From Panorpa germanica (taxonomy: Eukaryota > Arthropoda > Insecta > Mecoptera > Panorpidae), in assembly GCA_963678705.1 (NCBI GenBank), contig OY783203.1, forward strand, positions 42,718,347 through 42,782,346: DNA of 64,000 nt. The letters run 5' to 3'. The notes under the pieces were generated by a model, which saw only the letters and a program-made list of their open reading frames with translations, did no database searches and was not told the DNA's origin. Below are positions 1 to 64,000 of the stretch, piece by piece (positions within the stretch are counted from its first letter, which is position 1; every line of letters begins with the position of its first letter). The translations under genes were made by a program, and so were the position numbers.

Positions 1-107
1 TTGACCGTTTAGAAACCGAGATAATTAATAACAAAGTCATTTTCAGGCTCACTTTTATTAGCATGTAATACTTCCTGTCCGTTCAACTATTTTCATTTAT
101 ACATTTA

Positions 108-240
108 ACTATTATGTACGTACATAATCAATTTAATTTGATAACAACCACACCCATAAAATATAACTCTGGTCTGGAGATCAAACCAGAAGGCACAGAG
201 ATCCGGCATAAAGTATCAATGCTCTCGTCCACTGTATCGT
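108..240 (-). repeat. tRNA-derived SINE, partial copy
   Basis: This is the 5' two-thirds of a SINE family found about ten times in the window, here on the minus strand. Read on the minus strand it begins near 240 with an A-box-like stretch (acagtggacgagagcattg). A degenerate B box follows (tttgatctccagacc) and then the body containing ttatcaaattaaattgatta. The family is defined by comparison with the most complete copy, at 53904-54130. No ORF is expected. It is a RNA polymerase III-type retroposon that depends on a LINE for mobility. Confidence 0.75.
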
Positions 241-849
241 ATTCATATTTTAAAATATATTATTTATAAAAACTTTAAAACAATAAGTCTTTTTTTTCTT
301 TATATCTTGCAAAAACATTCATGTTTGCCGCATCTCAAATACGGTCCTGGTGACATTTTTAACATTGTACAAAATATTATGCAAGTGGAATGACATCTTT
401 GTTGTAAAAGCAGTTTTATTTCACTTTATGCATTGACGTTAGTTCTTATTCATATTTTATATTCCTACTTTCTTGCCCAAAACACTTGAATCCATAATAC
501 GCGGAGAGAAAGTGAAATCATAATATTTGTTTGACATCAATTGATGTTGCATAAGCATTTGTAGCTCTGCGCTGAAACACCGGACACCGGACTAGCACGT
601 AGTAATTTCAAGCCTTCAAGGCGATGTACAACTGTAATCTGTCAATTATCTTTATTCGTCCATGTCTCATTCCTTATTTGATGCTAGCTGATCAGTTTGA
701 TTAATTTTTAATTCTATCAAATTGTACTATACGAGTATATTGATAAATTTGTGTACCATAACCAGAGATTATTATTATAACAGATATTTTGTTTTTCAAT
801 AAAAACAACTGATTCTGTTTTCGTGTATCATAATGGAAAACCGAAAACT
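241..849. other. AT-rich intergenic stretch, no gene seen
   Basis: I see no ORF, splice-bounded exon or recognisable repeat here. The sequence leads directly into the tandem array that starts near 850. Confidence 0.6.
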
Positions 850-3800
850 TACGTAAGACCGTAATAGAGATATTTAAAAATGGATTTCATTTTTGTAATC
901 AGCATAAAAAACTACGTTCGAATACTTCTTTTATTTGTCAAAACAAAAAATTTACTTTTTTTCAAATTTTTAAAGGTTATACTCTTGGTAATTTCATAAA
1001 AAATCGCAGTTTGAATTTCATAAAACGGGGTGCACTAAGTACGGCTGCAAATTTCTTATTAGTTGTTCTCTTTTTAGTTTCTAAATATAGTAAGTATTAG
1101 GGATATTTAAAATTGATTCTCATTTTTAAAATCAGCATAAAAAACTACGTTCGAATACATCTATTATTTGTCAAAAGAAAAAATTGATTTTTTATCAAAT
1201 TTTTAAAGGTTATACTCTTGTTAATTTCATAAAAATTCAACTTTTGATTTTGTTAATTTTAGAATGGTTATTAACGTACTTTTTTACGCTGATTTCAAAT
1301 CTGCAAATTGTTTTTTACTAGGTGTCCCGGTTTTCGAGATATTGACATGCTTAGGCATAAATAATAGAGATATTAAAAATGGATTTCATTTTTGTAATCA
1401 GCATAAAAAACTACGTTCGAGTACATCTTTTATTTATCAAATCAAAAACGGCCTTTTTTTTAAATTTTTAAAGGTTATACTCTTGTTAATTTCATAAAAA
1501 TCGCAGTTTGGATTTCATAAAACGGGGTGCACTAAGTACGGCTGCAAATTTCTTATTAGTTGTTCTCTTTTTACTTTCTAAATATAGTAAGTATTAGGAA
1601 TATTTAAAATTGATTTTCATTTTTGAAATCAGCATAAAAAACTACGTTCGAATACATCTTTTATTTGTCAAAACAAAAAATTGATTTTTTATCAAATTTT
1701 TAAAGGTTATAAAACTCTTGTTAATTTCATAAAAATTCAACTATTGATTTTGTTAATTTTAGAATGGTTATTAACGTACTTTTTTACGCTGATTTCAAAT
1801 CTGCCATTTGTTTTTTTCTAGGTGTCCTGTTTTTCGAGATATTGACATGATTAGGCATAAATAATAGAGATATTTAAAAATGGATTTCATTTTTGTAATC
1901 AGCATAAAAAACTACGTTCGAATACATCTTTTATTTGTCAAAACAAAAAATTGACTTTTTATCAAATTTTTAAAGGTTATACTCTTGTTAATTTCATAAA
2001 AACAGCAGTTTGAATTTCATAAAACGGGGTGCACTAAGTACGGCTGCAAAATTCCTATTAGTTGTTCTCTTTTTACTTTCTAAATATAGTAAGTATTAAG
2101 GATATTTAAAATTGATTTTCATTTTTAAAATCAGCATAAAAAAGTACGTTAGAATACATCTTTTATTTGTCAAAACAAAAAATTGACTTTTTATCAAATT
2201 TTTAAAGGTTCTCTTGGTAATTTCCTCAAAATTCAACTTTTGATTTTGTTAATTTTAGAATGGTTATTAACGTACTTTTTTACGCTGATTTCAAATCTGC
2301 AAATTGTTTAATTCTAGGTGTCCCGGTTTTCGAGATATCGACATGATTAGGCATTAATAATAGAGATATTTAAAAATGGATTTCATTTTTGTAATCAGCA
2401 TAAAAAACTACGTTCGAATACTTCTTATATTTGTCAAAACAAAAAATTTACTTTTTTTCAAATTTTTAAAGGTTATACTCTTGTTAATTTCATAAAAACA
2501 GCAGTTTGAATTTCATAAAACGGGGTGCACTAAGTACGGCTGCAAATTTCTTATTAGTTGTTATCTTTTTAGTTTCTAAATATAGTAAGTATTAGGGATA
2601 TTTAAAATTGATTCTCATTTTTAAAATCAGCATAAAAAAGTACGTTCGAATACTTCTTTTATTTGTCAAAACAAAAAATTTACTTTTTTTCAAATTTTTA
2701 AAGGTTATACTCTTGTTATTTCATAAAAACAGCAGTTTGAATTTCATAAAACGGGGTGCACTAAGTACGGCTGCAAATTTCTTATTAGTTGTTCTCCTTT
2801 TAGTTTCTAAATATAGTAAGTATTAGGGATATTTAAAATTGATTCTCATTTTTAAAATCAGCATAAAAAAGTACGTTAGAATACATCTTTTATTTGTCAA
2901 AACAAAAAATTAATTTTTTATCAAATTTTTAAAGGTTATACTCTTGGTAATTTCATAAAAATCGCAGTTTGAATTTCATAAAACGGGGTGCACTAAGTAC
3001 GGCTGCAAATTTCTTATTAGTTGTTATCTTTTTAGTTTCTAAATATAGTAAGTATTAGTAATATTTAAAATTGATTTTCATTTTTAAAATCAGCATAAAA
3101 AGGTACGTTAGAATACATCTTTTATTTGTCAAAACAAAAAATTGACTTTTTATCAAATTTTTAAAGGTTATATACTCTTGGTAATTTCCTCAAAATTCAA
3201 CTTTTGATTTTGTTAATTTTAGAATGGTTATTAACGTACTTTTTTACGCTGATTTCAAATCTGCAAACTGTTTAATTCTAGGTGTCCCGGTTTTCGAGAT
3301 ATCGACATGATTAGGCATTAATAATAGAGATATTTAAAAATGGATTTCATTTTTGTAATCAGCATAAAAAACTACGTTCGAATACTTCTTTTATTTGTCA
3401 AAACAAAAAATTTACTTTTTTTCAAATTTTTAAAGGTTATACTCTTGTTATTTCATAAAAACAGCAGTTTGAATTTCATAAAACGGGGTGCACTAAGTAC
3501 GGCTGCAAATTTCTTATTAGTTGTTATCTTTTTAGTTTCTAAATATAGTAAGTATTAGTAATATTTAAAATTGATTTTCATTTTTAAAATCAGCATAAAA
3601 AAGTACGTTAGAATACATCTTTTATTTGTCAAAACAAAAAATTGACTTTTGTCAAATTTTTAAAGGTTATACTCTTGTTAATTTCATAAAAATCGCAGTT
3701 TGAATTTCATAAAACGGGGTGCACTAAGTACGGCTGCAAATTTCTTATTAGTTGTTCTCTTTTTAGTTTCTAAATATAGTAAGTATTAGGGATATTTAAA

Positions 3801-6488
3801 ATTGATTCTCATTTTTAAAATCAGCATAAAAAAGTACGTTAGAATACATCTTTTATTTGTCAAAACAAAAAATTAATTTTTTATCAAATTTTTAAAGGTT
3901 ATACTCTTGGTAATTTCATAAAAATCGCAGTTTGAATTTCATAAAACCGGGTGCACTAAGTACGGCTGCAAATTTCTTATTAGTTGTTATCTTTTTAGTT
4001 TCTAAATATAGTAAGTATTAGTAATATTTAAAATTGATTTTCATTTTTAAAATCAGCATAAAAAAGTACGTTAGAATACATCTTTTATTTGTCAAAACAA
4101 AAAATTGACTTTTTATCAAATTTTTAAAGGTTATACTCTTGGTAATTTCCTCAAAATTCAACTTTTGATTTTGTTAATTTTAGAATGGTTATTAACGTAC
4201 TTCTTTACGCTGATTTCAAATCTGCCATTTGTTTTTTTCTAGGTGTCCCGGTTTTCGAGATATCGACATGATTAGGCATAAATAATAGAGATATTTAAAA
4301 ATGGATTTCATTTTTGTAATCAGCATAAAAAACTACGTTCGAATACATCTTTTATTTGTCAAAACAAAAAATTGACTTTTTATCAAATTTTTAAAGGTTC
4401 TACTCTTGTTAATTTATAAAAACAGCAGTTTGAATTTCATAAAACGGGGTGCACTAAGTACGGCTGCAAAATTCCTATTAGTTGTTCTCTTTTTACTTTC
4501 TAAATATAGTAAGTATTAAGGATATTTAAAATTGATTCTCATTTTTAAAATCAGCATAAAAAAGTACTTTCGAATACATCTTTTATTTGTCAAAACAAAA
4601 AATTGACTTTTTTTCAAATTTTTAAAGGTTATACTCTTGTTAATTTCATAAAAATCGCAGTTTGAATTTCATAAAACGGGGTGCACTAAGTACGGCTGCA
4701 AATTTCTTATTAGTTGTTATCTTTTTAGTTTCTAAATATAGTAAGTATTAGTAATATTTAAAATTGATTTTCATTTTTAAAATCAGCATAAAAAAGTACG
4801 TTAGAATACATCTTTTATTTGTCAAAACAAAAAATTGACTTTTTATCAAATTTTTAAAGGTTTTTTTTTTTCCTCAAAATTCAACTTTTGATTTTGTTAA
4901 TTTTAGAATGGTTATTAACGTACTTTTTTACGCTGATTTCAAATGTGCCATTTGTTTTTTCTAGGTGTCCCGTTTTTCGAGATATCGACATGATTAGGCA
5001 TAAATAATAGAGATATTTAAAAATGGATTTCATTTTTGTAATCAGCATAAAAAACTACGTTCGAATACATCTTTTATTTGTCAAAACAAAAAATTGACTT
5101 TTTTTCAAATTTTTAAAGGTTATACTCTTGTTAATTTCCTAAAACTTCAACTTTTGATTTTGTTAATTTTAGAATGGTTATTAACGTACTTTTTTACGCT
5201 GATTTCAAATCTGCAAATTGTTTTTTTCTAGGTGTCCCGGTTTTCGAGATATTGACATGCTTAGGCATAAATAATAGAGATATTTAAAAATGGATTTCAT
5301 TTTTGTAATCAGCATAAAAAACTACGTTCGAGTACATCTTTTATTTGTCAAATCAAAAAATGGCCTTTTTCTTTAATTTTTAAAGGTTATACTCTTGTTA
5401 ATTTCATAAAAATCGCAGTTTGAATTTCATAAAACGGGGTGCACTAAGTACGGCTGCAAATTTCTAATTAGTTGTTCTCTTTTTAGTTTCTAAATATAGT
5501 AAGTATTAGGAATATTTAAAATTGATTTTTATTTTTGAAATCAGCATAAAAAACTACGTTCGAATACATCTTTTATTTGTCAAAAGAAAAAATTGATTTT
5601 TTATCAAATTTTTAAAGGTTATACTCTTGTTAATTTCCTAAAAATTCAACTTTTGATTTTGTTATTTTAGAATGGTTATTAACGTACTTTTTTACGCTGA
5701 TTTCAAATCTGCAAATTGTTTTTTTCTAGGTGTCCCTGTTTTCGAGATATTGACATGTTTAGGTATAAATGATAGAGATATTTAAAAATGGATTTCATTT
5801 TTGTAATCAGCATAAAAAACTACGTTCGAGTACATCTTTTATTTGTCAAAACAAAAAATTGACTTTTTATCAAATTTTTAAAGGTTATACTCTTGGTAAT
5901 TTCCTCAAAATTCAACTTTTGATTTTGTTAATTTTAGAATGGTTATTAACGTACTTTTTTACGCTGATTTCAAATCTGCCATTTGTTTTTTTCTAGGTGT
6001 CCCGTTTTTCGAGATATCGACATGATTAGGCATAAATAATAGAGATATTTAAAAATGGATTTCATTTTTGTAATCAGCATAAAAAACTTCGTTTGAATAC
6101 ATCTTTTATTTGTCAAAACAAAAAATTGACTTTTTATCAAATTGTTAAAGGTTATACTCTTGGTAATTTCCTCAAAATTCAACTTTTGATTTTGTTAATT
6201 TTAGAATGGTTATTAACGTACTTTTTTACGCTGATTTTAAATCTGCAAATTGTTTTTTTCTAGGTGTCCCGGTTTTCGAGATATCGACATGATTAGGCAT
6301 AAATAATAGAGATATTTAAAAATGGATTTCATTTTTGTAATCAGCATAGAAAACTACGTTCGAATACATCTTTTATTTGTCAAAACAAAAAATTGACTTT
6401 TTTTCAAATTTTTAAAGGTTATAATCTTGTTAATTTCCTAAACATTCAACTTTTGATTTTGTTAATTTTAGAATGGTTATTAACGTAC
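850..6488. repeat. Satellite-like tandem array of two related monomers
   Basis: About 5.6 kb of head-to-tail repeats, roughly 22-23 monomers. All monomers share a core of about 125 bp (atcagcataaaaaactacg, then cttttatttgtcaaaac and aaatttttaaaggttatac). The core is followed by one of two unrelated second halves. Tail 1 carries cggggtgcactaagtacggc and gives monomers of about 233 bp. Tail 2 carries ggtgtcccggttttcgagat and gives monomers of about 268 bp. Near the start the two alternate strictly, at 870, 1103, 1369, 1600 and 1870, making a dimer of about 500 bp. Later there are runs of tail-1 monomers, for example 2600-3060. The small ORFs of 70-77 codons inside recur because the monomers recur and are not genes. 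The array stops within a tail-2 half at about 6488, where the downstream duplicated segment begins. The family is unidentified. Confidence 0.9.
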
Positions 6489-6540
6489 TTTTTTTACGCG
6501 ATTATTATATCATCTAACTCATTAGCTCCTGCTAATGAGT

Positions 6541-7044
6541 TCCATGATTCACTTGACACTTCTTGTTTATTAACCATTTTATTATTTATATGTACAGCAA
6601 TTTCCTTGTCTTGATCCCAAGGAGCTATTTCATTTACTTCTTGATTTGAAGTTTCTATTGGCAAATTAGTTGCAGACAGCATCTTGCTTGTAGAGAAATA
6701 ATTCTTGCAAAATTTTAACCGTTTATTTTTCCTTGTTTTGGAGAAAATTGACATTTTCGAAGTTACTACAAACACTGTTCATATGCAAGGAATCCATGAT
6801 TCACTTGACACTTCTTGTTTATTAACCATTTTATTATTTATATGTACAGCAATTTCCTTGTCTTGATCCCAAGGAGCTATTTCATTTACTTCTTGATTTG
6901 AAGTTTCTATTGGCAAATTAGTTGCAGACAGCATCTTGCTTGTAGAGAAATAATTCTTGCAAAATTTTAACCGTTTATTTTTCCTTGTTTTGGAGAAAAT
7001 TGACATTTTCGAAGTTACTACAAACACTGTTCATATGCAAGGAA
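6541..7044 (-). repeat. Pair of 252-bp direct repeats with minus-strand ORFs
   Basis: Two adjacent copies (6541-6792 and 6793-7044) look identical. Each reads on the minus strand as an open stretch of about 80 codons starting MFVVTSKMSIFSK. The first copy continues to 6494 and takes its stop codon from the satellite edge; the second ends just past the repeat. A third, diverged fragment of the same sequence lies at about 7145-7205 and is closed by a stop, so this is probably decayed mobile-element coding sequence. I do not recognise the protein: it has a Lys/Arg-rich start and an acidic, Asn-rich end, and shows no domain. Confidence 0.7.
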
Positions 7045-7451
7045 TGAATTTGAGTTGGGGGAATTCTGATGTCTGTAGTTTTTTGATTAATATATTAAGC
7101 GTCAATAAAATTGTATTTATTTAATTAGTTGTAATATTAATAAGCCCCCTGCAAAATTTAAACAGTTTATTTTTCCTTGTTTTAGAGAAAATTGACATTT
7201 GCCATGTGTGTTATAAACACTTTTTGACCGATTCAAATATATGGTATTTTTACCATATTATTATTATTTATGTTTTTTTATTTTTTTTCGTACACATTGT
7301 AATGTATTTATTTAAATAGAAGACATAATACACTTGCAAATATTAAATCCAACAAGTATATAGACTTTTGCGAGAATGTCAGTTGGACACCACTAGTACT
7401 GCTCATTTTCGATATTTTCGCTGAAACTTTTCGCCAACTTCAGCGACGTCT

Positions 7452-7559
7452 TTTATACTGCATGTGACTTCACAACGCTTTTGACCCCTCTCATATTTGT
7501 CGCAATGTCTTGAAGACCCCCACTCACTTTGCATGTGACGTAATTTATGGATGGCCTCG
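7452..7559 (-). repeat. Recurrent gtgacgtaatt module
   Basis: On the minus strand the module starts ggccatccataaattacgtc and continues through a G-rich stretch to a second cacaacg/gtgacttcac-type segment. The same order occurs in forward sense at 8443-8490. An inverted pair lies inside a Cramped intron (46390-46575) and a single copy at 50780-50845. It looks like the conserved end of a mobile element. It is duplicated at 15821-15928. Confidence 0.6.
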
Positions 7560-8442
7560 TACATTAATAAGATAAAAAAATAAATCCAATAGGGTCAGAT
7601 TTTCCTAATGGTATATGTAGGCTTGTATACTTAGTATCGAAACGTAAATAATAAAGTCTGTAAAACAGGAAGCACATTTACCATGGACCTTTATCCTCAT
7701 TAAATAAACATTCGTTTTTCCATTATTACAGAGTCATATATGGTTTGCGAATAAAAGATGCGACTGCCAAATCATTTTAATTATATGAATAACCGCATGC
7801 AATATTTATATACATATAAATATTATGCGTGTGTGTGTGTTTTTGTCAGAAATAAGAACTGTATTTATAAGATCTTTTTCCGCATCAATGAAAATGTTGT
7901 AGTTATTTAACTTATCCTGTGTAATTAAAGATAATGTTTACATAATAAATGATAAAGAGTGGTGTAAGAAGCTAGTCACTGCATCTAGTGGACATCCTCA
8001 ACATGTATCATCCCCTAATTGGGTTACCACCAACGTGCCAACTTCATTGAATACGTTGTTTTGCACTAACAAAATTCATCATGAGAGCAAACTTTTACTT
8101 TAATTTGTATCGATACACCACTGTTCTTTCATTCTCTTTCAGTGTATTCGTTTCGTCTCTTCCATGTATACGCTTGGTTAAAATTCGCTTAAATTCGACA
8201 GCAGTGTGAGAACTACGTAACGCCCATATTAGGACGGCTTTATCGCTTGCAGTTTGCGATGCTTCATTACATTTACAGGGTTCTGAAAGGAAAGCGTAGT
8301 AGCGCGTATACGTCCGGTGTATATTCGCTTAAATACGATTCCTTAGATTCATTAGTGCCTAATGCGAGTGGAACGTTACATGCGGAAAAAATATCTCTTA
8401 ATTTATATCTTCTTCGAAACGGTCAATCAATTTTAATTTTAA

Positions 8443-8490
8443 ATTACGTCACACGCAAGGGGAAGAGTCAGAAGCGTTGTGACGTCTCAT
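8443..8490 (+). repeat. Recurrent gtgacgtaatt module, forward copy
   Basis: Starts attacgtcacacgcaagggg and then reaches a gtgacgtctcatg segment, matching the module at 7452-7559 in the opposite sense. It accounts for the C-terminal part of an 85-codon ORF at 8247-8504, which I do not regard as a gene. It is duplicated at 16812-16859. Confidence 0.55.
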
Positions 8491-8995
8491 GTAATATAAT
8501 ATAGAAACTAAGTTAAAAAGAAAATTGTTATGAAATTGTATTGTAAAGAAATTGTATTAATTTTAATGTATAAAGAGTTAATAAAAAAGGAGAGAGAATT
8601 TCCATGAGAACAAAAAAAAAGGAAATAATGTCATTTATTCTAAAAGCTGTACGTTACATACAAACGCAATAACACAATTTAATTTGTTTATTTACATATA
8701 TTTTATAAATAAATAACAAATTTAAAGAAAATTAAGTGAAATAAATAAAGGAAGTGGTTAATAAGCAACAAAGCAAAACAGATTACCTTGAAGCTTCAAT
8801 AACAAAATAAAATTGATCGTTTCATTCGCATTGTACATCACACATGATTGTGACATCGAAACAAAATTACATGTATTAAAAGTACAGTTCGTAAAAAAGT
8901 TTAATCACCATTTAGTAACAAACGTACTAATGTTTCTCATTGAAACATGCTAGAGAAGTAACAAAACTCGTTAACAAAACTAAGGGACCTCATCG

Positions 8996-9016
8996 GTAGC
9001 GCAGTGGTTCTCACAC
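8996..9016 (+). repeat. Isolated tRNA A-box-like fragment
   Basis: The stretch ggtagcgcagtggttctcac fits the RNA polymerase III A-box consensus (TRGCNNAGYNGG). No B box or acceptor stem follows, so it is not a tRNA gene. It may be the head of a second, unrelated SINE. It is duplicated at 17365-17385. Confidence 0.3.
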
Positions 9017-9333
9017 AATTATAAAATCGACATGAACATACACTGACGAAGTACATGCAACGCCAAAAAAAAATGAACTGCAGAACTTACAGAACAAATG
9101 TCTGTAAGTCTGTAGTCTAAATATCTTAGAGTACAGCACAATAAACTACATGAAGAAACTGACTTACTGTGTATCAAAACTATAAAAATTCACGACAATT
9201 CTCATACACAAAATTTGGGACAATACACAAACGACAGCCTACTCTTCAAGATCAAATGCCGTCTACCAAAAGACACAATCCTCTAGGCGCATGCTACACA
9301 TAGCCATATACATATTTTTTTAAACACCTATAT

Positions 9334-9521
9334 GGTCTTTCAATAAGAGCGATCATTTTATGGATATTTCAACACGAGCGGTCATTTTAAATCAATATAA
9401 AAATATTGTTATATTATTTATAATATATAAATTTATAATATAATAATTTAAAGCAATATTTCTGTGAAAAGTGACGCTCTTGTTGAAACATCCATAAAAT
9501 GACCGTTCTTGTTGAAAGATC
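9334..9521. mobile_element. MITE, 188 bp, long terminal inverted repeats
   Basis: The left end ggtctttcaataagagcgat and the right end (reverse complement gatctttcaacaagaacggt) are inverted repeats. Pairing continues about 50 bp inward on each side around an AT-rich centre, so the whole element can fold into a near-complete hairpin. Flanks on both sides read (at)n, consistent with a short TA-rich target duplication. There is no coding capacity, and the superfamily is not determined. Confidence 0.75.
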
Positions 9522-10499
9522 ATATATATAAAATTCCACCATAGCCAAGATAACCACGTTTCCTACGCAAATACACAAGATAATATATATAAACTTGTCG
9601 ACCCGTGTGTGGACGGGCTAAGCCATAGATAACACTGAGGATTAATTTCGCGCGGTAAAAAACGCGAATCCTATAACACATGAAATCATATGAACATGCA
9701 CACACCATCGATTTTAATATTGCGCGGAAAAATATCTGCAGATTTCTAAAGAAATCACCCAGGCAAAGAGAGGTTTTTCTTCTTATCTTTTTTTGTCCAA
9801 CATATAGTTAGTTGAATATGGACACACGCACTACGGAATTAATTCTGCAAATACGTACGTTGTTGTCAGCGTATCTGTTTGGAAGCAGTATGCTACACGT
9901 CGCTGCATCTCTTTGAACATCTATTAACATGATAAGATATATAAATACAACAGTCTAAAATCAGTTAAGTTTTAGTATACAGAATTAAAACCATGACGAA
10001 AGAAACCATTAGGAAATTGTAACGCAAGTTATCAATACTTCATTGCATAACGCTTCAGCGCCATCCATTTTCAAGGGTAGTAGCTCAACTCAAAGGTGTT
10101 CAAATCATTATACAAACCTAAAAAATCGAAATATTTATTTGCAATGATGCATCCTACTGTTTCAGAATGCTATAAAAGAATGTATCATAAGTAAAAGCAA
10201 AATGCAATTTTATAACAATAAACGTATGAATTGTACATGAACTTTTTATAGCAATTATACATAATAGGGTATTGTATTCGTATTATGTTTAATATACAAA
10301 ACAACATTGCTTTGCCTAGTATAACGTGACTGGTATGTGCTACGGGTATGGGTGGTATGTCGACATACGTGAGCAAATTCTAAAATATACTTAGAAATAC
10401 TTTACAATGATCTCCTCATATTCGATACATTTGTAACTCACGTAAAAATACCCGATCATTTAAAAATAATGATTCAAATTACAGTGGCACCTTGAGTTA

Positions 10500-10960
10500 C
10501 GAACTTAAGGGGAGGGGGTAAGGTTTCAAATTTTTTTTTCATTTTTTTTTATTTATTTGTATTATTGTAGAACATATTAAGTTTATTGTGTAAAAATTTG
10601 AAGTCGATTGGAGTAAAACTGTCGGAGATATAGAGTTTTAAGTCTTCACCTCTCTGGTCTGCTTTCGTGTTACTTTGAAACTTTTAAATGCGGTGTCTCA
10701 CACATTGATTTTTCAGAGTCGGTGCCCTCTCTAGCTCAAAATCTACTGGACCGATTCTTTTGAAACTTTGCACACTCTTTCTTTACATAAATGACGAGGT
10801 AACGCTGTCGAGTTGTTTTTAATTTTTTAATTTTGACCTATTTTAAAATAACAAAGTTTATGATTTTTTTCATGAAAAATCGGTATTTTGACTTTTAAGT
10901 GCTGTAAAAAATTGAAAAATCAATAAAAAAAGGAAAACTCGACAGCGTTACCTGCAAAAA
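10500..10960 (+). repeat. Unclassified interspersed repeat with 17-bp perfect hairpin
   Basis: Shared with 62740-63130 (+) and 55560-55745 (-). Diagnostic text includes aaaactgtcggagatataga and agtcttcacctct. Near its 3' end are perfect 17-bp inverted arms at 10798-10814 (ggtaacgctgtcgagtt) and 10936-10952, about 120 bp apart. No ORF. The family is unknown. Confidence 0.7.
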
Positions 10961-11021
10961 CTTATAAACTAATGAAATCATTTTCGGTTTTTCGATTTCA
11001 GAAAATCAAGTGATGAGTTAT

Positions 11022-12148
11022 CAGTGGCACCGGAATGTTACGTGGAAATTCGCAGTCAATGACTCATTTCTTGATATTTATTTATGAAAATTGCACAAAG
11101 TATTCTTTAAATGTCATTTTATCATATACTAATTATATAAATAATTATATATTAACTGTGTCGTCAAAAATCATTATCGAAAATATGCTTTTTTTTATCG
11201 TTTTGGCCCTGGGCTACAGGGGCCACAAACGTGTGTAAGCAAAAATTCTTTCTTCACTATTTGAAATCATTAATACTGTTTCTAAAGCTCTACAGCATGA
11301 AATTAATGACTTACAGAAAGTTAGCAGTTTGCTAAGTAATCTTTTGAATAGACTGAGCAAAATAAGAGCTAGCAAAAGAGTAACAACTGTTTTCCAAAAT
11401 AAAAGAAAGAAAATTTTTTTGATGAGCTATCAGAAGATGAGAGAATTTCAGACCCAGAATCAATGTACTATTGCTTAAGATTTCTGAGCCTCTGTGACCT
11501 AAGTAATATGTTCTAATTGCAACCTAAGAAACTCATCTTTTTCAAACGAAATAATAAAAAAGTGAGTCGGAAAACTGTCTGCTAAATATAGTAAAGACAA
11601 GTCATTTGATCTTTATGAACAATTAATTGCTTTGAAAACATGCTTAAAATCTGAAATTCAGAAAATTCATTCCATTAGGGAACTCATGAAATTATTGCTG
11701 ATAAAATTCAATAGCCTTGCATCCAGTTTTCCAGAGGTAAGCATGCTTTCTATTCCTGACCCTTCCGGTTACAACTGCAACAGCGGTTTTCGAAATTAAA
11801 ACTGTTAAAAAATTATCTAAGGGCCTCTATGGGACAGGAAAGTCTATCAGAGTTGTCACTATTGTCTATAGAGGCAGAAAATTTAGAAAAACTGAAATCG
11901 TCTTGAGCTATGAATGATTTAATAAATAAGTTCGCCGAACAAAAGGCAAGAAAAGTGTATATTTGATTTAAATTGTTTGGTTAGCTTAGTTTCTAGAAGT
12001 ATTAATTGTAAGTAATAACGTATAATATATATATAATTAGTTTAATTCAATGCGAGCATTCTTGATCCTTTTGAGAAAAGTCTGTATCCATCATTAGGGC
12101 CCACCAACAAATTTTGATAGGGTCCGTCTAAGGCACGTTAAGCCACTG
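11022..12148 (+). mobile_element. Dead hAT transposon (ZMYM-like transposase remnant)
   Basis: It starts cagtggcaccggaatgttac and ends gcacgttaagccactg. The ends are an imperfect inverted repeat of the CAGTGGC type seen in hAT elements related to ZMYM1-like proteins. Between about 11240 and 11965, frameshifted and stop-interrupted coding remains resemble the C-terminus of these transposases. These include a coiled segment (SKALQHEINDLQKVSSLLSN), then broken traces of the dimerisation-domain block (IP-TTATAERSF-like, GQESLSELSLLSIE, and NDLINKFAEQKARKVYI). No 8-bp target duplication is obvious. The catalytic part is missing, so the element cannot encode an active enzyme. Confidence 0.75.
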
Positions 12149-12149
12149 G

Positions 12150-12212
12150 GTTCTAGTAACCAACTTTATCAATATATAGTAATTTATAGAAATTAAGACA
12201 TGGTTCGCAAGC
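12150..12212 (-). repeat. End fragment of an interspersed DNA-element family
   Basis: On the minus strand it reads gggcttgcgaaccatgtctt, then aatttctataaattactata and ttgataaag. The same end occurs at 29000-29060, 31860-31920 (-) and about 62395-62430 (+). It abuts the right end of the hAT element. It is duplicated at 20519-20581. Confidence 0.55.
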
Positions 12213-13081
12213 CCATTGTATTTAGTTGGAATTTAAAGTTTAAACTACAATCTTAAAAATATAATCAGTATATGTAAATAGTATTTGACCGTGTAGTATA
12301 TGACCGTGGCAATAAAGTAGGAAAGAAGAAATTACTGGAACATACAATTACCGTAGATTGGTGAATATAAGATGTTTGCTCAAATAATGATACGTTAGCA
12401 ATATGTAATATCTGTTGACTCACTGCTCAAACAGCATAATTATTTATAGAAATAAAACAACATGTACCAGTGTCCAGTACAATATTGACTATTGAGCACG
12501 TATTACCTTGTCCGGAAAGATGAGCAAATTTATAACCTTCAATGTAATTCACCTCTGCAGTGATTTTAACATGCGATAACATAATGCCAAACTGAGCGGC
12601 ATATATAAATTTTAATAAAAAATGATTTTAATAAAAATTTCACGTTTTTCATGGATTATATATATTTCATAGAATTAATGGTTTTAGAATTAACAGATTT
12701 TTTTGCATAAATTGAAGCTTTTACAATTTTACTAGTTTGTTTACAAAACTTTTCATCTATCGTTGAAACATAAAAAACAATTGATTTTTGTAAATTCATT
12801 AAATTCCTGAAAGTGAAAGTTTATCTCAACCAAAATAAATATTTTCAAATGTAAAAGAGGCAACTACTATATCTCCATTTAATTGTATAAAGTTGGAAAG
12901 AGAAATAATATTATGTAAAGATACTGACAATTTTTTTTCATAGGTGACATCTAACTGAAAACTGAGGCAAAAAGAATTAATTGATTTCTTGGCTGGAATT
13001 TCACCTAGCTATCTATACCATTTCACCAAAATGTTTACAGGGTAATACTTTTTTACAATATTGTATTGTTTAGTAAATATT

Positions 13082-13195
13082 AGACCGCTGCCTCATAAGT
13101 TTTGTGATTATGATCACACGCCTATTAATTCTGATAACTCCAAATCCAAGAAAATATAGCGCTGCTCCGGAGTCAAGAATAAATGCCACTATTAT
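13082..13195 (-). repeat. Decayed SINE copy
   Basis: Contains the SINE order in reverse: agaccgctgcctcataag, then a diverged aagaaaatatagcgctg-ccggag core, then aataaatgc. It is more diverged than the copies around the lipase gene. It is duplicated at 21451-21564. Confidence 0.5.
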
Positions 13196-14752
13196 TAACA
13201 AGTTTTTAAACCTGTTATATATTCATTATTTTTCTTGGTATTAATTTAAAATAAATATAAATATGATAACTGCACAAATGTGTAAACAATAATTTTTATA
13301 ATATTCCATTGTTTAAAATAATTAGTTATTAGCGACATCTGTTTGTCTATTTGTTAATATTGAAGCAATTATTTTATGACGGTAAGAAGAGTTCCTGTAT
13401 TTCGTAAATCCAGAATGTTAGTGTTTGAACTAAGTACAAATTTCGTGGATTAAAAATTTATCATTTACTCTAATGCAATGCATATTTGAAAGATATAGAA
13501 AGCAGAAGAAACCAATTATTAAAAATTTATTTATATTCTATTATGAATGGTATAGATTTGTAGCTAGTGCTTAAATATAATATTATATAATAACATTTTC
13601 ACTTTGTAATATCCTAAAACCATTTTAAAAATATAAAAAAATGTTTGTTTTCTTATTCACGTTAAATTTCGTTCGTTCGCATTTAATCAGTTCAATTCAG
13701 TTAGTCTACCTCACATGTAGAATCCAACCTACCATAATTAAATTAACAGAATTCTTTTTAAATATACACACAAGTTAGTTAAGAATATAAAGAAAGATAA
13801 TAATTAATGCTATTTAAATTATCATTTAAATATTATTGTTCTATTCAGTTCTATTAATCTTCTATGAGCTTTTGTAATATTTTCTATTTATAATTTTAAT
13901 ATTGGTAGCATATGAAAACATCTAGTATGCACCGTATGCACGTGATTGATTGTTTTAAATATTTAGTGCAAATTGAAATTTTAAATGTGTTTGCACTATT
14001 AAAAACAAAAATAAAACAAAGAAAGTAAGACCTTTAAGTTTATAACGTGAATAGTTTTTAATAATAAGAAATATAAATAATAATCTAAAACCCAAAAGGG
14101 GAATTTTAATAGCTTATTATAGTTATCGTTTTCTAGTGCTAATAATTATTTCAATTATTTTTTATAACTTACAAATGAATACGCAGATTGTCCGATAATA
14201 ATTCGTTATTGGACATGTCTTATAAAAGGTTCCTAAATAGGAATCCATCTTAACTAAAAGTGAATCTTAAAATAGAATTTAACCTGAAGGATGAAATCAA
14301 TTTTAAAAGCTTCATATCACGGTTTATTGAAGAAACTGTAAATATTTTGTGCTCACAACAAAACAGATTTATTCATAATTCGATTTATACTTAAGTATAA
14401 ATTTTATTGCTGCATGCATATAACTATCCATTGTGTCAGAGTTTTACTTCTCTTTTATTAATAGAAGAGATAATTCGTTTGTTTTATCTGCGAAGAAGCT
14501 TGGAGAAGCATTCCAATTTAATGTGATACTAAAACAAATGACAAATTAGATTAGTGACATTAACATAAATGGACGCGGTATGTAACTTAGACAGATCTAG
14601 TAAATTTAAATTTCTTAGTTTAAAGTTTTTTTTAAAAACAAAGTAAAATATAAAAATATAATTAAAAACGTGTGAATTTTATGAATTAAGTTTATTACTT
14701 GAGGGAACTAAAGAATGACTAACTAGGCGGAAGGAATCAATAATCATCACTA
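13196..14752. other. AT-rich upstream region of the truncated gene copy
   Basis: No exon or repeat is recognised. It holds the proximal upstream sequence of the CNOT9-like gene, matching 21565-23121 base for base as far as compared. Any promoter of that gene within this stretch therefore exists twice. Confidence 0.6.
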
Positions 14753-14983
14753 ATGATAATTCAAGTAAGCATGAGTTATCCGACCCGAGCATATTATCCA
14801 ACCATTGACAAGGATCGTGATTTGGTACAGCACTGGATTCTACAATTATTAACGTACTTTTTTTACGCGATTATTATATCATCTAACTCATTAGCTCCTG
14901 CTAATGAGTTCCATGATTCACTTGACACTTCTTGTTTATTAACCATTTTATTATTTATATGTACAGCAATTTCCTTGTCTTGA
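14753..14983 (+). pseudogene. Truncated CNOT9-like 5' end fused to transposon sequence
   Basis: The first 96 bp (14753-14848) equal codons 1-32 of the intact gene at 23122. At the duplication junction the frame runs into the start of the next repeat unit and stops after 44 more codons that have no relation to CNOT9. The putative product is 76 aa with only the first part of the first armadillo helix and a hydrophobic, meaningless tail, so it cannot fold as CNOT9. It keeps the same upstream sequence as the intact gene and may be transcribed if that sequence includes the promoter. Confidence 0.85.
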
Positions 14984-15413
14984 TCCCAAGGAGCTATTTC
15001 ATTTACTTCTTGATTTGAAGTTTCTATTGGCAAATTAGTTGCAGACAGCATCTTGCTTGTAGAGAAATAATTCTTGCAAAATTTTAACCGTTTATTTTTC
15101 CTTGTTTTGGAGAAAATTGACATTTTCGAAGTTACTACAAACACTGTTCATATGCAAGGAATCCATGATTCACTTGACACTTCTTGTTTATTAACCATTT
15201 TATTATTTATATGTACAGCAATTTCCTTGTCTTGATCCCAAGGAGCTATTTCATTTACTTCTTGATTTGAAGTTTCTATTGGCAAATTAGTTGCAGACAG
15301 CATCTTGCTTGTAGAGAAATAATTCTTGCAAAATTTTAACCGTTTATTTTTCCTTGTTTTGGAGAAAATTGACATTTTCGAAGTTACTACAAACACTGTT
15401 CATATGCAAGGAA
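14910..15413 (-). repeat. 252-bp direct repeat pair, second set
   Basis: Counterpart of 6541-7044 in copy 2 of the large duplication (14910-15161 and 15162-15413), with the same minus-strand open stretches. The short tandem repeat therefore predates the 8.4-kb duplication. Confidence 0.7.
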
Positions 15414-17702
15414 TGAATTTGAGTTGGGGGAATTCTGATGTCTGTAGTTTTTTGATTAATATATTAAGCGTCAATAAAATTGTATTTATTTAATTAGTTG
15501 TAATATTAATAAGCCCCCTGCAAAATTTAAACAGTTTATTTTTCCTTGTTTTAGAGAAAATTGACATTTGCCATGTGTGTTATAAACACTTTTTGACCGA
15601 TTCAAATATATGGTATTTTTACCATATTATTATTATTTATGTTTTTTTATTTTTTTTCGTACACATTGTAATGTATTTATTTAAATAGAAGACATAATAC
15701 ACTTGCAAATATTAAATCCAACAAGTATATAGACTTTTGCGAGAATGTCAGTTGGACACCACTAGTACTGCTCATTTTCGATATTTTCGCTGAAACTTTT
15801 CGCCAACTTCAGCGACGTCTTTTATACTGCATGTGACTTCACAACGCTTTTGACCCCTCTCATATTTGTCGCAATGTCTTGAAGACCCCCACTCACTTTG
15901 CATGTGACGTAATTTATGGATGGCCTCGTACATTAATAAGATAAAAAAATAAATCCAATAGGGTCAGATTTTCCTAATGGTATATGTAGGCTTGTATACT
16001 TAGTATCGAAACGTAAATAATAAAGTCTGTAAAACAGGAAGCACATTTACCATGGACCTTTATCCTCATTAAATAAACATTCGTTTTTCCATTATTACAG
16101 AGTCATATATGGTTTGCGAATAAAAGATGCGACTGCCAAATCATTTTAATTATATGAATAACCGCATGCAATATTTATATACATATAAATATTATGCGTG
16201 TGTGTGTGTTTTTGTCAGAAATAAGAACTGTATTTATAAGATCTTTTTCCGCATCAATGAAAATGTTGTAGTTATTTAACTTATCCTGTGTAATTAAAGA
16301 TAATGTTTACATAATAAATGATAAAGAGTGGTGTAAGAAGCTAGTCACTGCATCTAGTGGACATCCTCAACATGTATCATCCCCTAATTGGGTTACCACC
16401 AACGTGCCAACTTCATTGAATACGTTGTTTTGCACTAACAAAATTCATCATGAGAGCAAACTTTTACTTTAATTTGTATCGATACACCACTGTTCTTTCA
16501 TTCTCTTTCAGTGTATTCGTTTCGTCTCTTCCATGTATACGCTTGGTTAAAATTCGCTTAAATTCGACAGCAGTGTGAGAACTACGTAACGCCCATATTA
16601 GGACGGCTTTATCGCTTGCAGTTTGCGATGCTTCATTACATTTACAGGGTTCTGAAAGGAAAGCGTAGTAGCGCGTATACGTCCGGTGTATATTCGCTTA
16701 AATACGATTCCTTAGATTCATTAGTGCCTAATGCGAGTGGAACGTTACATGCGGAAAAAATATCTCTTAATTTATATCTTCTTCGAAACGGTCAATCAAT
16801 TTTAATTTTAAATTACGTCACACGCAAGGGGAAGAGTCAGAAGCGTTGTGACGTCTCATGTAATATAATATAGAAACTAAGTTAAAAAGAAAATTGTTAT
16901 GAAATTGTATTGTAAAGAAATTGTATTAATTTTAATGTATAAAGAGTTAATAAAAAAGGAGAGAGAATTTCCATGAGAACAAAAAAAAAGGAAATAATGT
17001 CATTTATTCTAAAAGCTGTACGTTACATACAAACGCAATAACACAATTTAATTTGTTTATTTACATATATTTTATAAATAAATAACAAATTTAAAGAAAA
17101 TTAAGTGAAATAAATAAAGGAAGTGGTTAATAAGCAACAAAGCAAAACAGATTACCTTGAAGCTTCAATAACAAAATAAAATTGATCGTTTCATTCGCAT
17201 TGTACATCACACATGATTGTGACATCGAAACAAAATTACATGTATTAAAAGTACAGTTCGTAAAAAAGTTTAATCACCATTTAGTAACAAACGTACTAAT
17301 GTTTCTCATTGAAACATGCTAGAGAAGTAACAAAACTCGTTAACAAAACTAAGGGACCTCATCGGTAGCGCAGTGGTTCTCACACAATTATAAAATCGAC
17401 ATGAACATACACTGACGAAGTACATGCAACGCCAAAAAAAAATGAACTGCAGAACTTACAGAACAAATGTCTGTAAGTCTGTAGTCTAAATATCTTAGAG
17501 TACAGCACAATAAACTACATGAAGAAACTGACTTACTGTGTATCAAAACTATAAAAATTCACGACAATTCTCATACACAAAATTTGGGACAATACACAAA
17601 CGACAGCCTACTCTTCAAGATCAAATGCCGTCTACCAAAAGACACAATCCTCTAGGCGCATGCTACACATAGCCATATACATATTTTTTTAAACACCTAT
17701 AT

Positions 17703-17890
17703 GGTCTTTCAATAAGAGCGATCATTTTATGGATATTTCAACACGAGCGGTCATTTTAAATCAATATAAAAATATTGTTATATTATTTATAATATATAAA
17801 TTTATAATATAATAATTTAAAGCAATATTTCTGTGAAAAGTGACGCTCTTGTTGAAACATCCATAAAATGACCGTTCTTGTTGAAAGATC
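17703..17890. mobile_element. MITE, 188 bp, second copy
   Basis: Same element as at 9334-9521, carried along in copy 2 of the large duplication. Confidence 0.75.
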
Positions 17891-18868
17891 ATATATATAA
17901 AATTCCACCATAGCCAAGATAACCACGTTTCCTACGCAAATACACAAGATAATATATATAAACTTGTCGACCCGTGTGTGGACGGGCTAAGCCATAGATA
18001 ACACTGAGGATTAATTTCGCGCGGTAAAAAACGCGAATCCTATAACACATGAAATCATATGAACATGCACACACCATCGATTTTAATATTGCGCGGAAAA
18101 ATATCTGCAGATTTCTAAAGAAATCACCCAGGCAAAGAGAGGTTTTTCTTCTTATCTTTTTTTGTCCAACATATAGTTAGTTGAATATGGACACACGCAC
18201 TACGGAATTAATTCTGCAAATACGTACGTTGTTGTCAGCGTATCTGTTTGGAAGCAGTATGCTACACGTCGCTGCATCTCTTTGAACATCTATTAACATG
18301 ATAAGATATATAAATACAACAGTCTAAAATCAGTTAAGTTTTAGTATACAGAATTAAAACCATGACGAAAGAAACCATTAGGAAATTGTAACGCAAGTTA
18401 TCAATACTTCATTGCATAACGCTTCAGCGCCATCCATTTTCAAGGGTAGTAGCTCAACTCAAAGGTGTTCAAATCATTATACAAACCTAAAAAATCGAAA
18501 TATTTATTTGCAATGATGCATCCTACTGTTTCAGAATGCTATAAAAGAATGTATCATAAGTAAAAGCAAAATGCAATTTTATAACAATAAACGTATGAAT
18601 TGTACATGAACTTTTTATAGCAATTATACATAATAGGGTATTGTATTCGTATTATGTTTAATATACAAAACAACATTGCTTTGCCTAGTATAACGTGACT
18701 GGTATGTGCTACGGGTATGGGTGGTATGTCGACATACGTGAGCAAATTCTAAAATATACTTAGAAATACTTTACAATGATCTCCTCATATTCGATACATT
18801 TGTAACTCACGTAAAAATACCCGATCATTTAAAAATAATGATTCAAATTACAGTGGCACCTTGAGTTA

Positions 18869-19329
18869 CGAACTTAAGGGGAGGGGGTAAGGTTTCAAAT
18901 TTTTTTTTCATTTTTTTTTATTTATTTGTATTATTGTAGAACATATTAAGTTTATTGTGTAAAAATTTGAAGTCGATTGGAGTAAAACTGTCGGAGATAT
19001 AGAGTTTTAAGTCTTCACCTCTCTGGTCTGCTTTCGTGTTACTTTGAAACTTTTAAATGCGGTGTCTCACACATTGATTTTTCAGAGTCGGTGCCCTCTC
19101 TAGCTCAAAATCTACTGGACCGATTCTTTTGAAACTTTGCACACTCTTTCTTTACATAAATGACGAGGTAACGCTGTCGAGTTGTTTTTAATTTTTTAAT
19201 TTTGACCTATTTTAAAATAACAAAGTTTATGATTTTTTTCATGAAAAATCGGTATTTTGACTTTTAAGTGCTGTAAAAAATTGAAAAATCAATAAAAAAA
19301 GGAAAACTCGACAGCGTTACCTGCAAAAA
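18869..19329 (+). repeat. Unclassified hairpin repeat, second copy
   Basis: Counterpart of 10500-10960 in duplication copy 2. The inverted arms lie at 19167-19183 and 19305-19321. Confidence 0.7.
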
Positions 19330-19390
19330 CTTATAAACTAATGAAATCATTTTCGGTTTTTCGATTTCAGAAAATCAAGTGATGAGTTAT

Positions 19391-20517
19391 CAGTGGCACC
19401 GGAATGTTACGTGGAAATTCGCAGTCAATGACTCATTTCTTGATATTTATTTATGAAAATTGCACAAAGTATTCTTTAAATGTCATTTTATCATATACTA
19501 ATTATATAAATAATTATATATTAACTGTGTCGTCAAAAATCATTATCGAAAATATGCTTTTTTTTATCGTTTTGGCCCTGGGCTACAGGGGCCACAAACG
19601 TGTGTAAGCAAAAATTCTTTCTTCACTATTTGAAATCATTAATACTGTTTCTAAAGCTCTACAGCATGAAATTAATGACTTACAGAAAGTTAGCAGTTTG
19701 CTAAGTAATCTTTTGAATAGACTGAGCAAAATAAGAGCTAGCAAAAGAGTAACAACTGTTTTCCAAAATAAAAGAAAGAAAATTTTTTTGATGAGCTATC
19801 AGAAGATGAGAGAATTTCAGACCCAGAATCAATGTACTATTGCTTAAGATTTCTGAGCCTCTGTGACCTAAGTAATATGTTCTAATTGCAACCTAAGAAA
19901 CTCATCTTTTTCAAACGAAATAATAAAAAAGTGAGTCGGAAAACTGTCTGCTAAATATAGTAAAGACAAGTCATTTGATCTTTATGAACAATTAATTGCT
20001 TTGAAAACATGCTTAAAATCTGAAATTCAGAAAATTCATTCCATTAGGGAACTCATGAAATTATTGCTGATAAAATTCAATAGCCTTGCATCCAGTTTTC
20101 CAGAGGTAAGCATGCTTTCTATTCCTGACCCTTCCGGTTACAACTGCAACAGCGGTTTTCGAAATTAAAACTGTTAAAAAATTATCTAAGGGCCTCTATG
20201 GGACAGGAAAGTCTATCAGAGTTGTCACTATTGTCTATAGAGGCAGAAAATTTAGAAAAACTGAAATCGTCTTGAGCTATGAATGATTTAATAAATAAGT
20301 TCGCCGAACAAAAGGCAAGAAAAGTGTATATTTGATTTAAATTGTTTGGTTAGCTTAGTTTCTAGAAGTATTAATTGTAAGTAATAACGTATAATATATA
20401 TATAATTAGTTTAATTCAATGCGAGCATTCTTGATCCTTTTGAGAAAAGTCTGTATCCATCATTAGGGCCCACCAACAAATTTTGATAGGGTCCGTCTAA
20501 GGCACGTTAAGCCACTG
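19391..20517 (+). mobile_element. Dead hAT transposon, second copy
   Basis: Same decayed element as at 11022-12148, in duplication copy 2, with the same frameshifts. The lesions therefore predate the duplication. Confidence 0.75.
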
Positions 20518-23121
20518 GGTTCTAGTAACCAACTTTATCAATATATAGTAATTTATAGAAATTAAGACATGGTTCGCAAGCCCATTGTATTTAGTTGGAA
20601 TTTAAAGTTTAAACTACAATCTTAAAAATATAATCAGTATATGTAAATAGTATTTGACCGTGTAGTATATGACCGTGGCAATAAAGTAGGAAAGAAGAAA
20701 TTACTGGAACATACAATTACCGTAGATTGGTGAATATAAGATGTTTGCTCAAATAATGATACGTTAGCAATATGTAATATCTGTTGACTCACTGCTCAAA
20801 CAGCATAATTATTTATAGAAATAAAACAACATGTACCAGTGTCCAGTACAATATTGACTATTGAGCACGTATTACCTTGTCCGGAAAGATGAGCAAATTT
20901 ATAACCTTCAATGTAATTCACCTCTGCAGTGATTTTAACATGCGATAACATAATGCCAAACTGAGCGGCATATATAAATTTTAATAAAAAATGATTTTAA
21001 TAAAAATTTCACGTTTTTCATGGATTATATATATTTCATAGAATTAATGGTTTTAGAATTAACAGATTTTTTTGCATAAATTGAAGCTTTTACAATTTTA
21101 CTAGTTTGTTTACAAAACTTTTCATCTATCGTTGAAACATAAAAAACAATTGATTTTTGTAAATTCATTAAATTCCTGAAAGTGAAAGTTTATCTCAACC
21201 AAAATAAATATTTTCAAATGTAAAAGAGGCAACTACTATATCTCCATTTAATTGTATAAAGTTGGAAAGAGAAATAATATTATGTAAAGATACTGACAAT
21301 TTTTTTTCATAGGTGACATCTAACTGAAAACTGAGGCAAAAAGAATTAATTGATTTCTTGGCTGGAATTTCACCTAGCTATCTATACCATTTCACCAAAA
21401 TGTTTACAGGGTAATACTTTTTTACAATATTGTATTGTTTAGTAAATATTAGACCGCTGCCTCATAAGTTTTGTGATTATGATCACACGCCTATTAATTC
21501 TGATAACTCCAAATCCAAGAAAATATAGCGCTGCTCCGGAGTCAAGAATAAATGCCACTATTATTAACAAGTTTTTAAACCTGTTATATATTCATTATTT
21601 TTCTTGGTATTAATTTAAAATAAATATAAATATGATAACTGCACAAATGTGTAAACAATAATTTTTATAATATTCCATTGTTTAAAATAATTAGTTATTA
21701 GCGACATCTGTTTGTCTATTTGTTAATATTGAAGCAATTATTTTATGACGGTAAGAAGAGTTCCTGTATTTCGTAAATCCAGAATGTTAGTGTTTGAACT
21801 AAGTACAAATTTCGTGGATTAAAAATTTATCATTTACTCTAATGCAATGCATATTTGAAAGATATAGAAAGCAGAAGAAACCAATTATTAAAAATTTATT
21901 TATATTCTATTATGAATGGTATAGATTTGTAGCTAGTGCTTAAATATAATATTATATAATAACATTTTCACTTTGTAATATCCTAAAACCATTTTAAAAA
22001 TATAAAAAAATGTTTGTTTTCTTATTCACGTTAAATTTCGTTCGTTCGCATTTAATCAGTTCAATTCAGTTAGTCTACCTCACATGTAGAATCCAACCTA
22101 CCATAATTAAATTAACAGAATTCTTTTTAAATATACACACAAGTTAGTTAAGAATATAAAGAAAGATAATAATTAATGCTATTTAAATTATCATTTAAAT
22201 ATTATTGTTCTATTCAGTTCTATTAATCTTCTATGAGCTTTTGTAATATTTTCTATTTATAATTTTAATATTGGTAGCATATGAAAACATCTAGTATGCA
22301 CCGTATGCACGTGATTGATTGTTTTAAATATTTAGTGCAAATTGAAATTTTAAATGTGTTTGCACTATTAAAAACAAAAATAAAACAAAGAAAGTAAGAC
22401 CTTTAAGTTTATAACGTGAATAGTTTTTAATAATAAGAAATATAAATAATAATCTAAAACCCAAAAGGGGAATTTTAATAGCTTATTATAGTTATCGTTT
22501 TCTAGTGCTAATAATTATTTCAATTATTTTTTATAACTTACAAATGAATACGCAGATTGTCCGATAATAATTCGTTATTGGACATGTCTTATAAAAGGTT
22601 CCTAAATAGGAATCCATCTTAACTAAAAGTGAATCTTAAAATAGAATTTAACCTGAAGGATGAAATCAATTTTAAAAGCTTCATATCACGGTTTATTGAA
22701 GAAACTGTAAATATTTTGTGCTCACAACAAAACAGATTTATTCATAATTCGATTTATACTTAAGTATAAATTTTATTGCTGCATGCATATAACTATCCAT
22801 TGTGTCAGAGTTTTACTTCTCTTTTATTAATAGAAGAGATAATTCGTTTGTTTTATCTGCGAAGAAGCTTGGAGAAGCATTCCAATTTAATGTGATACTA
22901 AAACAAATGACAAATTAGATTAGTGACATTAACATAAATGGACGCGGTATGTAACTTAGACAGATCTAGTAAATTTAAATTTCTTAGTTTAAAGTTTTTT
23001 TTAAAAACAAAGTAAAATATAAAAATATAATTAAAAACGTGTGAATTTTATGAATTAAGTTTATTACTTGAGGGAACTAAAGAATGACTAACTAGGCGGA
23101 AGGAATCAATAATCATCACTA

Positions 23122-26100
23122 ATGATAATTCAAGTAAGCATGAGTTATCCGACCCGAGCATATTATCCAACCATTGACAAGGATCGTGATTTGGTACAGC
23201 ACTGGATTCTACAATTAGCTAATCCAGAACGACGTGAAGACGCGCTGTACGAGTTGGTAAAAATGAGAGAATATATGGCAGAATTAGCCCCCATGTTGTG
23301 GTTCAGTTTCGGAACTACTGCGGTTCTTGTACATGAACTTATAGAAACATATCCCGTAATAAATCCACCTGCTTTAACTACCCGTCAATCGAATAGGATT
23401 TGTAATGCCCTTGCACTCTTTCAGTGCATGGCTGCTCATCAAGTTACACGGCCTCCATTTATGTCTGCAGAAATTGTTATGTTCATGCTGCCACTACTGA
23501 AGTCTACCATGACCACGCAGCCATTTGAGTATTTAAGACTAACTACACTCGGTGTGATAGGAGCTCTCATAAAGAGTGATGAGGACGGCATACTAAATTT
23601 CTTTCTAGGTACTGATATTGTTCCATTGTGTTTAAAAGTTATGGAGATTGGCCTAGATCTTAGTAAAACTGTGGCAATTTACATAATACAAAGGCTTCTA
23701 AGCAGAGACAATGGTTTGGCATATATGTGCGAAACTCATGATCGATTTATGCACGTATGTATGGTTTTAGGAAAAATGGTAATAGGATTAGTGAGAACAC
23801 CTTGTACACGAACATTAAAACTTGTAGCTCTATGTTATCTGCGATTGTCAGAAGACATGAGAGCACGAGAGGCTTTACGATTTTGTCTTCCACATCAATT
23901 ACGTAATTCAACATTTGCAGAAGCGCATTTAGAGGATCCGATTATTAAGTATAGTGTACTACAATTAATTAGGAATTTAAATACAGGACCATTTTATACA
24001 CTTCCGCCAGTAGAAGAAAATAGCTTTGATTCAAGTGATCATCTTATGCCATCGGCTCGTAAGGCAAGAAAACTTGCAGAAGCAGAACTGAATGATTCAG
24101 AAAGTGAATCGAATATATCAGAAGAAATTTCGGAACAGCAAACTTCCGAACAAACTAGACCTTCGTCAGGAAGGTACTATTATTCAAATAGGCCCCGAAG
24201 TCCTCTACTCCCGCTAAACCTGCAAGGTGTACCAAGTTATGAACCACCAATGAATATTATGTATCCTAATGCAATGCCAGGTATGCCGCTAAATAATCAT
24301 GTTCAACCAAATACATTTTTTCCTCGTTGTGTACCACCGCCGTTACCGCCAGGAGAGAATATCTACACTCGCGACACGATTTATCCTTATCCTACTTTTC
24401 ATTTACAAGGGCTTTCAAAACATGTACTACCACCTGATATCCCCCAAGATACAGATTTTACAAGTTCGTCTTGTGCAAAGTCTTCTAATCAAGATAAAAG
24501 TGAAACGTCTTCGGAATGTCAAAATTTTAATTCTTCCCTCCCAAGTTCATTAACAGAGGTTGCGTCATCGCCAGAGCTTAAACTAAATCTGTCAAATCCA
24601 CCGCCACCCATATTATATCCGCCACCAACTATGTTAAATCAACAAAAAAAATTGGACGGTGAACAACCACGCCTTTCCTCTAGAATTCAAATACAAAATG
24701 AATTATATCGGCCGCCTATAATGTCAACTCACCAACAAGAATCAAGATATCGCTTGTCACCAAGATTAGATCAGCCAAAAGAATTATTTCCGAATCATAT
24801 ACTGCATACTACAAATGTGTGTCCAGTTTCAAAGAAGTGGAATAACTCGGAGCAGACTCAATTAAGTACAATACCAGAAGATACACCACAATTATTAAAC
24901 AATGGAACTTTGCCAAAGTCTCCTCCTGTACGCCTGCCTTCCATGAAATACCCTCCTCCCATAATCCATAATTCTCTAAATCGCCCACCTCCATCGATGG
25001 CGCATCTATTACAGCCGCCAATGCAAATATCCAATGGTCCAATGTGTCCTACGCGTGCAGAGCAGCACCCTCCTTCGCAAAATGTGCCACGATATCTTCC
25101 ACCGGTGCAATATGCTTCAACGCCGAATATTCGAATCCAAAATGATTTATTGAGTCGCACACCACCTCAGCAACAAACAACGATACAACAATCAAGTTCC
25201 CAAGAACATTTATTAATGTGTACTCCACCACCTATACAATATACATTATTACGGCATCAACCCACACAACCGCAAATACTAATGCGCAATCCAAGTTCAC
25301 AGCAACAAGTACGGAACATATCACCGCAACAACAAGCAAAAATGCAGCAACTTCCTCAGCAACAAATACTTGCCCCACAAGCACATTCGACTGTTCAAAA
25401 TATATCACCACATCAAGAATCACCAACACAAACTGTCAGTCTGGAACAGAATTCTATAACTCATCAAACTACTACACAGGAAAATTTAATTTCTCAAAAT
25501 GCATCGCCGCATCAGGTTTCTACAACACATACTTCACCTCCACCTACAACAGTAAAGAACGTATCACCGAAGAAAATTACGATTCTTCAACCATCACCAC
25601 AACAACGTGTAACAGTACGAAATGTGTCACCACAACACTCATCAGCACGGACTTTATCTCCACAACAAAGTTCATCAGCACGGCTTTCCAATTCACCACG
25701 ACGTTCCACGACACGCAATGCATCTCCTCAGAAACATTCCATGGCAAATCATGGTTCTCCACAACATTCAAAAATACATCTTCCGTCACCAAAATATCAG
25801 TCAAAGCAGAAGTCTTCCGGTCAATATGAGACACAAATAAGTCGATCTGCAATGGTCCTTAACCATCTTCAAGGTATACAGAGTAAACCCCCACAACGTT
25901 TATATCCAGAACATGGACCAAATCCCATATCCTGTTCTCAAGAGCAGGTATCAAGTCGCGTTCCCACAACCACAAACAATCAAGTAAAAGCTAATCGACC
26001 AACATCTGTTACCATTAGCAACGGACCTGTATCACTTAACCCGTCAATTGTTCGTCCAGTTGTAACGCCAGAAGTTTTACCATTGTCAACAAAAGAGAAA

Positions 26101-27003
26101 ACTAAACCTGTTGCAAAGAAGTCATTAGCAAATATTGTGAACACAATGAGTCAACTAGGAAAGTTGCAAAACCAGAACCAAAACCCTAATTCTATGAAGA
26201 AACAGACGAATCAACATGATGAAAATAATAAATTGACTGGAAAACATGATTCAACAGGAAACGATATATATAGACAAGTAAATGGAATAACACCAAAGAA
26301 ATCAAATATCAATCACATATCACCTAGGCCAAAACTAGAGAGGCGAGCGCCCAATCAAACACTACATACGAAGTATTCGCAAGGCCGCTCCCAAACAAAC
26401 TTAAATTCATCGCGACAATGGACGAATAATACAAATTCATTGTCTAATAATCAAGGACAAAATCGCTTAAACAACAATCGTCCTCAATCGAGTTCAAATC
26501 AAAATCGGCAGTGGAATAATCACTCGTCGCAGAATCAAAATGGACGTAATTCAAATAGATCGAATTCTGGTAAGGCACTTCAATCGAACCAATCGAAAGG
26601 TAAGGCCTCCTCTCATACTAATTTGAATCATCAAAAAGGAGAGGAAAATATGTTGCATGGTCATAAGAATCACCGTCACAGTCAAATGGACAAAATGAAC
26701 AAAATGGACAAAATGGACAAAATGAACCAAAATGGACAAAACGGTCTAAGTACTAAGAGTTATAAAGAGAATATTGTGACACAAGTAGAGCAGTCAATAA
26801 GTTGTCTAGCGGAGCAAACAAATCAGGCAGAGGCGGGTTGGCAGGCAGTTGGACGGGCTGGGGCTATAAATCACGGGCGACGAAATCGCTGTAACAACAA
26901 CAATAACAACAACAACAACAACAACAACAACTCACAGCAGTCACATAGAAGCCGTACAGCTGTGAGTCGTTCTCAGCCCTGCACTAGCCGAGCAACGCGT
27001 TAA
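23122..27003 (+). CDS. CNOT9/Rcd-1-like protein with ~1,000-residue low-complexity tail
   Basis: CNOT9 (Rcd-1, RQCD1) is an armadillo-repeat subunit of the CCR4-NOT deadenylase that docks on CNOT1 and binds Trp motifs of silencing factors. Residues ~18-288 follow CNOT9 end to end without gaps: LAPMLWFSFGTTAVL, SNRICNALALFQC, PFEYLRLTTLGVIGALIK, DNGLAYMCETHDRF, MRAREALRFCLP and QLIRNLN. The family normally ends there, at about 300 aa. Here a disordered tail runs to residue 1293. It has an acidic Ser/Glu patch (~324-345), Pro-rich sequence with PPPP-type runs (~350-720), a Ser-Pro repeat zone (~730-890), an Asn/Gln/Ser-rich zone, a Lys-Met-Asp repeat (~1189-1204) and 13 Asn (1258-1270). The whole domain sits on one exon. 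Start: the first in-frame Met after a stop; Met7 is an alternative. A 3' intron at 26962 may replace the last 13 residues. It is divergent from standard CNOT9, so probably a paralogue, possibly a retrocopy. Confidence 0.9.
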   Translation: MIIQVSMSYPTRAYYPTIDKDRDLVQHWILQLANPERREDALYELVKMREYMAELAPMLWFSFGTTAVLVHELIETYPVINPPALTTRQSNRICNALALFQCMAAHQVTRPPFMSAEIVMFMLPLLKSTMTTQPFEYLRLTTLGVIGALIKSDEDGILNFFLGTDIVPLCLKVMEIGLDLSKTVAIYIIQRLLSRDNGLAYMCETHDRFMHVCMVLGKMVIGLVRTPCTRTLKLVALCYLRLSEDMRAREALRFCLPHQLRNSTFAEAHLEDPIIKYSVLQLIRNLNTGPFYTLPPVEENSFDSSDHLMPSARKARKLAEAELNDSESESNISEEISEQQTSEQTRPSSGRYYYSNRPRSPLLPLNLQGVPSYEPPMNIMYPNAMPGMPLNNHVQPNTFFPRCVPPPLPPGENIYTRDTIYPYPTFHLQGLSKHVLPPDIPQDTDFTSSSCAKSSNQDKSETSSECQNFNSSLPSSLTEVASSPELKLNLSNPPPPILYPPPTMLNQQKKLDGEQPRLSSRIQIQNELYRPPIMSTHQQESRYRLSPRLDQPKELFPNHILHTTNVCPVSKKWNNSEQTQLSTIPEDTPQLLNNGTLPKSPPVRLPSMKYPPPIIHNSLNRPPPSMAHLLQPPMQISNGPMCPTRAEQHPPSQNVPRYLPPVQYASTPNIRIQNDLLSRTPPQQQTTIQQSSSQEHLLMCTPPPIQYTLLRHQPTQPQILMRNPSSQQQVRNISPQQQAKMQQLPQQQILAPQAHSTVQNISPHQESPTQTVSLEQNSITHQTTTQENLISQNASPHQVSTTHTSPPPTTVKNVSPKKITILQPSPQQRVTVRNVSPQHSSARTLSPQQSSSARLSNSPRRSTTRNASPQKHSMANHGSPQHSKIHLPSPKYQSKQKSSGQYETQISRSAMVLNHLQGIQSKPPQRLYPEHGPNPISCSQEQVSSRVPTTTNNQVKANRPTSVTISNGPVSLNPSIVRPVVTPEVLPLSTKEKTKPVAKKSLANIVNTMSQLGKLQNQNQNPNSMKKQTNQHDENNKLTGKHDSTGNDIYRQVNGITPKKSNINHISPRPKLERRAPNQTLHTKYSQGRSQTNLNSSRQWTNNTNSLSNNQGQNRLNNNRPQSSSNQNRQWNNHSSQNQNGRNSNRSNSGKALQSNQSKGKASSHTNLNHQKGEENMLHGHKNHRHSQMDKMNKMDKMDKMNQNGQNGLSTKSYKENIVTQVEQSISCLAEQTNQAEAGWQAVGRAGAINHGRRNRCNNNNNNNNNNNNNSQQSHRSRTAVSRSQPCTSRATR

Positions 27004-27100
27004 TGTCACTTCAGGTATTTTAGTAAACCTCTTGGTTGTAATGTTTCTCTACATTTAACTACTAGCACTAGCACAACTAATTGAAACATATCTTTTATAG
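26962..27100 (+). other. Candidate terminal intron of the CNOT9-like gene
   Basis: A strong donor (gct|gtgagt) lies exactly on a codon boundary after codon 1280. A good acceptor (tcttttatag) precedes 27101. Splicing would replace the last residues and the stop at 27001 with a frame reading VLEMDLQSSSPHSEQEG. That frame then either runs to a stop near 27190 or splices again at a possible donor at 27152 (gga|gtaaat). The Ser/Glu-rich reading resembles coding sequence, but this rests on splice signals only. Confidence 0.45.
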
Positions 27101-28267
27101 GTTCTGGAAATGGACTTACAATCATCAAGTCCACATTCTGAGCAAGAAGGAGTAAATTTTCTTTGTTTATTCTTATTTTATTATATATTTATTTAATTTA
27201 AACTTTTTATTGTCGATCAAATAGTAAAACGTAACTTAGATGAAGAAAATTTTATCTGTCTTGCGTATTCTAGTTAGAATTGATCGTTAATAAAAATAAT
27301 ATATATGTTAAATCTTAAAAATTGTATATTTTTGAAAATAATTTTTTTCTATTCTCAATTATAAATGTAATATATGAACTAATGGATAATTAAATCACTT
27401 GATTTAAAAATAAATGAAATGAAAATATTTTGTGGTTAAAATATATTTATTTGCATGATCAGAATAAAACTTAATTTTACACAGATAAATTATTTCATTT
27501 ATTAAAACTGATGTTCTAAGTTAATTTATAAGAAAATATAATATGAAGATTATATAAATAAATTTCATAAGATCCTATTGATTGCTTAATCTCTTTATTC
27601 ATTGTTATAACGTTTTTAATTAAGAAAAAATGTTAATGTTTTTTTTTTTTTTTAAGTTTCGGTAGAGTGTAATTATTTTTGTGCTCTATTACAAAATCTT
27701 CCGGCTTCTAAGTTTTCATCGTTTTCTATTTAAAAATATCGCGTTTATTGTGACGTAAAATAAATGTAAAAAGAAGATTGTTTTTTCATTCTTCTTTTAT
27801 ATACCTTGTCTATTTTGAAACTTCTAAGCTCAGAAGAGTCTGCCAGTTATACTGTATTCGTATTCTATACGAATGGTTAAAGTGATTATACGTACACGAA
27901 CCACGAATGTTAGCGTGTACGAATACAGAATGTTTGATCTGTGTGCACGAATATTTTCCTGTGAGTTTGTGTATGTATATTCGCTTTAACTATTCGAACT
28001 AGAAGACGCATGAGTGGACCCAGCATTACAATTCTTAATTTCCTTTTCAAAGATATTCTGGTTGCGTTTCGTAGGCGCAATATTAAAAGAACTGCTAGAA
28101 ATTAGAACAAATGTTACTTACTTTCATATTAAAAAAAATAATTGGTAAAGCTTGCCTATATTTACTATAATATATCCAAAATAGAATATAATACGTAAAT
28201 AATACGGAAATTTTATATTTATATAATGTATATAAATATATTTTAAAAATTGCTTTGCATAAAAACT
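27004..28267. other. Intergenic region with a small palindrome
   Basis: Downstream of the CNOT9-like gene, with an AATAAA signal near 27291. At 27852-27928 the 11-bp arms ctgtattcgta and tacgaatacag enclose a nested inverted pair (cgtacacg at 27890-27897, cgtgtacg at 27914-27921). This may be a small MITE. No gene is seen. Confidence 0.5.
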
Positions 28268-28760
28268 TTTCACCTACTCCTCTCGCAGTTACTATCAACT
28301 CCCAAAAAATACTATATTCCAACACAGCAAAATAACTTGGCATTACGCTAGGCGCGAAACTCAAGTGGAAGGAGCATATTAAGATAACAAGAGAACGGCT
28401 AAATATTAAATGCAGGAAAATTCACTGGCTAATGGGAAAACATTCTTACTTTACAATGCATAGCAAACTGTTATTATATAAGCAAATACTGAAACCCATT
28501 TGGACTTATGGTATACAACACTAGGGTTGTACCAAGAAAACAAATATAACAAACATTAGGAATGATAATCCACACCGTGATTTAAAGATGCCCACCGTAG
28601 ACAAAGAAGTCAGGAAGTCAGGAAGGCAGGAAGGATGCAAGCAAATATCTATTGCGCCTGCTTGCTCAATAACAGAGAAAATCTGTGCAGATTGAAGAGG
28701 ACCAAGCCGCTACACTTTACCCTGTGATTCTGCTGCTATAAACCGCGCAAGTGTTTTCTT
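28268..28760 (+). mobile_element. Jockey-type LINE ORF2 3' remnant
   Basis: Translation with interruptions gives the region after the reverse transcriptase of Jockey-clade elements: VTINSQKILYSNTAK, then a stop, LGITLGAKLKWKEHIK, LLLYKQILKPIWTYGIQ, another stop, and NPHRDLKMPTVDKEVRK. The order and spacing fit the conserved YLG-T-D-L-W--HI and PIWTYGIQLWG blocks. At least two stops, a deletion between the last blocks and loss of everything upstream make it dead. It points to a possible mobilising LINE lineage for this genome's SINEs, though that link is inference. Confidence 0.85.
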
Positions 28761-28894
28761 AATCTTTAAAATTTTAGAACTAGTCAGTGGACTAGAGCTG
28801 AATAAAACTGTTTAACTTTAACTATAAATTACTACATAAGCCACTGCTTTAGTTGTGATAGTAAATAAACAAAAAAATATTTACGATGCTATTA

Positions 28895-29790
28895 TCGACA
28901 ACCTCCTACTATGTTGGCAGTATTTATGGTGTCGTAACCTCATATATGTGACTACACCGCTACTTAATAAGTTTACGATTATGTATGTACATAATCAATG
29001 GGCATCTGTCCTACGTCTTAATTTCTATAAAAGTGTACTATATATTGATAAAGTGGTTTACTAGAACTTCAAATATTCAATTATTTTTTAATAACTCCTT
29101 ATATGTTAGGAGATATTAACAATTAAAAAAGTAATTTTGTCTCTTTAATAATTAAAGGGAATCAACGTTGTACACATTCCAAATGCATGTGAATCACAAC
29201 CGCTAGTTACTATCTCCTTTATACAACAGAACGTAAAAGAGATATATTCTTGACAGAACTCTGACAAGTTTACAGGTTACCAACCTTATAGATCATAAAT
29301 CTCTGGCATATGTATTTATATATCAAAATATCAAATATTATTTACAGCTATTTCAAGGAACAATAAAATTTCAATATCATGTCTGCCGTAACAGGGTTAA
29401 ATAAAATTAAAACTTATTATTCTTTGACTTGACTTGATTATTTCGACTACCAACAGCTACAAAACATTACCACAGCACAGATCTACTCAACAAATAACTG
29501 ACTTTAAAATGCATTTCACGTCATATAAATATGACCGACCATTTTTAGCGCTAAAACTACAATTCAAATTTTTAATTACTATATCTCCGTCAACATTTAG
29601 ATATTTAATAAAATAGACATGCCAATACACATTTATTAACATCAATTTTAATCAACAATTAAAAAATCGAGCACTATAAAATGTGGACACAAGCCCATTT
29701 AATCTGATTACAACTAAACCCTGAAAATATAACTCTGGTCTGGAGATCGAACCCGATAACAGTCTGACATCAAGCTCGCTTACTGTGTCG
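28895..29790 (-). repeat. SINE split by a 697-bp insertion
   Basis: The 3' half of the SINE (28895-28999, minus sense) stops at cataatcaat. The 5' half resumes at 29697 with atttaatctgattacaac and runs to the A-box region near 29790. Removing 29000-29696 and one of two AT dinucleotides restores a continuous SINE, including the gatctccagaccagagtt segment. Confidence 0.8.
29000..29696. mobile_element. Non-autonomous DNA element inserted in a SINE
   Basis: The element has inverted ends: left gggcatctgtcctacg, right (reverse complement) gggcttgtgtccacat. It is flanked by AT on both sides. The left end matches family fragments at 12150-12212, 31860-31920 and 62395-62430. A 60-codon ORF inside is not recognised, and no transposase is seen. 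Confidence 0.7.
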
Positions 29791-30386
29791 TTTCTTAAGA
29801 ATTAGGTAATACAAAAAAGGTAGTATTAATGGAAGTAAAGCAATTTTTATTTTTCTAATAGCAACAAAATAATATAACAAAATCTGTTATGTATATATTA
29901 GAACTGTAATGAATAATCTGATATTTAGTAAGATTTCAATTAATATCACCTTTATCAGTCTGACACATAGTAGTCGTTATATGATTCCTGAACGTGGGCT
30001 TAACTAACTTATAAATCAATTCCTATTAAGTTTTCAGTTAGAATTTTTACTGGGTATAATGTTTTATCATTCACCTGTTATCTTTTATCTAATTCATTAT
30101 CAGTAACCAAATAAACACATAAATGTTGTTACTTTTGTATATACTAGTAATATTAAAAACTTATAGTTCTAAATAAAATGACTCATAGTTGTGCTAGTAG
30201 TTTAACCGTAAAACATTGAATCAGAAAACAAATTATATTGCATTTGCTCATTAATAGTGAACAGGATAATACTTGTAGCATAATATATAGTGCGCAGTGA
30301 GGAGTGTTCAATTTAAACAAGTTATAGCTAATATAGAGGTGTATTACACTATGTAGTGATGTTATTATTGTGACATATCTGTTACA
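29791..30386. other. Upstream region of the TRAF-like gene
   Basis: No exon or classifiable repeat is seen. It presumably contains the TRAF-like promoter and 5' UTR. I could not place a TATA box or initiator with confidence. Confidence 0.5.
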
Positions 30387-33300
30387 ATGGCATTGAGAGA
30401 TCCCAATATGATTATCAGGCGCTCTGCTTTATGTTATTTTTGTAACGAAACTATTCCGGAACCACTACTACAGGTAATTATATTTTAAATCATTTGAATT
30501 TATTATAAATACATATGTATTTGCAGGATCGTCTTAGAAATGATAGAATTGGGTTAACAGTATCTAGTTGTAGCCGCTTCCTCCAAAACCTTACGTCTGA
30601 ATTTATTGCCAGACATGCTCATGGCGATTTATACATCAGATTCCATTCTATCTAGTATAAATTTCTGATCCATTCTATTCTACGTAACGTAAAAGTTCAG
30701 TAGCGTCGGTAAAGCCCCAATTGGGTCTATCTGCTGATGACCATCTTTTTATGCAAAAGTCCTATATTATAATGTTCCAACTGTATGTTTATATGTTTAT
30801 TTTCTTATATGTTTGTTAGTGATTTTTATATGGTGGCTCGAAAACGGCTATATGCATCTCTTTTAAAATTTCCTATTTCGTTGAGCAAAAAGTTTTAAGA
30901 CTTTTGGCGTCCTCGGATTTTCTTCTGAATTTCTTGGAAACCCGTAATTTTGAAAAACTCATCTAAAAGATCATCTAAATTAAAATTTGCCCAGTACTAT
31001 AACACGCCACTGGCATCATAATTATATTTGTTTTAACGTATTAATTACTCTACATGAACTAAATATGGTGTCTTTTTGTAGGATCACGTGAAGCAATGCG
31101 GTTTGGTACTGGAACCTTGCCCGCAAAAATGTGCGGTTTGGATCCAACGGAGACATCGAGAAGTACATGCAGCAGAATGTCCCAGAATGTTGAAACCAAG
31201 ACCTGCAGCTCTTGTAGTAGCTAATCCCCAGAGAAACCAACAAAACCCAACACTAGTTAAGACAATTCCACCTACGACAGATTCACCAACGGGATCCGTA
31301 TCGAGTCGAGTAGAAAAACCAACGCGAGATATCGCAGAATCTTTGGCATACCTGCATCAAAAAGTTTCATCACTTAGGTATTTACTAACAATAGTTTTAT
31401 AGAGAGACTAGGGAATTAAACAAATATAATGGGCTTGTAAACTCTTTTTTTTTTAATTTTCGATTGAAATGAATTTAAAAAAAGCGCTAAATTTTTAACG
31501 GTAAAAATAAATTTTAAATAAAAAACATTTATTTAAAATTTATTTTTTTAAATATTCTAAAGTTGACTGAGTTAGTTACACATATATCAAATTTAAATTT
31601 CAGTTTTGTCGCATGTTTTAGATTTGCTTTTTCACAACCTTCGTATTATAATACTTCATGGGATACACAATCCAGTTGTTAGTAGAAAATACTGCATCAC
31701 ACCCCACAGTAGTCGGATGTGACGTACTATGCATTGGAATGTTCTTTAACGTTGGATCTCTTTAATACTTAAAGAGACAAAATGACTTTTTAAATTCTTA
31801 ATATATTCTAAAATAAAAGGAGGTTTTAAAAGAAAATTGTACATTTGAGGTTCTGGTAGTCGACTTTATCAATATAAAGTACAGTTTTATAGAAATTAAG
31901 TTATGGTTCACAAGTCTATTGTGAGCTTTCTCGTTCTATTCAAAAATAGATTTTGATTTTTGCCTTTTTTGTTCTTCCATAAAAAAACAATTTTATTTTC
32001 TTGTTTTGTTTATCTGTTTGCGTCTTACAACCATTTTTTTCTATTTTCGAGAATTTTTTTCAATAAATGTAATTTTAAACTTTTAAAAAATGTCATAGTA
32101 TTAAATGAAAATGATAAAAAACGTATTTTTTCTTACGAAATGTTGGCTCCAGCCGTGAACCCAAGCTTCTATTGTATTAACATTTAATTGGTAAATTTAA
32201 TGCTTGTTTGTATTTTGCAGATCCAGTTTAAATGAAGAATTTAGTCACAGAGTAAAATTAATGACAGATTTGGAACTGTTGCAGACCAAATATAAACAAT
32301 CGGAAGAATGGAATTCAAAAATTATGGAAATTATAGCGGCTTTTAGAAAAACTTTAGATACAATAATAAGAGAAAACATTGAAGCTAGAACCAAAACGAT
32401 GAACGAATTTGAAAAATCATATATGAAACAAGAGGTATGTTTTGTCTTTGGCAAAGAATTTGAGCTAAAATATAAAACATTGTATTTGTTTACTCACATA
32501 TAGACTTTGCCCTTATATATGATAAAATTGTGTACTACATACTTTTATTCTAAAATTAAGACAAAATGCTAATTAATGTTTTATGTGTTGCATCTGCATT
32601 TTATTAGGCGTTTTATGATTGGAAAATGGAACTGGACATGCGGGTGGACGCACTAAGAAGTAGTATCATACAAGAAGAAAATCAACGTAGTCATATCGAA
32701 ATTGTTCTTAATCAGCAAGACACCAAATTACGACAGTTAAAGAAATTAGGTACGTACATATTAATTTAAATGCTAATATAAATTGCACCCAAATACTTTG
32801 TCTTGAAGAGTCCAAAACAATGCAGGAGTAACCGTATCTTTTGGGGCCCATTCATAGACCTTGGCCCAGGGCCCCCTCTATCGATGTAAAACGAATAGCC
32901 TCACAATATTCAGAATATTATTATTACAGAATCAGACATGGATTTAGTACGGCAGGCCATTCTACTGGAACAAACTGAAAGAGAAAAGGCAAGTCATATT
33001 TGGAACACAGAGTTAGAAGAATTCAAGGAATATCTTCAGCAAGAAAATGTAATGATAAGTGCAGTATGGAAAGATCAATTATCTGAAATCTCATCCCTTA
33101 AATTAAATATTGAAGAACGAGTGACAGCCACAAACGAATTAAAAGCAAAACACAATATTTTAGATTTTGAAATTAAATCTATGAAGAACATAGTTAATGA
33201 AGATTCAGACAAACTTGCATCTGTAGTGAAAGAACTCGAAATAGTAAAATTAAGCACTGCACAAATGAAACAAGATTTGACAGATTTTGAAAAATCTGTA

Positions 33301-35094
33301 AATCATCATAAATATAATAGTTCCATAGAAAACACCGAAGGTAAAATATCTTTTATGATCAACTATTTAGTTGTTATGTTACTAATATCAAAATGATTGC
33401 AGGTCACCTTCTTTGGAGGATTGATAATTTTGAATCTAATATGCAGAAAGCAAAAGATGAAGACGTTACAATGCACAGCCCTGTGTTTTGCAGTCACCGT
33501 CATGGATATTTATTGAAGGTATTTAAAGAAACAATTCATTTTATAGTATAGGAAGAAAAGGAAAAGAAGAAGGCATATGGGGTAGAGAGTAGTATAAGTA
33601 AATTGGTATATACAATCAATTTCATTACAATGTAACTGCAATGTACAATGCAACTTGTAGAGTACTTGCTTTTGAATTATTCCAAATTGCTTTACGAAAA
33701 ATAATAAGAAATTACTACTTGACACAAAAATGTCGAGTAAATTAGTAAAATTTATCAAAGTTATTAAACATATAAAACTATTAACGACATCTATCTTAAA
33801 GTAGCAGTAAATATACTATTTGTTCATTATTTGTCCAACAGATGACATTATATTTTCATTGCCAAGATAGTTTGCAATCTGATTTGCACCTTAAATAGCT
33901 GATAAATGAAATTAATAGTTAGCAGCATGTTTTTTAGACCGCATTTATATATTTAATTAAGTGTTTAATATAGCAAGAGGGGATTGTAAACATTCATGGA
34001 CATTTTCATCAATGCCTATTATTTTAAATCTATCCAATTTCTTAAAGGGATTTAGACCGCTACACATTAAATTTATATACTATTTATTTAACTAATTACT
34101 TTTTAAACTTCTTAACAAGTTTTCATTGTAGGTGTATATTTTAAACAAATTTATGTAGCATAATAAATATATAATTTGGCTATTGTTTTTATTGTGTAAG
34201 AAAATGACTTGTTTTGAAGGTGGAGCTAAATTTGAACGGAATTGGTAAATGGCGAGGAAGGCATATGACAATATGTCTTCAGGTTGTTGCAGGTCCGTAT
34301 GATCCGTTGCTTAAATGGCCTTGTTCATTACCGGCGGAAATAATCTTAAAAGAACTAGTTCAAGATACTGAGGTGAGTATCAAACATTTCAATTGCTAGC
34401 GGTATTTTTATCAATTGGGCTGTGAACCACTTTTTGTTTATTGGGCATGTAGAATATTTGTTGAAAGAATCGTCAAAAAAAAAAAAATTTTGACAGAGAT
34501 ATATTAAATGAATCATTTGATGCAATAATAATTACTAAATAATTTCTATAAAATAATTTCAAAATTAAAAATTAAACAAAACCTAGTAATATTTAATCTA
34601 AAAGTATTTTAATTTATTGTCTTATAGCTATTTGAAAAGCAATAATCCTTAAAAAGGTGTTCTTAAGATTGTATAATCCTTAAAAAGAGCTTATTCAGAA
34701 CTTTTACTTTTGTTTTGTTAAATAAACCTTCATATATAACTGTGTTAAGTGGATACATATAAATATCCTTTAATGCTGTTTAAAATGAAATGGTACACAG
34801 CCCGATTTCAATTTAGTGTTGATATTTACCTTTCATAATAATACTTCAACGTTAAATATTTATGCTTATATATATTTAATATTGTTCCAATTTTATTTTC
34901 AGCCAAAAGATATAGTAAAAAATATAGTTGCTAAACGCAAAGTTGGCGATGTTCTAACAAGTGTAGAAGAAAAAGGTGGACAACATATATTCATTCCTCA
35001 CGCTAGTATGAAGAAAGGATCTTATGTAAAAAATGACATTATGTTTATAGAAGTGAAAATTAACCGCAGTGAATTACAATTAAATGAAATATAA
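30387..35094 (+). CDS. TRAF-like signalling adaptor (zinc fingers, coiled coil, MATH/TRAF-C)
   Basis: Eight exons join in phase to 536 aa: 30387-30473, 31082-31377, 32221-32434, 32608-32749, 32930-33340, 33403-33518, 34220-34372, 34903-35094. All have GT-AG borders. TRAFs couple receptors to kinase and ubiquitin signalling in the cytoplasm and trimerise through a coiled coil and TRAF-C. The N-terminus has C-x2-C-x11-H-x3-C (CYFCNETIPEPLLQDHVKQC), split by intron 1, then a C-x3-C...H-x4-C finger (CPQKCAVW...HAAEC). Exons 3-5 are strongly coiled-coil. From exon 6 a MATH domain follows: GHLLWRIDNFE, GYLLKVELNLNGIGKWRG, GPYDPLLKWPC, SYVKNDIMFIEVKI. No RING precedes the fingers, as in insect Traf-like proteins rather than TRAF6. 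An AATAAA overlaps the stop codon (35093-35098). A 5' coding exon upstream cannot be excluded. Confidence 0.88.
30524..30656 (+). other. Exon-like open stretch in TRAF-like intron 1
   Basis: A good acceptor (tatttgcag) is followed by 43 open codons in the phase left by exon 1 (starting DRLRNDRIGLT), ending in a stop. A possible donor after 33 nt (aca|gtatct) would make an 11-residue cassette. Including it would break the C-x2-C...H-x3-C finger that direct splicing forms, so I left it out of the gene model. Confidence 0.2.
30780..30965 (+). repeat. Unclassified interspersed repeat in TRAF-like intron 1
   Basis: Shares the order ctcgaaaacggct, then agacttttggcgtcctcgg, then tttcttggaaacccgtaatt with 62460-62760 (+) and 48395-48720 (-). 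In the 62-kb copy it is contiguous with the hairpin repeat family, so the two may be parts of one element. Confidence 0.6.
31860..31920 (-). repeat. DNA-element end fragment in TRAF-like intron 2
   Basis: The minus strand reads cttgtgaaccataacttaat followed by tttctataaaactgtac and ttgataaag. This is the same family as the element at 29000-29696. Confidence 0.55.
32846..32885. repeat. Possible hAT end fragment in TRAF-like intron 5
   Basis: A GC-rich islet (ggggcccattcatagacc, then ggcccagggccccctc) in an AT-rich intron. It resembles the GGCCC-rich subterminal sequence of the hAT element at 11200-12148. Too short to classify firmly. Confidence 0.35.
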
Positions 35095-37558
35095 TAAAGA
35101 GTTAAAACTTATAAATGTATTACAAAGAAAACGCTTATCTTTAAGAAGTTAAATCATTTTAAACATTACTGATAATTTACCGTTCATTATGTTTTGAATT
35201 CTAGTCTTTACATCAATCTTTACATCAGTAATTTTAGTCAACAACCATTTAATCATCTATTTCAGCAGTCACTAAGACGGAGCTAGTTGTATTCGTTTTT
35301 ACCTTTATTTATTCAAATGTAACTTGTGATGTTATTTACATTTCTCATTTTTAATAATTAATGAAAAAATATTAAAACCCAATGTGAATTTTATTAACTA
35401 AACACAAAACATAATGGTAGACATAAGGTAAGGTTTTGAATCCCACCACTAAAGTTTTACTCAAAGTAACACTTTCTTTGTTTTATAATAATTAATATAA
35501 ATTTATGTAATAAACCGCGAAGCACAGTTCCAGGTATTTAGCGTTTATTTAACATGAAAGAGAAACTTTTCATATGAAATTTATTATCTAAATATAAATA
35601 TGATTTTATTGGATTAATAGAATCATAAATCGTCCTTTTTTTGATTAGTAAAAATAATCTATTTTACTCATAAAACGAGCAATTTTACGTTTTCATATAC
35701 ATTTTGGTAAAAATTATGTATTAGAAAATATATTACTAAATTTCGTTTAAACATGTGTTTTAGAGAATATATTTTGCGTTTAGCGGAATATAGGTATATG
35801 CCAATTTAGAATACTTCAGTTTTAAGAAAATATAAATTCATATGTGTTCTTTTTAGCTATAAATATTGACTATTAGAAATTAAAGAAATATCACTACAAA
35901 TCACTACTTTAATGCAATGCTATACTTTCGTATTTTTTGAAATTATGATATTGTCATATGCGATGCTATGAACGGAGTATAAACGGAATGGTAATCCGTG
36001 GTCTTCGACTTTCCTACGATACGATTGTTTGTAGGGTTGGAACTCAAAGGGTTAAATTGAACAAAAATCTAATATTTTCTAAGAACTTGTGCTTGAAATG
36101 CAGCAAAGTTTCATAACATTGCTCTAGAAAGAATATATTTCGAACGAAATTTTATAATCAGGTATTTAAATTGAATAATGAGTTAACATTCTACGATGTG
36201 ACTATTACTTATTAAATAAGAAAAGAGTTACTTTTATATAAGTTTATTAGCATATTTGTTTAACAGGATAAAAAACTATAATTTAACATAAACATGTAAA
36301 ATGTATAACCACCAAGTATTACGGAAACAATTATTTTAGAATCAACAAGAGGTAAAGGCACCAAAGATTAACACATAAAAAATTATTGTAATTACAAAAT
36401 AGACTACATTTATTTAAAAATAACATAAATTTGTAAATATAATTTCCATGTTTTAAAATATGTACGATAGAACTTTTTTAATTAAAATAACTTCCTTATG
36501 TATTGAAATGTTTTGGTCCACAAATACATATAATACATACAAATATTGTTTACACAAAAATAATTTCAAAGAATCTATTACTCAATGGTACAAAATTTAC
36601 AAATATTTATAACAATTATACATATATTATTGCTCTTTATATAAGACCATATCATTTCTTATTTATCATAAATATTTAACAGCTTCTTATTAAATCGCAG
36701 AATTTTTGTTTCTCTTTAAAAATCGCACTTTTTGTTATATGAAAATAAACTTTAGTTTTAATTTTTAGTGACATTCCATGATTTAAACTAATAGATATCC
36801 TTATTTTAAATGAATCATCGATCTTGCCTAAATAAATTATCAACTTCATTGTATATATTCTTATTATGTAAATTAGTTTAGGTTTCGAAATGATCTATAT
36901 AGTATATCATTTAGAATTTTATCAATATTTTTTGATACAATATATTTATATAATTTGACTGGTTACTCTAGTAGGAAGCAAGCCTAAAATTTACTACTAA
37001 TACGTAATTTGTTATGTGGTTGAAATTTCTTCAGTCTGTATCAGAATTATTCTTTATTTTTAATTTTATGAAAAGCAAGAACATACAAACAAAATTTAAG
37101 TGCTTTAAAAAAACCTATAAATTAAAAGAAATGGAAAGACTAAAATATATCTGTTACATATTCATATAAATATTTGTACTAAATTTGTAATTTTTTATTT
37201 CAACCATATTTGTAACTTATTTTATATTTTCAGATTGATTGTACTATATATAATATTATTATATAAACGTTTGACTTTTTAATTAACAAAAAAACGAAAC
37301 GAAAGAACTGTAAAAAAAAAAAAATAATCGATAAAAAATATTCATAATAATCTGTGATTTGTAATTAATAATACTTTGACATTTGCTTAGAAAATGAAAA
37401 ATATTCCAGATTTCGTTACGCTCTTCATACTATATCAAAATTGAACTCTTGTAAAATAAATAAATTTGCGATTAACTAAAGTGACCAGATAGATGTACTA
37501 CATTGAAATAATTTTAAACTTGCATACCACTTATTTTAAAATTCAATAAAAAAAATTG

Positions 37559-37560
<2 letters not shown>

Positions 37561-37606
<46 letters not shown>
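37561..37606. repeat. TA microsatellite
   Basis: An uninterrupted (TA)n tract of about 45 bp. Confidence 0.95.
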
Positions 37607-37607
<1 letters not shown>

Positions 37608-38868
37608 CATATATATAAATACCTAATTAAATATTATCTGCATATTTGATAATGATTGTTGTTACATTCAAATAAAATATTGAGTGCTATCCTACTACTA
37701 CATTTCCACATTACAAAAAAAAAATTATGAGGCAAATATGGAGTGGAGATTTATGTTTGAACACATTCTTTGTAAATTAGCAGGAAATACACTATATTAA
37801 GTTAATACTTATAAGATGAGAAGACATTTTTTGAGTATGTTGAGTTGAAATTGATATAAAAGTCTAATAATAATCTTATAAGAATATTCTATTTTGAAAA
37901 TTTAATAAACGTATTCATTTAAGAAACGTAAACGTATCATTTTGGAGTTTTGATTGAAATTTTTAAGAAAACTTTTAATAACGCTTATCTAAATTTGCAT
38001 AGACCTTTTGATTGATTTTTTGCTGATACAGATGATATTAGTCTGTCAAGTTAAATATTCTGTACAACCAGTTTTTGTTATCAGTATAACGTGTTTATTT
38101 TATTAAATTAAATATTATTTTGTCCTTGGTTTATATGCAAGTTATTACCCATTTTCAGTTATAATATAATCTTATTATATAATCATAAGTATAAACAGTA
38201 CCATTAATATTAATCCGTATGATATTCAAAATATAAAACTTTCGTAAATGCACAAAAGTACAGGAAGAGAAAGTATTTTTTGTTGTAAAGTATTTACTAA
38301 AATTTAAACGAAAAAACAGAAATCGAAATTATTTAAGTCAAAATTATAATTATTGTAGTTTGTGTTACTTTACAAATTACAAATACATGCACAACAAATC
38401 AATATTGTAAGAACCTGCATTACAAATGAAATTGTCTTCATTTTAATAGCAAATGTCTTAAAATGTTACGTATCTCTTATTTTACTTAAATTAATACGCA
38501 CTTCTACTGTAAACAATTATCTACATTCTTATGTACCTATTGCTCTTTTTACACGGTATTTGGTTTGTACGATTTCGATTGCAAGGGTAATTTACTTGTA
38601 ATATATAAATAGGTATGATATAGTTTATAACCAATAATTCTACATATGTTGATTCAGCTAATCATACTACCTAATTAATTAAGTAGCTAGCTACCCTACT
38701 GCTGTTTGTCTCGAGGAAAATTTCTGAAAATATCCGTAATTGTTATGATTGTAAGATACTTATGTGAATGTAATAATTTTAAATTCTATTGTCCTGCATA
38801 TTACAGCTACACTTTATACAAATATTTTTGAGGATTCCTTTTATGCGGAATTTAAAAAAAATAATTTT

Positions 38869-38970
38869 GTCAGTTTGTTTGTTTAGTAGTGAAGAAAAGA
38901 AATCGTCGAGAAGCAGATATTATCCGATACCGAGTAAATGGAGTGAAAGGCATACGTGAATACTCTTAAT
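38869..38970 (+). other. Exon-like islet of unknown origin
   Basis: A GC-richer stretch follows two possible acceptors (ttttgtcag and gtttgtttag). It is open in two plus-strand frames, one reading KKSSRSRYYPIPSKWSER to TGA and one reading READIIRYRVNGVKGIREYS to TAA. The second has AT-biased third positions like the real genes here. No partner exon is identified. It could be a terminal exon, an alternative 3' exon or transposon debris. Confidence 0.25.
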
Positions 38971-40124
38971 ATTAGTTTTAAGGCCATTACTATCTTAAAG
39001 TATATATTTTTAAAACTATACATTTTTATTCAATAATTACTTGTGTGGTAATCTTAGAATTTATAATTTCATGTTTACAGCTTAAATTTGTTTACATAAT
39101 TCTTTATATAAAAATCAACTATTTAACTATGTTTTTAAACAAATTTAAATGTAAATAATTAATTTTTGTGATACTTCATATGTAACTGATTCCTAATCTA
39201 TTTATTTTCTAAATGATTACTATATTAAAATATATATTTATTTCTAATTGACACTACATTAAATTATGACATTAAAAATTTTAAATAGAAAAATCATTAT
39301 TTAATACTAACCTAATATCACATTTCATTTATTAGTTTTATATAAATATTACTACATTTAAAGACCATGATAAATAATAATAATTTAGACAATTAAAAGA
39401 TTGCTTTTAATTAATATTACGTTTTCATGGAATGTCATTATATTAACTGTTGTACTTATTTATTTCAATATTATTATAATTTGTATTTCATATACTAATT
39501 ATAAAACAATGCAAATAACTTACTTGTATTAGATTATTATACCTAAGGTTAGAAAATTTTATATGCTTTACGTAATAGTTAATTAAGTAAGCTAAGGCAT
39601 ATTTTGAATTGTAACATTGTTTAAAACAACGTTATCAAACAAACGATTTCATAAAATCATTTGCCACATGCAAATATTACATTATATAAAGGACTATGAA
39701 TATATAAATTTAGAAACCATAAGTTTGTATTAGAAATGATGTAACTTCAACAATAACAAACAGATCGACTTCAGTTTGCCATTTTAGTAATTAACTGTTT
39801 TCTATCTTCGAATTAGCACTTAATATTTAAATGTTCCAGTCTGATGACTTTAAACAAAAATTATCCAAAAACTACTATAAATTTTAACTTCGCTAAATAG
39901 AACTTAAGAAATTAAATATGAAATCATTTTAATATTTGTATAATACGAACTAAAAAATTAAAATACTATTTGAAGGATAACAAGACAAAACTTGTATAAT
40001 TAATATAAAATTAATGAGCATACTAATATCGTATAACATTGGTATATGAATAATTTGCACCAATAATACTGCTAACTTTAATAACTATATCAGAACATTG
40101 TATTATAAAATAAAAGTTGAATAC

Positions 40125-40125
<1 letters not shown>

Positions 40126-40178
<53 letters not shown>
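40126..40178. repeat. TA microsatellite
   Basis: An uninterrupted (TA)n tract of about 53 bp. It generates a spurious Ile-Tyr ORF on the minus strand. Confidence 0.95.
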
Positions 40179-40179
<1 letters not shown>

Positions 40180-41534
40180 CTTTTACTGATATTGTTCCAA
40201 ACCAAAGTATAACTAAAATTGGCCAATGGTTTAATAAAATAATATTGTTTTAGGCGGTTCTTGAAGTTTATATTCATTTCAGATATGATTATCAATCTTA
40301 ATAGAACACAGTAATTCTATTTTATTTCACTGATACTCTTATTGATTATTAATAGAATAACAAAAAATCCTATAAGATTAGAAGTTTTATTATATTCAGT
40401 TTATGTTTTAAGTAATGTAAATAACGTTGTATAAATACTTGTAAAATTAAAATTTAATATAAAACCTACTTATATTTTATGAATTTTTTATAAAATTTTT
40501 GGTGGAAAATTAAACTGAAATTTGACATAATTCTTGTGTAAATAAAAAGTAATTTTAATAAACATTACCTTTTTGTCAATGTAAAATATACATAATGTTT
40601 TATGTAATAATATAGTTAAATTAATTACTGTGCTTTAAGAAGAATTGGATAATGTTTAAAACAAAGTTATATTTTTTTTCTTAAAATTAAATAACAATTC
40701 TATAATTACATATAACCCTCCGTTACGAATATAGTGATAATAAATAAGTTTATTATACATAATGTACAAGTTATTATATCAAATTTATATATATATTTAC
40801 ATTTTTGCATTGTTTATAGTGGCTCAATAAAAAAAATCACTTATTATTATCAGTATTATAACTGATTTGTGCAAGTAATAAAACTTGTCTTGTTACTGGA
40901 AACACATATTATTGAAAGTCCATGAATAAAGATAGACATTTGTATTTGCACTCACTTTATCTTATTGTTTGTTTTATCTTTAAAATTTCTCTCTTAAAAA
41001 TAAAAAATTATGTGACACCGTGTGTCTATTTTTAAAATAATTAAGAATAAATAAATATTAAAAAATATATAACAAACATTTGCAAATAATGAATGAAATA
41101 CTTAGTGTCAACAACAAAAATAAAATTATTAGAAATATATTAATTTGTGTGGAAGTCAATAAATAGTGATATTAATGATAGTTAGCTATTAATGAAGAAT
41201 ATAATCTAAAACTGAATTATCAATTAGACTATATACATCTATTATGTATATAGAATTTATTTTGTATAAACAAAAAAACAAAGACATACTATCTGTTAAA
41301 TCACTGTGTGAACATTAGTACTGTTATATTTTGTACAATACTACATATTTCAAATTAGAAATCTGTTTTATTTATTCTATAAAAAGTGATGAGAAAAGTT
41401 GATGTATAAATAAAATGATACTGTGAGCTACAAAATATTAGTAGTAAAAATTCATAATATTCCAATAAATTTAGATTAGCAGCTGGTTAAAAATCTTTGA
41501 AAAAGTAAGAAAACTTAATTATAGAAGGCATTTA

Positions 41535-41548
41535 TGTATATATATATG

Positions 41549-41621
<73 letters not shown>
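41535..41621. repeat. TA microsatellite, interrupted
   Basis: About 87 bp of (TA)n with a few tg interruptions at its left end. It lies just downstream of the Cramped stop codon, within the likely 3' UTR. Confidence 0.95.
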
Positions 41622-41627
<6 letters not shown>

Positions 41628-41671
41628 GTACATATTCCAAATTTTTCGCCACAATAAGTGTATGTGTCATT

Positions 41672-44600
41672 CTAAGATTTAGTAGTTTCATTTGCCATTT
41701 CGTCGGCTAAGGCCCTAAACTGCGTAACAAAGTCTATACTAGTATCACCCATTGTAAACTGTAAATTTGCATCAGCCTATCAAAGAATAAAAAAATAAAT
41801 CTCAATATTGGTAATTAATATGGTAAAATACTATATACTCTTCAACTTACATTTTGAGGAATGCTGGTTTCACCTGAATTTATTGGTGTTTGTTTAACAG
41901 GACTTTCCAAATGTCCTAAAAAGCTACTTAGTGAAAAGTCATGTATTTCAGAATTGAACCAAGAATTATCATCCGGGTTATTTAAAAGACGAGAGGGGCT
42001 TAGAGATGTTATACTAGCAGCTGTTGCCACTTCAGCTGATTTATCTATCAAACCTTGAATTAAAAAATATATTATTAAATAAATTTATATTTAAAAAAAG
42101 TGATATAAAACATATATTTTGCTAATATCACATTACCAACAAAATTAGCTTCATCTTCTGCTATAGCCGATACTCCCAATGAAATATCAATACTACCTCC
42201 TGAAGGTAAAGAAAAATCAAGAAGATTTGATATGCTAGATGACCCGCCAACGCTATTTTTATCTACATCTTTGGAGAAATTATTACTGTGACTTGTAACT
42301 TGAATTCCCTGAGTTACAATTGGATCATGAATGTTAGTTTTAACATTATCATCTAATGGTATATTATTATTTGTCATTAATATGGTTTTTCTATTATTTA
42401 TATTGTTCTGATTTTTTGTATCAGAAATTAATGAATGTTCCAAGTTAATATCATGATGAAGGAGATCTTCTTTTGTCAGACTTTTACTTTTGATATATTC
42501 CGTAGAATTATTTTGACTAGATTCTGCAGTTGATGTTGGTTGATTACTATCAGAAAATGATAGCTGTCGAGGAGTAACGATTTTTTGTTGGTTTACATTA
42601 TTAGGAATGTTATCAATTTGGGGACTAACTTTCATTGTTGTTATTCCATTCGAAGAACCGTTTGGTAACAAAGGTAACATCCTTTGCACAACAACCTTGG
42701 ATCGCGTGCCCCGACCTCTTCTGCTTCCCCATCGTGGTTTTATCTGTTGCAGTGACTGTAAAAGATATGTAATTAAATTAGGTAAACATCTATTGACATG
42801 TACAAATTTAAATACAAAGCATACATTTAACTGCGCCTTGAATGGATCATTATGAGAATTATTGGAAGCAATGACTGGTAAAGGTGATCTAAAATTTGAT
42901 GTATCTTGATTAATTGCAGATATAGTTTTAGTGGAAACAAAACTTTGCTGTGGAATATCTGACGCAACTGATGATATGTCATTCCGCTGAAAAGTAGAAA
43001 ATTCATTCATTAATAACATATATATAGAAGAGAAATTAAATAGAGCTTTATGTTATTCTTACGTCTAATATTTTTTTTGTAGTTACAGCTTTCCGATTGA
43101 TTGCACTTCCTCTATCTCCACATATATGACCGCATGAACAAGGCAGTTTATATTTATCATTTAACATTGCTATTTCTAACAATTTCTTTAAACGTCCACT
43201 CAAATTAAAATAGGACGGCAATGATTCTATTGAAAATATTATATCAAATTATAACAGAAAGAATAAAAATATTACAAATTTTTACCATATTTAATTTTGA
43301 ATACATACGGACTTCAGGATCTTCACTATTATTTGTATTTTGTGCATTTGTTAAATCTAATGTTTCCGATGGTATTATTTCATCCCTGAACAGCTCTTCA
43401 TTATATTCTCCATTTTCAACAACATCACAATCATCATTTCTTATATCAATTGTATCATAATCATCTATAGATTTGAGTGCAATATTTTCATTCTGATCTG
43501 TGGAAAGAGGAAGTTGACTCTCGCCACATGTTTCATCTATGGTAAATATTGGTATATTGTCACACGAAATATTTTCTGTTACCACTTCCTTATCTTCTAA
43601 ATATTGTTTTTTTACATAGGGAGGATACTCCCACCAATATTCCATTTGTAATCTCGATTCATTTCCAAACTGTAATATATGTACAAAATATTACGAATTG
43701 TTAAATAATAAAAATGGTTTTACTGTAATTTTTAAACAATAAGTACAAATCTTAAATTTAATTACAATTCTTAAATTATTGCAAGTAAAGTAATGGAAAA
43801 GATTTATTTCATTAAAATATTTACATACAGTTCTAATAATCAATTAATAAAAATGTAAATAAATTTAAATTATGCGCTTAAACTATGTGCTTAAAACCGT
43901 TGTACCAACGGTCAGCAAGTAAGTAGTACTAAAAACGTAGTACACAAGACATTAATTTTTTTTTAAATATTTATTTGAGATCTATATATATACTTTAATA
44001 TACTATAATATAATATAGTATACTATAAATAAACTTTATTAAGTGATTGTGTACAACTAAACAAACCATTAGATAAAGTTCGCCTATTGTGAGGCCCGCA
44101 GCTTCTTCTGCAGTCCATCCTTCTCGTATGTTTGCTTCCGTATCTGGTGTGTGCTCAATTTTCCACTTTTCACATTTTTTTAAATCTTCTTTTCTCTTCA
44201 ATAATTTGTATTTTAACTTATTTTTTAATTTATCATCTTTTCCAAGCTTTAAATCCTCATCAAATTCGTGAATTGATTTTTTATCATCATCATAATTATC
44301 ATCATCAATTTTATATTCATCAGAAGAGTCCTTACCTTTGTCTTCTAAAGCAAATATTTGTTGCATTGTATCATAATTTTCAAGTGAATCTGTGTGAAAG
44401 GGTTCGTCTGGGTTTGAATTAGTACATTCGTTTTCAGATTGAACCGAGTGCTGTAAAACTAGTTCAGTCTCAGGAGGGTTTTTAATATCACAGTTATCAG
44501 GACTTAATATTACGCTGAAATTATCTTCGATGCATTTCATCTTTTTGGGTTCATTTTCAATTAATTCGTTAAATGGTTTTTTGTCACCGGAACTTTCAGT

Positions 44601-46774
44601 TCTTTGTCGCTTTGGCGCCGATTTTCTTCCAACGCCTCCTCCTCCTCCTTTGAAACTTGTTAAACTACCTGTAACAGAAAAAAATAACTTATATTGCTAT
44701 GAACAAAAAACTGAGAAAAAAAATCGAAATTTCATATACCCGGAGGTTGTACTTCGCTTTCAACATCAAGTCCTAATCGTTCCTTATATGAGTTCAAGCA
44801 AATACGATAACTTGTTAAATATTCACTTAAATTAACCACAGGTCTATTGATACTGATTCCTGGTTTTGGAATGAAATGTAAACGAGGGTCTTTGTTACTA
44901 CTGCACTCAGCCTTCATTAAATTTGAATCTTCATTGTCCCCTTCATCTGGCGAATAACAATCAAACAATTTTTCACGCTATTCATTAGTTAAGGAAGTAC
45001 ACTAACTAATTAATTAATATTGGTAAATTTGTTGAAAAAGGATACTGCTTTTAAATCTCGTGGTCTCCACCGATCGGATAACGTTGTTATTAATGTTGAA
45101 AGTCGTCGTTGCAAAGGTAATGCAGTCATCACTCTAGGATTATGAGCAACAATTTGGACTCGGCTCCAGTCATCAATAGTTTTTGGTTTCAGTTCAACAG
45201 TTACTTTAGTAGGTAACTTCAATTCTTCTTGACATTCTATAAGCCCAAAATTAACTATTAAGTACTTCACGCTAATAACAAAGCATATAATTTTTCTGTC
45301 AATTTATTACTTACCCTCCATTTGATTTAATCTTCTAAGTGCTTTACACATAGGTGTTTTTACTCGAATGTTTTTTCCTTTTACCTTCAGTTGGACAGAG
45401 CCGCGGTATATTAATTCACTTAACTTAAAAGATGTTTTTTCATTTAAGCAGAACAGTTTCTTTCTTATTTCACCGTAATTAATTAAGGCATACAATTCTT
45501 GAACAACTTTCTTAATTCCTATTAAATATTAATATAAATTAATAATAATATACATCATATTTATCATCTATCAATTCGTAAAAAGGTCAAAGATATTTTA
45601 AATGGTTGTTAAGGAAATTTAAGATGTTTTATGATGAAATTCATACGAAAAAGGTAATTTTTGGTTGTAATAACTCTTAAATAAGTCACTAAGCGTTATA
45701 TTCGTAACATTTTTAAAGTAACATATTCCTTTTATAACTTAATACAAAAAATAACAACAAAAAAATTCAAAGTATTATTTAAAGCACACCCTATTAAAAG
45801 TTCCATCAACTTAACTTAAAATATTTACAAAATTTTTTACGAATTTACGAATTTTTTTTGTGTGAGAATTGTTAAGAAATAAAATTGTTTGGAAAATTTA
45901 AATAATAGACAAGACCTAGAACGTGCTGTCCTCTATATTTAACCTTTATAAATGTAACCATAATAATACCGACCGGATATTAGTAATGCAAACTTGATTT
46001 TAAATTTACACAATTATTTACCTGAGGAAAATTTGATGTATTTTGATATTTTATGCCAAGTTCTATAATAGAAATGCCGAACTTGATCTTTAGTCTTCAC
46101 AAGGCTTTCACCTATTCCTCGACGTCTTAATTTATTTGCAAGAAATTGTGTTATAGCATCAATATCTTTGCCATATTCATTTAAACCTTCAAAAAATAAA
46201 CTTTTTTCAGCAACGGACCACTGAGCTTTTTGTGAACGAACTTTTGGTTTACCATCCAGTTTTTCTCTATCTTCTAATTTAAGATGTTCGCCAACTGTAA
46301 TATAATTATTAACGCATTTCCAAATCAATGTCAAAATACAAATTACAATGTATGTAATGTAAATGTATAAATTTCATTATCAATATGAAGTCACTCCATA
46401 AATTACGTCAAACAATTTCTATGGTTCATTTAACCACCGTCTTCATTGTTACATCTTGTTACAATTTGTTGTGACATTTCACATTTGAAAACCAATATTT
46501 TTTAGTTTTCTATTGTTTTTTTGTCTTATTTACTCCACTTCTATGCGTGTGACGTAATTAATGGATGGCCTCTATGAATACGTTTAAGACTCTTAGAAAA
46601 ACAATTGAAAATATTACCTCGCTTTTCCCGTAAGGACTCTCCACATGGAATTGGATTTTGTAGAGAGTCAAGCCTCAATTTCTTTATTACTCTTGCACTT
46701 GTTCGAAGAGCTTGATCTTGACCACCTTGAGGATTAAAAGTTGTGAGGGACCCCAGGAGCTCCTCCAATGGCAT
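41672..46774 (-). CDS. crm: Cramped (CRAMP1) chromatin protein, SANT domain
   Basis: Cramped is a SANT-domain nuclear protein tied to Polycomb-type silencing and histone-gene control. Twelve exons join in phase to 1,092 aa: 46774-46618, 46294-46022, 45518-45315, 45236-45046, 44977-44740, 44668-44067, 43669-43309, 43226-43063, 42986-42825, 42755-42137, 42053-41851, 41776-41672. The SANT/Myb-like domain is at residues ~76-140 (QWSVAEKSLFFEGLNEYGKD ... TKDQVRHFYYRTWHKISKYI). Next come the conserved block around RWRPRDLKA, the GWTAEEAAGLTIGELYLMFG motif (~540-557), a Cys cluster (LPCSCGHICGDRG), an Arg-rich KPRWGSRRGRG segment and a conserved end (TSIDFVTQFRALADEMAN). Long acidic and Asn/Ser-rich linkers separate them. 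A splice acceptor sits just upstream of the chosen Met (tttgtag before 46777). A 5' exon therefore exists and may add N-terminal residues. Confidence 0.92.
46390..46575. mobile_element. MITE in Cramped intron 1
   Basis: An inverted pair of the gtgacgtaatt module. The left end reads ccataaattacgtcaaac. The right end (reverse complement) reads ccattaattacgtcacacgc. Inner segments around gttgtgacatttcaca are shared too. At about 185 bp it fits a non-autonomous hairpin element inserted between Cramped exons 1 and 2. Confidence 0.65.
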
Positions 46775-47529
46775 CTCCTACAAAAAAACATATGTTCGTA
46801 TTATAGTTAAAAAGTTTTTAATAATTAATTTTTACTAATATGAATTTCAATTAAACATTACTATAATAAATATTAGCATTGTAGATTGATTAACTAGAAA
46901 TTATACAAACATATTAAATATTACTATAAAAATGTCTATCATTCAAATTACAGCTTTAACAATCATTTATCTTCCGTTGAACTTCTGATTTAAATCGCTT
47001 GGACGTTGTGTTACCAATATAACAATTGTATGAACGATGTGTGAGAATATAGAGATTTCAGTATGTGTATCACCATTAATATACGAGTATTTAATAGACA
47101 TGTCCTGCTCTAGTTTCAGCTTAACGAGCTGTCAATCATTACAAAAGGAATGTATCATGCATTCTAATGTTCTTCAAATAAGCTCTTAATGTAATGACTT
47201 ATAAAATGAAAGCTTACATTCTTTTTTACATTGTTGTACTTATTGATATAAGCACATCAACATGCCAATTAAAAACTACTTTCACGTACTATGGATAATT
47301 ATCGATATAACGGAAATCCAGGAAATGTTTAAACTAAAACAGTTCAAATTGTGCCTGAAATAAATTCTTTATCAATTTTCAAATCTTTATATCCAGTTAA
47401 ATTTACTTGGAGATAAATGATGTTTTCTTGGTCTCACGTAAATTTCAATTGCATCCAGTCACAATTTACTGAGTTGTTGTCATTTTTGCCCAAGATAATA
47501 CAATACATATATATATAATACATACATAC

Positions 47530-47531
<2 letters not shown>

Positions 47532-47568
<37 letters not shown>
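47532..47568. repeat. TA microsatellite
   Basis: A (TA)n tract of about 37 bp. Confidence 0.95.
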
Positions 47569-47571
<3 letters not shown>

Positions 47572-48107
47572 TAATCGATATGATTCGAGATATTGATTAA
47601 AATTTGCTGTTAAAAGCATAAAATATAAAGATTATTTAATTATACATGTACATTCATAAAAATAAAATTTTTTATTTAAAATAATAATTATTAAGTTGGT
47701 CTGTATGATAATTATATACATTTTATATTTATTCCGTCCCACCCCTACATATAACTACTTTTCATTTTTGTATATGACATTTCATCTATAGTTTTTAATG
47801 ATGGGGCGCACTAGGATAATTTTTCACCTGTATACAGCAAAAGTGATATGTGTTTCGTGTCTACTATTTATTATTTAGAGTTTATACAAAAATGGACTTC
47901 GGAAAAAAGTAGTTTCCAACATTCAGAATAAAAAGAAATCAGCATCGAATGTCGAATTTTGAAAATATATCAAATTTTTCTTACATACCAGAAATCTTGA
48001 AATTGCAATTACTCGTATTTTTATAATCTATTTATGATATTTTCAACTCAAAAGGAAAAGATTATTGTTTTCCAATTAAACCTAAGATATTAATTGTAAA
48101 ACAGACG

Positions 48108-48335
48108 ACAGAGTGACGAGAGCATTAGTGCTTGACGCTAGACTACTGTAACTTCGGTTTTGACCGAAAAATATGGCGGTGAAGCATTGTGCCAAGCCAT
48201 TGGAGCGAGTGTTATAAAGCCTTAATGAGTAGGAGGGTCGCGATGGTGTGCGCAGAAGGGTCTGGTCGTGAGACTGTCCGGACCAGCGCTATATTTTATG
48301 GGTTTGGTTGTAATTAAATTTAATTGATTATATGC
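48108..48335 (+). repeat. SINE copy, diverged variant with an insert
   Basis: The head agtgacgagagcattagtgc matches the SINE A-box region. The end (agcgctatattttatgggtt, then attaaatttaattgattat) matches the SINE body. In between lie about 100 bp of extra GC-rich sequence absent from other copies, including aaaatatggcggtgaagc. Confidence 0.5.
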
Positions 48336-48394
48336 TAACAGTTTTTTTTTTTTTAATTATATTCAATTATAACCCAATCCAAAATTGAGCTTTC

Positions 48395-48720
48395 TCTAAT
48401 GTTTCCTACCGGGCCCACTAATTTTCTCAGCGCATCTTTTATAAAATTTAGAATTTCTAAGTTTTGAAGTATGTTCGCATTCAATAGCGTAATACACATG
48501 CAAAATTTCAGCTTTCTGTCTATTACGAATAAAAAGTTATACAGCAAAAAAAAAAAAGACCCACTATTTTTCAGTTTTTGCAAAATTACGGGTTTCCAGG
48601 AAAGTCAGTGAAAAATTCGGGGACGCCAAAATTCTTAAAAAAAATTTCCCTACGAAATAAGGAAACTTTCAAAAACTTCGCTTGAACTGTTTTCGAGCTA
48701 CCATACAAAATTTGATTATA
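48395..48720 (-). repeat. Unclassified interspersed repeat
   Basis: Minus-sense copy of the family at 62460-62760. It contains gggtttccagg, ggggacgccaaaattctta and ctgttttcgagctaccatac, and ends in the tract acagcaaaaaaaaaaaag. Confidence 0.65.
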
Positions 48721-49124
48721 ATATAGGATAAAATATAATTAATTATGTACGAGTATAACAAATATAACAATAACTAAAATTTAAAAGATTAAATTGATAT
48801 TTTATACAGTTATATTTTTATTTAATATAAGCATAATGAAAACAATTTGTTACTGAAATTATTATACAAATTGTTGTATATTATATTATATTATTTAGTA
48901 TATTAAAATACTTGTTCCTAAATCTAGAGGATGTAATTGTCAATTGTTTTAATCATATATCTGAGTATATCAGTTACATAAATATATTCTCATGAACTTG
49001 GCCTTCATACTACAGAAACACTAAATATCATTCAAATAATACAGTATACAGGACAGAATAATAGTAGGCAAACTTGACGGATCATCTACGATTCTAAACT
49101 ACATACAAACAGATTACACTAACG

Positions 49125-49215
49125 ACGTGCACCACTAGTGTGTACTAGCGCTAGCTGTACCGGTATGACGAAGGCGAAACCGAGGTCTTTGACATTTCGT
49201 TGATAGGGTCATTCA
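49125..49215 (-). other. GC-richer islet, candidate 5' region of Cramped
   Basis: Unusually GC/CpG-rich for the window (gtgcaccactag, tagcgctagctgtaccgg, gacgaaggcgaaaccgag). On the minus strand it has a short open stretch starting MSKTSVSPSSYR before a possible gtacag donor. The splice phase does not fit the known Cramped exon cleanly, so it is offered only as a candidate promoter or 5' UTR exon. Confidence 0.2.
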
Positions 49216-50424
49216 CTCCTATTAAATTTGTTAATAAATGATAAATTTTACGAAATAAAATTGTGAAAATATTATTATCTATTTAATTCAATACAACACA
49301 ATAACGTTAAATTAATATTATCGTAGTTATGCATACATTTAGTAAAGAAAACATATTCTCAATTTTTTGAAAACATAGTTTGATATGTATATTTTAAAAT
49401 AGAATTATGTTCGTAATTGAAAAGAATTAAAAAACAACCAGGGACTGAAAACGATAATCATAATTTTCGTTTTAAATCTATACAAAAACGAATTTTTTTC
49501 GAAGTTTCATTCTCCACTGAAAGATTTGTTTTTCTTTATAAGAACAAAATTGAAAACTTGTTAAAATTTCTTTCTTTTATGCATTGGTGACATATACGGC
49601 GACATATATCTTCAAAACAGTGCAGCGGGACAATGTTGAAAACGGGACGTCCAAGGTGGACCTTATGCACTAGTTTATCACCGAATAATTAAATTAATAA
49701 TTTTAAAGATATTTCATTAACTATTAACAAATATGTTGAAAAGGAAAAACGGTCTTAATCGGCTTTATATTTTCAACCATGAAAAAATAAATTTTTTGAG
49801 AATAAAGAAAAAGAAAACAAATAATTATTGGATTTTTATCAACGTGAAAACCATTTCGATTTTGTCACTGACATAAATAATAATATATAAAAAACCAAGG
49901 TGCATGTACTCTTTAAACAACTAGATCAAGATTATAGTAAGACCTTGATTAGAATTAGAATCAGTTAAGGTCAAGAACAATTCAAAGAAGTTATATAAAG
50001 TGACTGCATAATTGTATATATTAATATTACTCAATAATAATTATTTATTTAAATATAATAATTATGATAACGCGTTGTTACTAAATAACAAGGTATGATT
50101 ACTATCAGTATTTGTCAACCTTTTTTATTTAAGCGTTGAAACTTCTGACATGGTAACTACAGAAAATTCATGGTAATTCTAGAAGCAAGTACAAAGGTGA
50201 AATCTAAACGAAACCGAAGATGGGAGGAAGAGAATAATGGTGGAAAGACTAAAATAGCGGATAGGAAAAAAGACCGTAAGAAACAAAGAAGCAAGAGGGG
50301 ATGCTAATAACGTGGACGATAAAAAGAAAGAACGAGAGATAGGATCAGATGTGAAAGTAATATGGAAAAGGAGTAGAAGAGAGAAGAAGAAACAGTTAAA
50401 AGTTAAATTTACCTAAAAATAAAG

Positions 50425-50576
50425 GTCTATACGCACGATCAGTGCCGTTGAGAAATACTGACATCACTGACCGTCAATGACAGTGATAAGTACGAATAGC
50501 TTTATACAAAATGCATGGAACAATATTCTGACACTGAAGGACACGGCGCTGATTGTCACTGATTTGTGTGTGAGAC
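50425..50576. mobile_element. MITE, about 152 bp
   Basis: The left end gtctatacgcacgatcagtg and the right end (reverse complement gtctcacacacaaatcagtg) form imperfect inverted repeats. They share further cactga/tcagtg and gccg blocks inward. No target duplication was identified. Confidence 0.55.
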
Positions 50577-50779
50577 TTTAAATATAAGTGTAAGAGTAAT
50601 GTAATGCAAGGAATTTTAAGTTTTGAAAGAGAGCTGTTTTCTATTTATTTTATTACTATAGAATAGAAATGATTGAAATAAAAACACACTTTTCCTTTAC
50701 CAAAATTTAATTTTTTTTTTCAATAAAGCTGGATACGCTTTTTCTATCGATGTTCCAGTTATTCATGGTTACACTCTCT

Positions 50780-50845
50780 TGCCACACCGTGTCACACTTT
50801 ATGAACCTTATCTTCCCCTTTGCGTGTGACGTAATTGCATTGATA
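50780..50845 (-). repeat. Recurrent gtgacgtaatt module
   Basis: The minus strand reads aattacgtcacacgcaaagg, then gtgtgacacggtgtgg. Same module as at 7452-7559 and in the Cramped intron MITE. Confidence 0.5.
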
Positions 50846-51454
50846 TAATTTACCAGAGTACAGAAACTTTTAAAGTTAAATATTACTATCAAGATGGAAA
50901 TAAATGTTAAACACTACTGATATTTTCTTTTTAAATGATTGATTATGTTGATGTCCGTGAGTCAATTCAATGCCAAATAATACAGGATTAAAAGGGATTT
51001 CATAAACATAGTTATTTTTCTCAAGTATGCTATGAAAATAAAAATAATGATGCAAGGTTATTTCAATCATTAGTTTAGTGAAGAAGAATACACTGTGTAT
51101 CTGCTACATAGTTTGAATATTTTTATTAATATTTATTGATTCTATGATTGATTGATAATTATTTATTTACTAACTAAGTTTGTGTTTTTCCGTGAACAAA
51201 AAATCTGTTTCTATTCAGAATATGACTAAAGTTGCAATCCCATAATAACCTCAACGATATTTTTATTTAAACAAGAGAAAAGTTTGATTTGATTTGATTC
51301 ATCACAATGCATAATCACAAAATACTACGAAATACAAAAATCGTCTTTGAAAACTTTCTTCTTTTTTGTATAAAATTAATGTAGAGAAAGGATGTTTAAT
51401 TAGAAGTGTATAAATTTAATTTTATTCATTAATAATACTATTAGGGAAGTTCTC

Positions 51455-51540
51455 TTACTATAATGGCAGTTTCTATGGTGTCGAGGACTCATTTTTGTGA
51501 ATTTTATCGCCGCTTAATAACATTATGGGTATATTTTCTT
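51455..51540 (-). repeat. SINE 3' fragment, diverged
   Basis: Contains tactataatggcagtttcta, tggtgtcgaggactcat and cgccgcttaataacattatg in the SINE order (minus sense). Confidence 0.5.
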
Positions 51541-53307
51541 ACCAAGCTTACTATAAACGAATTCTAAGTTTGATTTTCTAGCGCTCACATAGAAATTGTA
51601 GCCCAGAGTGGAAGATTAAACTTGCTAGCGTGCTAGCTTACTTTTCTACCTTATATTTCTACCTGCGATATATTTCTTCTTTTCAACATTTGAGTACTGC
51701 CGTGGTTGAGATAGGTCATTAACTTATAAGTACTAATTATTAATAGTTAATTGATTGATAATTATTTGTAAGTTTTAACACTATCTAGGATCAAACGGAT
51801 TAGTAAACAAAATTATGCAAATTTATAAAATTTATCCATTTATGCAAAATGGACATTTATTTACTTTTGGCGGGTGTAAATTATTTACAATGACTAAATA
51901 ACGTTAAAATATATGATTACTCAAAGGTTAAACTTATGAGGTTTTTTCTTTTTAGATATAAGTGTATTTTTATGAAGTTTTTGACGACTAAAATATTTAG
52001 ATTAGATGCTTCTGGGATGGAATCTTTTCAAAATCATATGCAAAATTGAATACAGTAAAGTCGATTCATTTCGCTAACTCATAACTTCAAAAATGATATA
52101 TGTACAAAGCATAGAAACACATATGCTAATAGACCATAATTATTACTTATTATTAATTGTGTAACATTGATCAACAGCGCCCAGTCTTTAACGACTTCAA
52201 TGACTTCCATGCTGATCTGTCGACGCTTACCTTACCTATAGCAAAGTCCGAAATTCGTTGGATCCACCAATACGCTTAACATAAATGTAAAAGTACTAAA
52301 AAAGTCTAATAAGTTTCATTATGTGAATACATAATATAAAAATTTCTATTGATACAAATAATTTCAAGATGATTAATCAAAAAAATGAAATAATACTTCG
52401 TAGATTCCAAGTTACTTGATTACAGGGAACAAGACTTAAGTACCTACATTAATTAACAAATTATTGTTTATGCAAAATATAAGAAAATAATAACAAAGCA
52501 GTTTTCTTTCCTGTATAAAAATATAGTCGTTTACGAATTGGCACGTTTATAAATTGTTATATATTTAATATTAAGACGTTTCATTAGATAGAATAAGTCA
52601 ACTCAGCCATGAAAATACTTAGCAAATAATGGTGTACTTCGGTACTACCACGTTTGGTTCAAAATGTCATCTTTCTAAACATTAAATATTTACAATAAAA
52701 TAAAATAAAGTAAAAATGTTTTCAAATGACATGAAAACAGTAACCTTAAAAGAACAGAACGTACCGACGACACGATCGAACCTGAAGGTCAGACAGATAA
52801 GGTTTATGTTAATAAACTGCACAAAGTAGTTGGAACAATATTAATTGCAGAAAACTTATAATCAGCAGTGTATCAGGTGCAATGTGTCAAAGCTGACATG
52901 GATTACAAAATAATATATATAATCATTTGTTTTAATACATATATTTTAACTTCAAAGTGCGCGAAACCTCGTTATTTGTTAGAAGCGGTGAGTGAAAAAT
53001 CTTTTAAATGTTTCAAAAGATCAAATTAAATTTCTAGAATTTAAGAAATTTAAATAAGGTGTTAAAATGTTATTATAGTTATATTATATAGTTAAAACAA
53101 GCTGTGCCGTATAAATGTACGATACAATAAAAATGCAAGCACTGTTTTACTACTTTTTTTTATAATGGATAAAGGAAATTCAACATCGGATCGAAAGTTT
53201 TTTAATTTGACTTACAGTTAAAAGTAAATTATTTTTCTTTTAAAATTATCAGTTTATCGATTCTTTGGATTTAATTGATTTAATTTATTTATCAATATGG
53301 ATGCGTG

Positions 53308-53507
53308 CCTCCACCTATGTCGATAGTTTTTATGCCGTCAAGAGAATTCATATATGTGGGCTTCTCCACTGCCTAATAAGTTTATACTCTTTTCTGTTTA
53401 TGTAAGAACATAAGAAAATAAATTTGATAACACCCAAACTCAGAAAATATCGAACCTTAAGCACAGCAGTCTGACGTCAAGAATCAATGCTCTCGGTCAC
53501 TGTGCAC
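53308..53507 (-). repeat. SINE, near full length, minus sense
   Basis: Runs from the 3' end (cacctatgtcgatagttttt), through gggcttctccactgcctaat, to the promoter end (cagtctgacgtcaag, then atgctctcggtcactgtg). Confidence 0.75.
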
Positions 53508-53903
53508 TTTGTTAATTGATTAAAATTGTTTACAATAAATTTGTTCATAGCTATATGACAATGTGTTGAGTACAATTTATTTATAATAAATTAATTAATA
53601 TATAATTATTATAACATAATAATTAATTATCAGGTCATTCATGAATAAAATTATAAAATGATAAGTGTTATTTGCGTAAATATCAGTGGCGCCTTATATT
53701 TATAGAGTACCAAACAAATTTGTATTTGGAGCTCCCTCAAGTTTTATTTCGACATTCAAATTACATTAATGAGTTATTAAACTATTGGATGAGGTTTCCC
53801 TGTTTATCAGGACCCTAAATAATTGCACTTTTTGTCAATAGGATACCGCGCCATTGCTAAACATTAAAATCATTATTTAAATAAAGTATTTTACTATAAA
53901 ATT

Positions 53904-54130
53904 AGTGATGGCACAGTGGGCAAGAGTATTGATGCTTGATGATAGACACCTGTGTCTTTGGGTTCAATATGTGGATCAGAGCTATATTTTCTAGGATTGA
54001 TTATTATCAAGTTAAATTGTCTAGGCAAACATATAATCACAAACTTATTAGGCAGTGAAATAGTAAGTATATATGAGGCCACGACATATAAAAACTGCCA
54101 ACATATTAAGAGGGCGTCGGTGATGGGACT
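53904..54130 (+). repeat. tRNA-derived SINE, most complete copy
   Basis: The reference copy for the family. The A-box region is ggcacagtgggcaagagtat. A B-box-like gggttcaat lies about 45 bp later. The body is agctatattttctaggattg, ttaaattgtctagg and acttattaggcagtg. The 3' end is aactgccaacatattaagag. Spacing of the two boxes suits an internal RNA polymerase III promoter. It lies about 215 bp upstream of the first visible lipase exon. Confidence 0.8.
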
Positions 54131-54344
54131 CAATACGGGAAATAGGCCAATGATAAAAAAAATTAAATTACTAATAAAAATTAAGAAACTTGATTGTCCC
54201 GCCTTTCGAACGATACCACTAGCGCTCCGCTACAACTTCAACCGACTTAATGGCGCGCTTTTAAAAAAACAAAGTTATGCTGTTTTATCCATTATAAATA
54301 TATAGAGTAACGAATAGTAATATATTAATTTCAATTTAATTAAG

Positions 54345-57300
54345 CATGACCTACTAGAAATCCATAATTACACACACGAATATCATCAAGTTACTACGGA
54401 AGATGGATATATTTTGAGCTTACTACGGATGAAATCAGAAACACGATCTTTGGACGGTGCTGACAATGGCCCACCAGTATTAGTGGTACATGGATTTGGA
54501 CAATCTCTAGCAGACTATGTTTACAAAAAAGGAAGTCTTGGTAATTTCTTGAAAAATAAACACCGTTTTTTATTTTTGATTCAATATGCTTGTTATTAGA
54601 CCTTTCAATAACACAAAGAACTTAGTAAAACATTATTAATTTCTAATAAGAGTATATTAATATATTATATAATATTAACTTCATTAAGAATAATTTCGTC
54701 TTTAGAAACAATTTCAGTGGCAAGCAATAGTAAGTTTAAAACTACACTGCTAAAACAATTTTACAATTGGAAAATTGTCACATAAGAAAGATTGTTTTTT
54801 TTTTTAGATATAACATTCACAATTCAATTCTTTCTGTGGAAAAAATCTGTTTTTAAATGTTGTTTTATATGAATTGACTTGAAATTTTGATCATAATTTT
54901 ACTTATTACTATATTTAATATTGTTTTTAAAATATGCATCCTGTAATTGAAGAAAGAATATCCGAGCACAGATTCTATTAAAATAAAATATTTCTTATCA
55001 GGTTGCCTTTTAGAAAGTAATGGGTATGATGTATGGTTAGCTACAATAAGAGGGGAAGGCAATACTACGCACCAAACATTATTAAAAAATGACAGCAAAT
55101 ATTGGGACTACAGGTATTTAAAGAAAACATATTAGTTAAAAATTACATAGAATCAATTAACAATTGCCACTGAACTGACATATTAACAACATTAGATTAT
55201 AATTAAAATATAAAATATTTAACATACTATCTTTACTACAGATATAAATTGAAATAATTGTTCCCAGTCTTATTTAGCTCAATCTTTTCTGCTTCTTATT
55301 ACCCCCTTCATTGGATGTAACTTTGTTATTTTAAACACTGCATCTATTTTGTTTCTATTTAAGATTGTATGTACATATAAATTTAAACTCTATTCAATGT
55401 TTTCAAAATAACAGCTTTCCACAAAATTCAAAGACTTTGGCGTCTTTCCGTAAAAGGGTTTCTAGTAAATACAGATTTTTAAATTGTAGAACCAATTGCA
55501 GAATTAAATGATAAAAAACATTAAAGATTGTAAAAGTAATGATATACTCGTATATCATTACTTTTACGATTTTGAGCTAGAGAGGACACCGACTCTAAAA
55601 TAGCTATGTGTGAGAAAAACGCGTATAAAAGTTTCAAAGAAAGACGAAACCAGACTAGAGAGGTGAAGACTTAAAACTCTATATCTCCGACAGTTTTGCT
55701 TCAATCGACTTCAAATTTTTACACAATAAACTTAATATGTTTTACATTAATATAAATATGAAAAAAAGTTGATCAAAAAGTCTTCTATTCCAGAAAAACA
55801 AACAATCAATCAAACCCGAAGACAGCAGTCTGCTGTAAACCATTACTGCTCCCTGCTACTTTCTATTATTATCATTATTTAATGGGAATTTAATATCAAT
55901 ATTTACTGTAATTTTATTTTTTCAGTTTTCATGAACATGGAATTTATGATGTTACAGCAATAATAGATTATATACTCTTAAAGACATCTCAAGATAAATT
56001 ATTTTATATTGGATTTTCAATGGGAACTACAATATTTTTTGTAATGGCTTCTGAAAAACCGGAATACAATGATAAAATAAGAGCAATGATAGCTCTGGCG
56101 CCGGTTGCATATCTTAGAAATGGGCAATCTCCAATAATTAAACTTGTCGTAACATATCCAGACTTATATAAAGTAAGTAGAAATTATATATATTTTAATT
56201 TAATTAATTTATCGTTGGCCTATTTTTGATGTTGAGCCCTATAACCGACGATCTCCTACTATGTTGGCAGTATTTATGGTGACATTGCTTCATATATTTT
56301 AGCTTTAACTCTGCTTGGTAAGTTTATGATTTTGTATTTGCATAATCAATTTAACTAGGTTAGATAGGACTCAGCATCGGAAATAGAGCGACGTCCAATT
56401 GTAGATTGGAAGTTTATTACTAACCATTTCTCAGTAACATAATTACGAGTAGATAAGATAGTTAAGCCTGAAACTCAATAGTCGTTGAAATAGTCAAATG
56501 TTCGAGACAGAAAATTGTGTGAGTAGACCACGACAAAATGCATTGCTGTGTGCTATCTGAACACAATAGTTGGTACATAGATCTATAAGAACATAAACTA
56601 ATAAAAATAAGTGAAAAAATGTACTATGAAATATTTTATATCATAACTTTTATTTTTGAATATCATTTTACAAAAAATTATTAAATTTCTTATTCAGTGC
56701 AACTTATTTCAAAACTAAAAGTAGAACGTCACACAAATTTAAATTAATTTTTTTAAATGTTTGTAAAAATTAAAAAATAATGTTTCAATTTATATAACTA
56801 CCCGCAAAACACAGTTACATATAAAGTCCAAATCACGAGAATTCGGCAGTGACTTATACTTAAAATTGGTTATAAGAGTATAAATCTATAATACGATAAT
56901 GAATTTTATCTTATTCGTTTCTATATACATTATAGAAAAATAAGTGATTTAGTGCTTTTTAGTTATATCGGCAGGTTATACCCCACAACTTATTTTAATT
57001 ATGAGTCGCCGCCGAACTCTCGCAATTTGAACTATATTTAATCTTTATTTAACACCGAAAAATTAGCCTGTTACATAACATTTTTATGTATATATAATAT
57101 AACATTAGTTAAAAAATTATTCTTTGGTAGAAATTAACGTTTTCGGTCGTAAATTTTTTTATGTAAGATTAAATAATGTTACATATTAAACTAGTAAAAA
57201 CTAGTAGAATATTTTACGTTTATTTTGCATTCATTTAATGGCAATGTAACAAAATTATGTTAAATTTCTGTAAATAATAAAACGTAATATTATGTAAAAA

Positions 57301-60300
57301 ATATTACGATAATAATATACAAAATATTAGTAAATCTCGCTTACATAAAATTTAACATATACGTAAGGTAAAATCCATGTTTTGTGTTTAGCGGGCAAAT
57401 AAGTATTGTATATAAAGTATATTATATAACTTATAGATTTCAAATTCAAAAGTATAACTAACTAGAAAGTATTTCCTTTCAAATATGTAGAAATTATAAG
57501 TTAATGATAATGAAGACAGTCTTATTTTATACATATATATTGAATCGAATTTTATAAAATATGCTAAGAGTATTATTTTTTTCATTTTAAAATATATATT
57601 AAAGTTAATTAGTTTAAAGCATTTATAAATGCAAATTATCACATAAATATTATTAATAAAATTAAAAATATATAAATTTTATGACGCGAATCAAATATCT
57701 TTAATCACAAAAAATCGGCAGCTGTGAAAATATTTTCATTTCAGATAAATCGGAAAAAATATTTTTCTAATGTGTTAAATATAGAACCAAATAAATATTT
57801 TCATTTCTAAAATAAAAAGGTTTAAATCTTGCTGCTGGATGTAATATGAATGTAAAAGCATTTTCCATATTTGGTCATTATTTTAAAATCAATTTGACTT
57901 TGTAATCCGAGCCATTTTAATCGGTGGTATAATTTACAGTGACAAACTATTTCTCCTTTATTAACTAATGTTAGTAAATCTTAATATTATGGTTAATTAG
58001 TCTTGCTCATATTATATAAAGGAAACAACCTTTTACATATCGCATCATCACAAGTTTTCGCCATTCTGTTGTGATGATTCGGAAATTGATTCCAAAGCGG
58101 TTTTACTTGGGTCCAGGGCTGTTTGATGGTTCCATGGTTAAAGCAAGAACACAGGCCTTTCTGTAAGAAAGATCTCTCTCGGAAAGTAATCTATTACGAA
58201 TTTTCGGATCGCGAACTCCCATAATGAAGCGCTGTTTCAACTCCAGCTGCGCCATGCCATCTCTGTTAGGACAGAGAAGACTCTTATAGCCGCAATGTTG
58301 TACCAACGATTCCAACTCTTGAATATATTTATGAATTGATTCACCTTCCTTTTGATTTCTGTTGGCGAACTTGGCACGGGCTTGAGTTGCTTCTGGACTG
58401 TAGTAAAAACGTAGAAAAGATGCTATCTGCAAATAGGGCAAGTTCAACAATGGTTCCGGATCTGCTAAAGTTCTCAAGACGCGATATGCCTCGCCTCCGA
58501 TGTTGCTTAAAAGAACACGCACTTTGCCTTCTTCCACAATGCTGTAGTGGTTAACGAAGTGGTCAAATATGTCGAGGTATTGCAAAATATTGCATTTATT
58601 TGGATCGAATGGCTCCATCTTGTTAACTAACAAATCTATTTGCACTTGTGTATTAATATTTTGAAGTCTTTATGAATAATTTATGCTGTAAACTTGCTCT
58701 TCTAATAGATCTTATTGAACTGGGTACTGCAACAAGTTGCATCAGCTTAAAATATTAGCGATAATCGCATGCGGAATAAAAAAAATAAAAACAAAAGAGA
58801 TTAACATTGAACAATAACATCACGTGGTCAGTAGCTGAAAGAACTTTTAGCTTTATGTATGTACACGACGTATAAACTCTGGGTACATACAACAATTCTG
58901 AATTGTGCATATCAACAAACAAACAAACAAACACAAAACAATAATGGTAAACAATTTCATTGCTTTTTTTTGTTATTTTGGTTGAAGATCAAGTCAATGT
59001 CAATAACGATAACTATGTATACGAGTATAAATAGGTTTCATTGTACACAGAACGCAGGATTGAATTGTTTTATTTTTATTACGCAGTTACTCAATATAGC
59101 CACTACATAATAAAGACACATACTAGGGTTGATAAATAAAAGAATAACGCGAAAGCTCCAATAACCAATCAAATTGCATATTTTATAACAACTTTGTACT
59201 TTAATTTGTATAAATTTATTGGTCCAGTTTTTTGAAATGGATTGTAATTTCGACTACACTTAAAAGTACTTCTTAGTTCAAACAATGAAAAACGCTAGCT
59301 TAGATATTTCAGCAAGTGAATATTAAAAGATAATTTTTTTATACATATTTAATTTTTGGCGAAAATTAGAAAAGGCACAGAAATACTGTGTTATTCTTTT
59401 TTTTATATATTGTTTAAGTTTACAAGAGTGTAGTGTCGTAACCTTATATATGGGCTACACTACTGCCTGAAAAGTTTATAATTATGTATGTACATAATCA
59501 GTTTAACTTAATAACAACCGAACCTAGAAAATATACCTCTGGTCCGGGGATCAAACTTCAGTCAGACACAGCAGTCAGTTTCAAGCATCAATGCTCTCGC
59601 CTACTGTATCATCAACTTTAATATATGAATCCTATTTTGTAATATATGGATTTTTCAACAAGAACTTTGTTTTTTTAAACAAACGGCCCAATCACACGTT
59701 GAGCATGCAAAGGCTTCTCAACAATCTCTCTTGGATTTTCAGAAGCCCAAATACGTCAATTTTACTTGTTGACGTATTCACAAATAAAAATGGGCTTCGT
59801 CTGAAAATATCACAAATTTTACGAAATTTAACTTTTACAGATCCACCATTTTCATAGGGATTTTTATTATATTAATGTAATTTTCAATTGCCAATGACAA
59901 TTCAATTGACAATTGCCAATACTAAATGTACACAAAACTAAATGTCAAAACTGTCATGTTGTAGGTGTTGCCCCAATTGAAAAAACAAACTTCTTGTTGG
60001 AAAATCTTATATTACCGACGTCAGATAAGGAGAGATGCTTTTTCAAAAGACTAATTTTTAAAATGTCCCATAACTTCGTCTAAACCAAGACGTTTGTGAG
60101 TATGGCGGTAATAATTTTTAATAGAATTTTCAAACATTGTTTAAGATAATATACATAATTCAAATGGTTGGTGCGGAGCCTTAAAATATTAAATGTTGAT
60201 AAAAATCCAGAACTGAGCCGCATTAAAAAATAAGATGTGGATAAGAATGATTTACGAAATTCTTGAAATGAGTAATAGTACTATGCAATTGGAATTCCTA

Positions 60301-63300
60301 TGAACCAACCCTTAATAAGAAATGTGTATCAATATTTCCATTATAATATTTAATGATCTGTTTCAGATTGCGAAGAGTTTTTTAAAAACTCCTGCACTGG
60401 TTAACATTCCTTTGGAAATTAGAAGATCCGCTGCAGAAATATGTGTGAAAAATTCTTCATCGTATGACAATTGCGTCAATATAGTTATGGAATTGATTGG
60501 ACCGGATTACGATCAATTAGATCCGGTGAGTTTTAATTTATAAGTAAAACATAATTAATAAGAAAACTTTATCAAAATGTACTCGCACATACCTGAACCC
60601 TTCTTGTCTTCAAGTACCATTTTTGAAAGGTTTTATTTGTTATAGTTCAGTAGAGAATATATTCTCAATAAATCCAGACTGATTCACTTAAATATGAAGG
60701 CATAGTATTAATAACTTACAATTTTAAATTTTTCATAATATTTTAAATTTAAACCCCATTCCCACTCACTGAGTTTTAATGTTAATTTAAGGTTTTCACC
60801 TTAAACATAAGTTTCAGTTTTTAATACATTTAATATATTAAATACAATAATTTATATTAAATAAAAATAGTAATATATAAAATAATGTATATTACTGATT
60901 TGATTTTGATTTCATTGATTTCACAAGTTCAAAATTACATTTAATGTTAAAAACCTAACTTAAAACTAAAAACAGTGAGTGGGAATGTGGCTTTATTTCT
61001 CTTACAACAAAATTACAGAAATATGAAATCGTAATGTTTGTAATATTAATTGGCTAATATATTTATTAATCTGGTAACCAAAATTAAACATGCAAAATTC
61101 ATGTAAAAGCTACCTCAGAAGTAAACTGACGAAATTATCAATTTTCAATCATTTACATTTTATTGGTAAATAACAGTATCTGTATAATATTGGTTGGGAT
61201 AAAATATAAACATCCTAATACATCTTTTCCAAATTTTATTTGATCAGTTTTCTATTTTGGTTTTTTAAATTAAAATAAATAAGTTTTTGATCTAAACAAA
61301 ATCGAACGCTTTTGATAAACCCAATAGTACAGGGTGTCTCCAAAAAATAGTATACACTGTTTAACTGATCGCATTTTAAGACAATGTTTAAGACATGCTA
61401 TCAAAGAAGATGCCTATTCCGATGTTGAGTACTGTCACCGACGACCTTCTACTATATTGGCAGTTTCTTTTGGTGTTTAGCCTCATATATGTAAACTAAA
61501 CCACTGCCTAATATGTTTATGATAATGTATATACATCATCAATTTAATTTGATAACCAACAAACACAGATAATATAACTTTGGTCTGGAGATCGAACCTG
61601 TGTCATTCTCACAGCACTGTATTGAGCAGTGTTGGATGATAAGTTATACATTTGATGTACATTCTTTTACAATTTAAATATTAATTACTTCATTATTCAA
61701 ACTGTGTATACATTCTCTTGGGACACCCTGTATTAGAAATAAAACCAACGTATATAACTATAGCTTCATTTTGACAGTTTATAAAGTGTTCATAAAGTAT
61801 AAAACAGATTTGCTTAAAGAAAAACTGCGTGAAGTTATTTTCTAGGTAAATTAATGAAATAATTTAAATTTTGTTCACTTTATTTACAGTCGATGATTCC
61901 TCTATTGTACGCCACTTTTCTTGAGGCGGCATCTACAAAACAAATATTGCATTACATGCAAATTGGTATATCTGGTAAGGATTTAAAGGATTTTGTTAAA
62001 GATTTTGTGCTTTTGACCATCTAATAACTTTTTAAGTGTTTGTCATCACCAGTCACTATATTTTTTAAGTAAAATTCTTGAATTTTTTTTCTTTTCCGAA
62101 AGTTAGGATGTTCATTTCTTTTAATACACATTATAAAATATCGCCTTTAACAAGTTTTTGCTATTAAATGTTTAATGTATAATCGTTTAAAACACTATTG
62201 TTATTGTTTAAATATTCACTGACGACGTCAAACAAATGGTTGTGTTAACGTACCACTACTTAATGAATCAACGATATCAGCGATATCCATTGTCAATTGC
62301 AGCACAATTGATCTTAGAATTGAACCCAGAGATACCGCAATCATATACCGCATATGGACGTACTCGTCTACAGAAAAGATTTCTGAATGACCTTGTGAAC
62401 CATGTCCTAATTTCTATAAAACTATGCTAACTATATATATATATATATATTATAATGTTCCAGGTGTATATTTATGATCTTATATTCTTATATGTTTGGT
62501 ACTGAATTTTGTATGGTAGATCGAAAACGGCTCCAGGGAAGTTTTTGAAAATTTAGAGAAATAAATTCTAAGACTTTTGACGTCCTTCGATTTTTCCCTG
62601 AATTTCCTGTGAAGCCGTACTTTTGGAAAAATAGTGGGCTCCTTTTTGCTGTATAACTTTGTATTCGTAAAAGATAGAAAGGTGAAATTTTGCATGTGTA
62701 TTATGCTATTGAATGCCAACATACTTCAAAATTTAGAAATTGAAAATTTTAGAAAATTTGAAGTCGATTAGAGTAAAACTGTCGGAGATATAGAGTTTTA
62801 AGTCTTCACCTCTTTGGTCTGGTTTCGTTTTTCTTTGAAACTTTTAAACGCGTTTTTCTCACACTTAGCTTTTCCACAGTCGGTACCCTCTCTAGCTATC
62901 TAAAATCTACTTTACCCATCCTTTTGAAATTTTGCACATTCTTTCTTTACATAAATGCCGAGCTGTCGAGTTTTTTTTTATTTTTAAATACGTTAAGTAT
63001 ATTAAAATAATAAAGTTTCTGATTTTTTTCATGAAAAATCGGTATTTTGACTTGTAAGTGCAATTGAAGTAGTTGCTAAGTACAATTGAAAAATCAATAA
63101 AATAAAAAAAAACTCGACAGGATTACCTGCGGAATTATTGTAATATATACATGCATTTTTCTTTTTAGATAGATTTTCCAAATTTGATTATGAATCAACC
63201 AAACTAAATCAAATGAAGTACAATAGAAAATCACCACCGGAATATAATATATCTCGGATAACAACACCAGTGTTTCTGCATTATAGTGATAATGATTACT

Positions 63301-63995
63301 TGGTAAACATTTGGGTAAGTATTAGCATTTAAGAAAATATAAAAGCAAAAAATTTTAAAATTGCAAAAGCATAACTGTTGTAACTAATAAAGTAATTGTC
63401 GGAATGTCATGAAATTTAAACAAATATCGTTTGAAAGTGGGTACTATCTAAAAATCATATGGATTTGTCAATAGTGGCGCCATTTATGTCACCCTATGAA
63501 TTTATTGAGTGATGTGATCTTTCATATATTCTTTAACGTTTTAAATGGTTAACCTATGTAGCTATTTCTTGGCAACAGTGTCGATCTTAGCCGCTCCTCT
63601 TGCCATTCCCTTGTGCAATACAGATTGACAATTGACAGAGGCAATAAATAATAGTTTTCAATTACAACCAAATAAAATTAGGAATTAAGCAAATAAGAAT
63701 TAAACCATTTAAGACATCAAGGACGGGCCTAACTATACAACTAACTGCCCCGACCTTTATTATAGTTAATTATCATTGTTTTATCATTGTTCATCTGTAC
63801 ACATTTAAAATATTAGAATTTCATTACTTATTAGTATAATTTTTTTTCTAGGGTGTCAATAAACTTGCTGATCAGTTACCGAATTTGATAGGAAGAAATA
63901 TTGTTGTTAATTTTAATCACCTTGATTTTATATTTGCAAAAGATGTAAGAGCATTGGTGTATGATAAAATATTAGAAACTTTTAAATCCTTTTAA
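54345..63995 (+). CDS. Acid lipase (lysosomal acid/gastric lipase family), N-terminus missing
   Basis: Hydrolyses triglycerides or cholesteryl esters; family members are secreted or lysosomal. Seven exons join in phase to 363 codons including stop: 54345-54540, 55002-55113, 55926-56172, 60367-60525, 61890-61974, 63169-63314, 63852-63995. The alpha/beta-hydrolase triad is intact. The nucleophile Ser is in GFSMGTT (family usually GHSxGTT), the Asp in HYSDNDYLV, and the His in NFNHLDFIFAKDV. The oxyanion loop is VLVVHGFG. VTTEDGYILSLLRM and GYDVWLATIRG are family landmarks. The start is a splice acceptor, not a Met: a signal-peptide exon should lie upstream and I could not find it, so the listed start is partial. 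Introns, especially 56173-60366, are full of transposons. The stop is at 63993-63995, just inside the window. Confidence 0.88.
55560..55745 (-). repeat. Hairpin-repeat family fragment in lipase intron 2
   Basis: Minus-sense match to 10570-10745, including gagaggtgaagacttaaaac and tctatatctccgacagtttt. The hairpin end is missing. Confidence 0.7.
56236..56390 (-). repeat. SINE 3' portion in lipase intron 3
   Basis: Starts taaccgacgatctcctacta, then tgttggcagtatttatggtg and tggtaagtttatgatttt. The promoter end is replaced by tcagcatcggaaatag-type sequence. Confidence 0.65.
58103..58618 (-). CDS. Isolated LTR-retrotransposon-type Gag ORF
   Basis: A single intact ORF of 171 aa from MEPFDPNKC, antisense within lipase intron 3. 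It has the capsid layout of Ty3/gypsy-type Gag (retrotransposon gag family). There is an N-terminal helix pair (LQYLDIFDHFVNHY), IGGEAYRVLRTLADP, LRFYYSPEATQARAKFANR, then the conserved GESIHKYIQELESLVQHCGY and LELKQRFIMGVRDPKIRNRL. It ends in a short Pro/Ser tail with a stop, before any zinc knuckle. No protease, pol or LTR is visible nearby. It is either a truncated insertion that happens to be undamaged or a retained Gag-derived gene. It could be read one Leu-rich segment longer if a non-ATG start were used. Confidence 0.75.
   Translation of the reverse strand: MEPFDPNKCNILQYLDIFDHFVNHYSIVEEGKVRVLLSNIGGEAYRVLRTLADPEPLLNLPYLQIASFLRFYYSPEATQARAKFANRNQKEGESIHKYIQELESLVQHCGYKSLLCPNRDGMAQLELKQRFIMGVRDPKIRNRLLSERDLSYRKACVLALTMEPSNSPGPK
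59427..59611 (-). repeat. SINE in lipase intron 3
   Basis: Minus-sense, near full length except the last 3' part. It contains tatgggctacactactgcct, ttaacttaataacaacc, tctggtccggggatcaaac and atgctctcgcctactgtatc. Confidence 0.75.
59640..59860 (-). mobile_element. IS630/Tc1-type DDE transposase remnant
   Basis: The minus strand reads, with stops, FSDEAHFYL, then a diverged VN-Q block, then KIDVFGLL-IQERL and a stretch ending IGPFV in another frame. This is the core of common insect transposases with a DEAHFxLxGYVNxQNxRYW block, whose Asp is catalytic. Stops and frameshifts show it is inactive. Confidence 0.6.
61330..61730. mobile_element. Tc1/mariner-type MITE hosting a SINE
   Basis: The left end is cagggtgtctccaaaaaata. 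The right end (reverse complement) is cagggtgtcccaagagaatg. Both continue into a gtatacac-type block. Each is flanked by TA (61328-61329 and 61731-61732), the target duplication expected of Tc1/mariner elements. A SINE at 61434-61617 sits inside, so the MITE was about 215 bp before that. Confidence 0.8.
61434..61617 (-). repeat. SINE nested in a MITE
   Basis: Minus-sense SINE from caccgacgaccttctactat, through actgcctaatatgtttatga, to tggtctggagatcgaacc, the best B-box match in the window (ggttcgatctcc on the minus strand). Confidence 0.8.
62235..62430 (+). other. Unidentified open stretch in lipase intron 5
   Basis: A 64-codon ORF with balanced composition (SIAAQLILELNPEIP, YGRTRLQKRFLNDL). 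It runs into the DNA-element end family at about 62395 (cttgtgaaccatgtcctaat). It looks like transposon coding debris; no family was recognised. Confidence 0.25.
62460..63130 (+). repeat. Composite unclassified repeat in lipase intron 5
   Basis: Contains both families seen apart elsewhere: 62460-62760 matches 30780-30965 and 48395-48720, and 62740-63130 matches 10500-10960. The hairpin arms (gctgtcgagttttt and aaaactcgacag) are diverged. Their adjacency here suggests one longer parent element. Confidence 0.6.
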
Positions 63996-64000
63996 AATAT

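What the first reader, a model, noticed from the sequence alone, without database searches (positions are those of the whole stretch)
23122..27003. CNOT9 armadillo domain fused to a giant disordered tail on one exon
Seen: residues ~18-288 align with CNOT9 throughout, and the frame then stays open for another ~1,000 Pro/Gln/Ser/Asn-rich codons with no intron in the domain. Known: CNOT9 is a ~300-residue, highly conserved CCR4-NOT subunit. Inference: this is a divergent paralogue, perhaps a retrocopy, that gained a tail able to recruit partners or form condensates, making it a lineage-specific CCR4-NOT variant.
Basis: partly seen in the sequence, partly recalled or inferred. Interest (0 to 1): 0.8.

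Follow-up and report, generated by a model that had tools for sequence, protein, structure and literature searches.

The report
Scorpionfly CNOT9 retrogene with giant tail
A scorpionfly carries, beside its normal gene for an mRNA-decay subunit called CNOT9, a second, old, intron-free copy that kept the protein fold but gained a tail of about a thousand probably unstructured residues, a new twist on a kind of gene copying already known from fruit flies.

Summary
Window 23122-27003 (+) is one 1,293-codon ORF. Residues 21-287 are an intact CNOT9 armadillo domain, followed by about 1,000 S/P/N/Q-rich codons whose codon usage matches the domain. The genome is Panorpa germanica (Mecoptera): two contig lengths equal published scaffold lengths. 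The window lies on X. A canonical seven-exon CNOT9, 239 of 267 residues identical to human, sits on chromosome 7. The window copy has none of its six introns, so it is most simply a retrocopy. It is old: synonymous sites are saturated, yet there is no indel or stop across the domain, dN is 0.33, and 153 of 267 residues match the parent. The peptide-docking groove and W pockets are mostly kept (20 of 25; background 146 of 239), while the NOT1-docking segment looks remodelled, weakly supported. The tail matched nothing else in the genome and holds a worn decapeptide SP array. Drosophila Zeus and Poseidon are known Caf40 retrogenes, so the kind is known; the giant tail and X location are new to me. 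No transcript data or related species could be tested. Whether it joins CCR4-NOT is open.

The parts
23122..27003 (+). Intronless ORF of 1,293 codons plus stop: CNOT9-like domain and giant tail (alternative start at 23140, codon 7)
23182..23982 (+). Residues 21-287: Rcd1/CNOT9 armadillo domain, no gaps against human CNOT9
   Evidence: predicted fold closest to human CNOT9
23983..27000 (+). Residues 288-1293: low-complexity tail rich in S, P, N and Q, net charge +47, no other match in the genome
   Evidence: composition and charge counted on residues 291-1293; the genome search used residues 313-1293
25504..25791 (+). Worn array of ten SP dipeptides spaced 10-12 residues apart (residues 795-890)
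   Evidence: not seen as a DNA tandem repeat
26119..26169 (+). Candidate amphipathic helix KSLANIVNTMSQLGKLQ (residues 1000-1016), a possible groove-binding motif (inference)
   Evidence: only a weak excess over shuffles (63 of 1000 reach the observed two matches)
26770..26817 (+). Second candidate amphipathic stretch, residues 1217-1232
26893..26931 (+). Poly-Asn run, about (AAC)13 with one AAT, residues 1258-1270
27289..27294 (+). First AATAAA/ATTAAA-type poly(A) signal downstream of the stop
   Evidence: nine such hexamers between 27289 and 28128, as expected in A+T-rich DNA
14753..14848 (+). Exact second copy of the first 96 nt of the ORF, made by a tandem duplication that ends inside the gene; it runs into a short chimeric frame 14744-14980

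Best explanation
The ORF is an old, functional retrogene of CNOT9 on the X chromosome of Panorpa germanica. Shown: an intron-free CNOT9 copy on another chromosome than the canonical gene, with intact domain and frame, followed by about 1,000 in-frame codons of coding-type composition. Inferred: a CNOT9 mRNA was copied back, and the gene later gained its tail by extension past the old stop and by repeat expansion. Inferred mechanism: the protein is still a peptide-docking hub. Its concave groove and W pockets bind the short motifs by which RNA-binding proteins engage CNOT9. The basic tail, rich in proline-directed SP/TP sites, adds many weak contacts in cis (to RNA, to partners, or to its own groove). 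Because the NOT1-docking segment looks remodelled, I think it slightly more likely that it acts as an alternative or competing receptor only weakly tied to CCR4-NOT, as Zeus does, than as a stoichiometric subunit. Germline use is likely by analogy only.
Against: There are no RNA data. The groove result is borderline (12 of 15 for the Roquin list alone, p 0.098; W pockets alone 3 of 4, p 0.49), several overlapping lists were tried, and the NOT1-site result is not significant by itself (p 0.165) and depends on a residue mapping. With the four human positions I recalled (58, 60, 64, 71), 2 of 4 are kept and a third is conservative (V71I). The region 119-130 is as diverged as 65-73. Low model confidence at the NOT1 segment may only reflect a thin alignment. 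The tail lacks the exact Roquin-type CBM spacing, the NOT4-type LGFDP motif, and PAM2-like and RGG motifs, and has a single GW. Disorder was inferred from composition, not predicted. Selection on the tail cannot be measured without a second species.
Confidence: 0.5

Rival explanations
1. It remains a true CCR4-NOT subunit: it binds NOT1 in place of CNOT9 (as Poseidon does in Drosophila) and the tail brings extra RNAs or partners to the deadenylase.
For: F60 and A64 are kept and V71I is conservative; no indels in the domain; there is one CNOT1 gene that could be shared; Poseidon kept NOT1 binding and repression (PMC8774992 discussion).
Against: H58F, A65V, I73T and 7 of 9 changes across human residues 65-73, the segment where engineered changes abolish NOT1 binding in Arabidopsis NOT9B.
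Confidence: 0.35
2. Only the armadillo domain is translated: transcripts end or splice near codon 290 and the tail frame is untranslated or belongs to something else.
For: Homology to CNOT9 stops at about residue 290; the tail matches nothing else in the genome.
Against: There is no stop between domain and tail; tail codon usage and third-position composition match the domain in frame only; 461 of 9,027 single-base changes in the tail would be nonsense, so even 0.05 neutral substitutions per site would leave a 0.0005 chance of no stop, counting base changes alone.
Confidence: 0.07
3. A pseudogene with a frame that is open by accident.
For: No expression data; it lies beside repeats and a very recent tandem duplication.
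Against: Saturated synonymous sites with no stop or indel over 267 domain codons and dN 0.33; shuffles never exceeded 283 open codons for the tail.
Confidence: 0.04
4. Not a retrocopy but an ancient DNA-level duplicate that later lost its introns, possibly older than insects.
For: The age cannot be bounded from above; the share of derived residues with the parent (7) against human (3) is not decisive; no poly(A) or target-site trace was looked for.
Against: Loss of all six introns one by one is less simple than retrotransposition; location on a different chromosome.
Confidence: 0.12

Closest known systems
CNOT9 / Caf40 / Rcd1 (Pfam PF04078), CCR4-NOT subunit
   Same: Whole armadillo domain, no indels, 149 of 267 residues identical to human; groove and W pockets mostly kept
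   Different: 93 of 239 otherwise shared residues changed, NOT1 segment remodelled, about 1,000-residue tail, no introns; the canonical gene is also present
Zeus (CG9573, Rcd-1r) of Drosophila melanogaster
   Same: Retrocopy of the same parent gene, fast protein change; NOT1 recruitment almost lost in Zeus (PMC8774992, introduction and discussion)
   Different: Zeus is about 5 My old and autosomal from an X-linked parent; here the copy is old and X-linked from an autosomal parent, with a giant tail (that Zeus has no such tail is recalled, not from a call)
Poseidon of Drosophila
   Same: A second Caf40 retroduplicate; keeps NOT1 binding and repression (PMC8774992 discussion)
   Different: No tail known to me (recalled); orthology not testable here
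Arabidopsis NOT9A/B/C
   Same: CNOT9 paralogues with diverged roles; NOT9C did not interact with NOT1 (PMC8009681, passages)
   Different: Plant paralogues; nothing in the passages read mentions a tail
Disordered CCR4-NOT adaptors such as Puf3, Roquin, NOT4, Unkempt
   Same: Disordered regions with short motifs and, for Puf3, phosphorylation tuning (PMC12819147, passages)
   Different: There the disorder sits on the binding partner; here it is fused to the receptor itself

Membership tests
CNOT9 / Rcd1 protein family (PF04078) | Full-length Rcd1 domain above the curated cut-off | tested here: met
   320.3 bits against 37.7, profile 1-260 of 260
CNOT9 / Rcd1 protein family (PF04078) | Six-repeat armadillo fold like solved CNOT9 | tested here: met
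CCR4-NOT subunit CNOT9 | CBM-binding concave groove | tested here: inconclusive
   12 of 15 Roquin-contact residues identical; 17 of 21 with NOT4 contacts added; Y134, G141 and V181 kept. Sequence level only
CCR4-NOT subunit CNOT9 | Two W-binding pockets | tested here: inconclusive
   R205, H208 and R244 kept, Y203H
CCR4-NOT subunit CNOT9 | Binds the NOT1 CN9BD | tested here: inconclusive
   1 of 4 mapped site residues kept (2 of 4 with recalled positions); needs a pulldown
Retrogene | Introns of the parent absent, parent elsewhere | tested here: met
   0 of 6 introns; parent on C7
Retrogene | Poly(A) remnant and target-site duplication | not tested
   Expected to be erased at this divergence
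Zeus or Poseidon orthologue | Shared origin with the Drosophila retrogenes | not testable with these tools
   No insect collection; the Zeus origin at about 5 My inside Drosophila (PMC8774992) speaks against Zeus

The most novel reading that the evidence does not exclude
A CNOT9 receptor that left the deadenylase. It keeps the groove and pockets that read adaptor motifs, has lost firm NOT1 docking, and has acquired its own thousand-residue multivalent tail. It would then act as an X-linked, phosphorylation-tunable competitor or condensate scaffold that diverts RNA-binding proteins and their mRNAs away from CCR4-NOT.
Probability: 0.2. Interest if true: 0.75.

Novelty: new variant of a known kind. 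Interest (0 to 1): 0.5.

Why it matters
CNOT9 is a highly conserved subunit of the mRNA-decay machinery, and in the passages read here the disorder lies on its partners. A natural, long-constrained copy that carries its own large disordered tail and a changed NOT1 face would separate motif reading from deadenylase docking. With Zeus and Poseidon it suggests that insects have more than once turned CNOT9 retrocopies into new regulators, here in the direction autosome to X.

Tried and rejected
Rejected: the idea that the tailed gene is the only CNOT9; a chance ORF; a visible origin of the tail from the parent's 3' flank (blastn of window 23992-27600 against L008 at E up to 1 gave seven short hits, best a 17-bp match; at this divergence a true origin could be invisible); a tail family elsewhere in the genome (only itself; the tool warns that only the best candidates are scored). 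Homologues in public collections: none in viral contigs or genome contigs. These hold viral and prokaryotic contigs, so the absence says nothing about insects.

Motif scans of the protein: no PAM2-like, RGG, PPxY, (F/W)(D/E)F, LxxLL or basic-cluster match; both Y4L matches lie inside the domain; five loose proline matches ([FWYL]P..P type) and one GW in the tail. No LGFDP-type match. The exact Roquin CBM spacing is absent from the tail, and a looser pattern gave 2 matches against 0.43 expected (63 of 1000 shuffles reach 2).

Literature: ten searches. No listing that I saw named a CNOT9 paralogue with such a tail; only open-licence papers are held, and the listing showed 12 of 398. Seen: PMC8774992 abstract, introduction, discussion and passages; passages only of PMC5303829, PMC11009413, PMC12819147, PMC8270118, PMC6362812, PMC8009681; PMC11464959 abstract and passages. 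The two 2014 papers that define the CNOT9-NOT1 interface are not held.

Not done: a fold of residues 7-1031 to see whether the tail docks in its own groove (alignment A2); a genome search for further copies of the 5' flank; any disorder predictor.

Full report
What is there. Window 23122-27003 on the + strand is a single ORF of 1,293 codons; the next longest frame in the window has 325. Residues 28-286 match Pfam Rcd1 over its whole length at 1.1e-95, and residues 21-287 match human CNOT9 at 1.1e-97. The rest, about 1,000 residues, is S, P, N and Q rich (453 of the 1,003 residues from 291 on), with 4 Trp, 8 Phe and a net charge of +47, and has no Pfam match at E up to 1. I call it disordered from its composition; no predictor was run.

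Where it is. The genome G000 (464,208,970 bases, 249 contigs) is Panorpa germanica, assembly ijPanGerm4.1. The contig lengths 47,989,005 (C21) and 22,111,551 (C7) equal the longest and N50 scaffolds in PMC11464959, listed there as X (47.99 Mb) and chromosome 7 (22.11 Mb) (passages). The published total is 464,228,243 bases in 254 scaffolds, so the copy held here is slightly smaller. The species is a scorpionfly, order Mecoptera. The window therefore lies on X, and the sequenced animal was male.

The parent. A Pfam Rcd1 search of the whole genome gave seven matches at two loci. One is this ORF, uninterrupted. The other six are exon-sized pieces on chromosome 7, which I spliced by eye and script into seven exons with GT-AG borders and a 298-residue CNOT9; it agrees with human CNOT9 at 239 of 267 positions. 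The window copy has none of the six introns. One CNOT1 CN9BD match exists, on C20. A retrocopy is the simplest reading; poly(A) and target-site traces were not looked for.

Age and constraint. Against the parent, the domain has 153 of 267 identical residues and no gaps. Synonymous differences are saturated (pS 0.79, Nei-Gojobori in my script), dN is 0.33, and 11 of 59 four-fold sites agree where 18 are expected by chance. An unconstrained copy of that age would not be expected to keep 267 codons free of stops and indels. The window copy changed 93 of the 239 residues that parent and human share; the parent changed 3 where the window copy still agrees with human. So the copy evolved fast but under constraint. 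Shared residues (7 with the parent against human, 3 with human against the parent) lean towards an origin after the split from vertebrates but do not prove it.

Is the tail coding? In 500 dinucleotide shuffles of the tail the longest open run averaged 117 codons with a maximum of 283; the real one is 1,003. Codon usage in frame correlates 0.85 with the domain, and 0.42 and 0.46 in the shifted frames; GC3 is 0.28 in the tail, 0.30 in the domain and 0.27 in the parent. Of the 9,027 single-base changes possible in the tail, 461 give stops. The tail (residues 313-1293) matched nothing else in the genome. It holds ten SP dipeptides at residues 795-889 with intervals 10, 10, 10, 11, 10, 12, 10, 11, 10; 5,000 shuffles gave at most 3 successive intervals of 9-12, and 20,000 random placements of 18 SPs at most 4. 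The underlying DNA is no longer a detectable tandem repeat, and the S and P codons vary, so this is probably an old expansion. By contrast the (AAC)13 run and about six 9-bp units at 26684-26741 are cleaner repeats.

Docking surfaces. Contact residues were taken from passages of PMC5303829 and PMC6362812 (groove) and PMC11009413 (W pockets). Kept: 12 of 15 Roquin contacts, 17 of 21 with NOT4 contacts added, 3 of 4 W-pocket residues, and 20 of 25 together, against 146 of 239 overall; hypergeometric upper tails 0.098, 0.039, 0.49 and 0.03, not corrected for the overlapping lists. For NOT1 binding, PMC8009681 reports that Arabidopsis NOT9B H70A V72A A77Y V85Y no longer binds NOT1. With the offset of 12 that fits R217 and R256 of the W-pocket mutant of the same paper to human R205 and R244, these are human H58, F60, A65 and I73; the window copy has F, F, V and T, 1 of 4 kept (p 0.165). 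With the positions I recall for human (58, 60, 64, 71), 2 of 4 are kept. Human residues 65-73 keep 2 of 9, tied with windows in 119-130 for the lowest. This leans towards a changed NOT1 face but is weak.

Mechanism. Not9 is described as a hub for disordered adaptor regions, and adaptor binding to Ccr4-Not as multivalent and tuned by phosphorylation (PMC12819147, passages). In this gene a long, basic, SP-rich tail is fused to the hub itself. I think the protein still reads adaptor motifs, with the tail adding contacts in cis, and that its tie to NOT1 is weakened (inference). The close rival is a NOT1-bound variant subunit. Drosophila shows both outcomes: of the two Caf40 retroduplicates, Poseidon keeps NOT1 binding and Zeus almost lost it (PMC8774992 discussion, reporting another study that I did not see). 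Germline use is analogy with Zeus only.

Novelty. Retroduplication of CNOT9 with rapid change is known from Drosophila. What I found no mention of, in the listings of ten searches of an open-licence library, is a CNOT9 copy with a giant disordered tail, or one moved from an autosome to X. I therefore call it a new variant of a known kind.

Surroundings. The 5' flank and first 96 nt of the ORF are the end of an 8,372-bp direct duplication with no mismatch (6477-14848 and 14846-23217, overlap 3 bp). The upstream copy of the ORF start runs into unrelated sequence (frame 14744-14980). Since the animal was male, two X alleles should not explain it, but an assembly error could. It leaves the full ORF intact.

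Noticed in passing
6477-14848 and 14846-23217: Perfect (0 mismatches, 0 gaps) 8,372-bp direct tandem duplication with a 3-bp overlap at the junction, ending inside the CNOT9-like ORF; a 253-bp perfect tandem duplication is nested in it. Very recent, or an assembly error.
   Followed up: partly
862-6511: Satellite-like array of related units, many pairwise matches at about 88-96% identity, directly upstream of the tandem duplication.
   Followed up: no
G000, e.g. C5:24090676-24091020 and C5:24194329-24194673: Of 20 COX1 matches in the genome 19 lie off the mitochondrial contig, most of them fragments: likely numts, including a pair about 104 kb apart with the same score.
   Followed up: no
58106-58669 (-): 188-codon frame with PNMA/Retrotrans_gag similarity (PF14893, 9.8e-07).
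   Followed up: no
28336-28521 (+): Short frame that looks by eye like the end of a jockey-type LINE reverse transcriptase, about 1.3 kb downstream of the ORF; no Pfam match.
   Followed up: no
42078-46777 (-): A run of long minus-strand frames, one of which (46017-46373) has a Myb/SANT match (PF15963, 4.5e-06, below its cut-off); five others scanned gave none. Probably Bdp1 of TFIIIB (name inferred).
   Followed up: no
54321-56226 (+): Lipase-type gene: Abhydro_lipase 1.8e-14 and Abhydrolase_1 2.7e-09 on separate frames; may reach 63.3 kb by eye.
   Followed up: no
31082-35091 (+): Possible TRAF/MATH-type gene: weak MATH match at 34789-35091 (8.6e-04, below cut-off) and a coiled-coil frame at 32899-33393; the frame 31082-31399 had no match.
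   Followed up: no
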